DNA from: Ehretia macrophylla
Lineage: Eukaryota; Streptophyta; Magnoliopsida; Boraginales; Ehretiaceae
Length of the DNA: 64,000 nucleotides
Direction: 5' to 3'
Assembly: GCA_037974665.1 (NCBI GenBank)
Contig: CM075772.1
Coordinates: 38,475,052-38,539,051, forward strand
Made by a program: the position numbers and the translations under genes. Below, in pieces: positions 1-64,000 of the stretch (position 1 is its first letter; each line of letters begins with the position of its first letter). The notes below the pieces were generated by a model. That model made no database searches. It had not been told where the DNA came from and saw only the letters and a program-made list of their open reading frames with translations.

Positions 1-1
1 G

Positions 2-1465
2 TGGGAGCTGGCAACCTTACCAAAAGGATACAAGGCAATTGGAGTAAAGTGGGTCTACAAAGTTAAGAAGAACGCCAAAGGAGAAGTTGAAAGATACAAA
101 GCAAGATTGGTGGCCAAAGGATACAAGCAGAGAGCTGGTATTGACTATGCTGAAGTCTTCGTTCCTATTGCTCGACTAGAAACAATAAGATTGCTGATTT
201 CATTAGCAGCTCAGAAGAAGTGGAAGATTTATCAGATGGATGTTAAATCAGCATTCCTTAATGGATTTCTCAAAAAAGAAGTATACCTTGAGCAACCTGA
301 AGGCTACATCATTTGAGGCCATGAAGACAAGGTCTTGGAGTTAAAAAAGGCTTTGTATGGGTTGAAACAAGCTCCTCGGGCATGGAACACCAGAATTGAC
401 AAGTATTTCGAAGATAATAATTTCAAGAAATGTCCTCACGAGCGCGCACTATCCACAAAGGTGAATGAAAAATGAGATATTATGATTGTCTGTCTATACG
501 TGGATGACTTGATCTTCACTGGAAGCAATCCAAATATGTTCGAAGACTTCAAGAAGGCAATGGCATGAGAATTCGAAATGACGGACATCGGGCTTATAGC
601 ATACTATCTCGTAATTGAAGTGAAGCAAAGGGATGTTGGCATCTTTATATCCCAAGAAAGATATGCAAATGAAATTCTCAAGAAGTTCAATATGGACAAC
701 TTCAAGCCAATAAGTACCCCAGTAGAATGTGGAGTAAAACTATCAAGATATGATGAAGCTGAGAAGGTGGATCCAACATTGTACAAGAGTCTGGTCGGGA
801 GCCTACGATATTTGACTTGCACAAGACCGGACATCCTATTTGGAGTAAGACTCATCAACAGGTTCATGGAGACTCCAACAACTCATCACTTCAAGGTTGC
901 AAAAAGAATCCTTCGATATATAAAAAGCACTATTGATTACGGTATCCTCTATCCCTCTACAAGCAACTTCAAGTTAGTGGGATATAGTGATAGTGATTGG
1001 GCTGGAGATATGGATGATCGAAAAAGTACAACAGGGTTCGTATTCTACTTTGGAGACACATCATTCACATGGACTTCAAAGAAGCAACCAATAGTCACAT
1101 TATCGACATGTGAAGCTGAGTATGTAGCCGCTACTGCAACTGTGTGTCATGCGCTATGGCTACATAATTTGCTTAAGGAGCTCAACATTTCTCAAGATGA
1201 AACAACAGAAATATTCGTGGACAACAAATCAGCAATTGTGTTAGCAAAGAATCCTGTCTTCCATGATAGAAGCAAGCACATTGATACCAGATATCACTTC
1301 ATCAGAGAATGTGTGACAAAGAAGGATGTCCAGATAAAGTACGTGAAGTCGCAAGACCAGGTAGCGGATATCTTCACCAAGCCTCTCTCAACTGAAGTTT
1401 TTCTCAAGCTGAGATCTTGCCTTGGAATGACAAATTCAAGTTTAAGAGGGGGTGTTGGAAAGTAA
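2..1465 (+). pseudogene. Ty1/copia pol 3' part (reverse transcriptase-RNase H), partial
   Basis: One reading frame from base 2 encodes the C-terminal half of a copia polyprotein: the reverse transcriptase palm with YVDD at 497-508, then the copia RNase H region with the SDSDWAG, STCEAEY, DNKSA and KHIDTRYHF blocks, stopping inside the LTR at 1465. It copies RNA into DNA and removes the RNA strand. The frame has three in-frame TGA codons (314-316, 473-475, 566-568) but no frameshift, so this copy is better preserved than its duplicate at 59.1-60.5 kb. All three stops are shared with that duplicate and so predate the duplication. The 5' part lies outside the window. Confidence 0.93.
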
Positions 1466-1931
1466 ACTTGAATTTGGGCTAAGGTAAATTTGGGCTAAGG
1501 ATTGGACATCAAGTATTTGGGCTAAGTATCAACACTGAAGCATTTGGGCTAGCTAAAATATTTACTCACATGGCCCAAAAGAATAAGAGCATTGCCCAAT
1601 TATAAGCCCAAGCCCTATATCTAGAGAAATCTTGAAGTTGAGATATTTTCTAGGAAGTATGTAAAGAGAAATATTTTATTTGACTAGCTAGAAAGATCTA
1701 GGAATATTATCTAGCATATTCTAAGAATCTTCAAAATATCTTGTGTGTAGAATGCTCCTTAAACACCTATAAATAGGGGGCAACTTTAAGCATTTGTAAC
1801 TAAAAAAGCCAAAGTTGTAATCTTCTCTTCAATACAAATTCTCTAGTTCCTCTAAAATTCTCCTCTTCCACTTCCTAAATATTTTCTACATAAGTTCTAG
1901 TTCTCTAAATTAGTCTAGGCCTATCACAACA
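1453..1931 (+). repeat. Copia 3' LTR, left copy
   Basis: It begins TGTTGG right after the polypurine run ending at 1452 and ends CACAACA. It is followed by TATAT (1932-1936), the same target duplication seen at the right-hand element. TATAAAT at 1768-1774 is the likely TATA box. At most sites where the right-hand element's two LTRs differ, this copy matches one or the other, so it looks close to the ancestral state. Confidence 0.92.
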
Positions 1932-3129
1932 TATATAAGATTCTATAAGTTGATTTATAAAAATAAATAAAAAAAAGAAGAAGAAACATAACTAAGATTC
2001 AAACTTTTGCCATTCCAACAACACAAAATCACCAACCCTTTTCTCTTCACATTAGAAAAATGCTGAAAAAAATCAATCTAACAAATAAACATATACAACT
2101 ATAAGGACATAAACGAAGCATGTAAATGTACATTTATAAACATATGAACATATTAAAAATCCAGAATGTATAAAAAGAAATGAATTTGAAGGCATTGGGA
2201 TTACCAAGGGAAGCAACAAGTAATCAGAAAGCCATTGAATTAGTATGGGTTTTGAACGATCTGAGAGATTCTAGAGAGAGAGAAAAGTGGTGGCAAGAAC
2301 CCTTGCAGGGTCTGGTAAATCTTTGGATTGTGTTGCGTTTTGAAGAACTGAGCTTTGAAGAAAAATAATGATCGTTGTTGCTGCCTATGGTTACGCCGGT
2401 CGATGCGATGGTGACGGTGGTAGTGATGGGAGTTGAAGAAGAAGAAGAAAAGAGAGTTGGTGGAAGCTCAATGACAATAAAGAGAGAGAGTTTTACAAGT
2501 TGAAGAAAGAGTGAAAATGAAGAAAAAGAAATGAAAAGACAGTGTCAGTACCTTTGGAAGATGGTAGAAGAAAATGTATGAAAAGGCTATAATAGTCCTA
2601 GTAATACATTTTGAACATTTCTGTAAAAGGGTTAAAAGGAAATTTTATGATGAGATATTTATTGTTAGATTCCACTAAAAGGCATTAAGGTCCTAGAATA
2701 AAATGTACAAAATTATTTCCACATGATACAAGCAATTTACAGTAATAATGACTGACAAACATGTCAGCTTGGACAATTTTGTCCAACGATATTATGGTCA
2801 TAATATATAAAATGTACACAATGCTTAGCACATAATACAATACCTTTATGCATTGGATGAGCTACAAATATGCTTGTATGGACACTTTTAACCCTGGATT
2901 TTCTTTTAGTATATAGTAAAGATAAAGATATATTTATTTATTAATTTATAATCGGGTTTCGAGTTTCGGTTTTTTTTAATATTAAAAACCAAAACCTATC
3001 GGTTTATCCGTCGGTTATCACTTATAAAATCCAAAACCTCATAGATTCTCCATCGATTTTTGTTATTGGTTTTTTATCGGGCGGATACCCGTCGATTTCG
3101 GGTAAAACGGTTACCCGTTGCCATCCCTA
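1932..3129. mobile_element. hAT-like element, right part (left copy)
   Basis: This is the part of a hAT-like element to the right of the copia insertion. Its end reads GTTGCCATCCCTA (to 3129), followed by GAAATAAC (3130-3137), which resembles the 8-base target duplication seen at the intact left end in the other copy (55581-55588). A 62-codon open frame at 2180-2368 is shared by both copies but matches nothing I recognise. The segment at about 2940-3129 is rich in subterminal repeats such as ATCGG and ACCCG. No transposase is visible. Confidence 0.65.
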
Positions 3130-3249
3130 GAAATAACCGAGTTGCACACTGGAAGAGAAACAACCAAGTTGCAATACCACACCTAAGTTTAAATTGGGAG
3201 CACTACTGTTTTAACGGTCTAAGAGTTTGACGCAACTACATCATTATAT

Positions 3250-4243
3250 ATTATAAGAGAACAACCATTTTGTCATGTGTCGCGTTATGAGCATCTGCAT
3301 ATATTTTTTACAAAAAGTCAAAAAATCATATTATCTTTTACAAAAATTAAATATTATATTATTATATGCAAATATAATACAAAATTAATAACCAATTCAT
3401 TCCAAACTATGACTTCAAGTATATATTTTTGTCATGGGAATGTGTTGAAAAAAGTTAATAACCTATTAAATATATGAGACTTAAAAAATTAAAATTTGTT
3501 CATTTAGTTACAAAATATGGTTTAATGGTCATAACACTTGTGATTAATCTTATAAAATGTATATAATTTACTTTGAATTAATAAGACAAATATAATTTGA
3601 ATTAAACAACTTTTTTAAGTATTAAATTATTTACAATTTCAAATTCATAGAGAATAGTATGATACATATAATACTCTTAATGTATTTCAAACTAAGAAAT
3701 ATGTTTGCGAAGTGAAAACTATAACAAATCTATGTTAGTTTTGACTAATTACAAACCTACCAATGATTTTTAATATATATATACACACACACACATGTTA
3801 GGCATGGTCAAATAAGAAATTTTAGTATAATATAGAGCATTGTTGCATCTTCTATTAAGAAGCATATGCATGGTAAGATTGACCATTGAATTCGTGAATT
3901 CCTAGTGATAAAAAATGGATTTATAAGCAGGTTATATGAGCAAGGAGTAAGAATGATGTCAAACTAGGAAGAGATGATGTGAAGAAGATATATCCATGTA
4001 TCTTTTGGAACGCCTGATCCATGTAAAATAGTGGTTACTATTCCATTTTTAAAAAATAGGTGTTTATATTTATTTATTAATTGTTTATTTATTCTTTTGA
4101 AATGATATAGGAAAGTGGCTATATAGTATAATTTCTCAATAATGTGAATAAAAAATTAAATGAATTGATTTTATATTTCATATTTTTAGAACGTTTACAT
4201 TACACCCGTACGACAACCGTGCATCGTACAGGTATAAAATTAG
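3250..4243 (+). mobile_element. Non-autonomous Helitron-like element (left copy)
   Basis: The 3' end has an imperfect 10-base stem hairpin (4204-4233), then TTAG at 4240-4243 followed by T, close to the Helitron pattern of hairpin, CTRR and host T. From about 3485 to 4243 it is homologous, inverted, to 52416-53060, where a Helitron helicase remnant adjoins. Around 3262-3480 it shares the 'gtcatgtgtcgc' repeat found at 5.1, 12.3-12.5 and 52.3 kb. The 5' boundary is uncertain. No coding capacity is seen. Confidence 0.55.
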
Positions 4244-6980
4244 TTCTATTAAAGATTTCACCACACAAATCTTTGAAAACTTCAATTAAGATTAAAATGT
4301 ACATTTGAAGCAAAATAATCAAACCAAAGCGACACGTCCAAGTGTTAAACGACAAACAGAAAAGGCAATGCCAGTTAAATCATATGGTTCAACCACTTCA
4401 AACATTAATAAACCAAAAATCTCATGTTCCCACCACCTATTCCTAATGCATGTCCCAAACCCACTTTTACACTATCATATCGAAATATTCACCATGTAGA
4501 ATAGAAATATAATTCCAGGGTCTTTGGTAGAGATTGCATTTTAAATGATTCATAGAACCAAAAAGATTACAATTATGATAATAAAAAAAAGAATTATGAA
4601 TGAAAGACAGTAAATATAGTTTACAGTGAACACAACAATTCACAAAGTCAAGAGAGAGGATGTACCTCTTAACCAAAAAAAAAAAGAGAATGTACCTTGA
4701 TCGCTAAGAATTCAGGTTGTTACTAGTGGACTGCTTAGATTTCTTTCTTCCCTTTCAGACCCTGTCTCTTTCTTTCCCTTTTTTTCTTCTCTAGATCACT
4801 TCTAATAATGTTATTAATAATATTAAAAAAAATTCTACTCATAGAGATTAAATTAATTGAAATTTTAAATTAAGAATTAATAGAATCCTACGATATATAA
4901 AAAATCTTATCTAAATATAATTTATAAATTTAAATAATATGACCAGGATAAGTATCAGCAATATTGATGTGTTAAATTTAAATAATATGATGAGGATAAT
5001 TATCGGTAATATTAATCTGTAAACATTCTTTCCAAATTTTAAAATTAATTTTGTAGTATATCTGCATATAATAATATGATTATTTATTTTTTTTGTTAAA
5101 ATGTTTACAAATACTCATAAATCGACACATAACACTCTTGGTTGTTCTCTTAGAATATATAATGATGATGGATTATAAAAACGAAAAAAATATCCAAAAA
5201 AATTGCCTTTAATTATTTTATTCTATTATGCTACTTTATTTCAATTTTGAATTCATGATTTCACTAATATAATCTCTTACTCTCAATTTTGTAATATGCA
5301 AATTTGCCTTAAATTCGAATTGAAATTTTTTCTTCTTCTTTTTTTTTTTTTTATCATGAGAAATTTATCTTAGATAAGTACACATTTGATGTCTACCCCA
5401 AGGCTATTAACCTTGTTGTACAACAGCTTACCCTAATAAATGCTATTTGTAAGTCAAAGGCTAAAGGATTTTTGTGAGAGGGAATATTTTTGAACTTGAG
5501 AAGACATAAGTTTAACTTCATTTTTTTTTCATGAAATGTATAGTATACAAAATAATACAATAAACTTTATTATCAATCACGCCATCTGTGACAAATTAAA
5601 CTCAATAAGCCTTATTTTTAATCACGCCATCCAAGACTAATTAAACTTGAGCAATAAATTTGAATCTAATTCGACAACAACGTTGGTGGTTGATTATTTG
5701 GAGTGGTATACCTTTAGCAAATCATGTCATTCGTGACAATTATTTTTTGTTTCTCTAAATTTGATTGTAAATCCTCTATTAAAGATGTACAATGTCTTAT
5801 ATTTTATTTTTGAAAATATGTTGTTGGATGATCGTTATATTTATTATGAAATATAATTCCAATATTTATGACCAAAACCCAAAAAAATGAATTTTACCTT
5901 TACAGAAGCTAGCTTATAAAGTACTTTTATTTTTCATTTAACAAACTATATTTTAGTCCTTATTTATGAGACTTAAGACAATAATTGAGGGACTCTGCCT
6001 CGCATAATTGATCTTTTGGTCAAAGTCTTTCAATCTCAAATTTGATATAACCACATCTCATTAGATAAATATACAATGTAAAGACTTTTACAGACATAGA
6101 TAAAGAGTTTGAACTTGTATGAAAATAAGTTACACTCCTAACATAGATAGGATGAAAATTTAAAATCTTATAATGTGATAATTTAATATAATAAATCTTC
6201 TAGTTATTTGTGTGTATAGATTTGATTCTATTAGTTATATTTAAAATAATAAAAACAAAAGTAATTTTATTTGAAGGGAAAATCCTCCAATAAGTATCGA
6301 CATTAATAATATGTGATATTATTTAAAAAGTGTTCAAATAAAGTAATAAAACATCTCAACGACAGATGATAAAATATCACATGATATATAAACCATCATG
6401 ATAAAAACAGACCAAAATCAATAAAGTGGTCTTAATGACCTTCCTCGTCTTAGTAAGAGACATCTGCAATCCAACTTCAGCATTCTCTTCATATATTACT
6501 TCATCCTTAACCCTTGACATACAAACTTGAACTCAATCCCTCATTCACATTTGTAAAGCACTGAGATATTATCTCAACTTTCTGCAATACCTTAAAAGAT
6601 AACAACAATAAGTAAAAATAAAAATAAAAAAGAATTAGTAATAATTAATAATATAGAACTATTTAAGCCTTGTAAGACATCTAACTTAAACACGTCGCAT
6701 TTCTTCATATGAATTTAAGACATTCTGTTCAATAATAATGATTCGACAAAAGATAAAGTCTTATGTTTTTTTACTATGAGTAAGTAATTATTTTTTTTAA
6801 TTCTTTAATTAAGCAGTGGGGGCTACAAGATTTTTTTTATGTTAAAATCATGTACAATTTTTAATCATGTGCCATTACATGCCTTACGATCGCCACAAAA
6901 ACAATAACAAAAACAAGTAATTAATTGCTAATCAGGCAACACAATAATGCAAAAACCTATCTCCTGCAGGCTATGTTTTT
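4244..6980. other. Gene-poor AT-rich interval
   Basis: No convincing gene. 4244-4829 is single-copy-looking flank shared with the right duplicate. 5040-5165 is a fragment of the dispersed repeat also seen at 12.4 and 52.3 kb. About 6090-6190 carries a weaker dispersed repeat also found near 45.2, 48.8 and 50.4 kb. Short open frames here look random. Confidence 0.5.
6290..6600. repeat. Dispersed segment related to 49740-50110
   Basis: This segment shares several blocks with 49740-50110, including 'atatcacatgatatata', 'catctcaaatcc/catctgcaatcc' and 'ttgggatatta/ctgagatatta'. On the minus strand both begin near a CAG acceptor-like site and read as exon-like but stop-broken sequence. I do not recognise the source gene. 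A shared decayed gene fragment or an unknown transposon are both possible. Confidence 0.4.
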
Positions 6981-7001
6981 TAAGTGTTTTGAATATATGT
7001 A

Positions 7002-7265
7002 TTGTTGCAGGTGGCACCGTGCAAGATGCTGCTAATTTTTAACTGCCAATGCATTCGGAAATTATGCATATCGGTTGAAATAACTCGTAACATTTCTGTT
7101 AGTTTCAAGGAAAAGGATTCAATAGTTTCTTCCGTGTATAGAGTGCTCCATTTGTCTGATAATAATATGTTCCGGTCTTTATTTTGGTTTCTGCATGTGT
7201 ATGATGTAAAAGAAAGCCAAGGCAAGATATATGACTTAAGCGGAGAGCTTAAAATGTACGAATAG
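7002..7265 (+). other. Isolated open frame with acceptor-like start, unknown
   Basis: An 87-codon frame follows a TTGTTGCAG acceptor-like site and ends at TAG 7265. Its composition is less AT-biased than its neighbours. The predicted peptide is rich in hydrophobic and Cys residues with no motif I recognise, and no partner exon is clear. The minus strand is also open over the same span, which weakens a coding claim. It may be an orphan exon or chance. Confidence 0.15.
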
Positions 7266-9689
7266 AAAGCAAGCATGATGAGAAGACAATAGATATCTTT
7301 AATTCCTAATATTGTCCTTTATCATTTCTAATTCACTTTATCAGACTTATTCAAGGCTCAGAAACAAATCCAAAGTAGACCTATATACTGTAATTGCTAG
7401 GTGCTTGATTTTATTCATATTCGATGTATATAAATAATATATATTTGTGTGTGTATGCAATAACATATATAATTTTTTTTTTCAGCTACAAATTTTCAAG
7501 TGTAATGAAGAACCTCGATGCAGACTTTTTAAATTTTTTTAGCTCACCATGATGAGAGTTGCTTTCCTCTCAACTCTGAAGTACTGAATTTATTGTCTTC
7601 TTTGAAGTCCTAGGTGTCTCAATTTACTTTGAGCTTTTTGGGGTAATTTGGTCGACTTTTCATAGTGTGTAACTGTTAGATTAGATATTAGTAGCCAAGT
7701 TAAAATATTAAAGAACCTATCATTTGCAGAAAACAGTTGAAGGATGATTTCAACATTAGCATACTTCATGAAACCACACAATACAGACTTATCTTGTAAT
7801 AACTCTGATAAATGCGAAGTTAACAATAAATTATTAAATTGTTAAAGAAAGATCAGTTAACAGTAATTGTTATATGGCGTGAGCTAATATGTAATTTAGT
7901 ATGACAAATAGTAATGTCGGACCATTTAGATATGTACGTTTAAGCAAATAAGTTAAACTCCAAATCTATTTAGAAAAGTTTGAAAGATTATAAAGTTAGG
8001 AATTAACTTTGTATCAACTTCGAAATTAAAACTGTATCAATTGATAAATAGTTATTTAGTGAGCCACATAAAGTTGAAAAGTTTTACGAGCCTAGTTTCT
8101 AATGTTTCAAATAGTGCGTCAATTGAAGTTTTGTAGAAGAAGCTACGGTTATGTTAATAAAATGTGTCTGAACTATCACCAAGAAACGAAATCATCGAAT
8201 ATTCGGTGTCATCTTTGCTGGTTCGTATTTTAGTCGTGTACCATGTTTTTAATTCAGAAGGCCACCTCATGCAATTTATTAAGCATGTCATTTTATGTAT
8301 TAACCACCTCCTGCTTTAGCTCAATCTTAGTCACAAGAGGAAACCAATAGAAAAATGAGATGAGTCATTGGGTTATCTTTCCAAGCTGCTGCGTGGCTAT
8401 TGCATAATTCTTTGGTGGTGAGTTGTATACACTTAAAGACTAAGGTTAAGTAAACAAACAATAGACAAGCGTTAGTTGGCAGATTAACATACATAGTAAA
8501 ACAAAGAAATGAAATATGAACTAGTAGCCACATCATGCTTCTAAGTTGACATTAGTCATGACCAACAAGTAAAGGAAAACAAAGATGAATCAGCTTGTCT
8601 TATTTCCCAAAGCTGCTGCTATCATTAATTTGGTGTCCAAAGGTGACGAGGACGGGTAAGTTACAAAGACACTGGAATAAAAGTGAATCAGCATTCTAAC
8701 CACTACTTGGCAATATTTGGTGTGTTTGACTAGTGAGTAAGATATAAAGGAGAGAAGGTACGAGGATAAGAACAGTAAGGACACACCAAGAATAGAAAGG
8801 AGAAGGAGACAAGAAAAAAAAAAAGAAGCAGTCAAATAGATAGGGAAAAAGAGTAACGAGAAACAACAAGAATGAGAGGAAAGTAATAAAGAAAGAATAG
8901 CAATAAGATTGGTTATGGTGATAGCAGCTCGTGGGAAGGCGCTACTTTAGATTGTTCACCTTATTTCAACTGGGTAAGATTTTGCTTATAGTCAATCTAT
9001 ATGCTTATAAAGTAACTGTAATAAGATGATGAAATCTATTTGCTAAAACAGTAAACACTTAGTAAGTGGGTATGAAGGTTGTGATATTTGAGTGAATATA
9101 GATGTGAGAAGCAGTTTGTGTTTCCATAGTGATGTGAGTAGATGTGAATGCTACGTGAGTTGGTGTGTGGTGGTGTGGAAACACAATCAGTAAATAAATA
9201 AACTTTGCTTTATTTTCAACCTATGCAATAGTTGTTATTTCATATGTTCTTCACCAAGACATCTCTGAGCAAGAAGTTTATATGATACATGCTATGATGT
9301 CAAGTTAACTATTACTTGAAACTTGATTAATGGGACTCTTGATTACTACAAGTAAGAAAATGAAAAAGACAAAGGAAGAAAAGAATGGAAAAGTCAAAAT
9401 AAGAACAACACAAAGGAAAAGAGGCAGAGATGGTCTTAACGTTGAGAAAGAAGAAGTTGGAGGCTAAATAAAAGATATTCCACTTAAAGAATACAATCAG
9501 GAATAAGAAAATAAGAGTACTAAAGAACTTGGATAAGTTTTGACTAATTAATTAATAAAATGTAATCATAATTTATAAGTTAAATAAGCTTGTTATTTTT
9601 ACGTTATTTTCTTAAATACATGTTAAATTATAGAGTATATTTTTTATTTTGCAGCAAGTTCAAGGTAGCAATGTGCTTATCATTTTAGA
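7266..9689. other. Intergenic, nothing recognised
   Basis: AT-rich sequence with purine-rich stretches at 8750-8900 and 9350-9460. Two segments at about 8370-8480 and 8590-8700 share the core 'cccaaagctgctgc/tccaagctgctgc', suggesting an old repeat. No gene, RNA or complete transposon was found. Confidence 0.45.
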
Positions 9690-10712
9690 AAGAAAAGTTG
9701 AATTAACTTAAGGTCCGATTGAGGTAAGTTCTCTCCCTACTGCTTCAGTTTGATGTCTCATATTTTGAAATTTGTTGATTCCATTTCGATCCGATTGCCA
9801 ATCAAAATCTTGTATTTAATTTGAAGTGAGGGGCTGTGATGTTTAAGTACTGATTATGTTATTATCTGATGACTGAATGTATTAATTGTTATGTGTTATC
9901 TCTAGAGCTGTGACACCCATCGGTGGGTGAAACTGCCGCGTATACTTAGTTTTGTACCGTAGGTGGGGGACGCCCTACCTTACGGAGGCCGTAGGTGGTT
10001 ATTCTGTGATTTAGCTATAACTATCACAACTCTAGGTGATATTTATGTGGTATAAGATGATGAGATATTTATTTTTTGAAAAGTGAGATATATATGATAC
10101 CCCAGTATAGATGGAATTGTGAGATAACTGCACAGGTCTCGTAATATCTGGTAGTGTAATTCTGGTATTAGCCTTGTGAGTATGTTTTGTATTGATCCAA
10201 TTATGATTCGATTCTGGTTTGGTGTGAATTAGCTACTCTTCGCCTCTATTATTGGTACCTCCAATGCTTTGACTCCGTATCGCCTTTGATTTAATTCATA
10301 TTTTTATATCGTATCTTTTTATTTAGATAACCCTCAGAGCCTAACTCTGGGTGTCCTTTTTACTGAGCATTATTTCGCTCATTATATTATCTTATTATAA
10401 TTATGCAGAGAAAGGGGTTATTGAGTTGTTCAAGCTGTATGGGTTTAGAGGACACCCTACGAGATCAGTCCTTGCACTTGAATGGTATTATGAGAAAGAT
10501 AGTTTAGAAGAAATACCCTATGTAAATCTTGTAATAGATATTCAGAAATGTGATTTGATTTAATTAAGAGTTTTAGTCGCTCTCATGAATTATTTTGTGG
10601 GTTTAGATTTATGTATTTTGGTATTAGCTCCTTGCGGGTTTAAGAGGAGAAATCTTCTTGGACTTGCGGCATCGCATCCAAAATATAAGCTGGTGAATTT
10701 TTGGGGGCATGA
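9690..10712 (+). mobile_element. Possible decayed Ty3/gypsy-type LTR
   Basis: It contains strings I associate with plant Ty3/gypsy (Del/Tekay-type) LTRs: 'ttgaggtaagttctctc', 'ggacgccctaccttac', 'ctctgggtgtccttttta', and a closing 'gacttgcggcatcgcatcc' followed by 'tttgggggcatgaca' to 10712. No primer-binding site, internal region or second LTR was found, so it would be a solo or truncated LTR. The left end is a guess and the family assignment is from memory of typical LTRs. Confidence 0.4.
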
Positions 10713-11810
10713 CATATCTAGTATGAAAACTCATTAAATCGATGAAACTATGAATTTGCAAAAGACAATATAATATTTTAAATTAGGATTAACAATATGA
10801 GCATGGGATATATAGTAGTGATTAAAGCATCCTTCAACTACTATATATGGAGACCAAATTGATGCATAGATATCTTTATGAGTAATTTACTATTCAGTTG
10901 TGTCCCCTATTCATGCCCGTCTTACCCATTAGCATATTCAGCAGTTGCCGCATAAAAAATGAGAACCATGATTTCTAGATTACTCTCTCAAAACCAATTT
11001 AGACCTGCAGAGGATATGAAAATTAAGCGCTGGCAAAATGATATCCTTGTTCAAGACTTGGTCAATAGGAGATGATCAGAACTGTTGTGAGCCACGGAAC
11101 TGAATAGACAAAATGGACATACTGAAATTAGTAGAAGTATAAATGATATATCCATTATTTTGCATTCAACCATTGCCTGTAGAACTTTGGGGCATGTCGC
11201 CAGTTTATTTAAAATTCGTCCAAAAGAAGCCATCACGCCACGTCTCTCTTTCTCTCTCTTTTATTTTACGATTCCTTTAATATAAATCTAACCTTCAGTT
11301 GGATCAATTGGGCTTTCGCTTCCTCACGATTTTACTCACTTTTTCCACGGTCTCTGGTAGCCTATTCAAAAGCATTAACTAAATTATTTATATCACGGTT
11401 TTTCTAATATAAATGATATGAAAGGGAGCTTCACATCTTTATCAATCATAATACATGTTAAACCTAATAAACTATAAAGTTGAATTCTTGGTACATACCT
11501 TGGAGACAACACCGAGGCAAAGAGGGGCTTGCAATTTAAGAGATGGGAAGCTTCTGCTATTGATCGAAAGCAAAACAGTATCCAAACTCGAGAATCTGTC
11601 CAAATTTAAATAAAAGGGGAAAACCAATGAAATTGGTATAAATTAATGAGAAAGAAAGAAAATCCTATAATTTAAAATTGATTTTGTTGAATCATAAAGA
11701 ATTAAACCGTACTTGTAAAACCCTTCTCATTTAACACCAATTTGATCGAACACAATCAGAGTGAGAAGATGACGTTGTTATTTATCTAATTGTTTAGATA
11801 TGTATATAAA
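10713..11810. other. Intergenic, nothing recognised
   Basis: No gene or complete transposon seen. A pyrimidine-rich block at 11243-11280 precedes a somewhat less AT-rich stretch that could be an old promoter or UTR, but no coding exon follows. Confidence 0.4.
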
Positions 11811-12541
11811 CTAAATATTTTTACAGATATAGATAAAAAAAAATTTTAATTTAAATAAAGATATGGTAGAGACTTTAGATAGATAGAAAAATTGTTTGAA
11901 AATATAGGATATAAATTTAAAATAATATAATTTTGATAAAAATATAACTAATAAGTTTTGATTATATTTAGTTATCATAAAATAAAGATTTGTACAAATA
12001 GAGAAAAAAATTAAATTTAAATGAAGATATGATACAGTCCTAACATAGACAGGAAAATCATTTGAAAATATAAGATACAAATTTAAAATAGCACTATTTG
12101 GATAATATTGTAAATAATTTCTGGAATGTAGAACATGATTTGCATAGTACTGCATCTTATAATTATCGGATACATTATAACCTGTCAAAATTATTTCAAA
12201 ATTTCAGAATTAATTATCTGGTACATTCTAACCTGTAAAAATTATTTTAAAATTAAGATGCTTATAATACTTACACGTGGCGTGATATGGTTGTTTCTGT
12301 AGAGATGCTCATTAATTGACACATGACATAGTAGTTGTTCTGTTAGAATATATAATATGATCAGGATAATTATCAGTAATATTAATCTGTAGAAATACTT
12401 TCCAAATTTCAAAATTAATTTTGTAGTATATCTACATATAATAATATAATAATTTAATTTTTTATAAAAATATTTACAAATGCTTATAAAGCGACACATG
12501 ACACTCTTGGTTGTTCTCTTAGAATATATAATGATGATGAT
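11811..12541. repeat. Dispersed AT-rich repeats shared with 5.1 and 51.8-52.4 kb
   Basis: This stretch is related to 51780-52414. Its right part (12360-12541) matches 52240-52414 and 5040-5165 closely, ending in 'cactcttggttgttctcttagaatatata'. A shorter second copy of that ending lies at 12300-12360. At 52415 a Helitron ends exactly where this repeat continues, so this is a natural uninterrupted version of that site. Confidence 0.6.
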
Positions 12542-13297
12542 GTAGTTGAATCTCAAAAATAAATATTTTAAAGCATAAAAGACCCAAAAAAATAGAATAC
12601 AAACAGTGACTAATTGAAAAAAGAAAGTAAAATTAAGTGGCTAATCCCATCATTATGTGAAAAGGCCTAAGAAACTCTTAAGTTTTGAAACAAAAGAAAA
12701 TGAACAAATATTGCGAGTCCTCTTTACCAATAGGTGCCGTAAATTTAAGTTTTGACACTTGAATATTATTATTTTGGTCAAGTAAATAATTTTTCTAAAT
12801 GAATAATTATTGGCCAATTTACAAATAGCACGCGCGGAGCACAAGCACCGTTAACGTAGACGAATTTTTTAACAGACAAGATATTATCTACTATTTTATT
12901 AAAATACAAAGAAAAAACATGCAAACCATAAAGGGTAAACGTTCACTTCACATACTATATAAAAAGCTTGTTTAGAATTGATTACCACCTCGATGTAGTA
13001 CGAGCTTGAAGCTTTCTTGGAATTTTTTTTTATTGTATCTCTTTGACATTTTTACAGTACTTTGGTAGACTCGTGAAAAAAAAGGGCTGAAGAGTTCGGT
13101 GATTTTAAACCTTAATTTATATTGCAATTTTGTAACAAATAAGCCTATGAATGTAATTACTCAAGCCCAAAGATGAGTCCATCTTAAAAGATTAGTCTAT
13201 TAGGTGGGATAACTTCTTGTACTTAAGAAGTATCCCTTATGAGAGTGAAATTCTTATGTGAGATCATTACAAATTCGGTTTTACTTTTGATAGTAAT
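12542..13297. repeat. 756-base segment, full tandem unit, with kinase exon 1
   Basis: A new copy starts at 13298 with the same 'gtagtggaatctcaaaaataaa' opening and resumes after the Harbinger insertion at 14843-15040. The right two-thirds (12773-13297) is also found at 44398-44920, where it forms the 5' flank, first exon and part of intron 1 of the kinase gene on the minus strand. A shorter related piece is at 26213-26400. The segment thus marks a duplicated kinase 5' region. Confidence 0.75.
12989..13049 (-). pseudogene. Orphan first exon of the 42-kb kinase family
   Basis: On the minus strand an ATG (13047-13049) opens a Lys/Ser-rich frame matching the first exon of the kinase at 44613-44672, ending at the same GTGGTA donor. 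One extra A in the A-run shifts the frame, and no kinase exons follow downstream to 12.5 kb or beyond. It is a decapitated copy: promoter plus exon 1 without a gene body. Confidence 0.6.
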
Positions 13298-13795
13298 GTA
13301 GTGGAATCTCAAAAATAAATATTTTAAAGTATAAGGGCATACTCAATGGAGTCTCTAAGTAGTCTCTAAACAACAATAATTGCTGTTTTAGAGACTCCAT
13401 TGATCAAAATTCATCACCAATGGGGTCTCTAAAATACTATTTGATAGTTTTTGACAAAATCATGACATCACTCAATCTTTGAGTTTCCAAAATGACACCT
13501 AGTCTCCATTTTTTTCAACAATTTTGTTTTAAAAAAATGGAGACTATACAAGCCAAAAATGGGCCTCCAAAAAAAATAATGTCAGATTGTCTGACATCGT
13601 CAGATATGCAAAAAAAAAAAAAACAAAAAAATGATCACAAACAGCAACAAAAAAAATTTAACAAACATAAAAAAAAATTACAATACAATTGTTTTTTTCA
13701 ACAAATAACAACAAAAAAAGGGTAAACACAGAAAAAAAAAAAACATAAAGTTTGTGTTGGTGGTTTCGTTGGTGGTGAGATGGCAGCGGAGAAGA

Positions 13796-14009
13796 GGGGG
13801 GGGGGGGGGGGGGAAGGGTGTTGATGCGCTATAGGGAAAAAAAAGGAAGAAGGAAGGGGGAGGGGTGGGGGGGCACTCTAGGGAAAAAAGGGGAAGAAGA
13901 AAGGGGATGGGGGGAGGGGGGAGGGGGGGAGGGGGGTGAGGGGGGCACTGCAAGGAAGGGAAAAAGGGAAAGATATGGTATGGTAGGGTAGGGTCGGGGG
14001 GGGGGGGGG
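13796..14009 (+). repeat. G-run tract inside the Harbinger-type element
   Basis: Several runs of 6 to about 18 consecutive G alternate with GA-rich spacers, for example at 13796-13813, 13867-13873 and 13997-14009. The strand asymmetry is extreme: almost no C. Such runs can form G-quadruplexes on the plus strand. Open frames over it (Pro-rich on the minus strand) are products of composition. Confidence 0.85.
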
Positions 14010-14019
14010 ATGCTTTTAT

Positions 14020-14430
14020 AGTTAGGGTTTTTAATTATATTTTTTAATTAAGTTTTTTAATATATTTATTTAGGGTTTTGTATTTTATTTTTTAATGTTA
14101 TCTTAGTTTAGGTTATTTTTTAATGTTTTTTTAGTTTAGGTTATTTTTTTAATTATATTTTTTGATTGAGTTTTTTAATATATTTATTTATTTTTTTTTT
14201 TTTTATTTTTTAATGTTTTTTTAGTTTAGGTTATTTTTTTTATTATTTTTTTTAATTTTGTTTTTTAATATATTTAATTATGGTTTTGTATTTTATTTTT
14301 TAATGTTATTTTAGTTTAGGTTATTTTTTAATTTTTTTTAGTTTTTTTTAATTAATTTTTTAAAATATATTTAATTAGGGTCTTGTATTTTATTTTTTTA
14401 GTTTAGTTTTTTAAAATATAGTTTTATTTA
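14020..14430 (+). repeat. T-rich minisatellite, ~125-base period
   Basis: Blocks built from 'ttttgtattttattttttaa', 'tttagtttaggtta' and 'ttttttaatatatttaatta' recur about three times in the same order. It lies wholly inside the Harbinger-type element, next to the G-run tract, so the element seems to have expanded by internal repeat growth. Confidence 0.65.
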
Positions 14431-14842
14431 TTAGTTTTTATTAGTATATGTTTAAATAATTCAACCTAGCTTTCCTTTTTTCTAATTTTTTAAATGTTAT
14501 CTTTGTCCCACTTTATTTATTTTTTGGTTAAAATATTCATTAAAAAAGTTGAGATAATCAAAATAATAATTAATTAAAAAAAGGTAACACACGACAAAAA
14601 GTAACACATAATCAAATTATTATGTAAAATTAAAATTAACACAATATAAAAAATCAAATTGCTTTGATCTTAAAGAGACCGTCATCGGGGATATTTTTTT
14701 TTATCTTGGTCTCGAAATGGGTCTCCAAAATAATTTTTTTGATTTGATCTCTAAGTGAGTCTCTAAAATTGATCCTGGTCTCTATATGGGTCTCTAAAAT
14801 GATGGATAAAGACCCATTATAGAGACTCCATTGAGGATAGCC

Positions 14843-15040
14843 TAAAAGACCCAAAAATAGAATACAAACAGTGACTAATTGAAAAAAGAAAGTAAAATTA
14901 AGTGGCTAATCCCATCATTATGCGAAAAGGCCTAAGAAACTCTTAAGCTTTGAAACAAAAGAAAATGAACAAATATTGCAAGGCCTCCTTACCAATAGGC
15001 AGAGTAAATTTAAGTTTTGACACTGAATGCTATTATTTAA
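14843..15040. repeat. Partial second tandem unit (continues 13298-13334)
   Basis: From TAA at 14843 the sequence follows 12576-12778 closely ('gacccaaaaatagaatacaa', 'tggctaatcccatcattatg', 'cttaccaataggc'), losing similarity near 15040. With 13298-13334 it is one interrupted unit. Confidence 0.8.
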
Positions 15041-15275
15041 GTTAATAATTGTAGTGTCCTAATATTGGGTCCGTGTTGACAAATTCACTACTAAAGAAAT
15101 TCCGAGAATTGCACACAGGAATTGAGGAATCTTCAATAAAAAGGAATCGTCCAGACTTTGGAATACATACCATCTAGAGTTACTATTTTTTTCAATTTGT
15201 GAATATTACTTTGATTTTTACACATTGTGCACCCAATGAAAATTAATTATCCTATATATATATATATATAATATA

Positions 15276-15904
15276 CAGTAAAATCTCTTTAAATTAATAA
15301 TATTGGGGCCACAAAATTCTATTAATTTAGAAAGATATTAATTTATCGATAAATTAATAACTATTAATTTATAGAGATATTTTTAATTTTTTTGGCTTTA
15401 TACTAAACATATTATGATTATGATATCTTTTTTTTTGAAATTGACTTGTATTTTTTTGGTCAAATTTAAAAAGATAAGTAATGAGAATAGAAGATAAAAT
15501 TTAATTTAATAATATTAGAACAAAGTTTCTCTAATCTCGTATCCAAGTTCTTGTAGGATTAGGATGAGAACTAATTTCTTAAAATCTTGTATTCTAATCC
15601 TTGTAGGATTATCTCAATTTTTTCTTTTTAAATAATTAAATATGAGATTCAACTAAAAACAAGCTACTCTTGATTCATATTTTAAAAAAACTTCAAAGTC
15701 AATTTATTATGTACTTTTTAACTAATTATTAATTTATAAAATATTTGAATCAATAAAATACAAAGAAATTTTTTTAAATGTATTATCTTATAATTTTATC
15801 AAAATTTTTAATTTTTTATATTGGTCCCAAGTCGAGATTGAACATTTTTATTAATTAAAAAAAATTATTAATTTATCGAGTATTAATTTAAAGAGATTCT
15901 ATTG
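15276..15904. mobile_element. Emigrant-like (pogo/Tc1-mariner) MITE
   Basis: The left end CAGTAAAATCTCTTTAAATT and the reverse complement of the right end, CAATAGAATCTCTTTAAATT, form TIRs with TA on each side (15274-15275, 15905-15906). The CAGTAAAACCTCTATAAATT-type terminus with TA target duplication is typical of plant Emigrant/Lemi elements. At 629 bases with no open frame it is non-autonomous. Confidence 0.8.
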
Positions 15905-16120
15905 TATACCATTCACGTTCATATCATAACCGAAACATCAGAAATTCATGGTCAACAAAATAGAGAATGCTGGACTTAGAGAACATATAAAAAAGCTAGA
16001 GAATGCATGTAAAACTGAACATATACGAACCAGTCCCAGTTCCAATTATATCATAACTGAACTTCAGCACTCAATAGTCAAACGGTTAAATTAAATATCA
16101 AACAGAGCTGAACACCAGTA

Positions 16121-18242
16121 CTAACTACCACAAGCAGCTTCTTCTAGTGTCGAGGACAGCCCTAGAAAATCAGCATGTTTCTTGACGACTTGCAGTTTCA
16201 GTAAATGCTTCAGCACTTGCTTCATTGAAGGGCGGTGATTTGGCCACCCGTTTATGCATTTCATAGCCAACTTTGTAACTTTACGTCCATCAGTGAAACA
16301 AAAATCAGGATCAGTTGTCAAACTTGGATCAACAAGCGAATAGAGGAGGGGCTCTTCGATGCTATCCACTGGGTCACTACATTTGTATCGCTCCCACGCC
16401 CAATTATCAATGAGATGACGTACGTTTTGGGAATCTCTCTGTTCTTCAGTTAAGAGCCTTTTCACCACCAGATTTAGCAATATAACACCAAATGCATACA
16501 CATCTGTCTTTTTTGTCCAATCACCTGTCAGAAGATGATCGAGAGCTATTAGGAAAAGATAGAACTACAGGTTCATGACACACTTCTTGAGTTATGAATG
16601 TGATATCAATATGTAAAAAAGGCAGCCCGGTATATTATGCTCCTGCTATGGGCAGAATCTGGGGAAGGGTCAGACCACTTAAGAGTCTATCGTGCTCAGC
16701 ATTACCTTACATTTGGCAAGAGGCAGTCCATATATGTTTGGACTATAAAATTGCATATGGCCAAAATTGTTACCTAATAGGTGGCATGGAGTTACATATA
16801 TATTCAACTCTTGCATCTCCATTACTCTCTTGTAAAGAAAAGAATTATACGGCTAATGACAAGAAGCAGTGGTTACCAGCAAAAACATAATGATAGGTAC
16901 CAGTGCCTTAAAGTTGCTGTTACACATACCTGATATTATACATGGGTCAATGTAGCCATAGCATCCTCTCAAGTAATAACATTTATATACCGTTCTATCA
17001 GGAAGAATTCCACCGCTGATCATACCAAAGTCGTATAATTTAGGATTGTATTCCTGAATGAAGAATAACTTTAACAACTGCTTAAACAAACAATGAACTT
17101 CTATTCTAAGTGAAAGAAATTGACAACTTGCAAAACGTATTCAAGATAATAAGGAAGGCACAAATCAAACCTCGTCAACAACAATATGAGCTGCAGCAAT
17201 ATTGCGAACCAAGAATGGCTTATATGCTGAATTTCCAGTATGCAAAAATTTAAGAAGACGAGCAAATCCAACAGCAACCTTGATTCTTTGGAGCCAAGTA
17301 AAGCTATCTGTCGACAAGCAGAACTAAGCATCAATAATCAAGTCGGCATGATATCCAGTTACTTTATTAATTGACTGAAACAATATAATGATATATGCAT
17401 CATAGGATTAAAAAAAAAATTTCTACAAAACTTTGAACCGTTTTCCCATGGCAGAGGCAGGGCATTACTAAGGTTATGAACAACCAAATTTCCTGCTAAT
17501 GTACTATGAATTTAGTCAACTTAAAACAGGTGCAGCTTTCTGCCTACACCTCTATATGTATGCCACAACTCGGTAAAAACATGGTCTGCAATGTTCCAAG
17601 CTCTGCAGCATAAGACTAGATTTCTCTCGACTCTTGGCAATGACGTTAGAATAGTACATTATGTACGATTACCAAAAGTCGATAGCACTAATAACAGTAA
17701 TGGTAATTGTAGATCAGATTCAGATGATACAGGGGAACAGAACATTACATACCCTTGAGAACCAGGTTATGAACAATATCCAATGGCTTAAAATTGTAGA
17801 CGGCACCAAGATGTTTACGATCCCAGCAATATCCACATAGCTCTATCATCCCTGGATGACTTATCAATTTTTCATTTCGAAGCAGCACAACTTCATGCTG
17901 AAACAATACAGAAAAGAAGCATTATTACAAGTATGCTTCTGACGATTTCCACTGGAAAGATACTTACTAATTAAAGAGACAAGAATTTTAATTATTCAGA
18001 CAATTACAAACCACGAGTCTGGCTTCATTATCTCCCTTGAAATAAACATATATTTCTGAAGGCTCCCATATCTTCACCATTACATGTCGTGTTTCTTGTG
18101 TAGATTGCTTAATTTTTCCACGGTACACTTTGCCAAACTGGAAAGTACCAAGAAAGTTTTCTTCACTAAAATTGTCAGTATACTCCACCAAGTCCTCATA
18201 TTTCAGCTCATATTTCACCTTTCCAGCACACATAGGTTCCAT
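16121..18242 (-). CDS. Receptor-like cytoplasmic pseudokinase, 5 coding exons
   Basis: Exons on the minus strand are 18242-18012, 17897-17753, 17307-17171, 17053-16930 and 16524-16121. All junctions are GT-AG, the frame stays open, and the product is 346 residues. It reads as one RLK/Pelle-type kinase fold with no signal peptide or membrane segment: a glycine loop reduced to GTFQFGKVY, the lysine in VMVKIW, DFG kept, a GYIDP activation-segment end lacking APE, and the helix-F TDVYAFG. The catalytic HRD is replaced by VRN (in LVRNIAAAHI), and the catalytic-loop Lys and Asn are missing, so activity is unlikely. A scaffold or decoy role as in ZED1-related (ZRK/RLCK XII) proteins is a family-based guess. 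The ATG at 18242 lies 11 bases after a 5' UTR intron acceptor. Paralog: 33234-36188, plus strand. Confidence 0.85.
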
Positions 18243-18253
18243 CTTACTGGCCA

Positions 18254-18884
18254 CTGTTAAGTAGATAGAAAAGAAGACTTCAAGAATTGAAAACTACATT
18301 AGCTTATCAATTCATCAATTTAGAACAAAGCAGATGCAAGAAGAAATAAAAACTAAATTAGCACCTTGATACATATTAAGTGATTTTTCCTATATAAACC
18401 ATGCTTACAATAGCATAAACTCCTTTAGAAAAAATAAAAATAAGGATTGGAAACCTATGGGTGCTAACAGAAAAAAAAAAAAAAATCATTGTGCATAAAA
18501 GATACGTTAAACATACATAGTTTTTAAGACTGAGTCTAATAGCCTCCCTAAATGCTCAAAAAATGCTCCAAGAGATTCCTTATATGCAAAATCTCTACAT
18601 GTATAAAAAAAAATAGACAAACTGTTAGTTTAGCCTAAGAATTGAACCACCAAGCCAAAAAGCTGGCAACTTCGTACATAAAACGCTAAAAGAATTTTTA
18701 CATGCTAAAAGAAAAGCAAAAAATTAAAAATAAAAAGTAAATCACCTTCCTGCACATACATACATAATGTTAAAAAGAGACAGAAAAAAAATCCAATAAA
18801 ACAGACATATGAAAACGAAATTGGTTTTTTTTTTAAAAAGAAAAGGATAAAAGAGGTTTTGAAGTTGCAGACGAGATCACATAC
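18254..18884 (-). other. 5' UTR intron of the minus-strand pseudokinase gene
   Basis: Inferred by comparison with the paralog. The donor GTATGT starts at 18884 after 'aactaacta', and the acceptor ACAG ends at 18254, just before the coding exon. The plus-strand paralog has a matching donor (31445) and acceptor (33225). A short MITE-like fragment near 18530-18620 lies inside. Confidence 0.6.
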
Positions 18885-19065
18885 TAGTTAGTTTGGCTGC
18901 TCTTTGGGGTCTCTCTCTCCAAAAGGACAGGAGAAGCTTCGAAGGAGGTACGTAAACCCACACGACAAAGCAGCTCTCAAAGTGTTTTTTTATACTACTT
19001 GAGAGGATCTATATAAGATTGCTTGCGCACATGTCCGTGTCCGTATGTGACTATGTGGCCCAACC
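18885..19065 (-). promoter_or_regulatory. Core promoter and 5' UTR of the minus-strand pseudokinase
   Basis: The reverse complement matches 31240-31445 upstream of the paralog over roughly 150-180 bases, including 'gagctgctttgtcgtgtgg', 'acctccttcgaagcttct' and 'ttgggccacata'. TATATAGA (19008-19015 on this strand) is the likely TATA box. The two CACGTG boxes of the paralog are not kept here: ACATGTG sits at the equivalent place. This suggests the two genes are controlled differently. Confidence 0.6.
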
Positions 19066-19811
19066 CCAACCTCAACCTATTATATTCGACTCTAAAAACT
19101 CCAACCAGATCCCAACAGTGTTTAGCAATTGAGGGGTAACTTGTTTAATTTATTTTTTTTAACAGATTTTATGTAAAAATTAAAGTTTTAAAAAATTAAA
19201 TAGATAAGAATCTCTAAATCAAAACTTTTAGAAAAAGATGGAACTATTTTTATATTATGTGGCAAGTTATTTCTCTTTTCCTTTTCACGAAAATATCTTT
19301 TTATATTTTTAAAAATTTAACATTGGCTCAAAATTTTTAAAAATCCAATATACGCCAACTGATCAAAACTTATGTCCAACACCACTATCCAGCCCCCATA
19401 TTTTACGGGAGCTTTAATTTGAAATTCAAATCCCACAAAAATGAAAGAGTAGACTTGATCCTCCGTATCATCCAACCTCAAATGAACATAGATAAACTAT
19501 AAGATTAAAACTGAAATAATTTTTTTTTAAAATATGCATTAGTGAAAAGTTACACTGAACTTGAAGGATGGCCTTGGGAATGTCAATACTTTTGTTTTCA
19601 AAGCATAAACCATTTTTGACTTTCCAAACTCGTCGACAGGAAAAAGCAATCTTTTATGTTACTTTGAGAAGGTTGCCAAAAAACACAACATATAAGGCGT
19701 ACTCAATAAAACTTATAGGCAAACCTAGGGTCGGCCCAAGTTAAGGACAACTTGGGCTTGTGCCCAAGATCCTTTAGCAAAAGGGCCTTAATTTAAAGAA
19801 TTTTTTTTAAA
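19066..19811. other. Intergenic; nothing recognised
   Basis: AT-rich upstream sequence. At 19725-19770 a GC-richer patch contains the short inverted words 'gcccaagtt' and 'aacttgggc', which adjoin the long hairpin and may be part of its transposon. No gene. Confidence 0.4.
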
Positions 19812-20264
19812 AGATAAAGATCTATCCTAGACTAGCATCTTTTAATTGGAGCTAAGAGAGTCTTAGAGTCTGAAGGCCTGCTCATAATGAGCAAGCCTTC
19901 ATCAATAAATTGGTTGGGACTCTAACGCCTCATTGTCCCCAATTAAAAGGATTTTTTTTTTTTTAATGAAGGTCAAACGACCAGCAACCTTTATAAGGTA
20001 ATTGGCTAGGACTTGAACAGTCCCAGCCGTTGTACAACAATATCCTCTTCTTTTAAAAAATATATAACGGCTGGGACTGTTCAAGTCCTAGCCAATTACC
20101 TTATAAAGGTTGCTGGTCGTTTGACCTTCATTTAAAAAAAAAAAAATCCTTTTAATTGAGACCAATAAGGCCTTAGAGTCCCAATCATTATGAGCAGGCC
20201 TTCGGACTCTAAGACTCTCTTAGCTCTAATTAAAAGACACTAGTCTAGGATAGATCTTTATCTT
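19812..20264. repeat. Long near-perfect inverted repeat (hairpin), arms ~200-220 bases
   Basis: Arm 1 (19812-20031) and arm 2 (20066-20264) are reverse complements with only scattered differences, separated by a 34-base loop at 20032-20065. The outer arms share 'agataaagatctatcctaga', the inner arms 'ggctgggactgttcaagtcc'. Loss of about 20 bases in arm 2 near 20175 accounts for the length difference. It could be a foldback MITE or a hairpin-RNA locus. I could not fix a target duplication. Open frames within it are not coding. Confidence 0.9.
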
Positions 20265-20266
20265 AA

Positions 20267-20274
<8 letters not shown>

Positions 20275-20307
<33 letters not shown>
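20275..20307. repeat. (TA)n microsatellite
   Basis: An uninterrupted AT/TA run just right of the hairpin. Confidence 0.95.
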
Positions 20308-20311
<4 letters not shown>

Positions 20312-20375
20312 ATAAAGTAAAGATATAGTATATATATATAATTTCTTTCCTCATTTTTTACACCCTTCACTCTTA

Positions 20376-20953
20376 GGTACCGATTGGTATACTGGAATGA
20401 GGTTTGAAATGGAATGACATTTTCAATTATTTTTTATTCCCATGCTTGGTATAAAAGAATGAACTTGAGAATTTCATTCCCAAGGTAATCACATTCCCAC
20501 GTATATGGGAATAGCCATCCCATAGGAATGTGTCGTTCCCATGTATTTGGTAATGAACTTGATTATCATGCCCTCATATTCAATAATAATAATAATAATA
20601 ACAAAAATAATAATAAAAATAACAATAATAATAAATAAATAACAATAATAATAAATAACAATAATTATTATTATTATTATAAAATACTAATTATTATTAT
20701 TAAAATAATAATAACAATAATAATAAATAAATATAATATAAATTATTATTAAAAAATAATAATAATAATAATTATTATTAAAATTGTTATTTTTATTTTT
20801 ATTTCTAATAATAATAATATAATAATAATAATAATAATAATTATTATTATTATTTTAATTATTACTATTATTATTATTATTATTAAAAATGAATATAAAA
20901 TCAAAAACTAAAAATAAAATAAAAATAAAAATAAAAATAATAATAGTGATTGA

Positions 20954-20986
<33 letters not shown>

Positions 20987-21339
20987 AATAATAATAAAAA
21001 TAAAAATAATAAAAATTAAAAAATATAATATTAATTATTATTATAAAATACTAATTATTATTATAAAAATATAAAAAAATAATAAATAAATATAATATAA
21101 ATTATTATTAAAAAAAAATAATAATTATTAAATAAAAAAATTATTATTATTTTTATTATTATTTTATTTTTATTTTTTCTTTTATTATAAAAAAAATTAT
21201 TTTTATAATAATAATAATTATTATTATTAAAAAAATAAATATAAAATCAAAAACTAAAAATAAAATAAAATAAAAATAATAGTAATAATAATAATAATAA
21301 TCAATAAAATTAAAATAACAAAATAATAATAGTGATTGA

Positions 21340-21400
<61 letters not shown>

Positions 21401-21486
21401 GCAAAAACTAAAAATAAAATAAAAAAAAATAATAATAATAATAATAATAAATAAAATTAAAAAAAAAAAATAATAATAGTGATTGA

Positions 21487-21538
<52 letters not shown>

Positions 21539-21744
21539 TAGCAATCTTGTCATATTTTTAATACTATAATAATAAAAGGGCAATATTGTCATATTATATA
21601 AGGCATTCCCATTACTACTCTTCATTTCTAAAACATACCAGACATGTTATTCGCATTTCCAAGTTCATTTCATTCTCAGTTTCATTCCATTCTTTAGCCC
21701 ATTCCATTCCTGTCCAAATTCATTCCAGTATACCAATAGCAACC
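20376..21744. mobile_element. TIR element (PIF/Harbinger-like) filled by ATT microsatellite
   Basis: Left end GGTACCGATTGGTATACTGG and right end (reverse complement) GGTTGCTATTGGTATACTGG are inverted repeats, flanked by TTA at 20373-20375 and 21745-21747. Subterminal 'ggaatga' words recur in both halves. The middle, about 20580-21540, is almost entirely ATT/AAT/AAAT trinucleotide-type repeat in both orientations. Tyr/Ile/Leu-rich open frames there are artefacts of the repeat. The 3-base TTA duplication supports PIF/Harbinger. Confidence 0.75.
20580..21540. repeat. Compound (AAT/ATT)n microsatellite block, ~960 bases
   Basis: Long runs such as 21341-21397 and 21488-21536 (AAT)n alternate with inverted ATT runs and 'caaaaactaaaaataaaata' spacers that recur three times (near 20900, 21250 and 21400). 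This points to internal segment duplication as well as slippage. Confidence 0.92.
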
Positions 21745-21747
21745 TTA

Positions 21748-22419
21748 TGCTCTTTGTATTTTTTTATACTCTAAAGTCTCCTAAACCAAATACAACAAGT
21801 AACAAGGTCCTGAGCTAAGCTTTGGTTAAACCTTGAAAATCTTAATGGAACGCTTTTCAAATGCTTTTAGCCATTAAGCTACTACAATAATTCTTGCTAA
21901 GAAAAACTCCCATGTTGTGGCAATTAGACACTATTTATTGTCCCGACTCTATATGGTGGTATTATTACAATTTCAGCACCTTATTCGGAGCCATTATTGA
22001 CCGATGACCGGATAAAAGTGGATGTGTAGAACCTGTTCTTGTGCATGGGGAGGCACTAGAAAAGGAAAAAAGAAATGTGAAAAAATAATTACACTAAATA
22101 GGTTGAGATTCCAATTTTGTTGTTTTGATTTCCTTACTTAAGAAAGTCACTAGGTGACACAACTTTGTAAGCTTTCACAAATCTTGAAATGCATTATTTG
22201 GAAAAATGCTTCAAAATGAGTGGATATTTTAAATGCCTCTATGCGTTGGAGGTGTGACACATATTTAGAGGCCAATTCACATTATTTTGATATTTTGTTT
22301 GGTCATAAGGATAAGTAGTTAATATATTAGTGCAACATATCATAGTAAGCTATTCTAGACTTGTACGAGTTATATCCGCTACAAATAGTAACAAAATTAT
22401 CCAATTACAATTGTAACAT
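21748..22419. other. Intergenic, nothing recognised
   Basis: No gene, RNA or complete transposon could be supported. Confidence 0.4.
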
Positions 22420-22600
22420 CAGGAGGGGACACAAGCTCCAAAGAGAGATCTTCACAACCCCAATTGGAAGGGAGAGACCTTTGTCTAACAATCTTAGCTA
22501 ATCAAACGGCAACTTTGTGAGAAATTTTAGTGAAAACAACATTGGATCTGCCTTTATATTCGCCAACCAATATCACGTGCATGGACCTACTTTCTTCCTT
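22400..22600 (-). pseudogene. Possible LINE RNase H-like remnant
   Basis: The minus strand reads SNVVFTKISHKVAV, a stop, then LAKIVRQRSLPSNWG and PPDV. The order resembles the end of plant LINE/RNase H-like domains (an asparagine-rich 'N-x-VAH-x-LA' helix, then 'LP-x-x-W' and 'PP'). It is short, has a stop and lacks the upstream catalytic acids. The adjacent GC-richer block (22620-22830) may belong to the same element. Confidence 0.3.
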
Positions 22601-23067
22601 ACCTATGGTAATAGCTAGTTCTTGCACATGTCTTGGGCTTCTTGTTCTGTGAGGTCAGGGCCCAAGTAGCCTTCCAAGTATGCGTCTTACACTTCTACTT
22701 AATGGGTCGATAGCCTGGGCTTCTTGCACCTAGAGATTGCACGGCCGAGGCCTAGCCCTGTTGTGTTGCCACATGTCTGGCCCAAGCCAAGTCCAGGTCG
22801 TCTTTTTTACCTCTACAAAGTACAAACACCCAATTACCTTGATAGGCTTATAAAAAAATGTTCGATCTCATGAATCTCCAATTAGTTTGTATATAACAAT
22901 TTTGAGTCTCAAATTGTATTGCTAACGTAAACTAATTGTAGGATAAGCTACGCATAACTACATTTTCCTTTAACATTAGACTTTGGATTAAAGTGCTGCA
23001 TATATTGAGTCCACCCTTGCACTTGAAGCTTATACAATTTGTGGTGTGTGAAGAAAATGATTACAGT

Positions 23068-24995
23068 TAGGAACGACAATGGGGACAGATTTTGCGGATA
23101 TCTACTATACCCCAGCCCCAAATAGGGCGGAGATTAGGATAGGGGTGAAGAATAACTTTTAATCCTTGTGCGGGGTGGGCCGAGGCGGGGAGATAAGCAC
23201 TTTTCGCCTCACATAAACTACCCCACATAATATAGAGTTATTTTTATATCTTTAGTTTTACATATGTACTGAAATTTTAAATTATAAATATAAAAGTATA
23301 GAAAAATAATATTAGACAAAGTATTGTAAAAGAAATAGGGAAAAAAAAAATTATTGAAAGTATTTTGTAATTATTCTTTTAATCAAAACCATTACATGTC
23401 ATTACTTGACCTTCCTTTTACTATTGATCACAGTGTAGTTAAGAAATTTGTCAGTTATTCCTAGTTGTACTTCAAAATCGTTTCAAACAACATAATTAAG
23501 AATATATTTTAAAGATTTATAATTGCTCTTATATGTGACATGTGATAACCGAAAAAATTATAATCATCAATGCGATCCCAATAAAACAAAAGTATTTTTT
23601 CCACATATAATTCTCATACACAAAGACTCTAGTCAGAATTCATTTTAAATGCTTAAGACTCAATTACTATAATATTATCTTTACTATGTAACTGCAAGCA
23701 TAAGAATCAATATATAATTAATATTTAGCTTTATTTAAGACCTATATGTATATTCATTATTACTATAATTGTAATTTATATTTTTTTAAGTTACATGGTT
23801 TAAATTAAATTTAATTTCATAAAGTTTAAAGAATAATAGAAAACCCACTAGGATGTGGGGGCATGGCGTGTGTTGAGGGCATTTTTTAAGTCGTGGAGAT
23901 ATGTATCTCGCTCCAAACCCTCTCTATTGTAATTCCTAATTACAATGTTCTACTTTATATCGTGTATGCCAGTGCATTGTGGATTAATTGTGTGAGGCTT
24001 ATTTTCTGAGGTATAAATAAACTATACCATAATTACATTAATTTTTCAATGAATCATTACTCAACAGAACATCATGACAACTAAATTATGTGTTAAGTTG
24101 TATGTAGGGATAATTATCGGTAGAGACATCGCACATTGCAATAATCTAACCGTACTTTGACCTTTACACTGAGAAGTTGCTCAGTCAGCTTGCTATGGTA
24201 TAGCAGCCTCTCATATCGAGTATAAAGCAGCACATGGGCAGATTTTGCAGGAGATTTGGTAGAAAATGGGTAATGGGGCGAAAGTGGGGATTAACTTTTA
24301 ACTCTCGAACAGGGTGTGGGGATAAGCTTTTTCTATCTATATAACCCAACCCTAGATACATGTATAGTTATTTTTCTAGATTTAGTATTGCATAAAGCTA
24401 TAAATATAAAAGTATAAAAAAAATAACATTAGAGAAAGTGTAATAAAAATGGATAATAAAAAATATATTATTCAAAATGATTTTGTAATCAAGACTACTA
24501 CATGCATTACTTGAAATTTACTATCATTTGACATAAATACTTCCATTTCTATTGATCATCATGGACTTAAGGAATTTGTTAATTGTTCCTAGTTGTATTT
24601 CAAAAATAGCAACAAACAACATAGTTAAGGATGATATTTAGAGATTTTTAATGCTTAAGACATAATTATTATACTATTATTTTTACTATTTAACTACATG
24701 TATAAGACTCAATATATAATTGACATTTAACCTTTATTTAATACCTATATGTATAATATCATTACTATAATTATAATTATATTTTGAAATTATGTGATTC
24801 AAGTTGAATTTAATATCGCAAGGTTTAAAAGGATAATAAAAAAACCCGGGGGTAATCCCCATTCACCATAGGAAGTTGGGGATGGGTCGGAAGCGAGGGA
24901 TGGGGTATACTACGCGGGGGTGGGTAAGTGTTGCAGGGAGTTTTTAGGTGGCAAGGCGAGGCGTGGGGATAGGTCTCTTCATTCCTAAATTCATC
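23068..24995. mobile_element. hAT-like non-autonomous element with internal duplication
   Basis: The left end TAGGAACGACAATGGGGAC and the right end (reverse complement TTTAGGAATGAAGAGACC, then CTATCCCCACGCC) resemble the TAGGRATGRCAAYGGG termini of plant hAT-type elements. The inside is GC-rich near both ends and AT-rich in the middle. About 23220-23860 and 24340-24845 are diverged copies of one another, each followed by a G-rich end block. No transposase is seen, and a clear 8-base target duplication was not found. Confidence 0.45.
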
Positions 24996-25602
24996 TCATT
25001 GTCATACCTTGTTGTATTGCATATAATTTATATTTATGATGATATCGAAAAAAAAATTCGTTTATAATTTTAACCGAATCTTGCACGCAAAAATTTACTT
25101 CTAGGTACATTTTTTTTTTGCTGGGTTACTTCTAGGTACATTTCGAACAAAATTCCCTCATATATTCAGAAACAGTCATACAAACTAAATTCAATGACCA
25201 GTCAAATATATACATAATTCTATTGTGGTTAATTACAAATAGTCAGACAAACGAAATTCAATGGTTTGTCAAATACATGTATACATAATTCTACTATAAT
25301 TATAAAATATATATTTTTTAACGTTTTAAGCATAATATCATAATATTAACCTTTTCCTTCATTCATTAATAGAGCTGATCTGTCACTTCTATAGGTTGGG
25401 ATTGAAAAGTGAAAGTTATAAAAAATAGATATTTTTCTTTAAAAAAGCTGGTGCTAGTTAGGTTGTTTTGTTGGCTACTAAGGCGATCTCCAACAACTTC
25501 CTTATAGTTTTCTTTACATGTAGAGAAACTTAACTTCGAAAAAATAACAACCAATGAAAATCTCATAGAATTTAATAAGAGGAAAAATCCATATCGAATC
25601 TT
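24996..25602. other. Intergenic; nothing recognised
   Basis: Two short direct repeats ('acttctaggtacatttcg' type at 25098-25145; 'cagtcatacaaactaaattcaatg' type at 25175 and 25240) and a MITE-end-like 'gcgatctccaacaacttcc' at 25482. No gene. Confidence 0.4.
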
Positions 25603-26213
25603 TTGCTTGATATATATTGTTTTTATTAAAACAATATTGATTATACACTACTGCATTTCTAATTTTCGTTTTCCTCGGTTTAATGGATGCAAAGGATGGA
25701 ACCTAAGTTGTTCAACGATGAGAAGTTGACGGAAATAACAAATAGATTTTCCAAAGAAATTGGTAGAGGTTCATACAGTATTGTTGATAAAGGCACAATA
25801 GAGGATGAAATAGTAGTAGTGAAGGCATACCCAAAAATATACCAAGGCGTCTCTAAGAGTATGGACCAGTGGTAGCAATTAACAAGACGGAACTCCAAAA
25901 TAGTGGAGAGTGTCAAATTTATGATCTTACAAGAGCGATTTAACCCCTACTACCATTAGACCATACCCTTGAGTGCAGGGTATATTTTCGCATATGCCTT
26001 CACTGCTACAACTTCATCCTCTATTGTCCCTTTAAAAATAGTACGGTATGAACATCTACCAATTCTTTGAAAGAAATTATTTGTCATTTCTGTCAACTTC
26101 TTATCGTTGAACAACTTGGGTTATGTCCTCTGCATGAATAAAACCGAGGAAAACGAAAATTAGGAATGCAGTAGTGTATAATCAATATTGTTTTAATAAA
26201 AACTATATATAGA
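25603..26213. repeat. Palindromic inverted duplication of a kinase exon
   Basis: The left arm (about 25603-25885, plus sense) and right arm (about 25940-26213, minus sense) are inverted copies, estimated at 85-90% identity, with a ~55-base spacer. Each arm holds intron sequence ('aacaatattgattatacact') followed by the kinase exon that corresponds to 43106-43264 of the kinase gene at 41.9-44.7 kb. A transcript across it would fold into a ~270-base stem whose arms match that gene's second exon. Confidence 0.85.
25687..25875 (+). pseudogene. Kinase N-lobe fragment (left palindrome arm)
   Basis: The frame encodes a kinase start region: EPKLFNDEKLTEIT, a glycine loop GRGSYSIVDKG, and VVVKAY with the ATP-contact lysine, then runs out at TAG 25875. 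It matches exon 2 of the minus-strand kinase gene (43264-43106). No further kinase exons follow on this strand, so it is a fragment of about one exon. Confidence 0.75.
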
Positions 26214-26296
26214 GTTTGTATAGATTTGATTACCACCTGTATGTAGTAGCAAATGGAAGCTTTTTTGGAAGCTTTTTTGCTGTATCTTCTTGACAT
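25980..26296 (-). pseudogene. Kinase exon 1 plus degraded exon 2 (right palindrome arm)
   Basis: Exon 1 is intact at 26296-26237: ATG, 20 codons rich in Ser, Lys and Tyr, then the GTGGTA donor, as in the kinase gene. Exon 2 (about 26130-25980) keeps the sequence but has disruptions, for example 'aggacataacccaag' where the gene has 'gaacccaaag', and a glycine-loop change. It then meets the palindrome centre, so the rest of the kinase is missing. The 5' flank to about 26400 also matches the kinase gene's. Confidence 0.65.
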
Positions 26297-26682
26297 TTTT
26301 ACAAGTAATGTTAGTAGACTTGTGATAAAAAAAAAAAGAGTGAATAGTTCGATTGTTTAACAGCTTAATTTGTATTGCAATTAATTTGTAAGAACGAGTT
26401 GTTCCTATCATATGGTTGTAAACTTGGCTATAATCAAGAAACTTTATTTTGCATCAACAAATGTTGGGACCATACTCTCATTCGAAGAGCCACTTTTATG
26501 TATTTTAATGAAGACGTTGCCATATCTGAAGTATTTGCAATTGCTCTATCAAGTACATATATTGAAGAGTCAGCTTGTTGATTGCTATTGTTATGTAAGA
26601 TATGACAAGTCAGTGCTTGATTTAAAAACTTCAACTACTAAAGAGTATATTGTGACAGAAAACTGGCAATAATGCTAAAAAA

Positions 26683-27537
26683 TCCTTGTCAATTTGCTTT
26701 TTAAGTTCAAGAATGTATCCATAAAGTTTAGTTTTCCTTTGGTTTATTTCATCCAATTGTCTCCGAAATAATCTAACATCACTCCTAGCTGCCTCTAGTT
26801 CTTTCCTCAGCTGCTCCTCTTCCGCACGAACTACTTTATTGTCCATGGTTAACATTTCTAGATCCTGTAGAGCGATCTTCAAGAAAAAAGAGGAGAAACT
26901 TATTAGTCACACATCATTATAATTAGAGCGGCACTATATAAAAGTAAAAAACGAGTAATAAAAAAATGGACGATATCTAGTATTTCTCTTGTAATTAACG
27001 AACAAAGTTAACAACTATTTCTTACTTTAAGATATCCCTCAAGACTCTTTTTAGGCTCATCTATAACTTTCCCCAAGTCCAAGCGTTTCCACTCATGTTA
27101 AATCTTTGGTTTAATATGAGCTTTAGAAATAGGCTTCTCTTTTGCCTGTTGAATTTCCTTAAGAATCCGCCTCTCATCGACCAAATTATTGCATCCATGT
27201 TGCATGCGATGACACAAGCTCTTAATATATTTTTGCTCGTCTGTCTCACCCTGAAAAATGAAAAAAAAAAAATTAAACATGATTAGTATAACTTAAGATA
27301 TTAATATCAAGAAAACAAGGGAACAAAATGTCATAGTATCAAATTGTTTTTTGTTTCATTGATGGAATTTAATCTTACATGTTCATTTTGCTACTGTGAT
27401 GCTCCACGGCCATGCAGAGCTTTCTGCAGTAACTCAATTTTCATTCTTGTGTCGACAATCTCACTTGTGAACCCATGGCAATATCGTCTGCGATATCGTA
27501 TGTATTTCACTGTGGGAGTTAAGTAATTTCGATCCCA
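26683..27537 (-). pseudogene. PPI1-like coiled-coil protein, broken gene fragment
   Basis: Three exon-like pieces on the minus strand: 27537-27379 (acceptor TATAG, donor GTAAGA), 27250-27026 (donor GTAAG) and 26876 to about 26683. They encode a charged coiled coil: VKYIRYRRRY, then IKSLCHRMQHGCNNLVDERR, ILKEIQQ, then AEEEQLRKELEAARSDVRLF and KLYGYILELKKQIDK. This order resembles proton pump interactor 1 and its plant relatives, which bind the regulatory tail of the plasma-membrane H+-ATPase. In-frame stops at 27391-27393 (TAG) and 27098-27100 (TAA), and no detectable N- or C-terminal exons, mark it as a pseudogene. Family assignment is from recalled motif order. Confidence 0.6.
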
Positions 27538-27540
27538 CTA

Positions 27541-28269
27541 TACGGACAAACACAGTAAGGAACGATGTTAGATACCATTTTACACAGTAATTTCTAGAAA
27601 AATAATGTTTATGTGACTCAAATGATGTTTCACCTCTTCGTATGTTAAGAATTCAAATATTAAACGTCAAATCCTCTTTTTTACAATGCAAATGCTTACA
27701 TACAAGGGATGTTGAATCATCACCCAAGTAAATTATACCAATACTATGTTTTATTTTTCTTTTTTTCCTTTCCTATTTTTTCTTTCACGTTCTTCTTAGT
27801 ATTCTTTTCTCCGTATATCTCATTGTCATGTATAATTAGAATATTGGTAATTTATATTGCATTAGGTTTTCACCATTGTGAGAAATTTTGTGTAAAATTT
27901 TTCGATACAACTCATAATTAGTTCTAAATAATAAAAGGATTCTTTCAGTTACCTTATTAAAAACTATCTTATTAAGATAAGACTATGAAAATTAAAGATG
28001 AATTTAGAGAATTGAATAAACTAAGCATGTTGATTTCAAGACAAGTTAAAAAACAATGAACTTTAGTTTTTCGTATATTCTCAACACTTCTACTTCATCT
28101 TGATTAGACATCCTAGTCTATTACAATCTCATCATATACATTTTCCCTCCTCACCAATATTATTTTATATGAGAAAAAAATTAAAAGAGTAATATCTACA
28201 ACTGAAAAAGTCCAAACTATTTAAAAATTCTATATATTCCTATTTCTAAAAATTAATTTTCATTGATGA
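27541..28269. other. Intergenic; short dispersed duplicate of 39.0-39.2 kb
   Basis: 27750-27890 matches 39030-39170 ('cctttcctattttttcttt', 'tttatattgcattag', 'ttcaccattgtgagaaa'). The rest is AT-rich with no gene seen. Confidence 0.5.
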
Positions 28270-29664
28270 TGTCACGACCTGAGTCCAGACCCCCGAGCTC
28301 GCAGGCGCGACTAGTGTTCTAAGCATAAGAAACATGTACTTAGATCTATTTCCTACTAGCCCAAAATTGTTAACTCAAGTTATTCTTTATACCCACAACA
28401 TCCATTTATAAACCACACAATCACACTATCTCCCACCGATGTGGGATATCACATACACCCCCGTTAAGGACCTAATATCCTCATCAGAGGCACACATACC
28501 TAGGACCAACCAGGCGGTGAACGATTTTAGAGATGACTCCTATAGGTTAACGATATGGTTTCCACCGTCTATTTAATGTAGCACTTTGTCCCGTATAACA
28601 CTTAACTCTCCTATCGGCTAGTGAACTGCTTTGAATACCATTCTATCACGCCCTGAGCCCGAACCCCGGACCCGCATGTGCGACTGGTGTTGTAGGCATA
28701 AGAAATAATTACTTGGGCCTCTTCCTACTAGCCCAAAATAGTTAATCCAAGTTGTCTCTTATATCCACAACACCCACTTATATACCACACAATCACACTA
28801 TCTCCCACCAATGTAGGATGTCACATACACACCCCTTTAAGGACCTGACATCCTTGTCAGGGGCACGTAAACCTAGGTCTAACCAGGCGGTATAGGATTT
28901 TAGAGATGGCTCCTACGGGTTCAAGAGGTGGCTCTCACCAACCTTCTAGGTGTAGCACTTTGCCCCATATAGCACTTAACTCCCCCACCAGCTAGTGACT
29001 GATTTTGATACAATTCTGTCACGCTTCGAGCCCAGACCCCCGATTAGTCATAGCATTTTGTCACACATAGTACTTAGCTCTGGCACCGATTAGTGACCTG
29101 CTCTGATACCATTCTATCACGCCCCGAGTCCAGACCCCCGGACCTGCAGACGAGACTAGTGTTTTAGGTATAAGGAACAACTACTCGGACCCTCTTTTCT
29201 ACTGGCCCAAAATGGCTAACCCAAGTTATTCCTTATACCCACAACACCCATTTATAAATCACACTATCTCCCACCGATGTGGGATGTCACATACACCCTT
29301 GTTAAGGACATGATGTCCTCGTCAGGGGCACACATACCCAGGACCAACTAGGCGGTAAAGGATTCTAGAGGTAGCTGCTACAAGTTCAAGAGGTGGCTCC
29401 CACCAGCCTTCTAGGTGTAGCATTTTGCCTCGCATAACACTTAATTCTCATATCGGCTAGTGACCTACTTTGATACAATCTGTCACGCTCCGAGTCCAGA
29501 TCCCCGAGCTCATAGGCGCGACTAGTGTTTTAGACATAATAAACAACTACTTGGGTCTCTTTCCTACTGACCCAAAATAATTAACTCAAGTTTTTCCTTA
29601 TATCCACAACACCCACTTATAAATCACATAATCACACTATCTCTCACCGATATGGGATGCCATA
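28270..29664 (-). mobile_element. Tandem TRIM retrotransposon array (5 LTRs, 4 internal segments)
   Basis: Read on the minus strand, LTRs of about 180 bases begin TGTGATATCCCACATCGG or similar and end GTGACA. Each is followed by GAATGGTATCA, an initiator-Met tRNA-type primer site, a ~190-base internal segment without coding, and a purine stretch (AACGGGGGTG) before the next LTR. LTRs are at 28270-28453, 28644-28825, 29017-29045 (truncated), 29115-29291 and 29481-29664. The pattern LTR-internal-LTR repeated head to tail fits terminal-repeat retrotransposons in miniature (TRIM) expanded by unequal recombination. It moves only with helper enzymes. Confidence 0.8.
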
Positions 29665-31239
29665 GTTGATCCATTGAAGACATTCTTCGTAAAAATTACT
29701 AAAAATAATGATACAAATTAAAATTTAAAATAAAAAATAAAAAAGTTTCTATTCTTGTCCCTTTTTCTTTTCCCTTTTCCTTTTTCTCTTGCATTAGTTC
29801 TTTTTTTCATATTTTTTAATCTCTTTTGGCCATGCTTCTTCCTTGAAGGGCTTAGAAATTAAATTTCATTTAGTACTATTTATTACTTAACTTATAAAAG
29901 AATTCCTTGCTCTTTTCACAATGGGTTCACATTGGATAAGAATTTGGGTAAATGCTCGTGGCATTGAAACTTCCAGAATAGCTTAGTGGGGTTTTCAACA
30001 AAAATCATTTCTCGTATAACTTATGCTCCCAACATAATATAGTTGATCTGATTTCTAACTTTACCTTGATGTCACGAATTTTCCAATTTTTAACCAAATT
30101 ACCTTTTTTTTTTCTTAATTCACAAGAAAGTCTTAATCCATACAAACATATCAAATGATGTTACTTGTAAGAATTGATCTCGTAATTGTATAATAGTGGG
30201 TTAATTATCACGCATAGTCTTGGTTAACAAAGACTACATTAAAAATGAATAGTATACCATAATTGTCAGATTAATTTTCATAGTGTATTTTTCGTTTAAC
30301 ATTATTATGCACCATACAGGAGTGTACAGGTACTTTCTACTTAGCGTTGCTATATTTCTATCAATTACATTAAATTGTATAGTAGCATCATATTATATTA
30401 TAATTTTTTTAGATTTTTTCTTAGGTTTAATTTTATTTACGAACATTAGCATCGAATGATGATGGGAATGGGTCAAATAAGCTTCCCTAATGCCTGAAAA
30501 TGGACAAAGCAAGATTGACTAAATTGTGTGGAAAGGGCTCAAAGACGTGTTGTAACCAACTGTGAAAAATCAACCGAATATTCTAGACTGAAAACATGAT
30601 TTATTAGTCCTTGAAAGTTTTTACTCTTTTTATTAAGTATAATTCTACAAAAAGTATGATTCACCTTAATTGTTGGACTGTAAAATCTATAAATTTCACG
30701 TCGAAAAAGTCTAGATATTTTTAAATTGATTTATTATTTATTCAATTATATCCAGTTTATTCAGCATTCAGCACATGCACTCTTTTAAAATAGAAATATC
30801 ACCCTTTTATCTGAAAATTAGGTTTAACATGTAGAAATTAGGTATAATATGGGTTTGATTGAATTAGAGTCAAGTGCAAAATGCCAATATTAGGGGCTGA
30901 AACACTATAATAGAACATTTTTAGATTAATACTCGATATATTAGTAATCTCTTTTAAACAATAAAATTATCTGATCCTGACTTGGAATTAATATAAAAAA
31001 TTAATCTCGATAAAATTATAAGATAATATATTTAAAATATGATTTTTATTTTTGTATTTATAGGCCCAAATATTTTATAAATTAATAATTAATTAAATTC
31101 TAAATAATAAATTAATTATGAAATTTTCTTAAAACATACACGCGCTATTGTAGGTTTTACAAGATGTATCCAAGACGTTCTAGGTCTAGGACGTTTTGTA
31201 GAATTTTCAAAACTGGTTTGGTTTGGGACTCGTAAATGA
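29665..31239. other. Intergenic upstream of the plus-strand pseudokinase
   Basis: AT-rich, no gene found. About 30920-31130 carries 'ttaattaattaaattctaa'-type sequence reminiscent of decayed Emigrant-like ends, but TIRs could not be paired. Confidence 0.4.
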
Positions 31240-31444
31240 TGGGTTAAGGTTGAGGTTGGAGTTGGGCCACATACGGACATGGCCACGTGCGTAATACTAG
31301 TATCTTATATAAACCCCCCTCACGTGGTGATTAGAAAAACACTTTGAGGGCTGCTTTGTCGTGTGGTTGCCGGTACCTCCTTCGAAGCTTCTTCTGTCCT
31401 TTTCTTGTCGTTTTGGAGAGAGACGCCCAAAGAGCACCAAACTA
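31240..31444 (+). promoter_or_regulatory. Promoter and 5' UTR of the plus-strand pseudokinase
   Basis: TATATAAA at 31306-31313 is the TATA box candidate. Two CACGTG G-boxes flank it, at 31284-31289 and 31321-31326; in plants these bind bZIP or bHLH factors. The block from 'ttgaggttggagttgggcc' to 'aaagagcaccaaacta' is conserved with the minus-strand paralog's promoter at 18885-19065. Transcription probably starts near 31335, and the UTR exon ends at the GTATTT donor at 31445. Confidence 0.6.
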
Positions 31445-31683
31445 GTATTTCAACTTCGAAACCTCTTTTATCTTTTCTTTCTCTTTCAATTTTCTTTTTT
31501 ATATGAATATGTTTCATTGGATTAATTTTCTTTTCTCTCTTTCTTTTCCTTTTGTATCTCGAATGTTTCGTTTTCTCTTTTCTTTTTATGCATCTGAAAA
31601 TTTGAATTTTTTTGCCTTTATTCTGTAAACTTGTTGACTTCGAGTAAACACTTTTTATTTTTGTTTTTGTTTTTTTAATTTAG

Positions 31684-31694
31684 GTATATATATA

Positions 31695-31746
<52 letters not shown>
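31684..31746. repeat. (TA)n microsatellite
   Basis: About 30 TA units with one interruption, in the 5' UTR intron. Confidence 0.95.
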
Positions 31747-31749
<3 letters not shown>

Positions 31750-32406
31750 TCACGAATGTGGATTTTTTTTTTCTACATTTATTTTAGCTTGTGGAAATCC
31801 CGTTAGCCTTTTTATAAAGTTGTTAGCTTTTGGGCCTGAGTTGCTCAATTCTTTTGCTTCTTAGGAACTCAGTATGTTTATGTACTTATCATGCACAAAT
31901 ATGATTTTTTATTTATTTTTCTTTTGAATGAGCATGTATAAAAATTTAAAAATTTAGCCCTTTTCTTCATATAAAAGCTTTGAGATTGTGAAAAGGATTG
32001 CTCATGCACCTAGGCGTCTGAACTTTATTATAAAAAAAATAATTAAAGAATGTAAGTTTATACAATTGTAAGCATGGTTTTGTATAGAAAAAATGACATA
32101 CTTCTGTATCAAGTTGTTATTTTTGTTATCCGGGTGTTGACTGCCAGGATTATTCACATGATCCCTGTGATCAAATTGAGATTCAAATTTGTTATCAATG
32201 ATGTAAACTGCTTAAAACCTCTTTGAAGTGTTGACATGCATAATTGATTTGTCACCCTATGCCTTTTAAAATGTGAGTTTGATTTAAGTTTGTAATAATT
32301 TTATGTTGTGCGTGATACTGTGAGTGAGTACTAGTTTCTGCTACACATTTGCTTCTGTAATGGGATGGAAAATTGTAAAGGTGAAAGGGATGATATTGGT
32401 AAAGAT

Positions 32407-32613
32407 CAGTGTTCGAAAAGGCGCACCTTAGAGGCGAGGCGCACCCTCATCGCTTAAAAGGCCTAAGACAAGGCGATTTTATCTAGGTGCACCAAGGCGC
32501 ACGAGGTGACCGCCTTGGTCGCCTTTTGTAAAATAGTTATATTTTGTCAATATTTGTCTTTTGTTTTGGTAGTATGTGTTTAAATTACAAAAATACCCTT
32601 GACCTTTTGATGA

Positions 32614-32651
<38 letters not shown>

Positions 32652-32849
32652 ATGTGTGTGTGTGTGCAAGATGTTTTTGAGTCAAAAATTATTTAATTAA
32701 AGCTTCTATCTTAGTGTTCTTTAATTTCGTAACTTATTTTTCATAAACATAAGAAATGTACCTTACTTTGCTCAGGCACGTGCCTTCGCATTGCGCCTTG
32801 CACCTAGACACTAGGACTCCCTATCGTTTTAGTGCCTTTTTATACACTG
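32407..32849. mobile_element. hAT-type MITE in the 5' UTR intron
   Basis: Ends CAGTGTTCGAAAAGGCGC and (reverse complement of the right end) CAGTGTATAAAAAGGCAC, flanked by 8-base near-identical duplications GTAAAGAT (32399-32406) and GTAAAGAG (32850-32857). Subterminal AAGGCG/CGCCTT words recur. The inside has a TA-TG microsatellite (32616-32664). CAGTG ends with 8-base duplication fit hAT. No open frame. Confidence 0.8.
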
Positions 32850-33233
32850 GTAAAGAGGAATGCAATTTTCTTTGTGTGATTATGAGGAAATGGTGGGCGT
32901 GAACTCAGATGGCCGTCCTTGCATTACCATAGTGGTTGCAGTATTAGGATACAATGTACCCTTCTTTGCGCATCCTTATATAAAGGAAAATGTTCTCTAG
33001 CTGCACGTGTTTCTATTCATTTTATGCATACTTACCAGTAGTTACATATATATTGTTATTACTTGCTAAATGTGGTTTAATCTGAATCGATGAATCGGTA
33101 TGCTAATGTAGAATAGTATATAACTAACAGACAATGATTCTTTCTAGTTTTCATGTCTCGTAATCTTTTCTGATTTTTCATTTCTTCACCTCTGACATTA
33201 TTTCCATCTGCTTTAATTGGAACAGTGGAGGGA

Positions 33234-36188
33234 ATGGTGGATCATGGTTTTGCTAGAAGGTTGAAATATAAGGAACTACCGATGTTTACTGACAATTTTA
33301 GTGAAGAAAACTTTGTTGGTATTTTCCAATTTGGCAAAGTGTACCGTGCAAAATTTCAGCGGGTTCTACCTCAAACAGATGATGTGATGGTGAAGATATG
33401 GGAAGTTCCAAAGCGTAATGAGTATTTCCAGGGAGTTAATTTAGCTGGAGTGATGGTTCGTTATTTGAATAACTAAAATCCTTGTGCTTCTAATTAGTAG
33501 GTATCCTTTATGGATCCTCAGTATCATACCAGTGATTGCTTATTTTGTGTATCCTTTTCAGTATGAATTTGTTCTACTTAAACATGAGAGACTGACAACA
33601 CACCCAGGGATGATAGATCTTCTTGGATTTTGCTGGGACGGTGAACATCTTGGTGCCCTTTATAATTTTAACCCACTGGATACCGTTCATAACCTGATCC
33701 CTAAGGGTACGCATAATTCTGTGCCCTATTTTATCCAATATGATGTACAATTACTTGTAAATACTCAATGATCTAGTAGTATCTGAATATCATGTCGAAT
33801 TGATTATTGATGCTAAGTTGTGTTTACTTATAGATAGCTTTACTTGGCTCCAAAGAATCAAGGTTGCCCTTGGATTTTCTCGCCTTCTTAAGTTTTTGCA
33901 TGCTGGAAATTCTGCATATAATCCATTCCTGGTTCGCAATATTGCTGCTGCTCATATTTTGGTCGATGAGGTTTGATTTGCGCCTTATCTCATGATTTCT
34001 TTTTGTAAGTTTGTCATTTTCTTTCATTTGTCGGAAGAGAGGAATGAAAGCTCATTGTTTCTCAAAGCAATATATAAACTTCAGTTATTTTTCATGCAGG
34101 AATACAATCCCAAATTACATGACTTTGGCATGATTACTGGTGGAATTTTCCCTGATAGAGTGATGTATGAATGTAATGGATGCTATGGCTACGTTGACCC
34201 AAATATTGGCTACTCAGGTATGTGAAATTGTCAACGGTAAGAAGTAGGTTTATGCTAGTATCCACGGTTTCCTTTCATTCCCATAATTCTTTTTTCTGTA
34301 AAAAAAAAAAAAAGTATAGAACATACGAGGGTTAAATATGTTTGTAAGTCCACCTATTAAATTACAAGTTTGGTCTGCAATGTCAAAGTTCAACATATAT
34401 TGACCGTCTATGGTCTATGAGGAGTTATTTTGTGGTTGGTGCTTAAAGCACAATTTTGTTGTCCTGTTGTTTATGTGAAACTACAGAGAGGTTAGCAGGA
34501 TTAAGATGTATGAAATTCCCCTCCCAATTGAGGTGTTTTTTTTTCTCGGAAGAGCCGAAGGCAACATGCTGGTGGGAGATTATTTGAGAAAAAGGACAGT
34601 GCTTTATGTGTACTACTGTTTTTGGGTTAGAAAGATGAAATATCTAGTCACTTAAAAATTACGTAGTGTTATGCTAAGATCATTTTTGGGAAACTTGTCA
34701 CTTTATGTTTTTGGACTAAAATGGGTTATAGCAAGAGCAATAAGGGAGATTTTATTTAGCTTGAGATATGTATAAGACTTAGAAGGAGGGGGAGATTGTA
34801 GGAGGCTGCTCTATTATGCCTCCTGCCAATTGTGTGGAAGGAGATAAACTTGAGAACCTGCAAATGAGGGCAAATTCCCTTCTAAGACAATGAAGGAACT
34901 TGAACTAAACTAAGGGATGGAAAGCATAGAGGAGAAAAACTTGTAAAATTATGGATAGTGGAAGAATCAACTTCTTAGAATTTCCAAGCCGACTGTTTCA
35001 GGCATTTTCTAGGCTGTGGCATCAGCAACTTTCTGTGCTAATGATATGCATGACTGATCTGTAGGTCTAGACATTATAATTGCTAGCAATTTAAGTCTGC
35101 CCTGTTACTTGTATTTCCTTCTTGATGCTGTTTTGAAGTGGGAAATAACTTTTGCAATGTAGAAGTTTCAGAAAGCTAACCTGGATACGAGTGTGGCAAA
35201 ATGCCTCGTTACAGGATATGTCAAATGACTGTAATTGGATCTTACATGGGTGAAGCAATGTTAAATGTGTTAGGTGCTGTACTGAACTGTAAGACGAGAT
35301 GAAGTCTGTTGATTTACATTTGTCAATTCCAAGTCATACCATACTGCTGCTCTACTCATCCAATCCACTTAGCTTGGACTATAAGCCATGTCATGGAGCC
35401 TGTTACTTATTGGTTAAATATCGGATTTCTATTCTTTTCTGTTTTCTGGGCGGGGAGTGGGGAGTGGGGCGTGGGGGTGGTTGTAGTGAGTTGCAAAGAT
35501 GTTTTGTAGGTATCTCTTTTGGAGTAATTCCTGGCAAATTGCTGAAGTTGTGGAATCAGGCACTTTTTGGCTATTATGTTAGCCTTGCCTTGCAGTTCTA
35601 AAGTTCATGAAAATGCCGTATTCACTAGGTATATCACTCATTATAACTGAAGTGATGGAAGTATCATCAGGGACAATAACTGTTGGTGTCCCTGATCCAA
35701 TTGATTTTCTCTTCATGATATGAGAGATGCTTCTTATGTTTTGAAGCAATAAGTCTTGAAATTATATCCTTATCGTTTCCTAATAGCTTTTTGGCATCTT
35801 TCTCACAGATAATTGGTCAGAGAAGTCGGATGTTTTTGCATTCGGAGTTGTATTGTTAAACCTAATAACCAAAAGAGTTGATACAGAAGAAGAAGAAGAT
35901 AGGCGCTCCAATGCTCCTCTCCTTTATTCTTGGGCCTGGGGTCTATTCGAATCTTGTGAATCAGAAAACAGCAACGGAAAGTTCACCCTTTCACTTGTGG
36001 ACCAAAATTTAACATTGGATCCTGATTTTTCTTTAACGGATGGACATGAAATTACAGATTTAGCAATGAAATGCATAAATAGAATTGCAGATGAACGTCC
36101 TACTATGAAGCAAGTTGTGAAGTCTTTGCTGAAACTGCAAGTGATCAAGAAACATGCTGAGTTTCTGGGATTGGCCTCCAAATTGTAA
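33234..36188 (+). CDS. Receptor-like cytoplasmic pseudokinase, 5 coding exons
   Basis: Exons 33234-33455, 33562-33706, 33834-33970, 34100-34217 and 35809-36188 join in frame through GT-AG junctions to 333 residues. Exons 2 and 3 match the paralog's lengths exactly (145 and 137 bases). Kinase landmarks: GIFQFGKVY, VMVKIW lysine, DFG in LHDFGMITGG, GYVDP, SDVFAFG, and a C-terminal KKHAEFLGLA shared with the paralog. HRD is replaced by VRN and the catalytic-loop Lys and Asn are absent. The acidic residues where the paralog has NEARLV have become NLAGVM, so the helix-C Glu may also be lost. Activity is therefore unlikely. A short EEEED stretch lies before helix G. ZRK-type adaptor function is possible but unproven. 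Intron 4 is 1.59 kb versus 405 bases in the paralog. Confidence 0.85.
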
Positions 36189-37082
36189 GCTGGTGTTGAT
36201 GGTTAGTACCGTGTTTCAGCTCTGTTTGTTATTTAATCTTTACCTTTTAGCTATGAAGTTCTGAAGGTTCAGCTACGATATTACCGGAACTACAGCTGGT
36301 ATATGTGCAGTCTTTCATAATGTGAAAAGTCTTCAAAATGTCTTGGATGTTTAACATCTAGGACACAGCCCATGGGGCCCACATTGACGTGTGTTTTCAT
36401 GTGCCAAAGAGAAATTGTGGGTCCCATAAACGTTTTGAAAACTCTCCCTTTATAATGTTATGGAACTCTAGCATTAGAAGCATATTGAACCAAGAGTAGT
36501 AGTTTTAGAAACTAGTGCTTTGAGACTTTATTTATGTCATCATTTTAAAATATTGTAATACTATTTAAATTTCAGTACAAATTCTTATTTATTTTCTGTA
36601 AATCTGGCATTGGATGTATTTAGCACTAATGGTGTTAAGTGGACATTGGATGATTTAGATATTTGATAAGGTCTTTTGGGACTTTATTTACTATTCCAAT
36701 TTTATGAGAAAGATTCAATCGGAAAGGAAACAATCTAACCTAGCAAATTTGGCAACATAATTAGAAGAATAATTTGTTTTTATCTTTTTTTTTTTTTCTA
36801 AGTAAGCAAGTATTTTTATTAAGTTCAACAATTCAATACACAGACTTATAACATCTTTACACAAATGAAATCCAAAACTCATATCTTCTATTTTTCACTT
36901 TCTACAGATAATTCTATTCAAAGAACTACTCCTGAACCAACTTGAATCTTAAGCTGGACACTATTGATAATTTTGCCAAACAATTGCTCCTCTCTAAGGT
37001 AGTTTCGCATGTCCAATCTATTGGTTGTTCTAATCAAATTGATGCTAAAACTAGTGGGATCAAGAGAGCGACCATGTTTTTA
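36189..37082. other. 3' flank; possible reverse-oriented retroposon tail
   Basis: The pseudokinase 3' UTR presumably ends in the first few hundred bases. From 36787 a T-run is followed by 'aagtatttttattaagttca' and 'acacagacttataacatc', which looks like the reverse complement of a polyadenylated 3' end and could be a retroposon tail or an antisense transcript end. A 96-codon frame at 36942-37232 crosses the next MITE boundary and is not credible. Confidence 0.35.
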
Positions 37083-37631
37083 GACTGTCTCCAACAGCCT
37101 CGTCAAAAGCACTTCTTCGCCACTTTGACGAGGCTGATGGCCAAAACACAGCTCCAACAGCCTCGTTATTCCACTCGCCATTCAAGAGAGCTCGTTAGTT
37201 TGCCTTTTTTGCTTGCTAGATTCATTGAGTGAGCAACCTCGCCAAACGATTTTTTATTGCTTTTGTGTTGTTGATGTGGAATAAAAATAATTATGAATGA
37301 ACGAACGAGAATGGTAAAAAAAAATGAACAAAGAGGGATGGATATGGAGGAAGAGGAAATGGCTGACCAGAAAGAGCCAGATGATGCTGAATGAAATTAG
37401 GGTTGGAAGGGAAAGACCTTATATACTAATATGATTCTTAAATTGTTGGTGAGAGATAAAAAAAAATAAAAAAATTGAAAAACAATAAATTTAATAGTAA
37501 AATATTAATATCTTAGTTAAAATAGGGAGTGTTGTTGGAGTAAAATAGAAATAGGGAGCTCCTAAAATAAGGAGAAATTATTTTAGCTCCCTATTATAGT
37601 AAAAAATATAAGGAGACTGTTGGAGATAGTC
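37083..37631. mobile_element. PIF/Harbinger-type MITE
   Basis: GACTGTCTCCAACAGCCTCG at the left and GACTATCTCCAACAGTCTCC (reverse complement of the right end) form TIRs, with TTA at 37080-37082 and 37632-37634. 549 bases, no transposase. 'ctccaacag' and 'gagctcc' words repeat inside. Confidence 0.85.
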
Positions 37632-37634
37632 TTA

Positions 37635-39266
37635 AAGAGTATTCATGCAGGTTCAGGACTTGTATGGGACAGAGAAATGGTGGTGGTCGTATCGATATTG
37701 TTGTAGTTGTGGTGGTGGAGGTGGAAGGAGGAGGTGAAAATAGAAGGAAAATGTAAATTAAAAAATGTCTCCTATGTTATTATTAATTTGTTGAAATGAA
37801 TTTCTAGACTCACGGATTTATCGACATCAAGTTCGTCTTGTTTTACAATGACTAATAAGGGGCAGTTTGTCCAAGAAGAATCTATTTCTTCGAACATATA
37901 GGAAAAAAATTGCATTATAAGTGCGTACAACTAAATACTAATGGACAAATAACAAAAGTAGATAGTGTGTAACATTTGATTAAATACAAGGAAAGTTTTA
38001 ATAATTCTCCTGATACAAGGAATATGTTTGCATATTAAGCATATTATATGAGGGGTTTACGCATTTTACCCCCTTAATTAATCATGAGTGTTTGAAATTT
38101 ATTTCAAAATTCGAATACATAGAAAAACGATATATGTAATTTGCTTGGATTTTCAACCAAAATAATTTGATGGTACGGACTACAAAATAGTTTAATGGCC
38201 CTTAAATTTTTGGAACTTTTTCTAAAATATTTTAAGTCGTTCTCTAATTCAAGCTCATCTAATCCCATGTTTGGAAAATGATTATTAGAAAAATTTACGT
38301 TTTTCAAAAAATAAGGAGCATCATAGGTTTTAATGCATCTGCAGCCTGAATGCTACATTGATTTTTAGGGGCCAAACAAATTGTTGTGTCGCTAACCAGG
38401 GGCGAATTATGAATTTTTGTCAGTTGGGGCTAAATGACATAATATTTTTAACTAAATGAGTAATTTTTTTTTCAGTAAAAATTTATTAATTTTTTTAAAA
38501 AACTAAAAATACATAGATATTTAAATTTTTTTATAAAAATACATAAAGTTTTTAATTTTTTTTAGAACAGTAGGACTGCAGTCCCCGTTTTTTCCCACAT
38601 GCAGTCACCCCTGTCGCTAACACACACATGTAAAAGTGGCTATTTTGCCTCATATTCCCAAAACTTTTCAACTCCCTGTTTTTTGGAATATAGAGTCAAA
38701 CCTTACCCCATCTATAAAGATTCATTTTATTTTTTGTCAAAATAAAGTAGTGACTAATTACAAAATGGTAATAAAAAATGAAAGATCATTAGTTGATAAT
38801 TTTGATTTAGACCCCTTACACTTTTAGTAAAAGGCCAGGTAATGACAATGGTGAAAATCTAATGCAATATAAATCACCCTTTTAAAAAAAAGTTAATGAC
38901 AAAATTTTCAAATATCAGTCATAAAGAAACGCATGTATCAAACATGCCTGCAACCTTATTTACCTCTTGGCAAAAAAATAAAATAAAATAAAATATAAAA
39001 CTTACAAACTCTTTTACCTTACTATGCCTCATTTTTCTTTTTTTTTTTTCCTTTCCTATTTTTTCTTTGATGTTCTTCTTATTATTCTTTTCTCCCTATA
39101 TCTCGTTGTCATGCATAATTAAATTGGTGATTTATATTGCATTAGATTTTCACCATTGTGAGAAAAGTCTCCTGTCTTTTGCCAAAAGTGCACAATGTCC
39201 TCTATATTTTAAAACGTAGCTAATTACTCCATATATTTTATAAAAGTAACTGAATACCCACTTCCG

Positions 39267-39271
<5 letters not shown>
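37635..39271. other. Intergenic; nothing recognised
   Basis: AT-rich. 39030-39170 duplicates 27750-27890. Short open frames at 38104-38307 and 38636-38827 lack any recognisable motif. Confidence 0.4.

Positions 39272-39340
<69 letters not shown>
39272..39340. repeat. (TA)n microsatellite
   Basis: An uninterrupted TA run of about 34 units. Confidence 0.95.
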
Positions 39341-39349
<9 letters not shown>

Positions 39350-41914
39350 GGTGATTAGTTTTAGGTCATATAATGAATTCTATGGTTTTTCGAGTGAGAT
39401 TATGTTATTAGTTTGGGGCGTGCTTGTTTGTAATATTGGCATTAAAAATGTGCTGATGTGAAGCTGGTAAGTGCTAAGATTGGCTATGGATGTGCTTATT
39501 TTGAAGGCCAAATTGCATATTCCCGCCATCAAGTTTGATTGGTCAGATTAAATCGAGGATGAAAGTCGAAAAGTGCATATGAACGTCCAAGGTCGATGGT
39601 GAAATTTATAAAAACTTAAAAATTTGTGAAGGTGTCAAGAGTTTGCAATAAAATTACATGACCATGTTTCGTTGTGAAAAGAAGAGAGAGACAACGTTAA
39701 CAATAGAACACAAAGAGAGAAAAATATATATAGATAGACAAATAGTAATTTATATTAATTTTTTGGTGCAACTTTCATGATGCAAAGTGTTTTACTTATT
39801 GCAAAATTTAATGACGTAACCATAGTTGGGCCATCCACTTTCCAAAAAAAGCGTTAAAAAATTTATATATTTTTAATTAAAATAACTAATTAGACCCCAT
39901 TAAAAAAAAAGAAGTTTAATCATATAGTTAAAAAATAATAAGTTGAGCCCCTATGGATTCAATCTAGTACTATTTTGAGAGAGATTATGATTATGAATCA
40001 GAGTAGCTAGGTCAATATCTATCTTAATAATTTCATAGTAGTTTTGAGTCTCAAAGATTTTTGTGTGGCTGAAAACTGAATAGTCGCTGAACACCTTAAA
40101 ATTGCTCAAAATCATTAATCTTTTAGAATAAAGTATACAAAAATTACATTTCATTAATAAATATTCAATTTAACAGTTCCTAATAGAAAATATTTTATTG
40201 AGTTCTGAAGGTTTAGAAGGCTTTGATTATTAGTTCTAATTTCATGATTTTTGAGGTAAATAAGATTTACCCTTCTTTCGTACTCCTTTATTGATCAACA
40301 AATTTTGTTCCACACTTCGTTTCTTTTACCTCTCATTATTGATTATGAAGCAATTCATTTACTGTGTGGGCTAATGTTAGTATAGAAGCAATAACATACC
40401 ATGTTACTCAACCCGTACGTGGATCATAAGTGATGTAAAATTGAAGCCTTACTTTCCTTGTCTCACAATTGAAAGATGATATTTATCTATTTTCATTTCT
40501 TATTTCTTAATTTTTTTGGTTCGAAGTGAAGCTTTATTTATTTTTATTTAATTTAAGTTATTTTACAATCATAAAAGTTATTATACATGAAATTTAAATT
40601 CAAGATCTCTTACATTTAAAGCCATAAATATATCCTTCGACTAGACCAACCGGCTAGTGGTAAGGGAACCCTTACTTTAAGTTCGTTGTCTCACAACTGA
40701 AGCCTGATAACTATCGAGGTCGTAGCTCATCTCATCTGCAATCCTGTCTTAGTTGTTCTTTTAATGACCATGCCAACCACCGAAATAGCTGTTCTTTTGC
40801 AATTTAGTTCCTGTAGTTGTCTTGATGATCACGCCAGAAGTCGTCGTTTCTGCAATTTTTCGTCAGTCGTCGTCTTCCTTCTTAATAACCACTACGATGA
40901 CGGACTGCAACTTTTGTTGCCCCTTTTCTTAATAACTATGTACGACGATGAACAACGATGGGGATGGGGATGCTATCTAGCTCCAACGATGTTGCCCTGT
41001 TCCACTCTCTCTCATGGCTGTGGAAAGGTAATATTACTATTTTAAGTTATTCATCAGATTTCCTAAACTATCTATTCTTTGAATATATATATAGTATTTA
41101 ATAATAAATAAAAAAACTAAAACAAAAAAAATCGATATGGGTTTTTTCCTCTTATTAATTTCAATCATATTTCCATTGATTGTTATTTTTCCTAAGCTAA
41201 GTTTCTTTCTTGTTTATGTTTCTTCTTCGTCTTCTTTTTTTTCTTTTCTCCAACTCTCCTTTTTCTAGTCGTAATCTCTTAGTGAACTCCAACCTGTCTT
41301 ACCTCACAGATCCAACTCTCCTTTTTCCAGTCATAATCTCTTTTTTGTAAAAACAATTAAGGCAAAGTTTATCAACAATGATAAGCGAAGTTTGATAGTT
41401 TGCAGTGAGGCTGTCTAAACTGTCATGCCAATTAGTTCGTGAAATTTCCTTACAATTGTTTATATTGTTAATACTAATATGACATGTGGGTAAAGATGAA
41501 TTTCAAACTTGTATACCCCATATAAGTAAAGGAGTAGGAAAACATCATCTGGAAATTAGCATAAAATTTTGACAATATATTTCTTGAACAGTGAAAGGAA
41601 CCATTACACCAATTCATTTTGACACAAAAAAAAAAAAAAAAAAAACTCAGTACAATAGCTTTGCCTACTACCTAATCTTGAGACAACAGTGTTAAGCCGG
41701 ACTCCTACGTAGAATAATACTCTATACAATGCTTTGCTTATCGTGTAACACTACTCCAGTCTCCACGGATTGGACTTCTATCAAGAGTCCGGCTAGATTG
41801 TGTACATCTTCTAGACCTGTTCTATATAATGAATGCAAGAGCACGAAAGCTTTTCATCCGCAAATACGTTTACTTTGAATGGCGATAAACAAGTGTACAT
41901 ACAATGAGGAGTCA
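39341..41914. other. Intergenic downstream of the kinase gene
   Basis: No supported gene. A 93-codon frame at 40764-41045 is the least AT-rich part ('ccaccgaaatagctgttc', repeated 'gtcgtcgt') but looks like degenerate repeat. 41269-41340 contains a direct repeat around 'ccaactctcctttttc'. An A-run at 41626-41645 could mark a retroposon insertion. Confidence 0.4.
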
Positions 41915-44672
41915 TCAATTCAATGCTTCTAGGATGGAGATTACTTCCTCGATTGTTGGACGTTTATCTGGTTCATCTTCCGTGCATTTTATACCCAGTT
42001 CTGTAATTGTAGTGGCAACATCGTCACTACATGCATCTCTATAGGACCAGTGTCTAACATGTCCTTTTGCGTGTTTTTCAATTCTTGCCCGTGCGGAGAT
42101 GTGGATGTCCGGTGTCCTTTTGTTGCTCATATACGCCTGCACCTGTTTTTTCAAATTCGTCCTACCCACACCGCCAATTGATCCAGGAACTAAACCCACA
42201 TCAGAATCCTTCATAAACATCTCCAAAAGGATCACACCAAAACTGAAAGTATCTGATTTAAGACTTGACTTCCCTGTTATCAATTTAATCGTTAGCAATA
42301 GACTTAGAGGATATGATTCATCGTATTAAGCTAAAATCTATATTATTTACCGTGGCGGGACACTTCTGGTGCAGTATATGACTTGTTGATGGTTGGGATA
42401 TCTTTCCCTTCATTCTTTGCCGAGCCGAAGTCTATGAGCTTTATGTTATATTCCTACATTTAACAATATATTAGATAGTGAAATATAATAGGATTTTATC
42501 TATTTATATATATTTATCAATAGATCTGCTATTGTGAGTAGATTAATCACTTACGTTATCCATTAAAATATTCTCCGGCTTAAAATCTCCAATCACATAG
42601 GTTTTTTTACCAAGAGCTTCAAGAGCTGAAGCTGTTTGCTTGAATATCTTCAATGCATTTTTCCACGACAGCCCTTAAAATAGAAGTAAGAAACACAAAG
42701 TTAGTTCAAATATGCCGGCATGAAGTTTAATAAGATAAAAACTCAACACAAAAACATCAAATACAAGCACAACATTATATGTGTTTTTGCATGAAATAAT
42801 GCTTATTTATTTCTATCTTGTAAGACATCTATTTACACAAAATAATGATTTCAAGCAAGTTGCATGGTACCTTGAATTTCGTTCCTGAGTGTCATAGGCA
42901 AGAAATCCAAAACCAAGCAATAAAATATGGATGTCTCGCCGTATCCAATAAGTGTCACGATGTGAGGGTGAATTACTTGACGTAAAACTTTTATCTCATT
43001 CTGTTGAATGAAAAATTACAAAAAAATAAATAAAATGAATCAATATAACTGATATAATGTAATTAGCTAATTTAAATACTAGCTAGATAACATAGCAATC
43101 CTTACATTCCAAAAGGCTTGGTACATTTTAGGGTATGCTTTCACTGCTACAACTTTATCATCTATTGCCCCTTCAAAAACAATACCGTATGAGCCTTTAT
43201 CAATTTCTTTGGAAAAATTATTTGTCATCTCTGTCAACTTCTCATAGTTGAACACTTTGGGTTCCTGTATGCATTAAACCAAGGAAAACGAGATTAGAAA
43301 TGCAGATCAATATTGTTTTAGCCAAAAAACTAACAATAATCCAAAAGGGTCTTAGAGCCCAAAAAAAAAAAAAAAAAAGAAGAGATTTTCATAGGAAAAA
43401 AAAAAAGAAAATTAGAAATGCAGATCAATATTGTTTTAGCCTAAAAATAACAATAATCCAAAAGGGTCTTAGAGCAAAAAATAAATAAATAAATAAAGAG
43501 ATTTTCATAAAATAAAAAAAAAGAAAATTGGATTTTCAGCAAGAAAAAAATAAGGATGTGCAACCCCCCCGCCACCACCCCCCCCCCCCCCCCTCCCTCT
43601 CCCAAAGCACCACCACTCCACTTCCCAAAACACCCCACCAGCCCCACCACTCATCACCACCACCCCGCTGGCATCACCAAACACCACCCATCACCATACC
43701 GCCATCACCACCACCCCCCAACCCCACGAACATCACCAGCAGCCGCCATCACGAAACACCTCCACCATGCGGCCATTACCACCACAAAAAGTCAAAAACG
43801 AAAAGTCACACACACATATCGAGAACACACACACGCAAGAAACACGCGTGATTTGGGGGTTGGGGTCTCTGAGGCGCGCAATATTCTCATGGAGAAGCAG
43901 TTTCCTACTGCAGAAACTTCTTTAAAAAAGATTTTCCATCTTTTTTCTACTGCCATGGCAACAGGATCAAGATTCTTTCCAGATCCTAACATGGTAGGTG
44001 GCCTAAATGAAGCTAGATAGGTTGCTTTCATCAAGTGCAGACTCATGTTCTTCAACAGATGGGGCTTCTATGACTACTTTGAATGCTAAATTTTCAGAGT
44101 TTTCCGAACAAGATGTGGCCAAGGAATATCATATTCATTCATTTGTTTAATTTGCAGGAAGCCACATTCCTGTAAACTTTCTTGAAACCATTCCTGATGT
44201 AAACAAGGCTCAAGTGCCTGAACCATCTTCAACTCTTTCTTTATCAAACACTTCAAGATTTCCAAACTTGGGCCTGTTCTTGCAGGAACCTTCCATTTTA
44301 GAGATATTCCATGTGGCAGGATTTGGGGGTGGTGGCAGTGGTTTTGGGTGTAGGGTAGGGTGGCGGGAAAATGATACCATACCCAAATAAGGGTATTTTG
44401 GTCAAGTAAACAATTTTTTTAAATTAATAATTATTCGTCAATTCACAAATAGCACAAGCGGAGCACAAATATCGTTAAAGTAGACGAATTTTTTAATAAA
44501 ATGGATATTATGTACTATTTTATCAAAATACAGAGGAAAAACATGCAAACCATAAAGAGTAAACGTTCACTTCACATACTATATAAAAAAATTGTTTAGA
44601 ATTGATTACCACCTCAAAGTAGTAGGAACTTGAAGCGGTCTTGGAGTTTTTTTTATTGCATCTCTTTGATAT
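41915..44672 (-). CDS. Kinase-like gene, IGD catalytic loop, start codon changed
   Basis: Minus-strand exons 44672-44613, 43264-43106, 43000-42871, 42673-42555, 42453-42351 and 42273-41915 join in frame (GT-AG) to about 309 codons without a stop. One kinase domain: DKGSYGIVFEG loop (first Gly replaced), VAVKAY lysine, NEIKVLRQ helix C with Glu, IGDFKPENIL catalytic loop (Asp, Lys and Asn kept, His-Arg lost, hence non-RD), IDFGSAK, TAPEV, SDTFSFGV and a usual subdomain XI ending. Core catalytic residues suggest it could be active. Non-RD RLK/Pelle kinases are often linked to immunity. Exon 1 is taken from two other copies, where it starts with ATG; here that codon is ATA (44670-44672) and no in-frame ATG lies upstream before a stop. 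It may be silent, use a non-AUG start, or have another first exon. Intron 1 is filled with foreign sequence. Confidence 0.7.
43297..43530. repeat. 118-base tandem duplication in kinase intron 1
   Basis: 'gaaatgcagatcaatattgt' starts at 43297 and again at 43415, each unit continuing through 'caataatccaaaagggtctt', an A-rich run and 'gagattttcata'. Two units, slightly diverged. Confidence 0.85.
43556..43800 (+). repeat. C/CA-rich low-complexity tract (CCACCA-type)
   Basis: A run of about 17 C at 43578-43594 is followed by imperfect CCACCACC and CATCACCA repeats to about 43800. Both plus-strand frames are proline/histidine-rich purely from composition. It mirrors the G-run tract in the Harbinger element (13.8 kb) and lies in kinase intron 1. 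Confidence 0.7.
43855..44330 (+). pseudogene. Captured gene fragment of unknown family
   Basis: The plus strand reads exon-like: EKQFPTAETSLKKIFHLFST, then SRFFPDPNMVGGLNEA. One frame over it continues LLSSSADSCSSTDGASMTTL, NAKFSEFSEQDVAKEYHIHS, then, past an in-frame TAA and an acceptor-like TTTGCAG, GSHIPVNFLETIPD and SLSNTSRFPNLGLFLQEPS. Codon character is much better than in the neighbourhood, but a frameshift near 44018 and the stop break it. The right edge near 44390 coincides with where the sequence stops matching 12.77 kb. I suspect a transcription-factor-like source gene carried in by a transposon, but cannot name it. Confidence 0.45.
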
Positions 44673-44920
44673 TTTTACAGTACTCTTGGTAGACTCGTGA
44701 AAAAAAATGGCTGAAGAGTTCGCTGATTTCAAACCTTAATTTATATTGCAATTTTGTAATAAATAAGCCCATGAATGTAATTACTCAAGCCCAAAAAAAA
44801 GTCAATCCTAAAAAACTAGTTTATTAGGTGGGATAATTTCTTGTACTTAAGAAGCACCTCTTATGAGAGTGAGATTCTGATGTGAGATTATTACAAATTC
44901 GGTTTCACTTTTGATAGTAA
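44398..44920. repeat. Kinase 5' region, copy of 12773-13297
   Basis: It follows 12773-13297 closely, including 'aacatgcaaaccataaag', 'gtaaacgttcacttcacata', exon 1 and 'acttttgatagtaa'. Similarity ends at 44920, exactly at a Helitron terminus; the 13.3-kb copy continues with T, so the insertion was between A and T. Confidence 0.85.
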
Positions 44921-45330
44921 CTAGTCTTATACTCGTACGATGCACAGGTGTGATGTAAATTATTTAAAACATGAAACATACAATTAATTAATTAATTTTT
45001 TTAATTATATTATTAAGAGACTATAATGTATAGGTACTCTAAATACTATGTCATTACCAAAAAAAAACAAATATGAGCAACTATTTAAAAAAAAAATCTG
45101 ACAGTAAGCAATATTTTACATATATCAAGTTTTCAAAAGATACATGTATGTATCTCCTTTCCTCAAGTTGTTGTATCCTAAGTTTTTTTTTTTCAATGTT
45201 TTTTTCAAATAGAGATAAATGAGTTTAAATGAAGATAAGATTGAGTACTCCTAAAATACATAGAATATAAACTTAAGATATAATCATAATCTAATTTAAT
45301 AAATCAAGATTTTAGTTGAAAGTCATTTAA
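44921..45330 (-). mobile_element. Helitron 3' terminus (minus strand)
   Basis: Read on the minus strand the element ends in an imperfect hairpin (44932-44948), then ATAAGACTAG and host T. This is the CTRR-T Helitron end. The subterminal sequence to about 45180 is homologous to 52416-52690. The 5' end was not located; the element may run much further right, through the minisatellites. Confidence 0.65.
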
Positions 45331-45339
45331 GCAAGGTCC

Positions 45340-45820
45340 AATGTAATCAAAGGTTCCACGTTGGACCTCTTTTCAATGCAAATTTATTTTTTACCCAAAA
45401 AAAGAAATAAATGTTACACGTTGGACCTCCTTTTCAATACAAATTTTATTGTTTACTAAAAAAAAAAAGTTCCACATTAGACCACTTTTTTCATGCAATT
45501 ACTTTTTTGACTAAAAAGAAAAGAAAATCTTCACATTAGACTTTTTCTTGAGTGATTTCATTTTTTACCCAAAACAAAAAATTCTTGTCTAACTTCTTTT
45601 TCAATACAGTTTCATTTTTAACCAAAAAAAAGTTCCACGTTAGACCTCTTTTTGGTATAATTTTATTTTTTATCTAGAAAAAAGAAGTTCAACTTGGACC
45701 CATTTTTTAATGCAATTTCATTTTTTATCCAAAAAAAGGATGAGTTCAATGTTGAATCTCTTTTTCAATCAAATTTTATTTTTGACAAAAAAAAAAAGTT
45801 CCACATTGGACCAAACCTAA
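45340..45820. repeat. Degenerate ~60-base minisatellite ('ttccacgttggacct')
   Basis: About eight units, each with 'gttccacnttggacctcttt', 'ttcaatgcaattttattttt' and 'tgaccaaaaaaaaa' in variant forms, separated by A-runs of varying length. A second cluster lies at 46330-46590. Confidence 0.8.
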
Positions 45821-46329
45821 TCATTTCTACGAAGCTAAAGAGATGACAAAGAAAATCATAAATAAGTAAGAAAACATAACAGATGAAGATAAATATAATT
45901 TCCTTAATTTGATTTTACTAATAATATTGAACATAGAAAATGATAGGTAAAGACAAATATGTATCAAATATTTAATCTTTTGGATATAGTAAGATTTTTT
46001 TTTTTTTTTGTGAGCTTGATTTTTTAAAATTAATCAATCTTTTAATTAAAGCATAAATCAATTTTTATGAGGGAGGCTTTGTCATTTAAAAAATGAATGT
46101 CAATTTTTTTTCCACTTTTTTATGGCTCTTTTATGTAATTTTTACTATATGAAATTGAATTTTCTAAATTAATCAAGCTTTTAATTGAAAATAAAATAAT
46201 CTTATGAGGGAGGATTTGTCATTTAAACAATAAAGGTAGAATTTTTTTGATTATTTATAATTTTAAATTTAAATTTTAATCTATGAGTCGAATTTGTAAT
46301 TTTTTAGATAGAAGTAAAAAGAAAGAAAA

Positions 46330-46590
46330 TGGACATTTTTATCGATGAAATTTTATTTTTGATAAAAAAAAAAGAATAAAAGTTCCAAATCTAACTTCTT
46401 TTTCAATGCAATTTCATTTTGGACCAAAAAAAAAGATAGAGGTTCAACTTGAACCTATTTTCAATGCAATTTTAGTTTTGACCAAAAAAAAAATTTTTAA
46501 AAGTTCAATGTTGGATCTCTTTTTCAATGCAGTTTTATTTTTGACCAAAAAGAAAAAAGAAAAGCTCTAGATTGGACGATGCCTATGCAT
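46330..46590. repeat. Second cluster of the same minisatellite (4 units)
   Basis: Same consensus as 45340-45820. The sequence after each cluster is also shared: 45820-46230 matches 46580-47060 ('cataacagatgaagacaaat', 'aagcttttaattgaaaataa', 'tatgagggaggctttgtcat'), giving a larger tandem unit of about 760 bases. Confidence 0.75.
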
Positions 46591-47109
46591 TGTTACGAAG
46601 CTTGTGAGATGGCAAATAAGATCGTAAATAAATAGATAAATAACATAACAGATGAAGACAAATGTAATGTCTTAATTTTATTTTTATTTATAATATCTAC
46701 CACCTAAACATGTTTTCATTTTGATATTATCTACATGTCATTTAACACAAAAAATAACATATGATGACAAATGTGAATCGAATATTAAATTTATTAGATG
46801 TAAGTAAGATTCCTTTTTTGTGAGATTGAAAATTTTAAATTCACCAAGCTTTTAATTAAAAAATAAAATAATTTTATGAGAGAAACTATTTCATTTAAAA
46901 AATGAATGTTGAATTTTTTTTTTCACCTATTTATGCTTCATGAATGTAATTTTAGTTATATTAAGTGAATTTTCTAAATTGATCAAGCTTTTAATTGAAA
47001 AATAAAATTATTTTATGAGGGAGGCTTTGTCATTTAAAAAATGATGTAGAATTTTCTTTTCGCTTATTTTTAATTTTTTATTTTTTTTTTAATTTATAAA
47101 TCAAATACT

Positions 47110-49739
47110 TCAGTCTTTTACATAGAAGTAATATTTTTATGTTTATTTATTTATAGAAATGGTACTTATTTGATTACTTGTAGCATAATGGTGCTTTTAG
47201 ATAGAAGTAAAAATACTTTTTTCTTGTTGTGGTTATCTATTATATTTAGAAGAATATTTTCAACATTTGAATTATTTCAACAAATTATAGAATGCATTTG
47301 TGACATTTTCTGGATCATATTACATAATAGAACTATGAGAATTCATCTTATTTGAAAAAGGGTCTATCAACTCCTATTACTGTAAACATCGTTAAAATTG
47401 AAATTGTTAATGTAAACAACATTCGGTGAATATAAAAAGGAACAGTAATTCAGTTATTAGATATCCAAAGTTACCATTATTAATATCCATGATTGTATCT
47501 CTATCATTGTGCACTTAATCAAGTATTTTTCTAAAATTATATTTAATTTAAGAAGAGACATCTATTGCTAACAACAAAATTAAAAACAGATCATGTAATA
47601 AATTTTAATGGATACTTTTATACTTTTTGTTTAAAGTTAGTCAACTTTTAATTGTAATATTTATGAACGATTAATTGTTTATATACTGTGATAGGTCACC
47701 TGAGAACTCTGTGGTATTGAATTCTGAAATAGTTGTTGCTTAGCTTATCGAACATGTATAGATATAGACAATTATTACAGGATCATACACAATGCAACTC
47801 TAACAAAAAGTTACGATTTGTTAATCCTTTTTCCAATTGATACCAAATCTCTTTGAAAGCGAAAAAAAAAAAAAATCTCATACTAAAACATCTGTAGTTA
47901 ACCTCTACCTCAACTTTTTCACAATGATTAAACTTGGCCAATATTTAAAAAAGTATATACTAAAATATGGTTAAGAAATGATACACATTGAAACTATATG
48001 ACTATATAATAGAGATTCCAATTTAAGTAGTTATGTGAAATCTCCACCTTTTATGAAGCACAATATAAATCTAATTGCAGTCACTATAAGCTCCTAAATG
48101 ACTTCTTTTTTTGCCACTATTGTTTACATATACCCAAATTTGTTATGACATTCCCCATAAATGCATATCATGTATAATAAAAAAGGGAAGTAAAAAAATA
48201 GTAGCAAGATACCATGTGCTGAATGTCTACAATTGTTGTGCTTGAATCATTATACCTTTTTGCAGCAACTATACTGATTGTAAATTCAATTATGTAACAA
48301 TCCATTGTTGAAACTTGCAGAAGTTTGTTAGGATCTGACTTTTTCTAATATTTAAATGGATACAAGTCTACCTTCCTTATCTACATCAAGATAACCATGA
48401 TAGTAAAATTGTAAAACCTCATTGAACTGGAATTTAACGGATATGCAATAACTTGAAGTTTTTTAATTGAAGTTTTGTCAAAATAAACTGAAATTATTAA
48501 GTAAATGTTGCGTTTCCATATTTGAGGCCTTCGAAGGATAATAATAATAATTTGACAAATGAAAAATATAATAACAATAACAATAACAACGCCTCATTAG
48601 AGAACAATTAAACAAAAGAAGGTAAATAATCTCATTTTCAAATGACTACTGCATAGTAATACTTGAATGAGAAGCAAAAAAGAGAGAAAATGACTACAAC
48701 TCATACAAATTCACAATAATTTGATTAAAAAATATAAAGAAGTTGTGTGTATAGGTTTTGTTAAATAAACTTCTACTGATAGAGATAAAAAGAAGTTTAA
48801 ATGAAGATAAGATACATTCTTACAATACCTAGAATACAAACTTCAGATATAACCTAATTTAATAAATATGTTGGTTAGTTTTGTATATGAATTTTGTTTT
48901 ATTAGATGTATTTAAGATCGAGATAGTACAAAATTGAAAATTTTCAAATAACCGGATAGTATTGTTATTTTTTTAGTAGGGGTATTAATTTGCTTAAATT
49001 TAATCTAATGGTTGGTTGTATGTTTGGATTTTGTCAATCAAATAAATTCAAAATTATAAATTTTATTTTTTTAAGGGTGCTAATTTATTTACTTACATGT
49101 CGTATGATGGCTTTTTCTGGAGGGATGCTCTTTTGCTTATACGTGACAAGGTGGTTGTTACTTTATAATGTTGATAGATATATAATTTAATAAATTAAGA
49201 TTTTAAGCAAACTCCAAAATAAAAATAAAAATAAAAATTCATGTTAAACCTCTATCAAATTGGGACCAAAACTGCATGGTTTGGAATGAAGATATTATGA
49301 CCCCAAAAAAAAAGAATGAACATAGTATCCTAGAAAATATCAAGCCAATTGCATCATTTGATTTATGACAATATGGTTACTCGAATGATTCACATAATTA
49401 AAAATTAATATCTATAAGGAAAACATTATTGCTCATTTTTTTCAATTTTTTTGTAGAAATATATCGGTTTCACTACGTAGGAAGGTGCCAAAAAAACTTT
49501 GACCAAAAAAAGAGAAAATAATGAACATAATATCCTAGGAAACACTGAGCTAATTGCATCATTCAATTGATGACGATATATGGTCTCCTAAATGATTCTA
49601 ATAAGTAAAAATTAATATCTATATAGAAAATAATTATTGCTAATTTTCTTTTTCTTTTTTTTTATTTTATTTCGTGGAAAGTTTATTGGCTTCCTGGAAA
49701 GTTTATTTCAAAAATATTATCCAAAAAGATCGATAGAAA
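47110..49739. other. Intergenic / decayed repeat
   Basis: No supported gene. 48780-48870 repeats a motif at 45200-45300 ('tttaaatgaagataagat', 'aatacaaacttcagatata'). Two segments near 49310-49460 and 49510-49670 are direct diverged copies ('aacatagtatcctagaaaat', 'aaaaattaatatctatat'). Short open frames at 47170 and 48990 look random. Confidence 0.45.
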
Positions 49740-50110
49740 TAATATTTAATATTATATTAAAAAATATTAAAATAAAGTAAAAAAATAACTTTGTAGTAGA
49801 TCATAAATATCACATGATATATAACCCATCAAACAACAAAAATCGAACAAAATACTCTTGAATACAAATCTTTCACTTCCTTAATCATCTTCCTTATTTT
49901 ATTAAGATACATCTCAAATCCAATTTTATTATTCTCTCTATCTATTGCCTACATCTTCCTTGTTTTAGTAAGATACATCTCAAATCTAATTTTATTATTC
50001 TTTCTATCTATTGCTTAACCCAAACCCTCTTTGAGGATGTGACTGAAAAACTTGAACCCCTCAACAATATTTTCAAAGCATTGGGATATTACACCAAACC
50101 AATTTCCTGC
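49740..50110. repeat. Dispersed segment related to 6290-6600
   Basis: See 6290-6600. Here a 70-base piece ('catcttcctta/ttttattaagatacatct') is itself duplicated at 49889 and 49952. Minus-strand reading is exon-like but stop-broken. Confidence 0.4.
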
Positions 50111-51499
50111 AGCATAAAAAAATTAACAGTGATGAGTAAAACTAATAAGCAAACAAATTTAGTATTAGTAATAATTATGAAATCGATTCGATTGTTGTTA
50201 TATCAACAATCATCTTGTCAACAATGTTTGTAGAACTTGATCCAATTGTAATAACATCAAATAATTTAACAAAAACTAAAAACCAAATTGAGCAAATAAA
50301 TTAATTACAAATTAAACAATAATAATTTGGACTCATGAATAAAAAGACACTAAGATTTATTTTATGAACAACTATCACCAATTTTACAGATGCAAAAGAA
50401 AAAAATTGCAGATCATGTATATACACATTAGGGTCATGTGATTTATACAGAAAAATGAGTTTAAATGAAGATAGAATCTATTTACAAGATACATAGGATA
50501 AAACTAAAGAATGATGAGTATATTCAGTTGCTTTAACAATGGTCGTGTTCAATTAGATAGGCTGCTTTTGATCTAGATCAATAATTGGTGGTATCTTTTT
50601 TTTTCATTCTAGCTAGAATTGTGTTCATCACCATGTGCTTATAAGAGACTTTGAAAGTTGTCCCCTATTTCATGTGCTTATCACACCTTATTTTTTCAGT
50701 ACTGCAGAAAAACATAATCTATCATTGCCCATAGTACATATGCATTAAACATATAGGGCAGGAAACAAAAGAAGTTGTGAAAATTTTTAGTTCAGTCTAA
50801 ACGGAAGGTAAGCTGCTGTGAAAGTAAACAGGCCCAAAAAGCTCATATGGATGTATGGTTTTTCAGGTACTACATAACTTTCACATTATAAGAGTTTTAT
50901 TCTCTCACTGACCATTAACAAATACACCACAAGGATGCAACCAGAGAGGAAAAACTTTAGAGTAGCAAGAATTTTTTGACAAGCAATGAAGGTTTTTGAA
51001 AATATTTTAAATAAACAAATGTCATAGATCTGTTGGTCTACATTGGTACTATTTTTATAAATTCGGTCATGCAGTGAACATGAGACAATTAGCTTTTACC
51101 TTTTTCCCTAAGTTCACATGCAAAATCCTAACAAATATCAATCATGAATTAAAATAAATTCCAAGTAATGAATCTGAGCAAGCTCCTGTAATGTATTAAT
51201 TGTATACCCAAATAACCAAGTAATTCTAATTGAATGTGTCTCCAACTTTCTGTTATTTTTCTGAATCTAGTCATTGAACTCACTGCTTTACTTTTGCTTT
51301 CTGTCTCCGATTCGCTCTTCTTTTCCTCAATATTATTACTTTTCCAATTTAACATATGATATAGTCCTTATCATGTCCATAAAAGGAATGCTGCAGGCAC
51401 ATTTTGTATTCATTTGCGTGTATTCTTATAAAAAAAACATGCAATTGATAGGAAGACAGAAAACAAAGTGGTCGTATATGCAGCTATGATACAAGCATG
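50111..51499. other. Intergenic, nothing recognised
   Basis: AT-rich. No later peroxiredoxin exons could be identified downstream of the fragment at 51.5 kb. Confidence 0.4.
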
Positions 51500-51502
51500 A
51501 TT

Positions 51503-51586
51503 ACCATGATGAATTCCTGATAAAAAACGGCTTCTACTTCAAAGTCTGGTGCTTTATTGGCCACAAGTTGAAGCTCACCCTCTGCA
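51503..51586 (-). pseudogene. Orphan exon of chloroplast-type 2-Cys peroxiredoxin
   Basis: After a CTGCAG acceptor the minus strand reads EGELQLVANKAPDFEVEAVF, then YQEFIM, and meets a GTAATC donor-like site. Plant 2-Cys peroxiredoxins (BAS1 type) have a very similar stretch just before the strand leading to the peroxidatic Cys. Neither the Cys-bearing exon nor a transit-peptide exon is visible nearby, so this is an isolated, probably captured or decayed exon. 2-Cys peroxiredoxins reduce peroxides in the chloroplast stroma. Confidence 0.65.
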
Positions 51587-51779
51587 GATTGCAAATAATT
51601 CGTAAAATTTCAACAATTTAAAAATAAATCCAATAAAACAACATCACATAGAAAAATAATAGTGTTAGTGCTTGAACTATAATAGACAGTATCTCCTGTG
51701 CAAACGTTGATTTTTCAGACTTCAATTTATTAGTTTAAAGAAAAGATAACACTATTAATAAAGTAGAGATAACGTTACT

Positions 51780-52415
51780 AATAAAATGATAATTTCTACA
51801 ATAAAGTAGAGATAACGTATTGATAGAGATAACAAAAATTTGAAATAAGAAATGATAGAGTCCTATGATAGATGGAAAATCTTAACAAAATATATAATAT
51901 AAATTTAATTGATATAATTTAGATAATACTGCATTTAAATCCAAATAATATGATTTAGATAATATTAAAATATAGAGTATAAATCTACATAATATGATTT
52001 AAATAATATTACATTTAATAATTATCAAAAAAATCAATTTAATATTAAAATATTTATATTTACTTATGAAGAGCAAGTTATTCGTGTACATCATCAAACT
52101 TTAATTAAGTATATATACTAAAATATAGAATATAAATTTCAATCAATAGTTATCAAAGTTAATAAAAATAGAAATATTATAATCTATAAGAATCATTTCA
52201 AAGTTTCAAAGTTAATTATCTAGTAAATTATAATATAATATGATTAGGATAATTATCGGTAATATTAATCTGTAAAAATCATTTCCAAATTTTAAAATTA
52301 TTTTTGTAGTATATTTACATATAATAATATGATTATTTATTTTTTTTGTAAAAATGTTTACAAGTGCTCATAACGCGACACATGGCACTCTTGGTTATTC
52401 TCTTAAAATATATAA
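51780..52415. repeat. Dispersed AT-rich repeat, cut by a Helitron at 52416
   Basis: Related to 11811-12541. 52240-52414 matches 12360-12534 and 5040-5161 ('atattaatctgtaaaaatc', 'cacatggcactcttggtta'). It breaks off at TATATAA (to 52415), where the uninterrupted copies continue with TGATGATG. Confidence 0.75.
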
Positions 52416-53600
52416 CTAGTCTTATTCCCATGCAATGCACGGGTGTCATATGGGTGTAATCTAAATACTCTAAAAAATATGAAATATAAAACTAATTCAT
52501 TGAACTTCTTAATCACATTATTGAGAGACTAATATATAGCTACTCTTTTATATCATTATAAATAAATAAATAAATAACATATATAAACACTTAATTTTCT
52601 GAAAAAAATGTGATGGTAACCACTATTTTTTGCACAGATTAGGTGTTCCAAAAGATATTTGTATGTATCTCCTTTTCACAAGTTGTTGTCTTTACAAAGT
52701 TCACATCATCTCCTCCTAATTTGATGTCATTCTTACTATTTCCTCATATGATCAACTTGCAAATTTAATTTTTACAATTTGAAGTTTCAAGGGTCCAATG
52801 GTCAATCTAACCATAGATATGCTTTTTAACAAAAAATGCAACAATGCTCGGCATTACACAAAGAAATATTATTTGACCATGAATAACATGTGTTTTGACT
52901 TAGATTTGTTATTGCTTTCACTTCACATGTCTCATTAATTTGAAATGCATTAATAATACCATGTTAGTTTAAAGTAACCCCATACACTTTGTAAGATAAC
53001 ACTGAAACATATTGTCTAATAAAAATCGAATAATGAACAAATCATCTCAGAAATCACATAATAAAAGACTTTATTTTTATTGCTACTATTACAATATAAG
53101 GTAAAATAGTGATGGAAAAGGAACATCAACATATTGAATATAATCAAAGGTATGATGTAAATAATAAGAACGACATATTGGCCTAATTTATTCTTTAGAA
53201 TACTTCTTTATAGACCACATTGGTTATAGTTTTTGATACTTTATAATCACCAGATTTTATCAAATTATTCAATCTTTTTTTACTTGTTACTCATTAAAGT
53301 GCAACATATAGGTGTTTATGACTGAAAACGGTCTTAAAGGATACAGCCCAATATAGGAAAGAGTATGACCCTGATTTTTGTTTATAGTCATAACAAAACA
53401 TACAGCCAAATGAAATTATCTTCACTGGAATTTAATAGCAAACTGTGGTTAGACAGGATCATAGTCCTTCAGGATATTAACACAATATTTTCTATGTTAC
53501 TCCCAAAAATAATGTTAACTTTAATAACATATTTAGCAAACTTAGTAATTTGCAGCCCTCGAGAAGTCATCAATTTTTGTCTATAACTTAATATAATGTC
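52416..53600 (-). mobile_element. Helitron (3' end plus helicase remnant)
   Basis: On the minus strand it ends with the hairpin CCCGTGCATTGCATGGG (52427-52443), AATAAGA, CTAG (52416-52419) and host T. Upstream lies a decayed helicase tail (53195-53600). Copies of the host repeat at 12534 and 5161 show the unoccupied A-T insertion point. The 3' 0.6 kb is shared with 3485-4243 and 62.5-63.4 kb. The 5' end was not found; the element may extend past 54 kb. Confidence 0.75.
53195..53600 (-). pseudogene. Helitron PIF1-type helicase, decayed C-terminus
   Basis: The minus strand contains LQITKFAKYVIKVNI and FGSNIEN, then MTINKNQGHTLSYIGLY (from 53391 downward), then after a frame change HLYVAL, VTSKK and finally ITNVVYKEVF with a stop at 53195-53197. 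This is the order at the end of plant Helitron Rep/helicase proteins (MTINKSQGQ, then LYVALSR, then NVVYKE). Several stops and frame changes exclude function. In an intact Helitron this domain unwinds DNA for rolling-circle transposition. Confidence 0.75.
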
Positions 53601-55580
53601 ACTTCAAGTTTAATACAAATTTATATGGCTTTAAGAAGTAAAACATTCCAAAATGGAATGTGAAAGTGAAATTTTCTTCATTTCTTTGAGTATTTATGTA
53701 ACTAAAAAGTCGACTGTATTATTTAAATATTTGTTTTATATTATGGGAAATTGCACATATTAGAGTAATCAATTATGCTCTTAGAAAAAGACAACTTCTT
53801 GAAATTAAATGAGTTGATAGGTTATTAGAAATAAAAGAAAATGGTCATGAAGGTCATATTCGTCTTAAGGGTTTCTTGCTCTGTACAATTATCAATAGAT
53901 GGACTTGGATCATCTCATAACGATATAACATTATCAAAGAGTTTCAATAGTAATGATATGTTTAATCCATTGGTGATTATATTTCCGTGTAGTTATGAAA
54001 AAATTATCTAGCTATTGAGCACCAATGAATCTCTATCACAGCGTTCCAAATCCTCAAGATCTGCAATTGTCTGATATCCAACATCCGGCCCAAAAGATAG
54101 GTAAACAACATATGAGGAACATATATATAAAAGCAGAAACTTACCAAGGCCAAATACATACCATAAGATAACAACAACATTTAGATTCACGTACCCTGCT
54201 TGTTTATTAATTATAATTCTCTAGAGTTTCATATTCATCAACCAATTTTAGTACACACAGGGTAAAGATAAATAGAAACCCTATCCACTAAAAGCAACAA
54301 GAAAGCTACATAAAATATACGCTCTACGTACAGATAGATGTGACCAAGAAATGATGGATTATATTTCACAAATAGATGCTGAGACTAAAAAGCTCGGCTC
54401 AGCTTTAACCAATTTTAAACTACATACTATGTAGGATTAAGGATATCTTGTTACTGGGTTAGGTTAAGTTTCCTAAGAAACGTTGGTAATAATACAGTTA
54501 AACCTTAATTGACCGCTCTGTGCAACTTCTTTTTCCTTGAATGATGAGTATCATTGCCCAGATGGTCATTCCTACTGGACCTGAGATTTTGTTACCCAAG
54601 AACCTCCCCAAGTCTCTCCCGCAGAACCGATTAGAATCACACAAATCTAAAGTCGACCGACAAGTATAACCATTCAAGTCCTAACAACAAAATGTAGAAA
54701 ATGAATAAAGTAAAACCAATTAAACTTAAAATCAATAATGGAAAAACAATTAAAAATTAAACCTATAAAATTAGACTCCACAATGTAAAAGCAATTGAAA
54801 GAAAAACAACCACTTTTCGTTCTATCAGTTTAAACTTCATATAACAACAAAAGGTTATCGTTGACTTCTTTAATGAATATAAAATCAGATTAGTAAATTT
54901 ATAACAATGTCATACTTCTCATACATCATAACTGAACGGTGCCCAAATGCACATATAATGTAAGCAATCAAGTGATACTTTTTTTTTTTTTGTTGAGTAA
55001 ATGTATTCATTTCAAATCAACAAACTTCAACAAATTTACAAAATAGAAAAGTTGCAAGACCTATTTTAACAAAAAACTCAATAGTCTACTTTTTAAAAAA
55101 ATTTCAAAGATTCAGCAACCTAGGCCAGTTCATCGCATCCAGCCTGAAACCCATGTACCAGGCGGAAATCAGAATTAGGGATTGATCATGAATCAGAGAA
55201 AATTAAATTGACAGGATCATTTTTTTACCTGATTGTACAGTCTTGACCGGCGAGCAAATTGCATGTTTGACTGCTTACTGGAAAACAATCTCTTATGTGG
55301 GTACATCAACAATCAATCTTAAATTTTGAAAACGATCCGCACATCCTAATAAAATGAAGCTAAACTCCCTTAAACTAACCATTCAACTAAACTACACTTG
55401 CTAAATGAAATAAAGCAATCTAAACCTGTGATCATCATATTCTTAACTTATTTAATGGAACAATAAGCAACATATAAACAAAACAAATTAATAACCACAA
55501 AAGATAAATCAAATTTCTAGGCAAATGCTTAACAATTATCAGAATTTAACATTTTCAACAAAGACACTAAACTAGAAGAG
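53601..55580. other. Intergenic; exon-like pieces not recognised
   Basis: Minus-strand pieces near 54010-54095 (TIADLEDLERCDRDS after a CAG) and 54540-54660 (GNKISGPVGMTIWAM) look mildly coding but belong to no family I can name. 54969-55130 begins with a T-run and resembles the reverse complement of a polyadenylated retroposon end. No complete gene. Confidence 0.35.
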
Positions 55581-55938
55581 AAACAACTAGGAATGGCAGC
55601 GGTTCGGTTAACCCTGCGATTTTTGAAAAAATCAAAACTAAAACTGTTTATCAAACTGAAACCGAAAACTGCCGGGTTTAAAAATTATTATACAAAATCG
55701 AAACCGATGGGTTTAAAAAAACCGCGGATAACTGAAACCAAAATCGAAAAATTAAAAAAAATAATAATTTAAATAGAAAAAGAGTCTAAAACATTTTAAA
55801 CTTAGATCTAAGAGAATGACAAGCCCAAAGTTTGACTACATTAAGGTTTTAACAACAACGAATCGTATGTGCCAAAATGAGAACTAAAAATACAAACTAC
55901 ATCAATCTCAAATAATAAAAAGATATATATATATATAT

Positions 55939-56420
55939 TGTTGGAAAGTAAACTTGAATTTGGGCTAAGGTAAATTTGGGCTAAGGATTAGACATCAAGT
56001 ATTTGGGCTAAGTATTAACACTAAAGTATTTGGGCTAGCTAAAATATTTACTCACTTGACCCAAAAGAATAAGAGCATTGCCCAATTATAAGCCCAGGCC
56101 CTATATCTAGAGAAATCTTGAAGTTGAGATATTTTCTAGGAAGTATCTAAAGAGAAATATTTTATTTGACTAGCTAGAAAGATCTAGGAATATTATCTAG
56201 CATATTCTAAGAATCTTTAAAATATCTTGTGTGTAGAATGCTCCTTAAACACCTATAAATAGGGGGCAACTTCAAGCATTTGTAACAAAAAAAAAAGCCA
56301 AAGTTGTAATCTTCTCTTCAATACAAATTCTCTAGTTCCTCTAAAATTCTCCTCTTCCACTTCCTAAATATTTTCTACATAAGTTCTAGTTCTCTAAATT
56401 AGTCTAGGCCTATCACAACA
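55939..56420 (+). repeat. Copia 5' LTR
   Basis: 482 bases, TGTTGG...CACAACA. TATAAAT at 56254-56260. U3 carries four 'tttgggcta' words within the first ~100 bases. Confidence 0.95.
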
Positions 56421-56423
56421 AAG

Positions 56424-56436
56424 TGGTATCAAGAGC
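56424..56436 (+). promoter_or_regulatory. Primer-binding site (initiator Met tRNA type)
   Basis: TGGTATCAAGAGC starts three bases after the LTR. It is complementary to the 3' end of plant initiator-Met tRNA except for one extra A. It would prime minus-strand DNA synthesis. Confidence 0.8.
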
Positions 56437-56442
56437 TAGGTT

Positions 56443-59400
56443 ATGGCGACATCAAGTGTAGCATTCCCATTTCCAAGGCTCTCCAACAACAACTATAGAA
56501 GGTGGAGCATCCAAATGAAGACATATCTTGGCGACCAAGATATATGGGATATTGTTGAAGAAGGTTATAAGGTTCCCGAAGATGAGGCCACTCTTAGTCA
56601 AGCACAAAAGAAGGCTTTGAAAGAGTCTAAGATGAAAGATCAAAAGGCTCTTTCAATCATCCAACAAGCCGTGGATGATGCCACATTTGAGAAGATTGCC
56701 CAAGCTTCAACAGCTAAGAAAGCATGGGAGATTCTTGAGAAAGCATACCAAGGAGTTGATAAGGTAATAAAGGTCCGTCTTCAAGCTGTTAGAGTTGAGT
56801 TCGAAAATTTATAAATGAAAGAATCCGAGTCAATCTCCGATTATGTTTCAAGAGTTCAATCCAAAGTTAATCAACTACAAACAAATGGTGAAAGCATGGG
56901 TGATGTTCGGGTCATTGAAAAAATTCTCCGATCATTAGATTCAAAATTTGACCATATAGTAGTAGCAATTGAAGAATCTAATGATCTAGAGAAAATGACC
57001 ATTGATGAACTCACCGGTAAGCTTCAAGTACATGAAGAGAAGATCAACAGAAGGAATAAGGAATCACTAGACCAAGTCTTACAAGCCAAACTCAACCTTA
57101 ATTGAGGAGATCGAGACCTTGGCTATGGAAGAAGCCAAAGAGGACGAGGATGTGGACAAGGACAAGGACGTGGACGTGGACGTGGACGCAGTCGTGGTCG
57201 TGGCTGAGGAAGAGGAGGATACAACATGTCCTACAACGAGAAGGAGGATAACAATAGATCATCAAGTAGATATAGAAGAGGAGGTGCTCAAAGACCAAGG
57301 TATGAAAAGTCTGAAGTTGAATGTTACAATTGCCACAAATTCGGTCATTATGCGTCAGAATGCCGAAGTTCAACCAAGAATGTAGATGATAGATCTAATT
57401 ATGTCGAGCAAAAGAATGATGAGGTAGATTCCACTCTTTTGCTCGCATACAAGGGATACGGAGATGGAGAACAACATACATGGTACCACGACACAGGTGC
57501 AAGCAATCACATGTGCGGTAACAAGAACATGTTTGTCGAGCTTGATGAATCGGTGAATGGAAATGTCACGTTTGGAGACCTATCTAAGACTCTGGTAATG
57601 GGCAAAGGTAAAATACTCATCCGCCTAAAAGATGGTAGACACCAATTTATCTCCAATGTATACTACGTGCCTAACATGAAGGCTAATATCTTGAGCATGG
57701 GCCAACTCTTTGAAAAAGGCTATGATATCCATATGAAAAATCATAGTCTCTTCCTAAGAGATCTTAGAGGAAACTTAATTGCCCAAGTGCCCATGACCAA
57801 CAATAGAATGTTTCTATTGAACATTCAAAATGATAGCCTCAAATGTTTGAAAGCATGCTTGGAAGACATTTCTTGGCTATGGTACTTGAGGTTGGGCCAT
57901 CTCAATTTTGGAGGACTAAAGCTGTTATCAAAGAAGCATATGGTCAAAGGGCTACCTTTCATCGATCACCCTGATCAACTATGTGAAGGATGTCTACTTG
58001 GAAAGCAATTTCGAAAAAGCTTCCCACAAGAAGCATCATCAAGAACAAGGAGGCCATTGGAGTTAGTTCACACCGATGTGTGCGGCCCAATTAACCCATC
58101 ATCTTTTGGCAAAAACAGGTATTTCCTTTTCTTCATTGATGATTTTAACAGAAAGACATGGGTGTATCTCCAAAGAGACAAATCACAGGTCTTCAATGCC
58201 ATCAAGAAATTCAAGACTCTTGTGGAGAAACAAAGTGGATATACAATAAAGGCGATGAGATCCGACAGAGGAGGAGAATTCAACTCACAAGAGTTCAAGG
58301 CATATTGTGAAGAAAATGGAATCAAACGTCCACTCACTCTTCCTTACTCACCACAACAAAATGGAGTCGCAGAGAGGAAGCACAGCTCCATCCTCGACAT
58401 GGCAAAAAGTATGCTAAAGAGTAACATGCTGCCAAAGGAATTCTGGGCTGAAGCTGTGGATTATGTAGTGTATCTATCAAATCATTCTCCCACAAGGAGC
58501 GTATGGAACAAAACACCCCAAGAAGCATGCAGCGGGCATACGCCAAGTGTTGCACACCTACGAGTATTTGGAAGCATAGCCTATGTACATGTTCCAGACC
58601 AAAGAAGAACAAAGCTCGATGATAAGAGCGAGAAGTATATTCTCATCGGCTATGATCAAAACTCAAAAGGATACAAGTTATACAATCCAAGTACAAGGAA
58701 GTCCACTGTGAGCAGAGACGTGGAGTTTGATGAGAAGAGATCGTGGGATTGGAGTAAAGAAGAAAATGAGCAGTACCAGTTCTTTCTAATGCACGAAGAA
58801 GAACCACTAAGAATTGAAGAAACAACCAATCATGAGACCCCGCCTTCATCACTAATAACACCACAAGAAGCAACATCATCATCAACAGAGAGCTCGGATG
58901 AAAGGCCTCACCGAATAAAGACTTTACAAGAAATTTATGAGGTAACAGAGAATCAAAATGACTTCACTCTATTCTGTTTGTTTGCTGATTGCGAGCCCCT
59001 CAACTATGAAGAAGCAGCAAAAAGCAAAGAATGGAGAAAAGCTATAGATGAGGAAATTAAAGCAATAGAGAAGAATGAAACGTGGGAGCTGGCAACCTTA
59101 CCAAAAAGGACACAAGGCAATCGGAGTCAAGTGGGTCTACAAAGTTAAGAAGAACGCCAAATGAGAAGTTGAAAGATACAAAGCAAGATTGGTGGCCAAA
59201 GGATACAAGCAGAGAGCTGGTATTGACTATGATGAAGTCTTCGCTCCTGTTGCTCGACTAGAAACAATAAGATTGCTGATTTCATTAGCAGCTCAGAAGA
59301 AGTGGAAGATCTATCAGATGGATGTTAAATCAGCATTCCTTAATGGATTTTTCAAAAAAGAAGTATACCTTGAGCAACCTGAAGGCTACATCGTTTGAGG

Positions 59401-60547
59401 CCATGAAGACAAAGTCTTGAAGTTAAAAAAGGCTTTGTATGGGTTGAAGCAAGCTCCTCGGGCATGGAACACCAGAATTGACAAGTATTTCGAAGATAAT
59501 AATTTCAAGAAATGTCCTCACGAGCACGCACTATACACAAAGGTGAATGAAAAATGAGATATTATGATTGTCTGTCTATACGTGGATGACTTGATCTTCA
59601 CTGGAAGCAATCCAAATATGTTCGAAGACTTCAAGAAGGCAATGGCATGAGAATTCGAAATGACGGACATCGGGCTTATGGCATACTATCTCGGAATTGA
59701 AGTGAAGCAAAGGGATGATGGCATCTTTATATCCCAAGAAAGATATGCAAAGGAAATTCTCAAGAAGTTCAATATGGACAACTTCAAGCCAATAAGTACC
59801 CCAGTAGAATGTGGAGTAAAACTATCAAGATATGATGAAACTGAGAAGGCGGATCCAACATTGAACAAGACGCTGGTCGGGATCCTCCGATATTTGACAT
59901 GCTCAAGCCCGGACATCCTATTTGGAATAAGACTCATCAACAGGTTCATGGAGACTCTAACAACTCATCACTTCAAGGTTGCAAAAAGAATCATTCGATA
60001 CATAAAAAGGCACTATTGATTACGGTATCTTCTATCCCTCTACAAGCAACTTCAAGCTAGTGGGATACAGTGATAGTGATTGGGCTGGAGACATGGATGA
60101 TCGAAAAGTACAATAGGGTTCGTGTTCTACTTTGGAGACACAACATTCACATGGACTTCCAAGAAGCAACCAATAGTCACATTATCGACATGTGAAGCTG
60201 AGTATGTAGCCGCTACTGCAACTGTGTGTCATGCGCTATGGCGACATAATTTGCTTAAGAAGCTCAACATTTCTCAAGATGAAACAACAGAAAGATGCGT
60301 GGACAACAAATCAGCAAGTGCGTTGGCCAAGAATCCTGTGTTCCATGATAGAAGCAAGCACATTGATACCAGATATCACTTCATTAGAGAATGTGTGACA
60401 AAGAAGGATGTCCAGATAAAGTACGTGAAGTCGCAAGACCAGGTAGCAGATATCTTCACCAAGCCTCTCTCAACTGAAGTTTTTCTCAAGCTGAGATCTT
60501 GCCTTGGAATGACAAATTCAAGTTTAAGAGGGGGTGTTGGAAAGTAA
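56443..60547 (+). pseudogene. Copia gag-pol polyprotein, disrupted
   Basis: From ATG 56443 one frame runs through the gag (UBN2-type) region, a CCHC knuckle ([14 protein letters not shown], near 57330), protease DTGAS (near 57490), the GAG-pre-integrase HCCH region, and integrase with HTDVCGP, SDRGGEF and NGVAERKH (the DDE triad). It has stops at TAA 56812-56814, TGA 57103-57105 and TGA 57205-57207. An extra A near 59104 shifts frame. Reverse transcriptase (YVDD 59579-59590) then has TGA at 59162, 59396, 59555 and 59648. RNase H is broken by an extra G near 60009, a lost A near 60105 and a TAG near 60115. It ends at 60547 inside the LTR. Most stops are TGA where relatives would have Arg or Gly. 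Confidence 0.93.
60524..60534 (+). promoter_or_regulatory. Polypurine tract
   Basis: TTAAGAGGGGG directly before the 3' LTR; primes plus-strand synthesis. Identical at 1442-1452 in the left copy. Confidence 0.85.
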
Positions 60548-61020
60548 ACTTGAATTTGGGCTAAGGTAAATTTGAGCTAAGGATTGGACATCAAGTATTC
60601 GGGCTAAGTATCAACACTGAAGCATTTGGGCTAGCTAAAATATTTACTCATATGGCCCAAAAGAATAAGAGCATTGCCCAATTATAAGCCCAAGCCCTAT
60701 ATCTAGAGAAATCTTGAAGTTGAGATATTTTCTAGGAAGTATGTAAAGAGAAATATTTTATTTGACTAGCTAGAAAGATCTAGGAATATTATCTAGCATA
60801 TTCTAAGAATCTTCAAAATATCTTGTGTGTAGAATGCTCCTTAAACACCTATAAATAGGGGGCAACTTTAAGCATTTGTAACCCAAAAAAAAAAAAGCCA
60901 AAGTTATAATATACTCTTCAATACAAGTTCTCTCGTTCCTCTAAAATTCTTCTCTTCCACTTCCTAAATATTTTCTACATAAGTTCTAGTTCTCTAAATT
61001 AGTCTAGGCCTCTCACAACA
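60535..61020 (+). repeat. Copia 3' LTR
   Basis: 486 bases, TGTTGG...CACAACA, TATAAAT at 60850-60856. It carries about nine private differences against both the 5' LTR and the left copy's 3' LTR, clustered between 60900 and 61015. Confidence 0.95.
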
Positions 61021-62338
61021 TATATAAGATTCTATAAGTTGATTTATAAAAATAAATAAAAAAAAGAAGAAGAAACATAACTAAGATTCAAACTTTTCCC
61101 ATTCCAACAACACAAAATCACCAACCCTTTTCACTTCACAGTAGAAAAATGCTGAAAAAAATCAATCTAACAAATAAACATGTACAACTATAAGGACATA
61201 AACGAAGCATGTAAATGTACATTTATAAACATATGAACATATTAAAAATCCAGAATGTATAAAAAGAAGTGAATTTGAAGGCATTGGGATTACCAAGGGA
61301 AGCAACAAGTAATCAGAAAGCCATTGAATTAGGATGGGTTTTGGACGATCTGAGAGATTCTAGAGAGATAGAGAAGTGGTGGCAAGAACCCTTGCAGGGT
61401 CTGGTAAATCTTTGGATTGTGTTGCGTTTTGAAGAACTGAGCTTTGAAGAAAAATAATGATCGTTGTTGCTGCCTATGGTTACGCCGGTCGATGCGATGG
61501 TGACGGTGGTAGTGATGGGAGTTGAAGAAGAAGAAGAAAAGAGAGTTGGTGGAAGCTCAATGACAATAAAGAGAGAGAGTTTTACAAGTTGAAGAAAGAG
61601 TGAAAATGAAGAAAAAGAAATGAAAAGACAGTGTCAGTACCTTTGGAAGATGGTAGAAGAAAATGTATGAAAAGGCTATAATAGTCCTAGTAATACATTT
61701 TGAACATTTCTGTAAAAGGGTTAAAAGGTAATTTTATGATCAGATATTTATTGTTAGATTCCACTAAAAGGCATTATGGTCCTAGAATAAAATGTACAAA
61801 ATTATTTCCACATGATACAAGCAATTTACAGTAATAATGACTTACAAACATGTCAGCTTGGACAATTTTGTCCAACGATATTATGGTCATAATATATAAA
61901 ATGTACACAATGCTTAGCACATAATACAATACCTTTATGCATTGGATGAGCTACAAATATGCTTGTATGGACACTTTTAACCCTGGATTTTCTTTTAGTA
62001 TATAGTAAAGATAAAGATATATTTATTTATTAATTTATAATCGGGTTTCGAGTTTCGGTTTTTTTTAATATTAAAAACCAAAACCTATCGGTTTATCCGT
62101 CGGTTATCACTTATAAAATCCAAAACCTCATAGATTCTCCATCGATTTTTGTTATTGGTTTTTTATCGGGCGGATACCCGTCGATTTCGGGTAAAATGGT
62201 TACCCGTTGCCATCCCTAGAAATAACCGAGTTGCACACTGGAAGAGAAACAACCAAGTTGCAATACTACACCTAAGTTTAAATTGGGAGCACTACTGTTT
62301 TAACGGTCTAAGAGTTTGACGCGACTACATCATTATAT

Positions 62339-63414
62339 ATTATAAGAGAACAACCATTTTGTCATGTGTCGCGTTATGAGCATCTGCATATATTTTTTAC
62401 AAAAAGTCAAAAAATCATATTATCTTTTACAAAAATTAAATATCATATTATTATATGCAAATATAATACAAAATTAATAACCAATTCATTCCAAACTATG
62501 ACTTCAAGTATATATTTTTGTCATGGGAATGTGTTGAAAAAAGTTAATAACCTATTAAATATATGAGACTTAAAAAATTAAAATTTGTTCATTTAGTTAC
62601 AAAATATGGTTTAATGGTCATAACACTTGTGATTAATCTTATAAAATGTATATAATTTACTTTGAATTAATAAGACAAATATAATTTGAATTAAACAACT
62701 TTTTTAAGTATTAAATTATTTACAATTTCAAATTCATAGAGAATAGTATGATACATATAATACTCTTAATGTATTTCAAACTAAGAAATATGTTTGCGAA
62801 GTGAAAACTATAACAAATCTATGTTAGTTTTGACGAATTACAAACCTACCAATGATTTTTAATATATATATACACACACACACATGTTAGGCATGGTCAA
62901 ATAAGAAATTTTAGTATAATGTAGAGCATTGTTGCATCTTCTATTAAGAAGCATATGCATGGTAAGATTGACCATTGAATTCGTGAATTCCTAGTGATAA
63001 AAAATGGATTTATAAGCAGGTTATATGAGCAAGGAGTAAGAATGATGTCAAACTAGGAAGAGATGACGTGAAGAAGATATATCCATGTATCTTTTGGAAC
63101 GCCTGATCCATGTAAAATAGTGGTTACTATTCCATTTTTAAAAAATAGGTGTTTATATTTATTTATTAATTGTTTATTTATTCTTTTGAAATGATATAGC
63201 AAAGTGGCTATATAGTATAATTTCTCAATAATGTGATTAAAAAATTAAATGAATTGATTTTATATTTCATATTTTTAGAGCATTTACATCTATATAGTAT
63301 AATTTCTCAATAATGTGATTAAAAAATTAAATGAATTGATTTTATATTTCATATTTTTAGAACGTTTACATTACACCCGTACGACAACCGTGCATCGTAC
63401 AGGTATAAAATTAG
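62339..63414 (+). mobile_element. Non-autonomous Helitron-like element (right copy)
   Basis: Equivalent of 3250-4243. Terminal hairpin at 63375-63404 and TTAG at 63411-63414. It contains the 82-base tandem duplication absent from the left copy. Confidence 0.55.
63208..63371 (+). repeat. 82-base tandem duplication (right copy only)
   Basis: Units 63208-63289 and 63290-63371 start 'ctatatagtataatttctc' and end 'tttacat'. The left copy has one unit. It separates the two segmental copies as distinct alleles or loci. Confidence 0.92.
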
Positions 63415-64000
63415 TTCTATTAAAGATTTCACCACACAAATCTTTGAAAACTTCAATTAAGATTAAAATGTACATTTGAAGCAAAATAATCAAACCAAAG
63501 CGACACGTCCAAGTGTTAAACGACAAATAGAAAAGGCAATGCCAGTTAACTCATATGGTTCAACCACTTCAAACATTAATAAACCAAAAATCTCATGTTC
63601 CCACCACCTATTCCTAATGCATGTCCCAAACCCACTTTTACACTATCATATCGAAATATTCACCATGTAGAATAGAAATATAATTCCAGGGTCTTTGGTA
63701 GAGATTGCATTTTAAATGATTCATAGAACCAAAAAGATTACAATTATGATAATAAAAAAAAGAATTATGAATGAAAGACAGTAAATATAGTTTACAGTGA
63801 ACACAACAATTCACAAAGTCAAGAGAGAGGATGTACCTCTTAACCAAAAAAAAAAAGAGAATGTACCTTGATCGCTAAGAATTCAGGTTGTTACTAGTGG
63901 ACTGCTTAGATTTCTTTCTTCCCTTTCAGACCCTGTCTCTTTCTTTCCCTTTTTTTCTTCTCTAGATCACTTCTAATAATGTTATTAATAATATTAAAAA
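63415..64000. other. Flank shared with 4244-4829, no gene seen
   Basis: Single-copy-looking AT-rich sequence with short random open frames on both strands. No feature beyond the segmental duplication. Confidence 0.5.

Follow-up and report, generated by a model that had tools for sequence, protein, structure and literature searches.

The window analysed here (64,000 nucleotides of contig CM075772.1 of Ehretia macrophylla) harbors, at 25611-26211, two facing copies of a kinase gene piece that lie near enough to each other to pair within one transcript, and we consider that this locus is probably a passive, ordinary inverted duplication of a kinase pseudogene fragment in the course of decay. A preliminary description of the same DNA had placed a palindromic duplication of a kinase exon at this site and proposed it as a hairpin-RNA locus directed against a nearby kinase gene. 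Alignment of the arms confirms the inverted repeat at that site, and the hairpin-RNA idea retains its anatomy, its fold and its targeting match, but it gains no sign of maintained function, as the tests for selection came out neutral. The features of the palindrome and its surroundings are as follows.

Left arm: 25611-25875, plus strand, with the kinase sense on plus; the end of intron 1, a piece of exon 2 from 25699 to about 25846, then a 3' extension.
Loop: 25876-25949, 74 nt, delimited by global alignment of the arms.
Right arm: 25950-26211, minus strand, with the kinase sense on minus; an inverted copy of the left-arm piece.
Outer stem block: 25611-25681, plus strand, with its partner at 26141-26211; 2 differences in 71 columns, a candidate gene-conversion tract.
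Extension of about 29 nt, left copy: 25847-25875, plus strand, from the arm alignments.
Extension of about 29 nt, right copy: 25950-25978, similar to the left copy, with gaps, from the arm alignments.
Exon-1 copy, MSRRYSKKASKKASICYYIQ: 26237-26296, minus strand, with an ATG at 26296 and a donor GT at 26236-26235.
Altered TATA-like motif: 26363-26378, minus strand, TACAAAT where the other two family copies have TATAAAT.
Exons of a coiled-coil gene or pseudogene: 26631-27250, minus strand, pointing at the palindrome, read by eye.
Related kinase gene copy with its 5' flank: 41912-44762, minus strand, gene model by eye.
Exon 2 of this kinase: 43106-43264, minus strand, from the same kind of model by eye.
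Third family copy: 12770-13296, minus strand, limited to the 5' flank, exon 1 and the beginning of intron 1, 89% identical to 44394-44920.

Over 267 aligned columns the two arms share 226 identities, with 34 mismatches and 7 columns of gaps; their exon-2 ends point at each other and the whole stem-loop spans 601 nt. They are closely spaced, as had been described, although the loop is 74 nt by global alignment and not the approximately 55 bases first given. Among the 25 listed of the 88 inverted pairs in the window (at least 60 nt long, spacing up to 2 kb) this palindrome is the longest, and the BLAST E values within the window (6e-77 between the arms, 7e-51 between left arm and kinase, 3e-46 between right arm and kinase) mean that neither the arm match nor the kinase matches are due to chance. 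An assembly artefact of read folding is unlikely, because the arms differ at 41 of the 267 columns.

The kinase gene near 43 kb yields a joined protein that matches the Pfam family Pkinase (6.2e-33) and, among solved structures, best resembles the plant kinase PBL2 (4.9e-21). By BLAST, the left arm is 79.1% and the right arm 78.3% identical to it (43117-43332, minus strand). The arms do contain intron 1 and exon 2 as previously suggested, but exon 2 is incomplete in BLAST matches (of its 159 nt, the left arm holds the first 148 and the right arm the first 145) and is followed by a foreign stretch of about 29 nt. This extension occurs in both arms, is absent from the kinase and has no further copy in the 64-kb window beyond the two arms (BLAST), and a 9-nt insert in the intron part is likewise the same in both arms, with the kinase lacking it. 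Since the extension and the insert are common to the arms and absent from the kinase, the piece appears to have been cut and joined before it was mirrored. The region of the arms thereby combines the traits of a duplicated, unprocessed pseudogene, i.e., intron 1 is kept, exon 2 is cut after about 146 nt and the coding signals are broken. In the right arm an in-frame TAA stands in place of the first exon-2 codon of the kinase; speaking against plain decay, the internal frame of the exon-2 piece is open over most of its length in both arms, although this amounts to few codons. Next to the right arm, exon 1 and 5' flank are present as had been reported, with the difference that family homology reaches only as far as 26394, some 98 bp upstream of the ATG, and not to 26400. 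On the other side, a repeat at 25524-25637 borders the left arm and recurs at 41089-41206 (80%), some 0.7 kb past the 3' end of the kinase. On the minus strand, the loop and right-arm end (25876-25978) contain TGGTCTAATGG, which resembles a tRNA-type box A, and the extension of about 29 nt might conceivably be the head of a decayed tRNA-derived SINE.

In the 43-kb kinase copy, ATA replaces the exon-1 start ATG of the family (44600-44700, minus strand), so this gene is perhaps inactive and may not be an active target. In the 13-kb copy an extra A in the A run of exon 1 shifts the frame (13000-13050, minus strand), and, judging from their sequences, all three local copies of the family look damaged. 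Intron 1 of the 43-kb kinase also carries a 132-bp tandem duplication (43285-43532, 88%) that overlaps the segment matching the outer stem of the palindrome.

Divergence along the arms proceeds at two speeds. Over the 61 columns of the outer block that are common to the three sequences, only 2 differences separate the arms, against 10 and 12 between the arms and the kinase, while the inner part shows 31 arm-arm differences in 157 columns and 28 and 33 between the arms and the kinase. Exon 2 separates all three sequences by similar distances (27, 26 and 29 differences over 146 nt); a greater closeness between the arms than to the kinase is thus seen when whole arms are compared and within the outer block, but not throughout. 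Given its 10 and 12 differences from the kinase, the outer block is not a slow-changing segment; it is the arms that became alike. An equally similar 71-column window was reached in 92 of 20,000 column shuffles, a figure that has to be read knowing that the block and its length were picked after the alignment had been seen. Of 5000 shuffles, 157 contained an identical run as long as the longest one between the arms (39), and a split at the intron/exon border gave a borderline contrast (8 arm differences of 88 vs 27 of 146, Fisher p 0.059). The best arm-arm windows of 21 and 24 nt do not stand out (3566 and 2476 of 5000 shuffles). Should the pattern be genuine, gene conversion from arm to arm is the simplest reading of the outer likeness. 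Constraint on pairing could alternatively account for the near identity of the outer block; keeping the pairs by compensatory change would then have required several double changes, since the arms agree with each other against the kinase at up to ten outer sites.

From these observations we infer an order of events in which a kinase-family pseudogene, consisting of 5' flank, exon 1, intron 1 and most of exon 2, would have lost everything beyond about position 146 of exon 2, with foreign sequence joined at that point. The end of intron 1, the exon-2 piece and some of the foreign sequence would then have been copied alongside in mirror image, leaving a loop of 74 nt between them, and both arms would have drifted since without coding constraint, the outer 71 bp having seemingly been homogenized not long ago, with arm-to-arm gene conversion as the simplest cause. 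If the locus is transcribed, e.g., by read-through from the upstream coiled-coil gene, its RNA would form the hairpin, and dicing could yield mixed siRNAs. A different origin, compatible with the other readings of the locus, is that two separate pseudogene copies of one truncated ancestor ended face to face. We regard this as possible, if rather doubtful. It would agree with the inner parts of the arms being no closer mutually than either is to the kinase, and with the outer flank of the left arm being a different repeat, found also at 41089-41206. The similar foreign 3' extension, the halt of pairing at matching places and the mere 74 nt in between, however, are more simply explained by a single local event.

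An active natural hairpin-RNA locus, in which siRNAs produced by DCL2, DCL3 or DCL4 would silence the kinase family through mRNA cleavage or RNA-directed DNA methylation, is the reading that the preliminary description had in view. The fold of 25603-26213 (611 nt), which that description had put forward as a check, reaches about -327 kcal/mol on either strand, a value that 0 of 20 shuffles matched on each, and the predicted fold on the plus strand includes an uninterrupted helix of 63 bp, yet such stability is what any inverted repeat of this kind must show. Arm identity is also sufficient in principle for pairing and for targeting, i.e., not too low for either, which the preliminary description had named as a ground for rejecting its idea. 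When scored against the kinase gene in its unspliced, intron-containing form, 73 of 245 antisense 21-mers from the left arm and 67 of 242 from the right arm reach at most 4, the best score among 200 shuffled left-arm 21-mers being 5.0; the upper limit of 4 is named in PMC1790633. The best antisense 24-mer, from the right arm, pairs with kinase exon 2 with 0 mismatches and 1 G:U. Matches scoring at most 4 on both strands of the window number 16 outside 25300-26500 and 43090-43600, vs 874 inside, the latter including those of the palindrome to itself. This targeting match exists because of descent and is no evidence of function. Imperfect pairing would not in itself be an obstacle, as silencing of a reporter persisted with hairpin transgenes mismatched at one position in four (PMC9263138), and natural precedents exist in the poplar ARR17 repeats (PMC9636151) and the snapdragon color locus (told in PMC6139297), both discussed below.

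Selection gave no signature in any of our tests for it. Over the 146 nt used for exon 2, the arm-arm differences fall 10/7/10 on codon positions 1/2/3 (of 49/49/48), those between left arm and kinase 8/5/13 and those between right arm and kinase 13/6/10, and the even arm-arm spread is as expected without coding constraint, bearing in mind the small numbers and the little power that the codon-position, G:U and conserved-block tests have at such length. With this even spread and the broken right arm, a coding function of either arm was rejected. Differences between the arms that preserve pairing through G:U number 10 on the plus and 8 on the minus transcript; selection on pairing via wobble was likewise rejected, there being no bias between the two. 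Fahlgren et al. (PMC1790633) read stronger conservation of the miRNA region as an indirect sign that young miRNAs are under selection. Blocks of 21 or 24 nt conserved beyond shuffles were found neither between the left arm and the kinase (3523 and 4497 of 5000 shuffles reached the observed value) nor between the right arm and the kinase (2233 and 1038 of 5000), and a conserved block of miRNA size was therefore discarded as a candidate.

The case for transcription of the palindrome from its own family promoter is also weakened. A promoter reading from 26.4 kb had been proposed, and exon 1 with about 98 bp of flank is indeed there; the TATA-like motif is altered, though, and the homology further upstream is lost. 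The motif GCAATATAAATTAAGG, common to the 13.1-kb and 44.7-kb copies, reads GCAATACAAATTAAGC at the palindrome, and homology to the family flank ends about 16 bp above it (26394), whereas similarity between the 13-kb and 44.7-kb copies extends about 160 bp further upstream than the equivalent of this position; the comparison comprises three copies, and a TATA-like match does not by itself prove a promoter. The splice signals of intron 1 persist in the right arm, and a minus-strand transcript spliced there, at sites chosen by eye, would read 22 residues and then TAA. Its predicted fold is -267.9 for 690 nt, vs -359.7 for the 797 nt of the unspliced form; because the best-paired outer stem derives from the intron, it would be lost on splicing. 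The exons of the coiled-coil gene or pseudogene point at the palindrome, which makes read-through maybe the likelier route of transcription. The first of these exons, read from its first base, meets a stop at 27100-27098, and the frame of the last had no Pfam match above the cut-off. Taken with the 43-kb kinase copy that lacks the family ATG, the altered TATA-like motif with its lost upstream homology, the neutral tests and a best-paired segment that a still-encoded splice would remove lead us to consider an active hairpin-RNA locus unlikely. We also consider a more particular version very unlikely, namely that gene conversion keeps the intron-derived 71 bp paired, so that the locus would stay a nuclear source of siRNAs matching intron 1 and exon 2 and would act via DNA methylation rather than mRNA cleavage. 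That the locus would be a young MIRNA gene yielding one main DCL1-dependent miRNA seems scarcely credible to us, even though such genes have been described as arising by inverted duplication of a pseudogene from the target family (PMC3237417 and PMC1790633) and 228 of 250 (plus) and 217 of 250 (minus) 21-nt windows on the 5' arm pass duplex limits on the predicted fold (at most 5 unpaired positions, asymmetry at most 3), as the foldback of about 600 nt exceeds the 300-nt limit of current criteria as given in PMC9569937 (a review that also names a few longer tomato precursors), no block of miRNA size is conserved towards the kinase and no Rfam MIR family was found in 24500-27500 up to E 1.

The palindrome can be set beside several known systems. 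Mirror-image pseudogene copies have been described as a source of MIRNA genes by Zhang et al. 2011 (PMC3237417) and Fahlgren et al. 2007 (PMC1790633), and the loci in question likewise consist of facing pieces of a family member that form a long hairpin, with family similarity along both arms. Those loci were found via known or sequenced small RNAs, whereas the palindrome is known from sequence alone, measures about 600 nt and has no miRNA-size block that stands out. The Y-linked partial ARR17 inverted repeats of poplar (PMC9636151) are similarly partial inverted gene copies with a hairpin between facing segments; there, 24-nt siRNAs and methylation of the target are reported, while the evidence in Ehretia is genomic and the family promoter region is incomplete. 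Tpd1 and other hp-siRNA loci of maize and teosinte (PMC11390486) share with the palindrome a long non-coding hairpin of high predicted stability, but for Tpd1 22-nt siRNAs with a reported target are on record, and the approximately 600 nt of the palindrome fall far short of the 4,480-bp hairpin precursor given in the same article. The snapdragon color-pattern locus, as told in PMC6139297, is also an inverted duplication and is described as a likely intermediate towards a miRNA gene; small RNAs, selection and a phenotype are reported for it, in contrast to the neutral selection tests of the palindrome.

In 24500-27500, Rfam gave up to E 1 only sR4 (26481-26534, E 0.14), far below its gathering score and outside the palindrome, and ARAGORN (bacterial code) predicted no tRNA in the 64-kb window; a known RNA family or a tRNA-like element at the palindrome was rejected, as neither program gave one. 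Plasmid records gave no match. Elsewhere in the window, a second, different kinase-like inverted pair occupies 15677-19078 and 30906-36318 (70-81% alike in pieces); of two frames scanned in its right-hand copy (30906-36318), one matched a Pfam kinase family and the other nothing. A tandem array of long repeats lies at 28270-29662, its copies being 76-84% alike in pieces. The ends of the window (1-4829 and 59082-64000) are near-identical (97.7% over 4.2 kb and 99.6% over 0.7 kb) and include a copia-type element together with flank past its long terminal repeat. Such ends suggest a tandem duplication of about 59 kb or a duplication in the assembly, and there may be a second copy of the palindrome outside the window.

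The two-speed divergence of the arms, if upheld, would provide a useful test of whether gene conversion prolongs the life of such hairpins. Should the locus be active, it would represent a local small-RNA regulator linked to the nearby kinase family. If it is silent, as we consider probable, the palindrome would offer a clear example of the raw material for hairpin small-RNA genes, i.e., a truncated family member that was mirrored and is now decaying.
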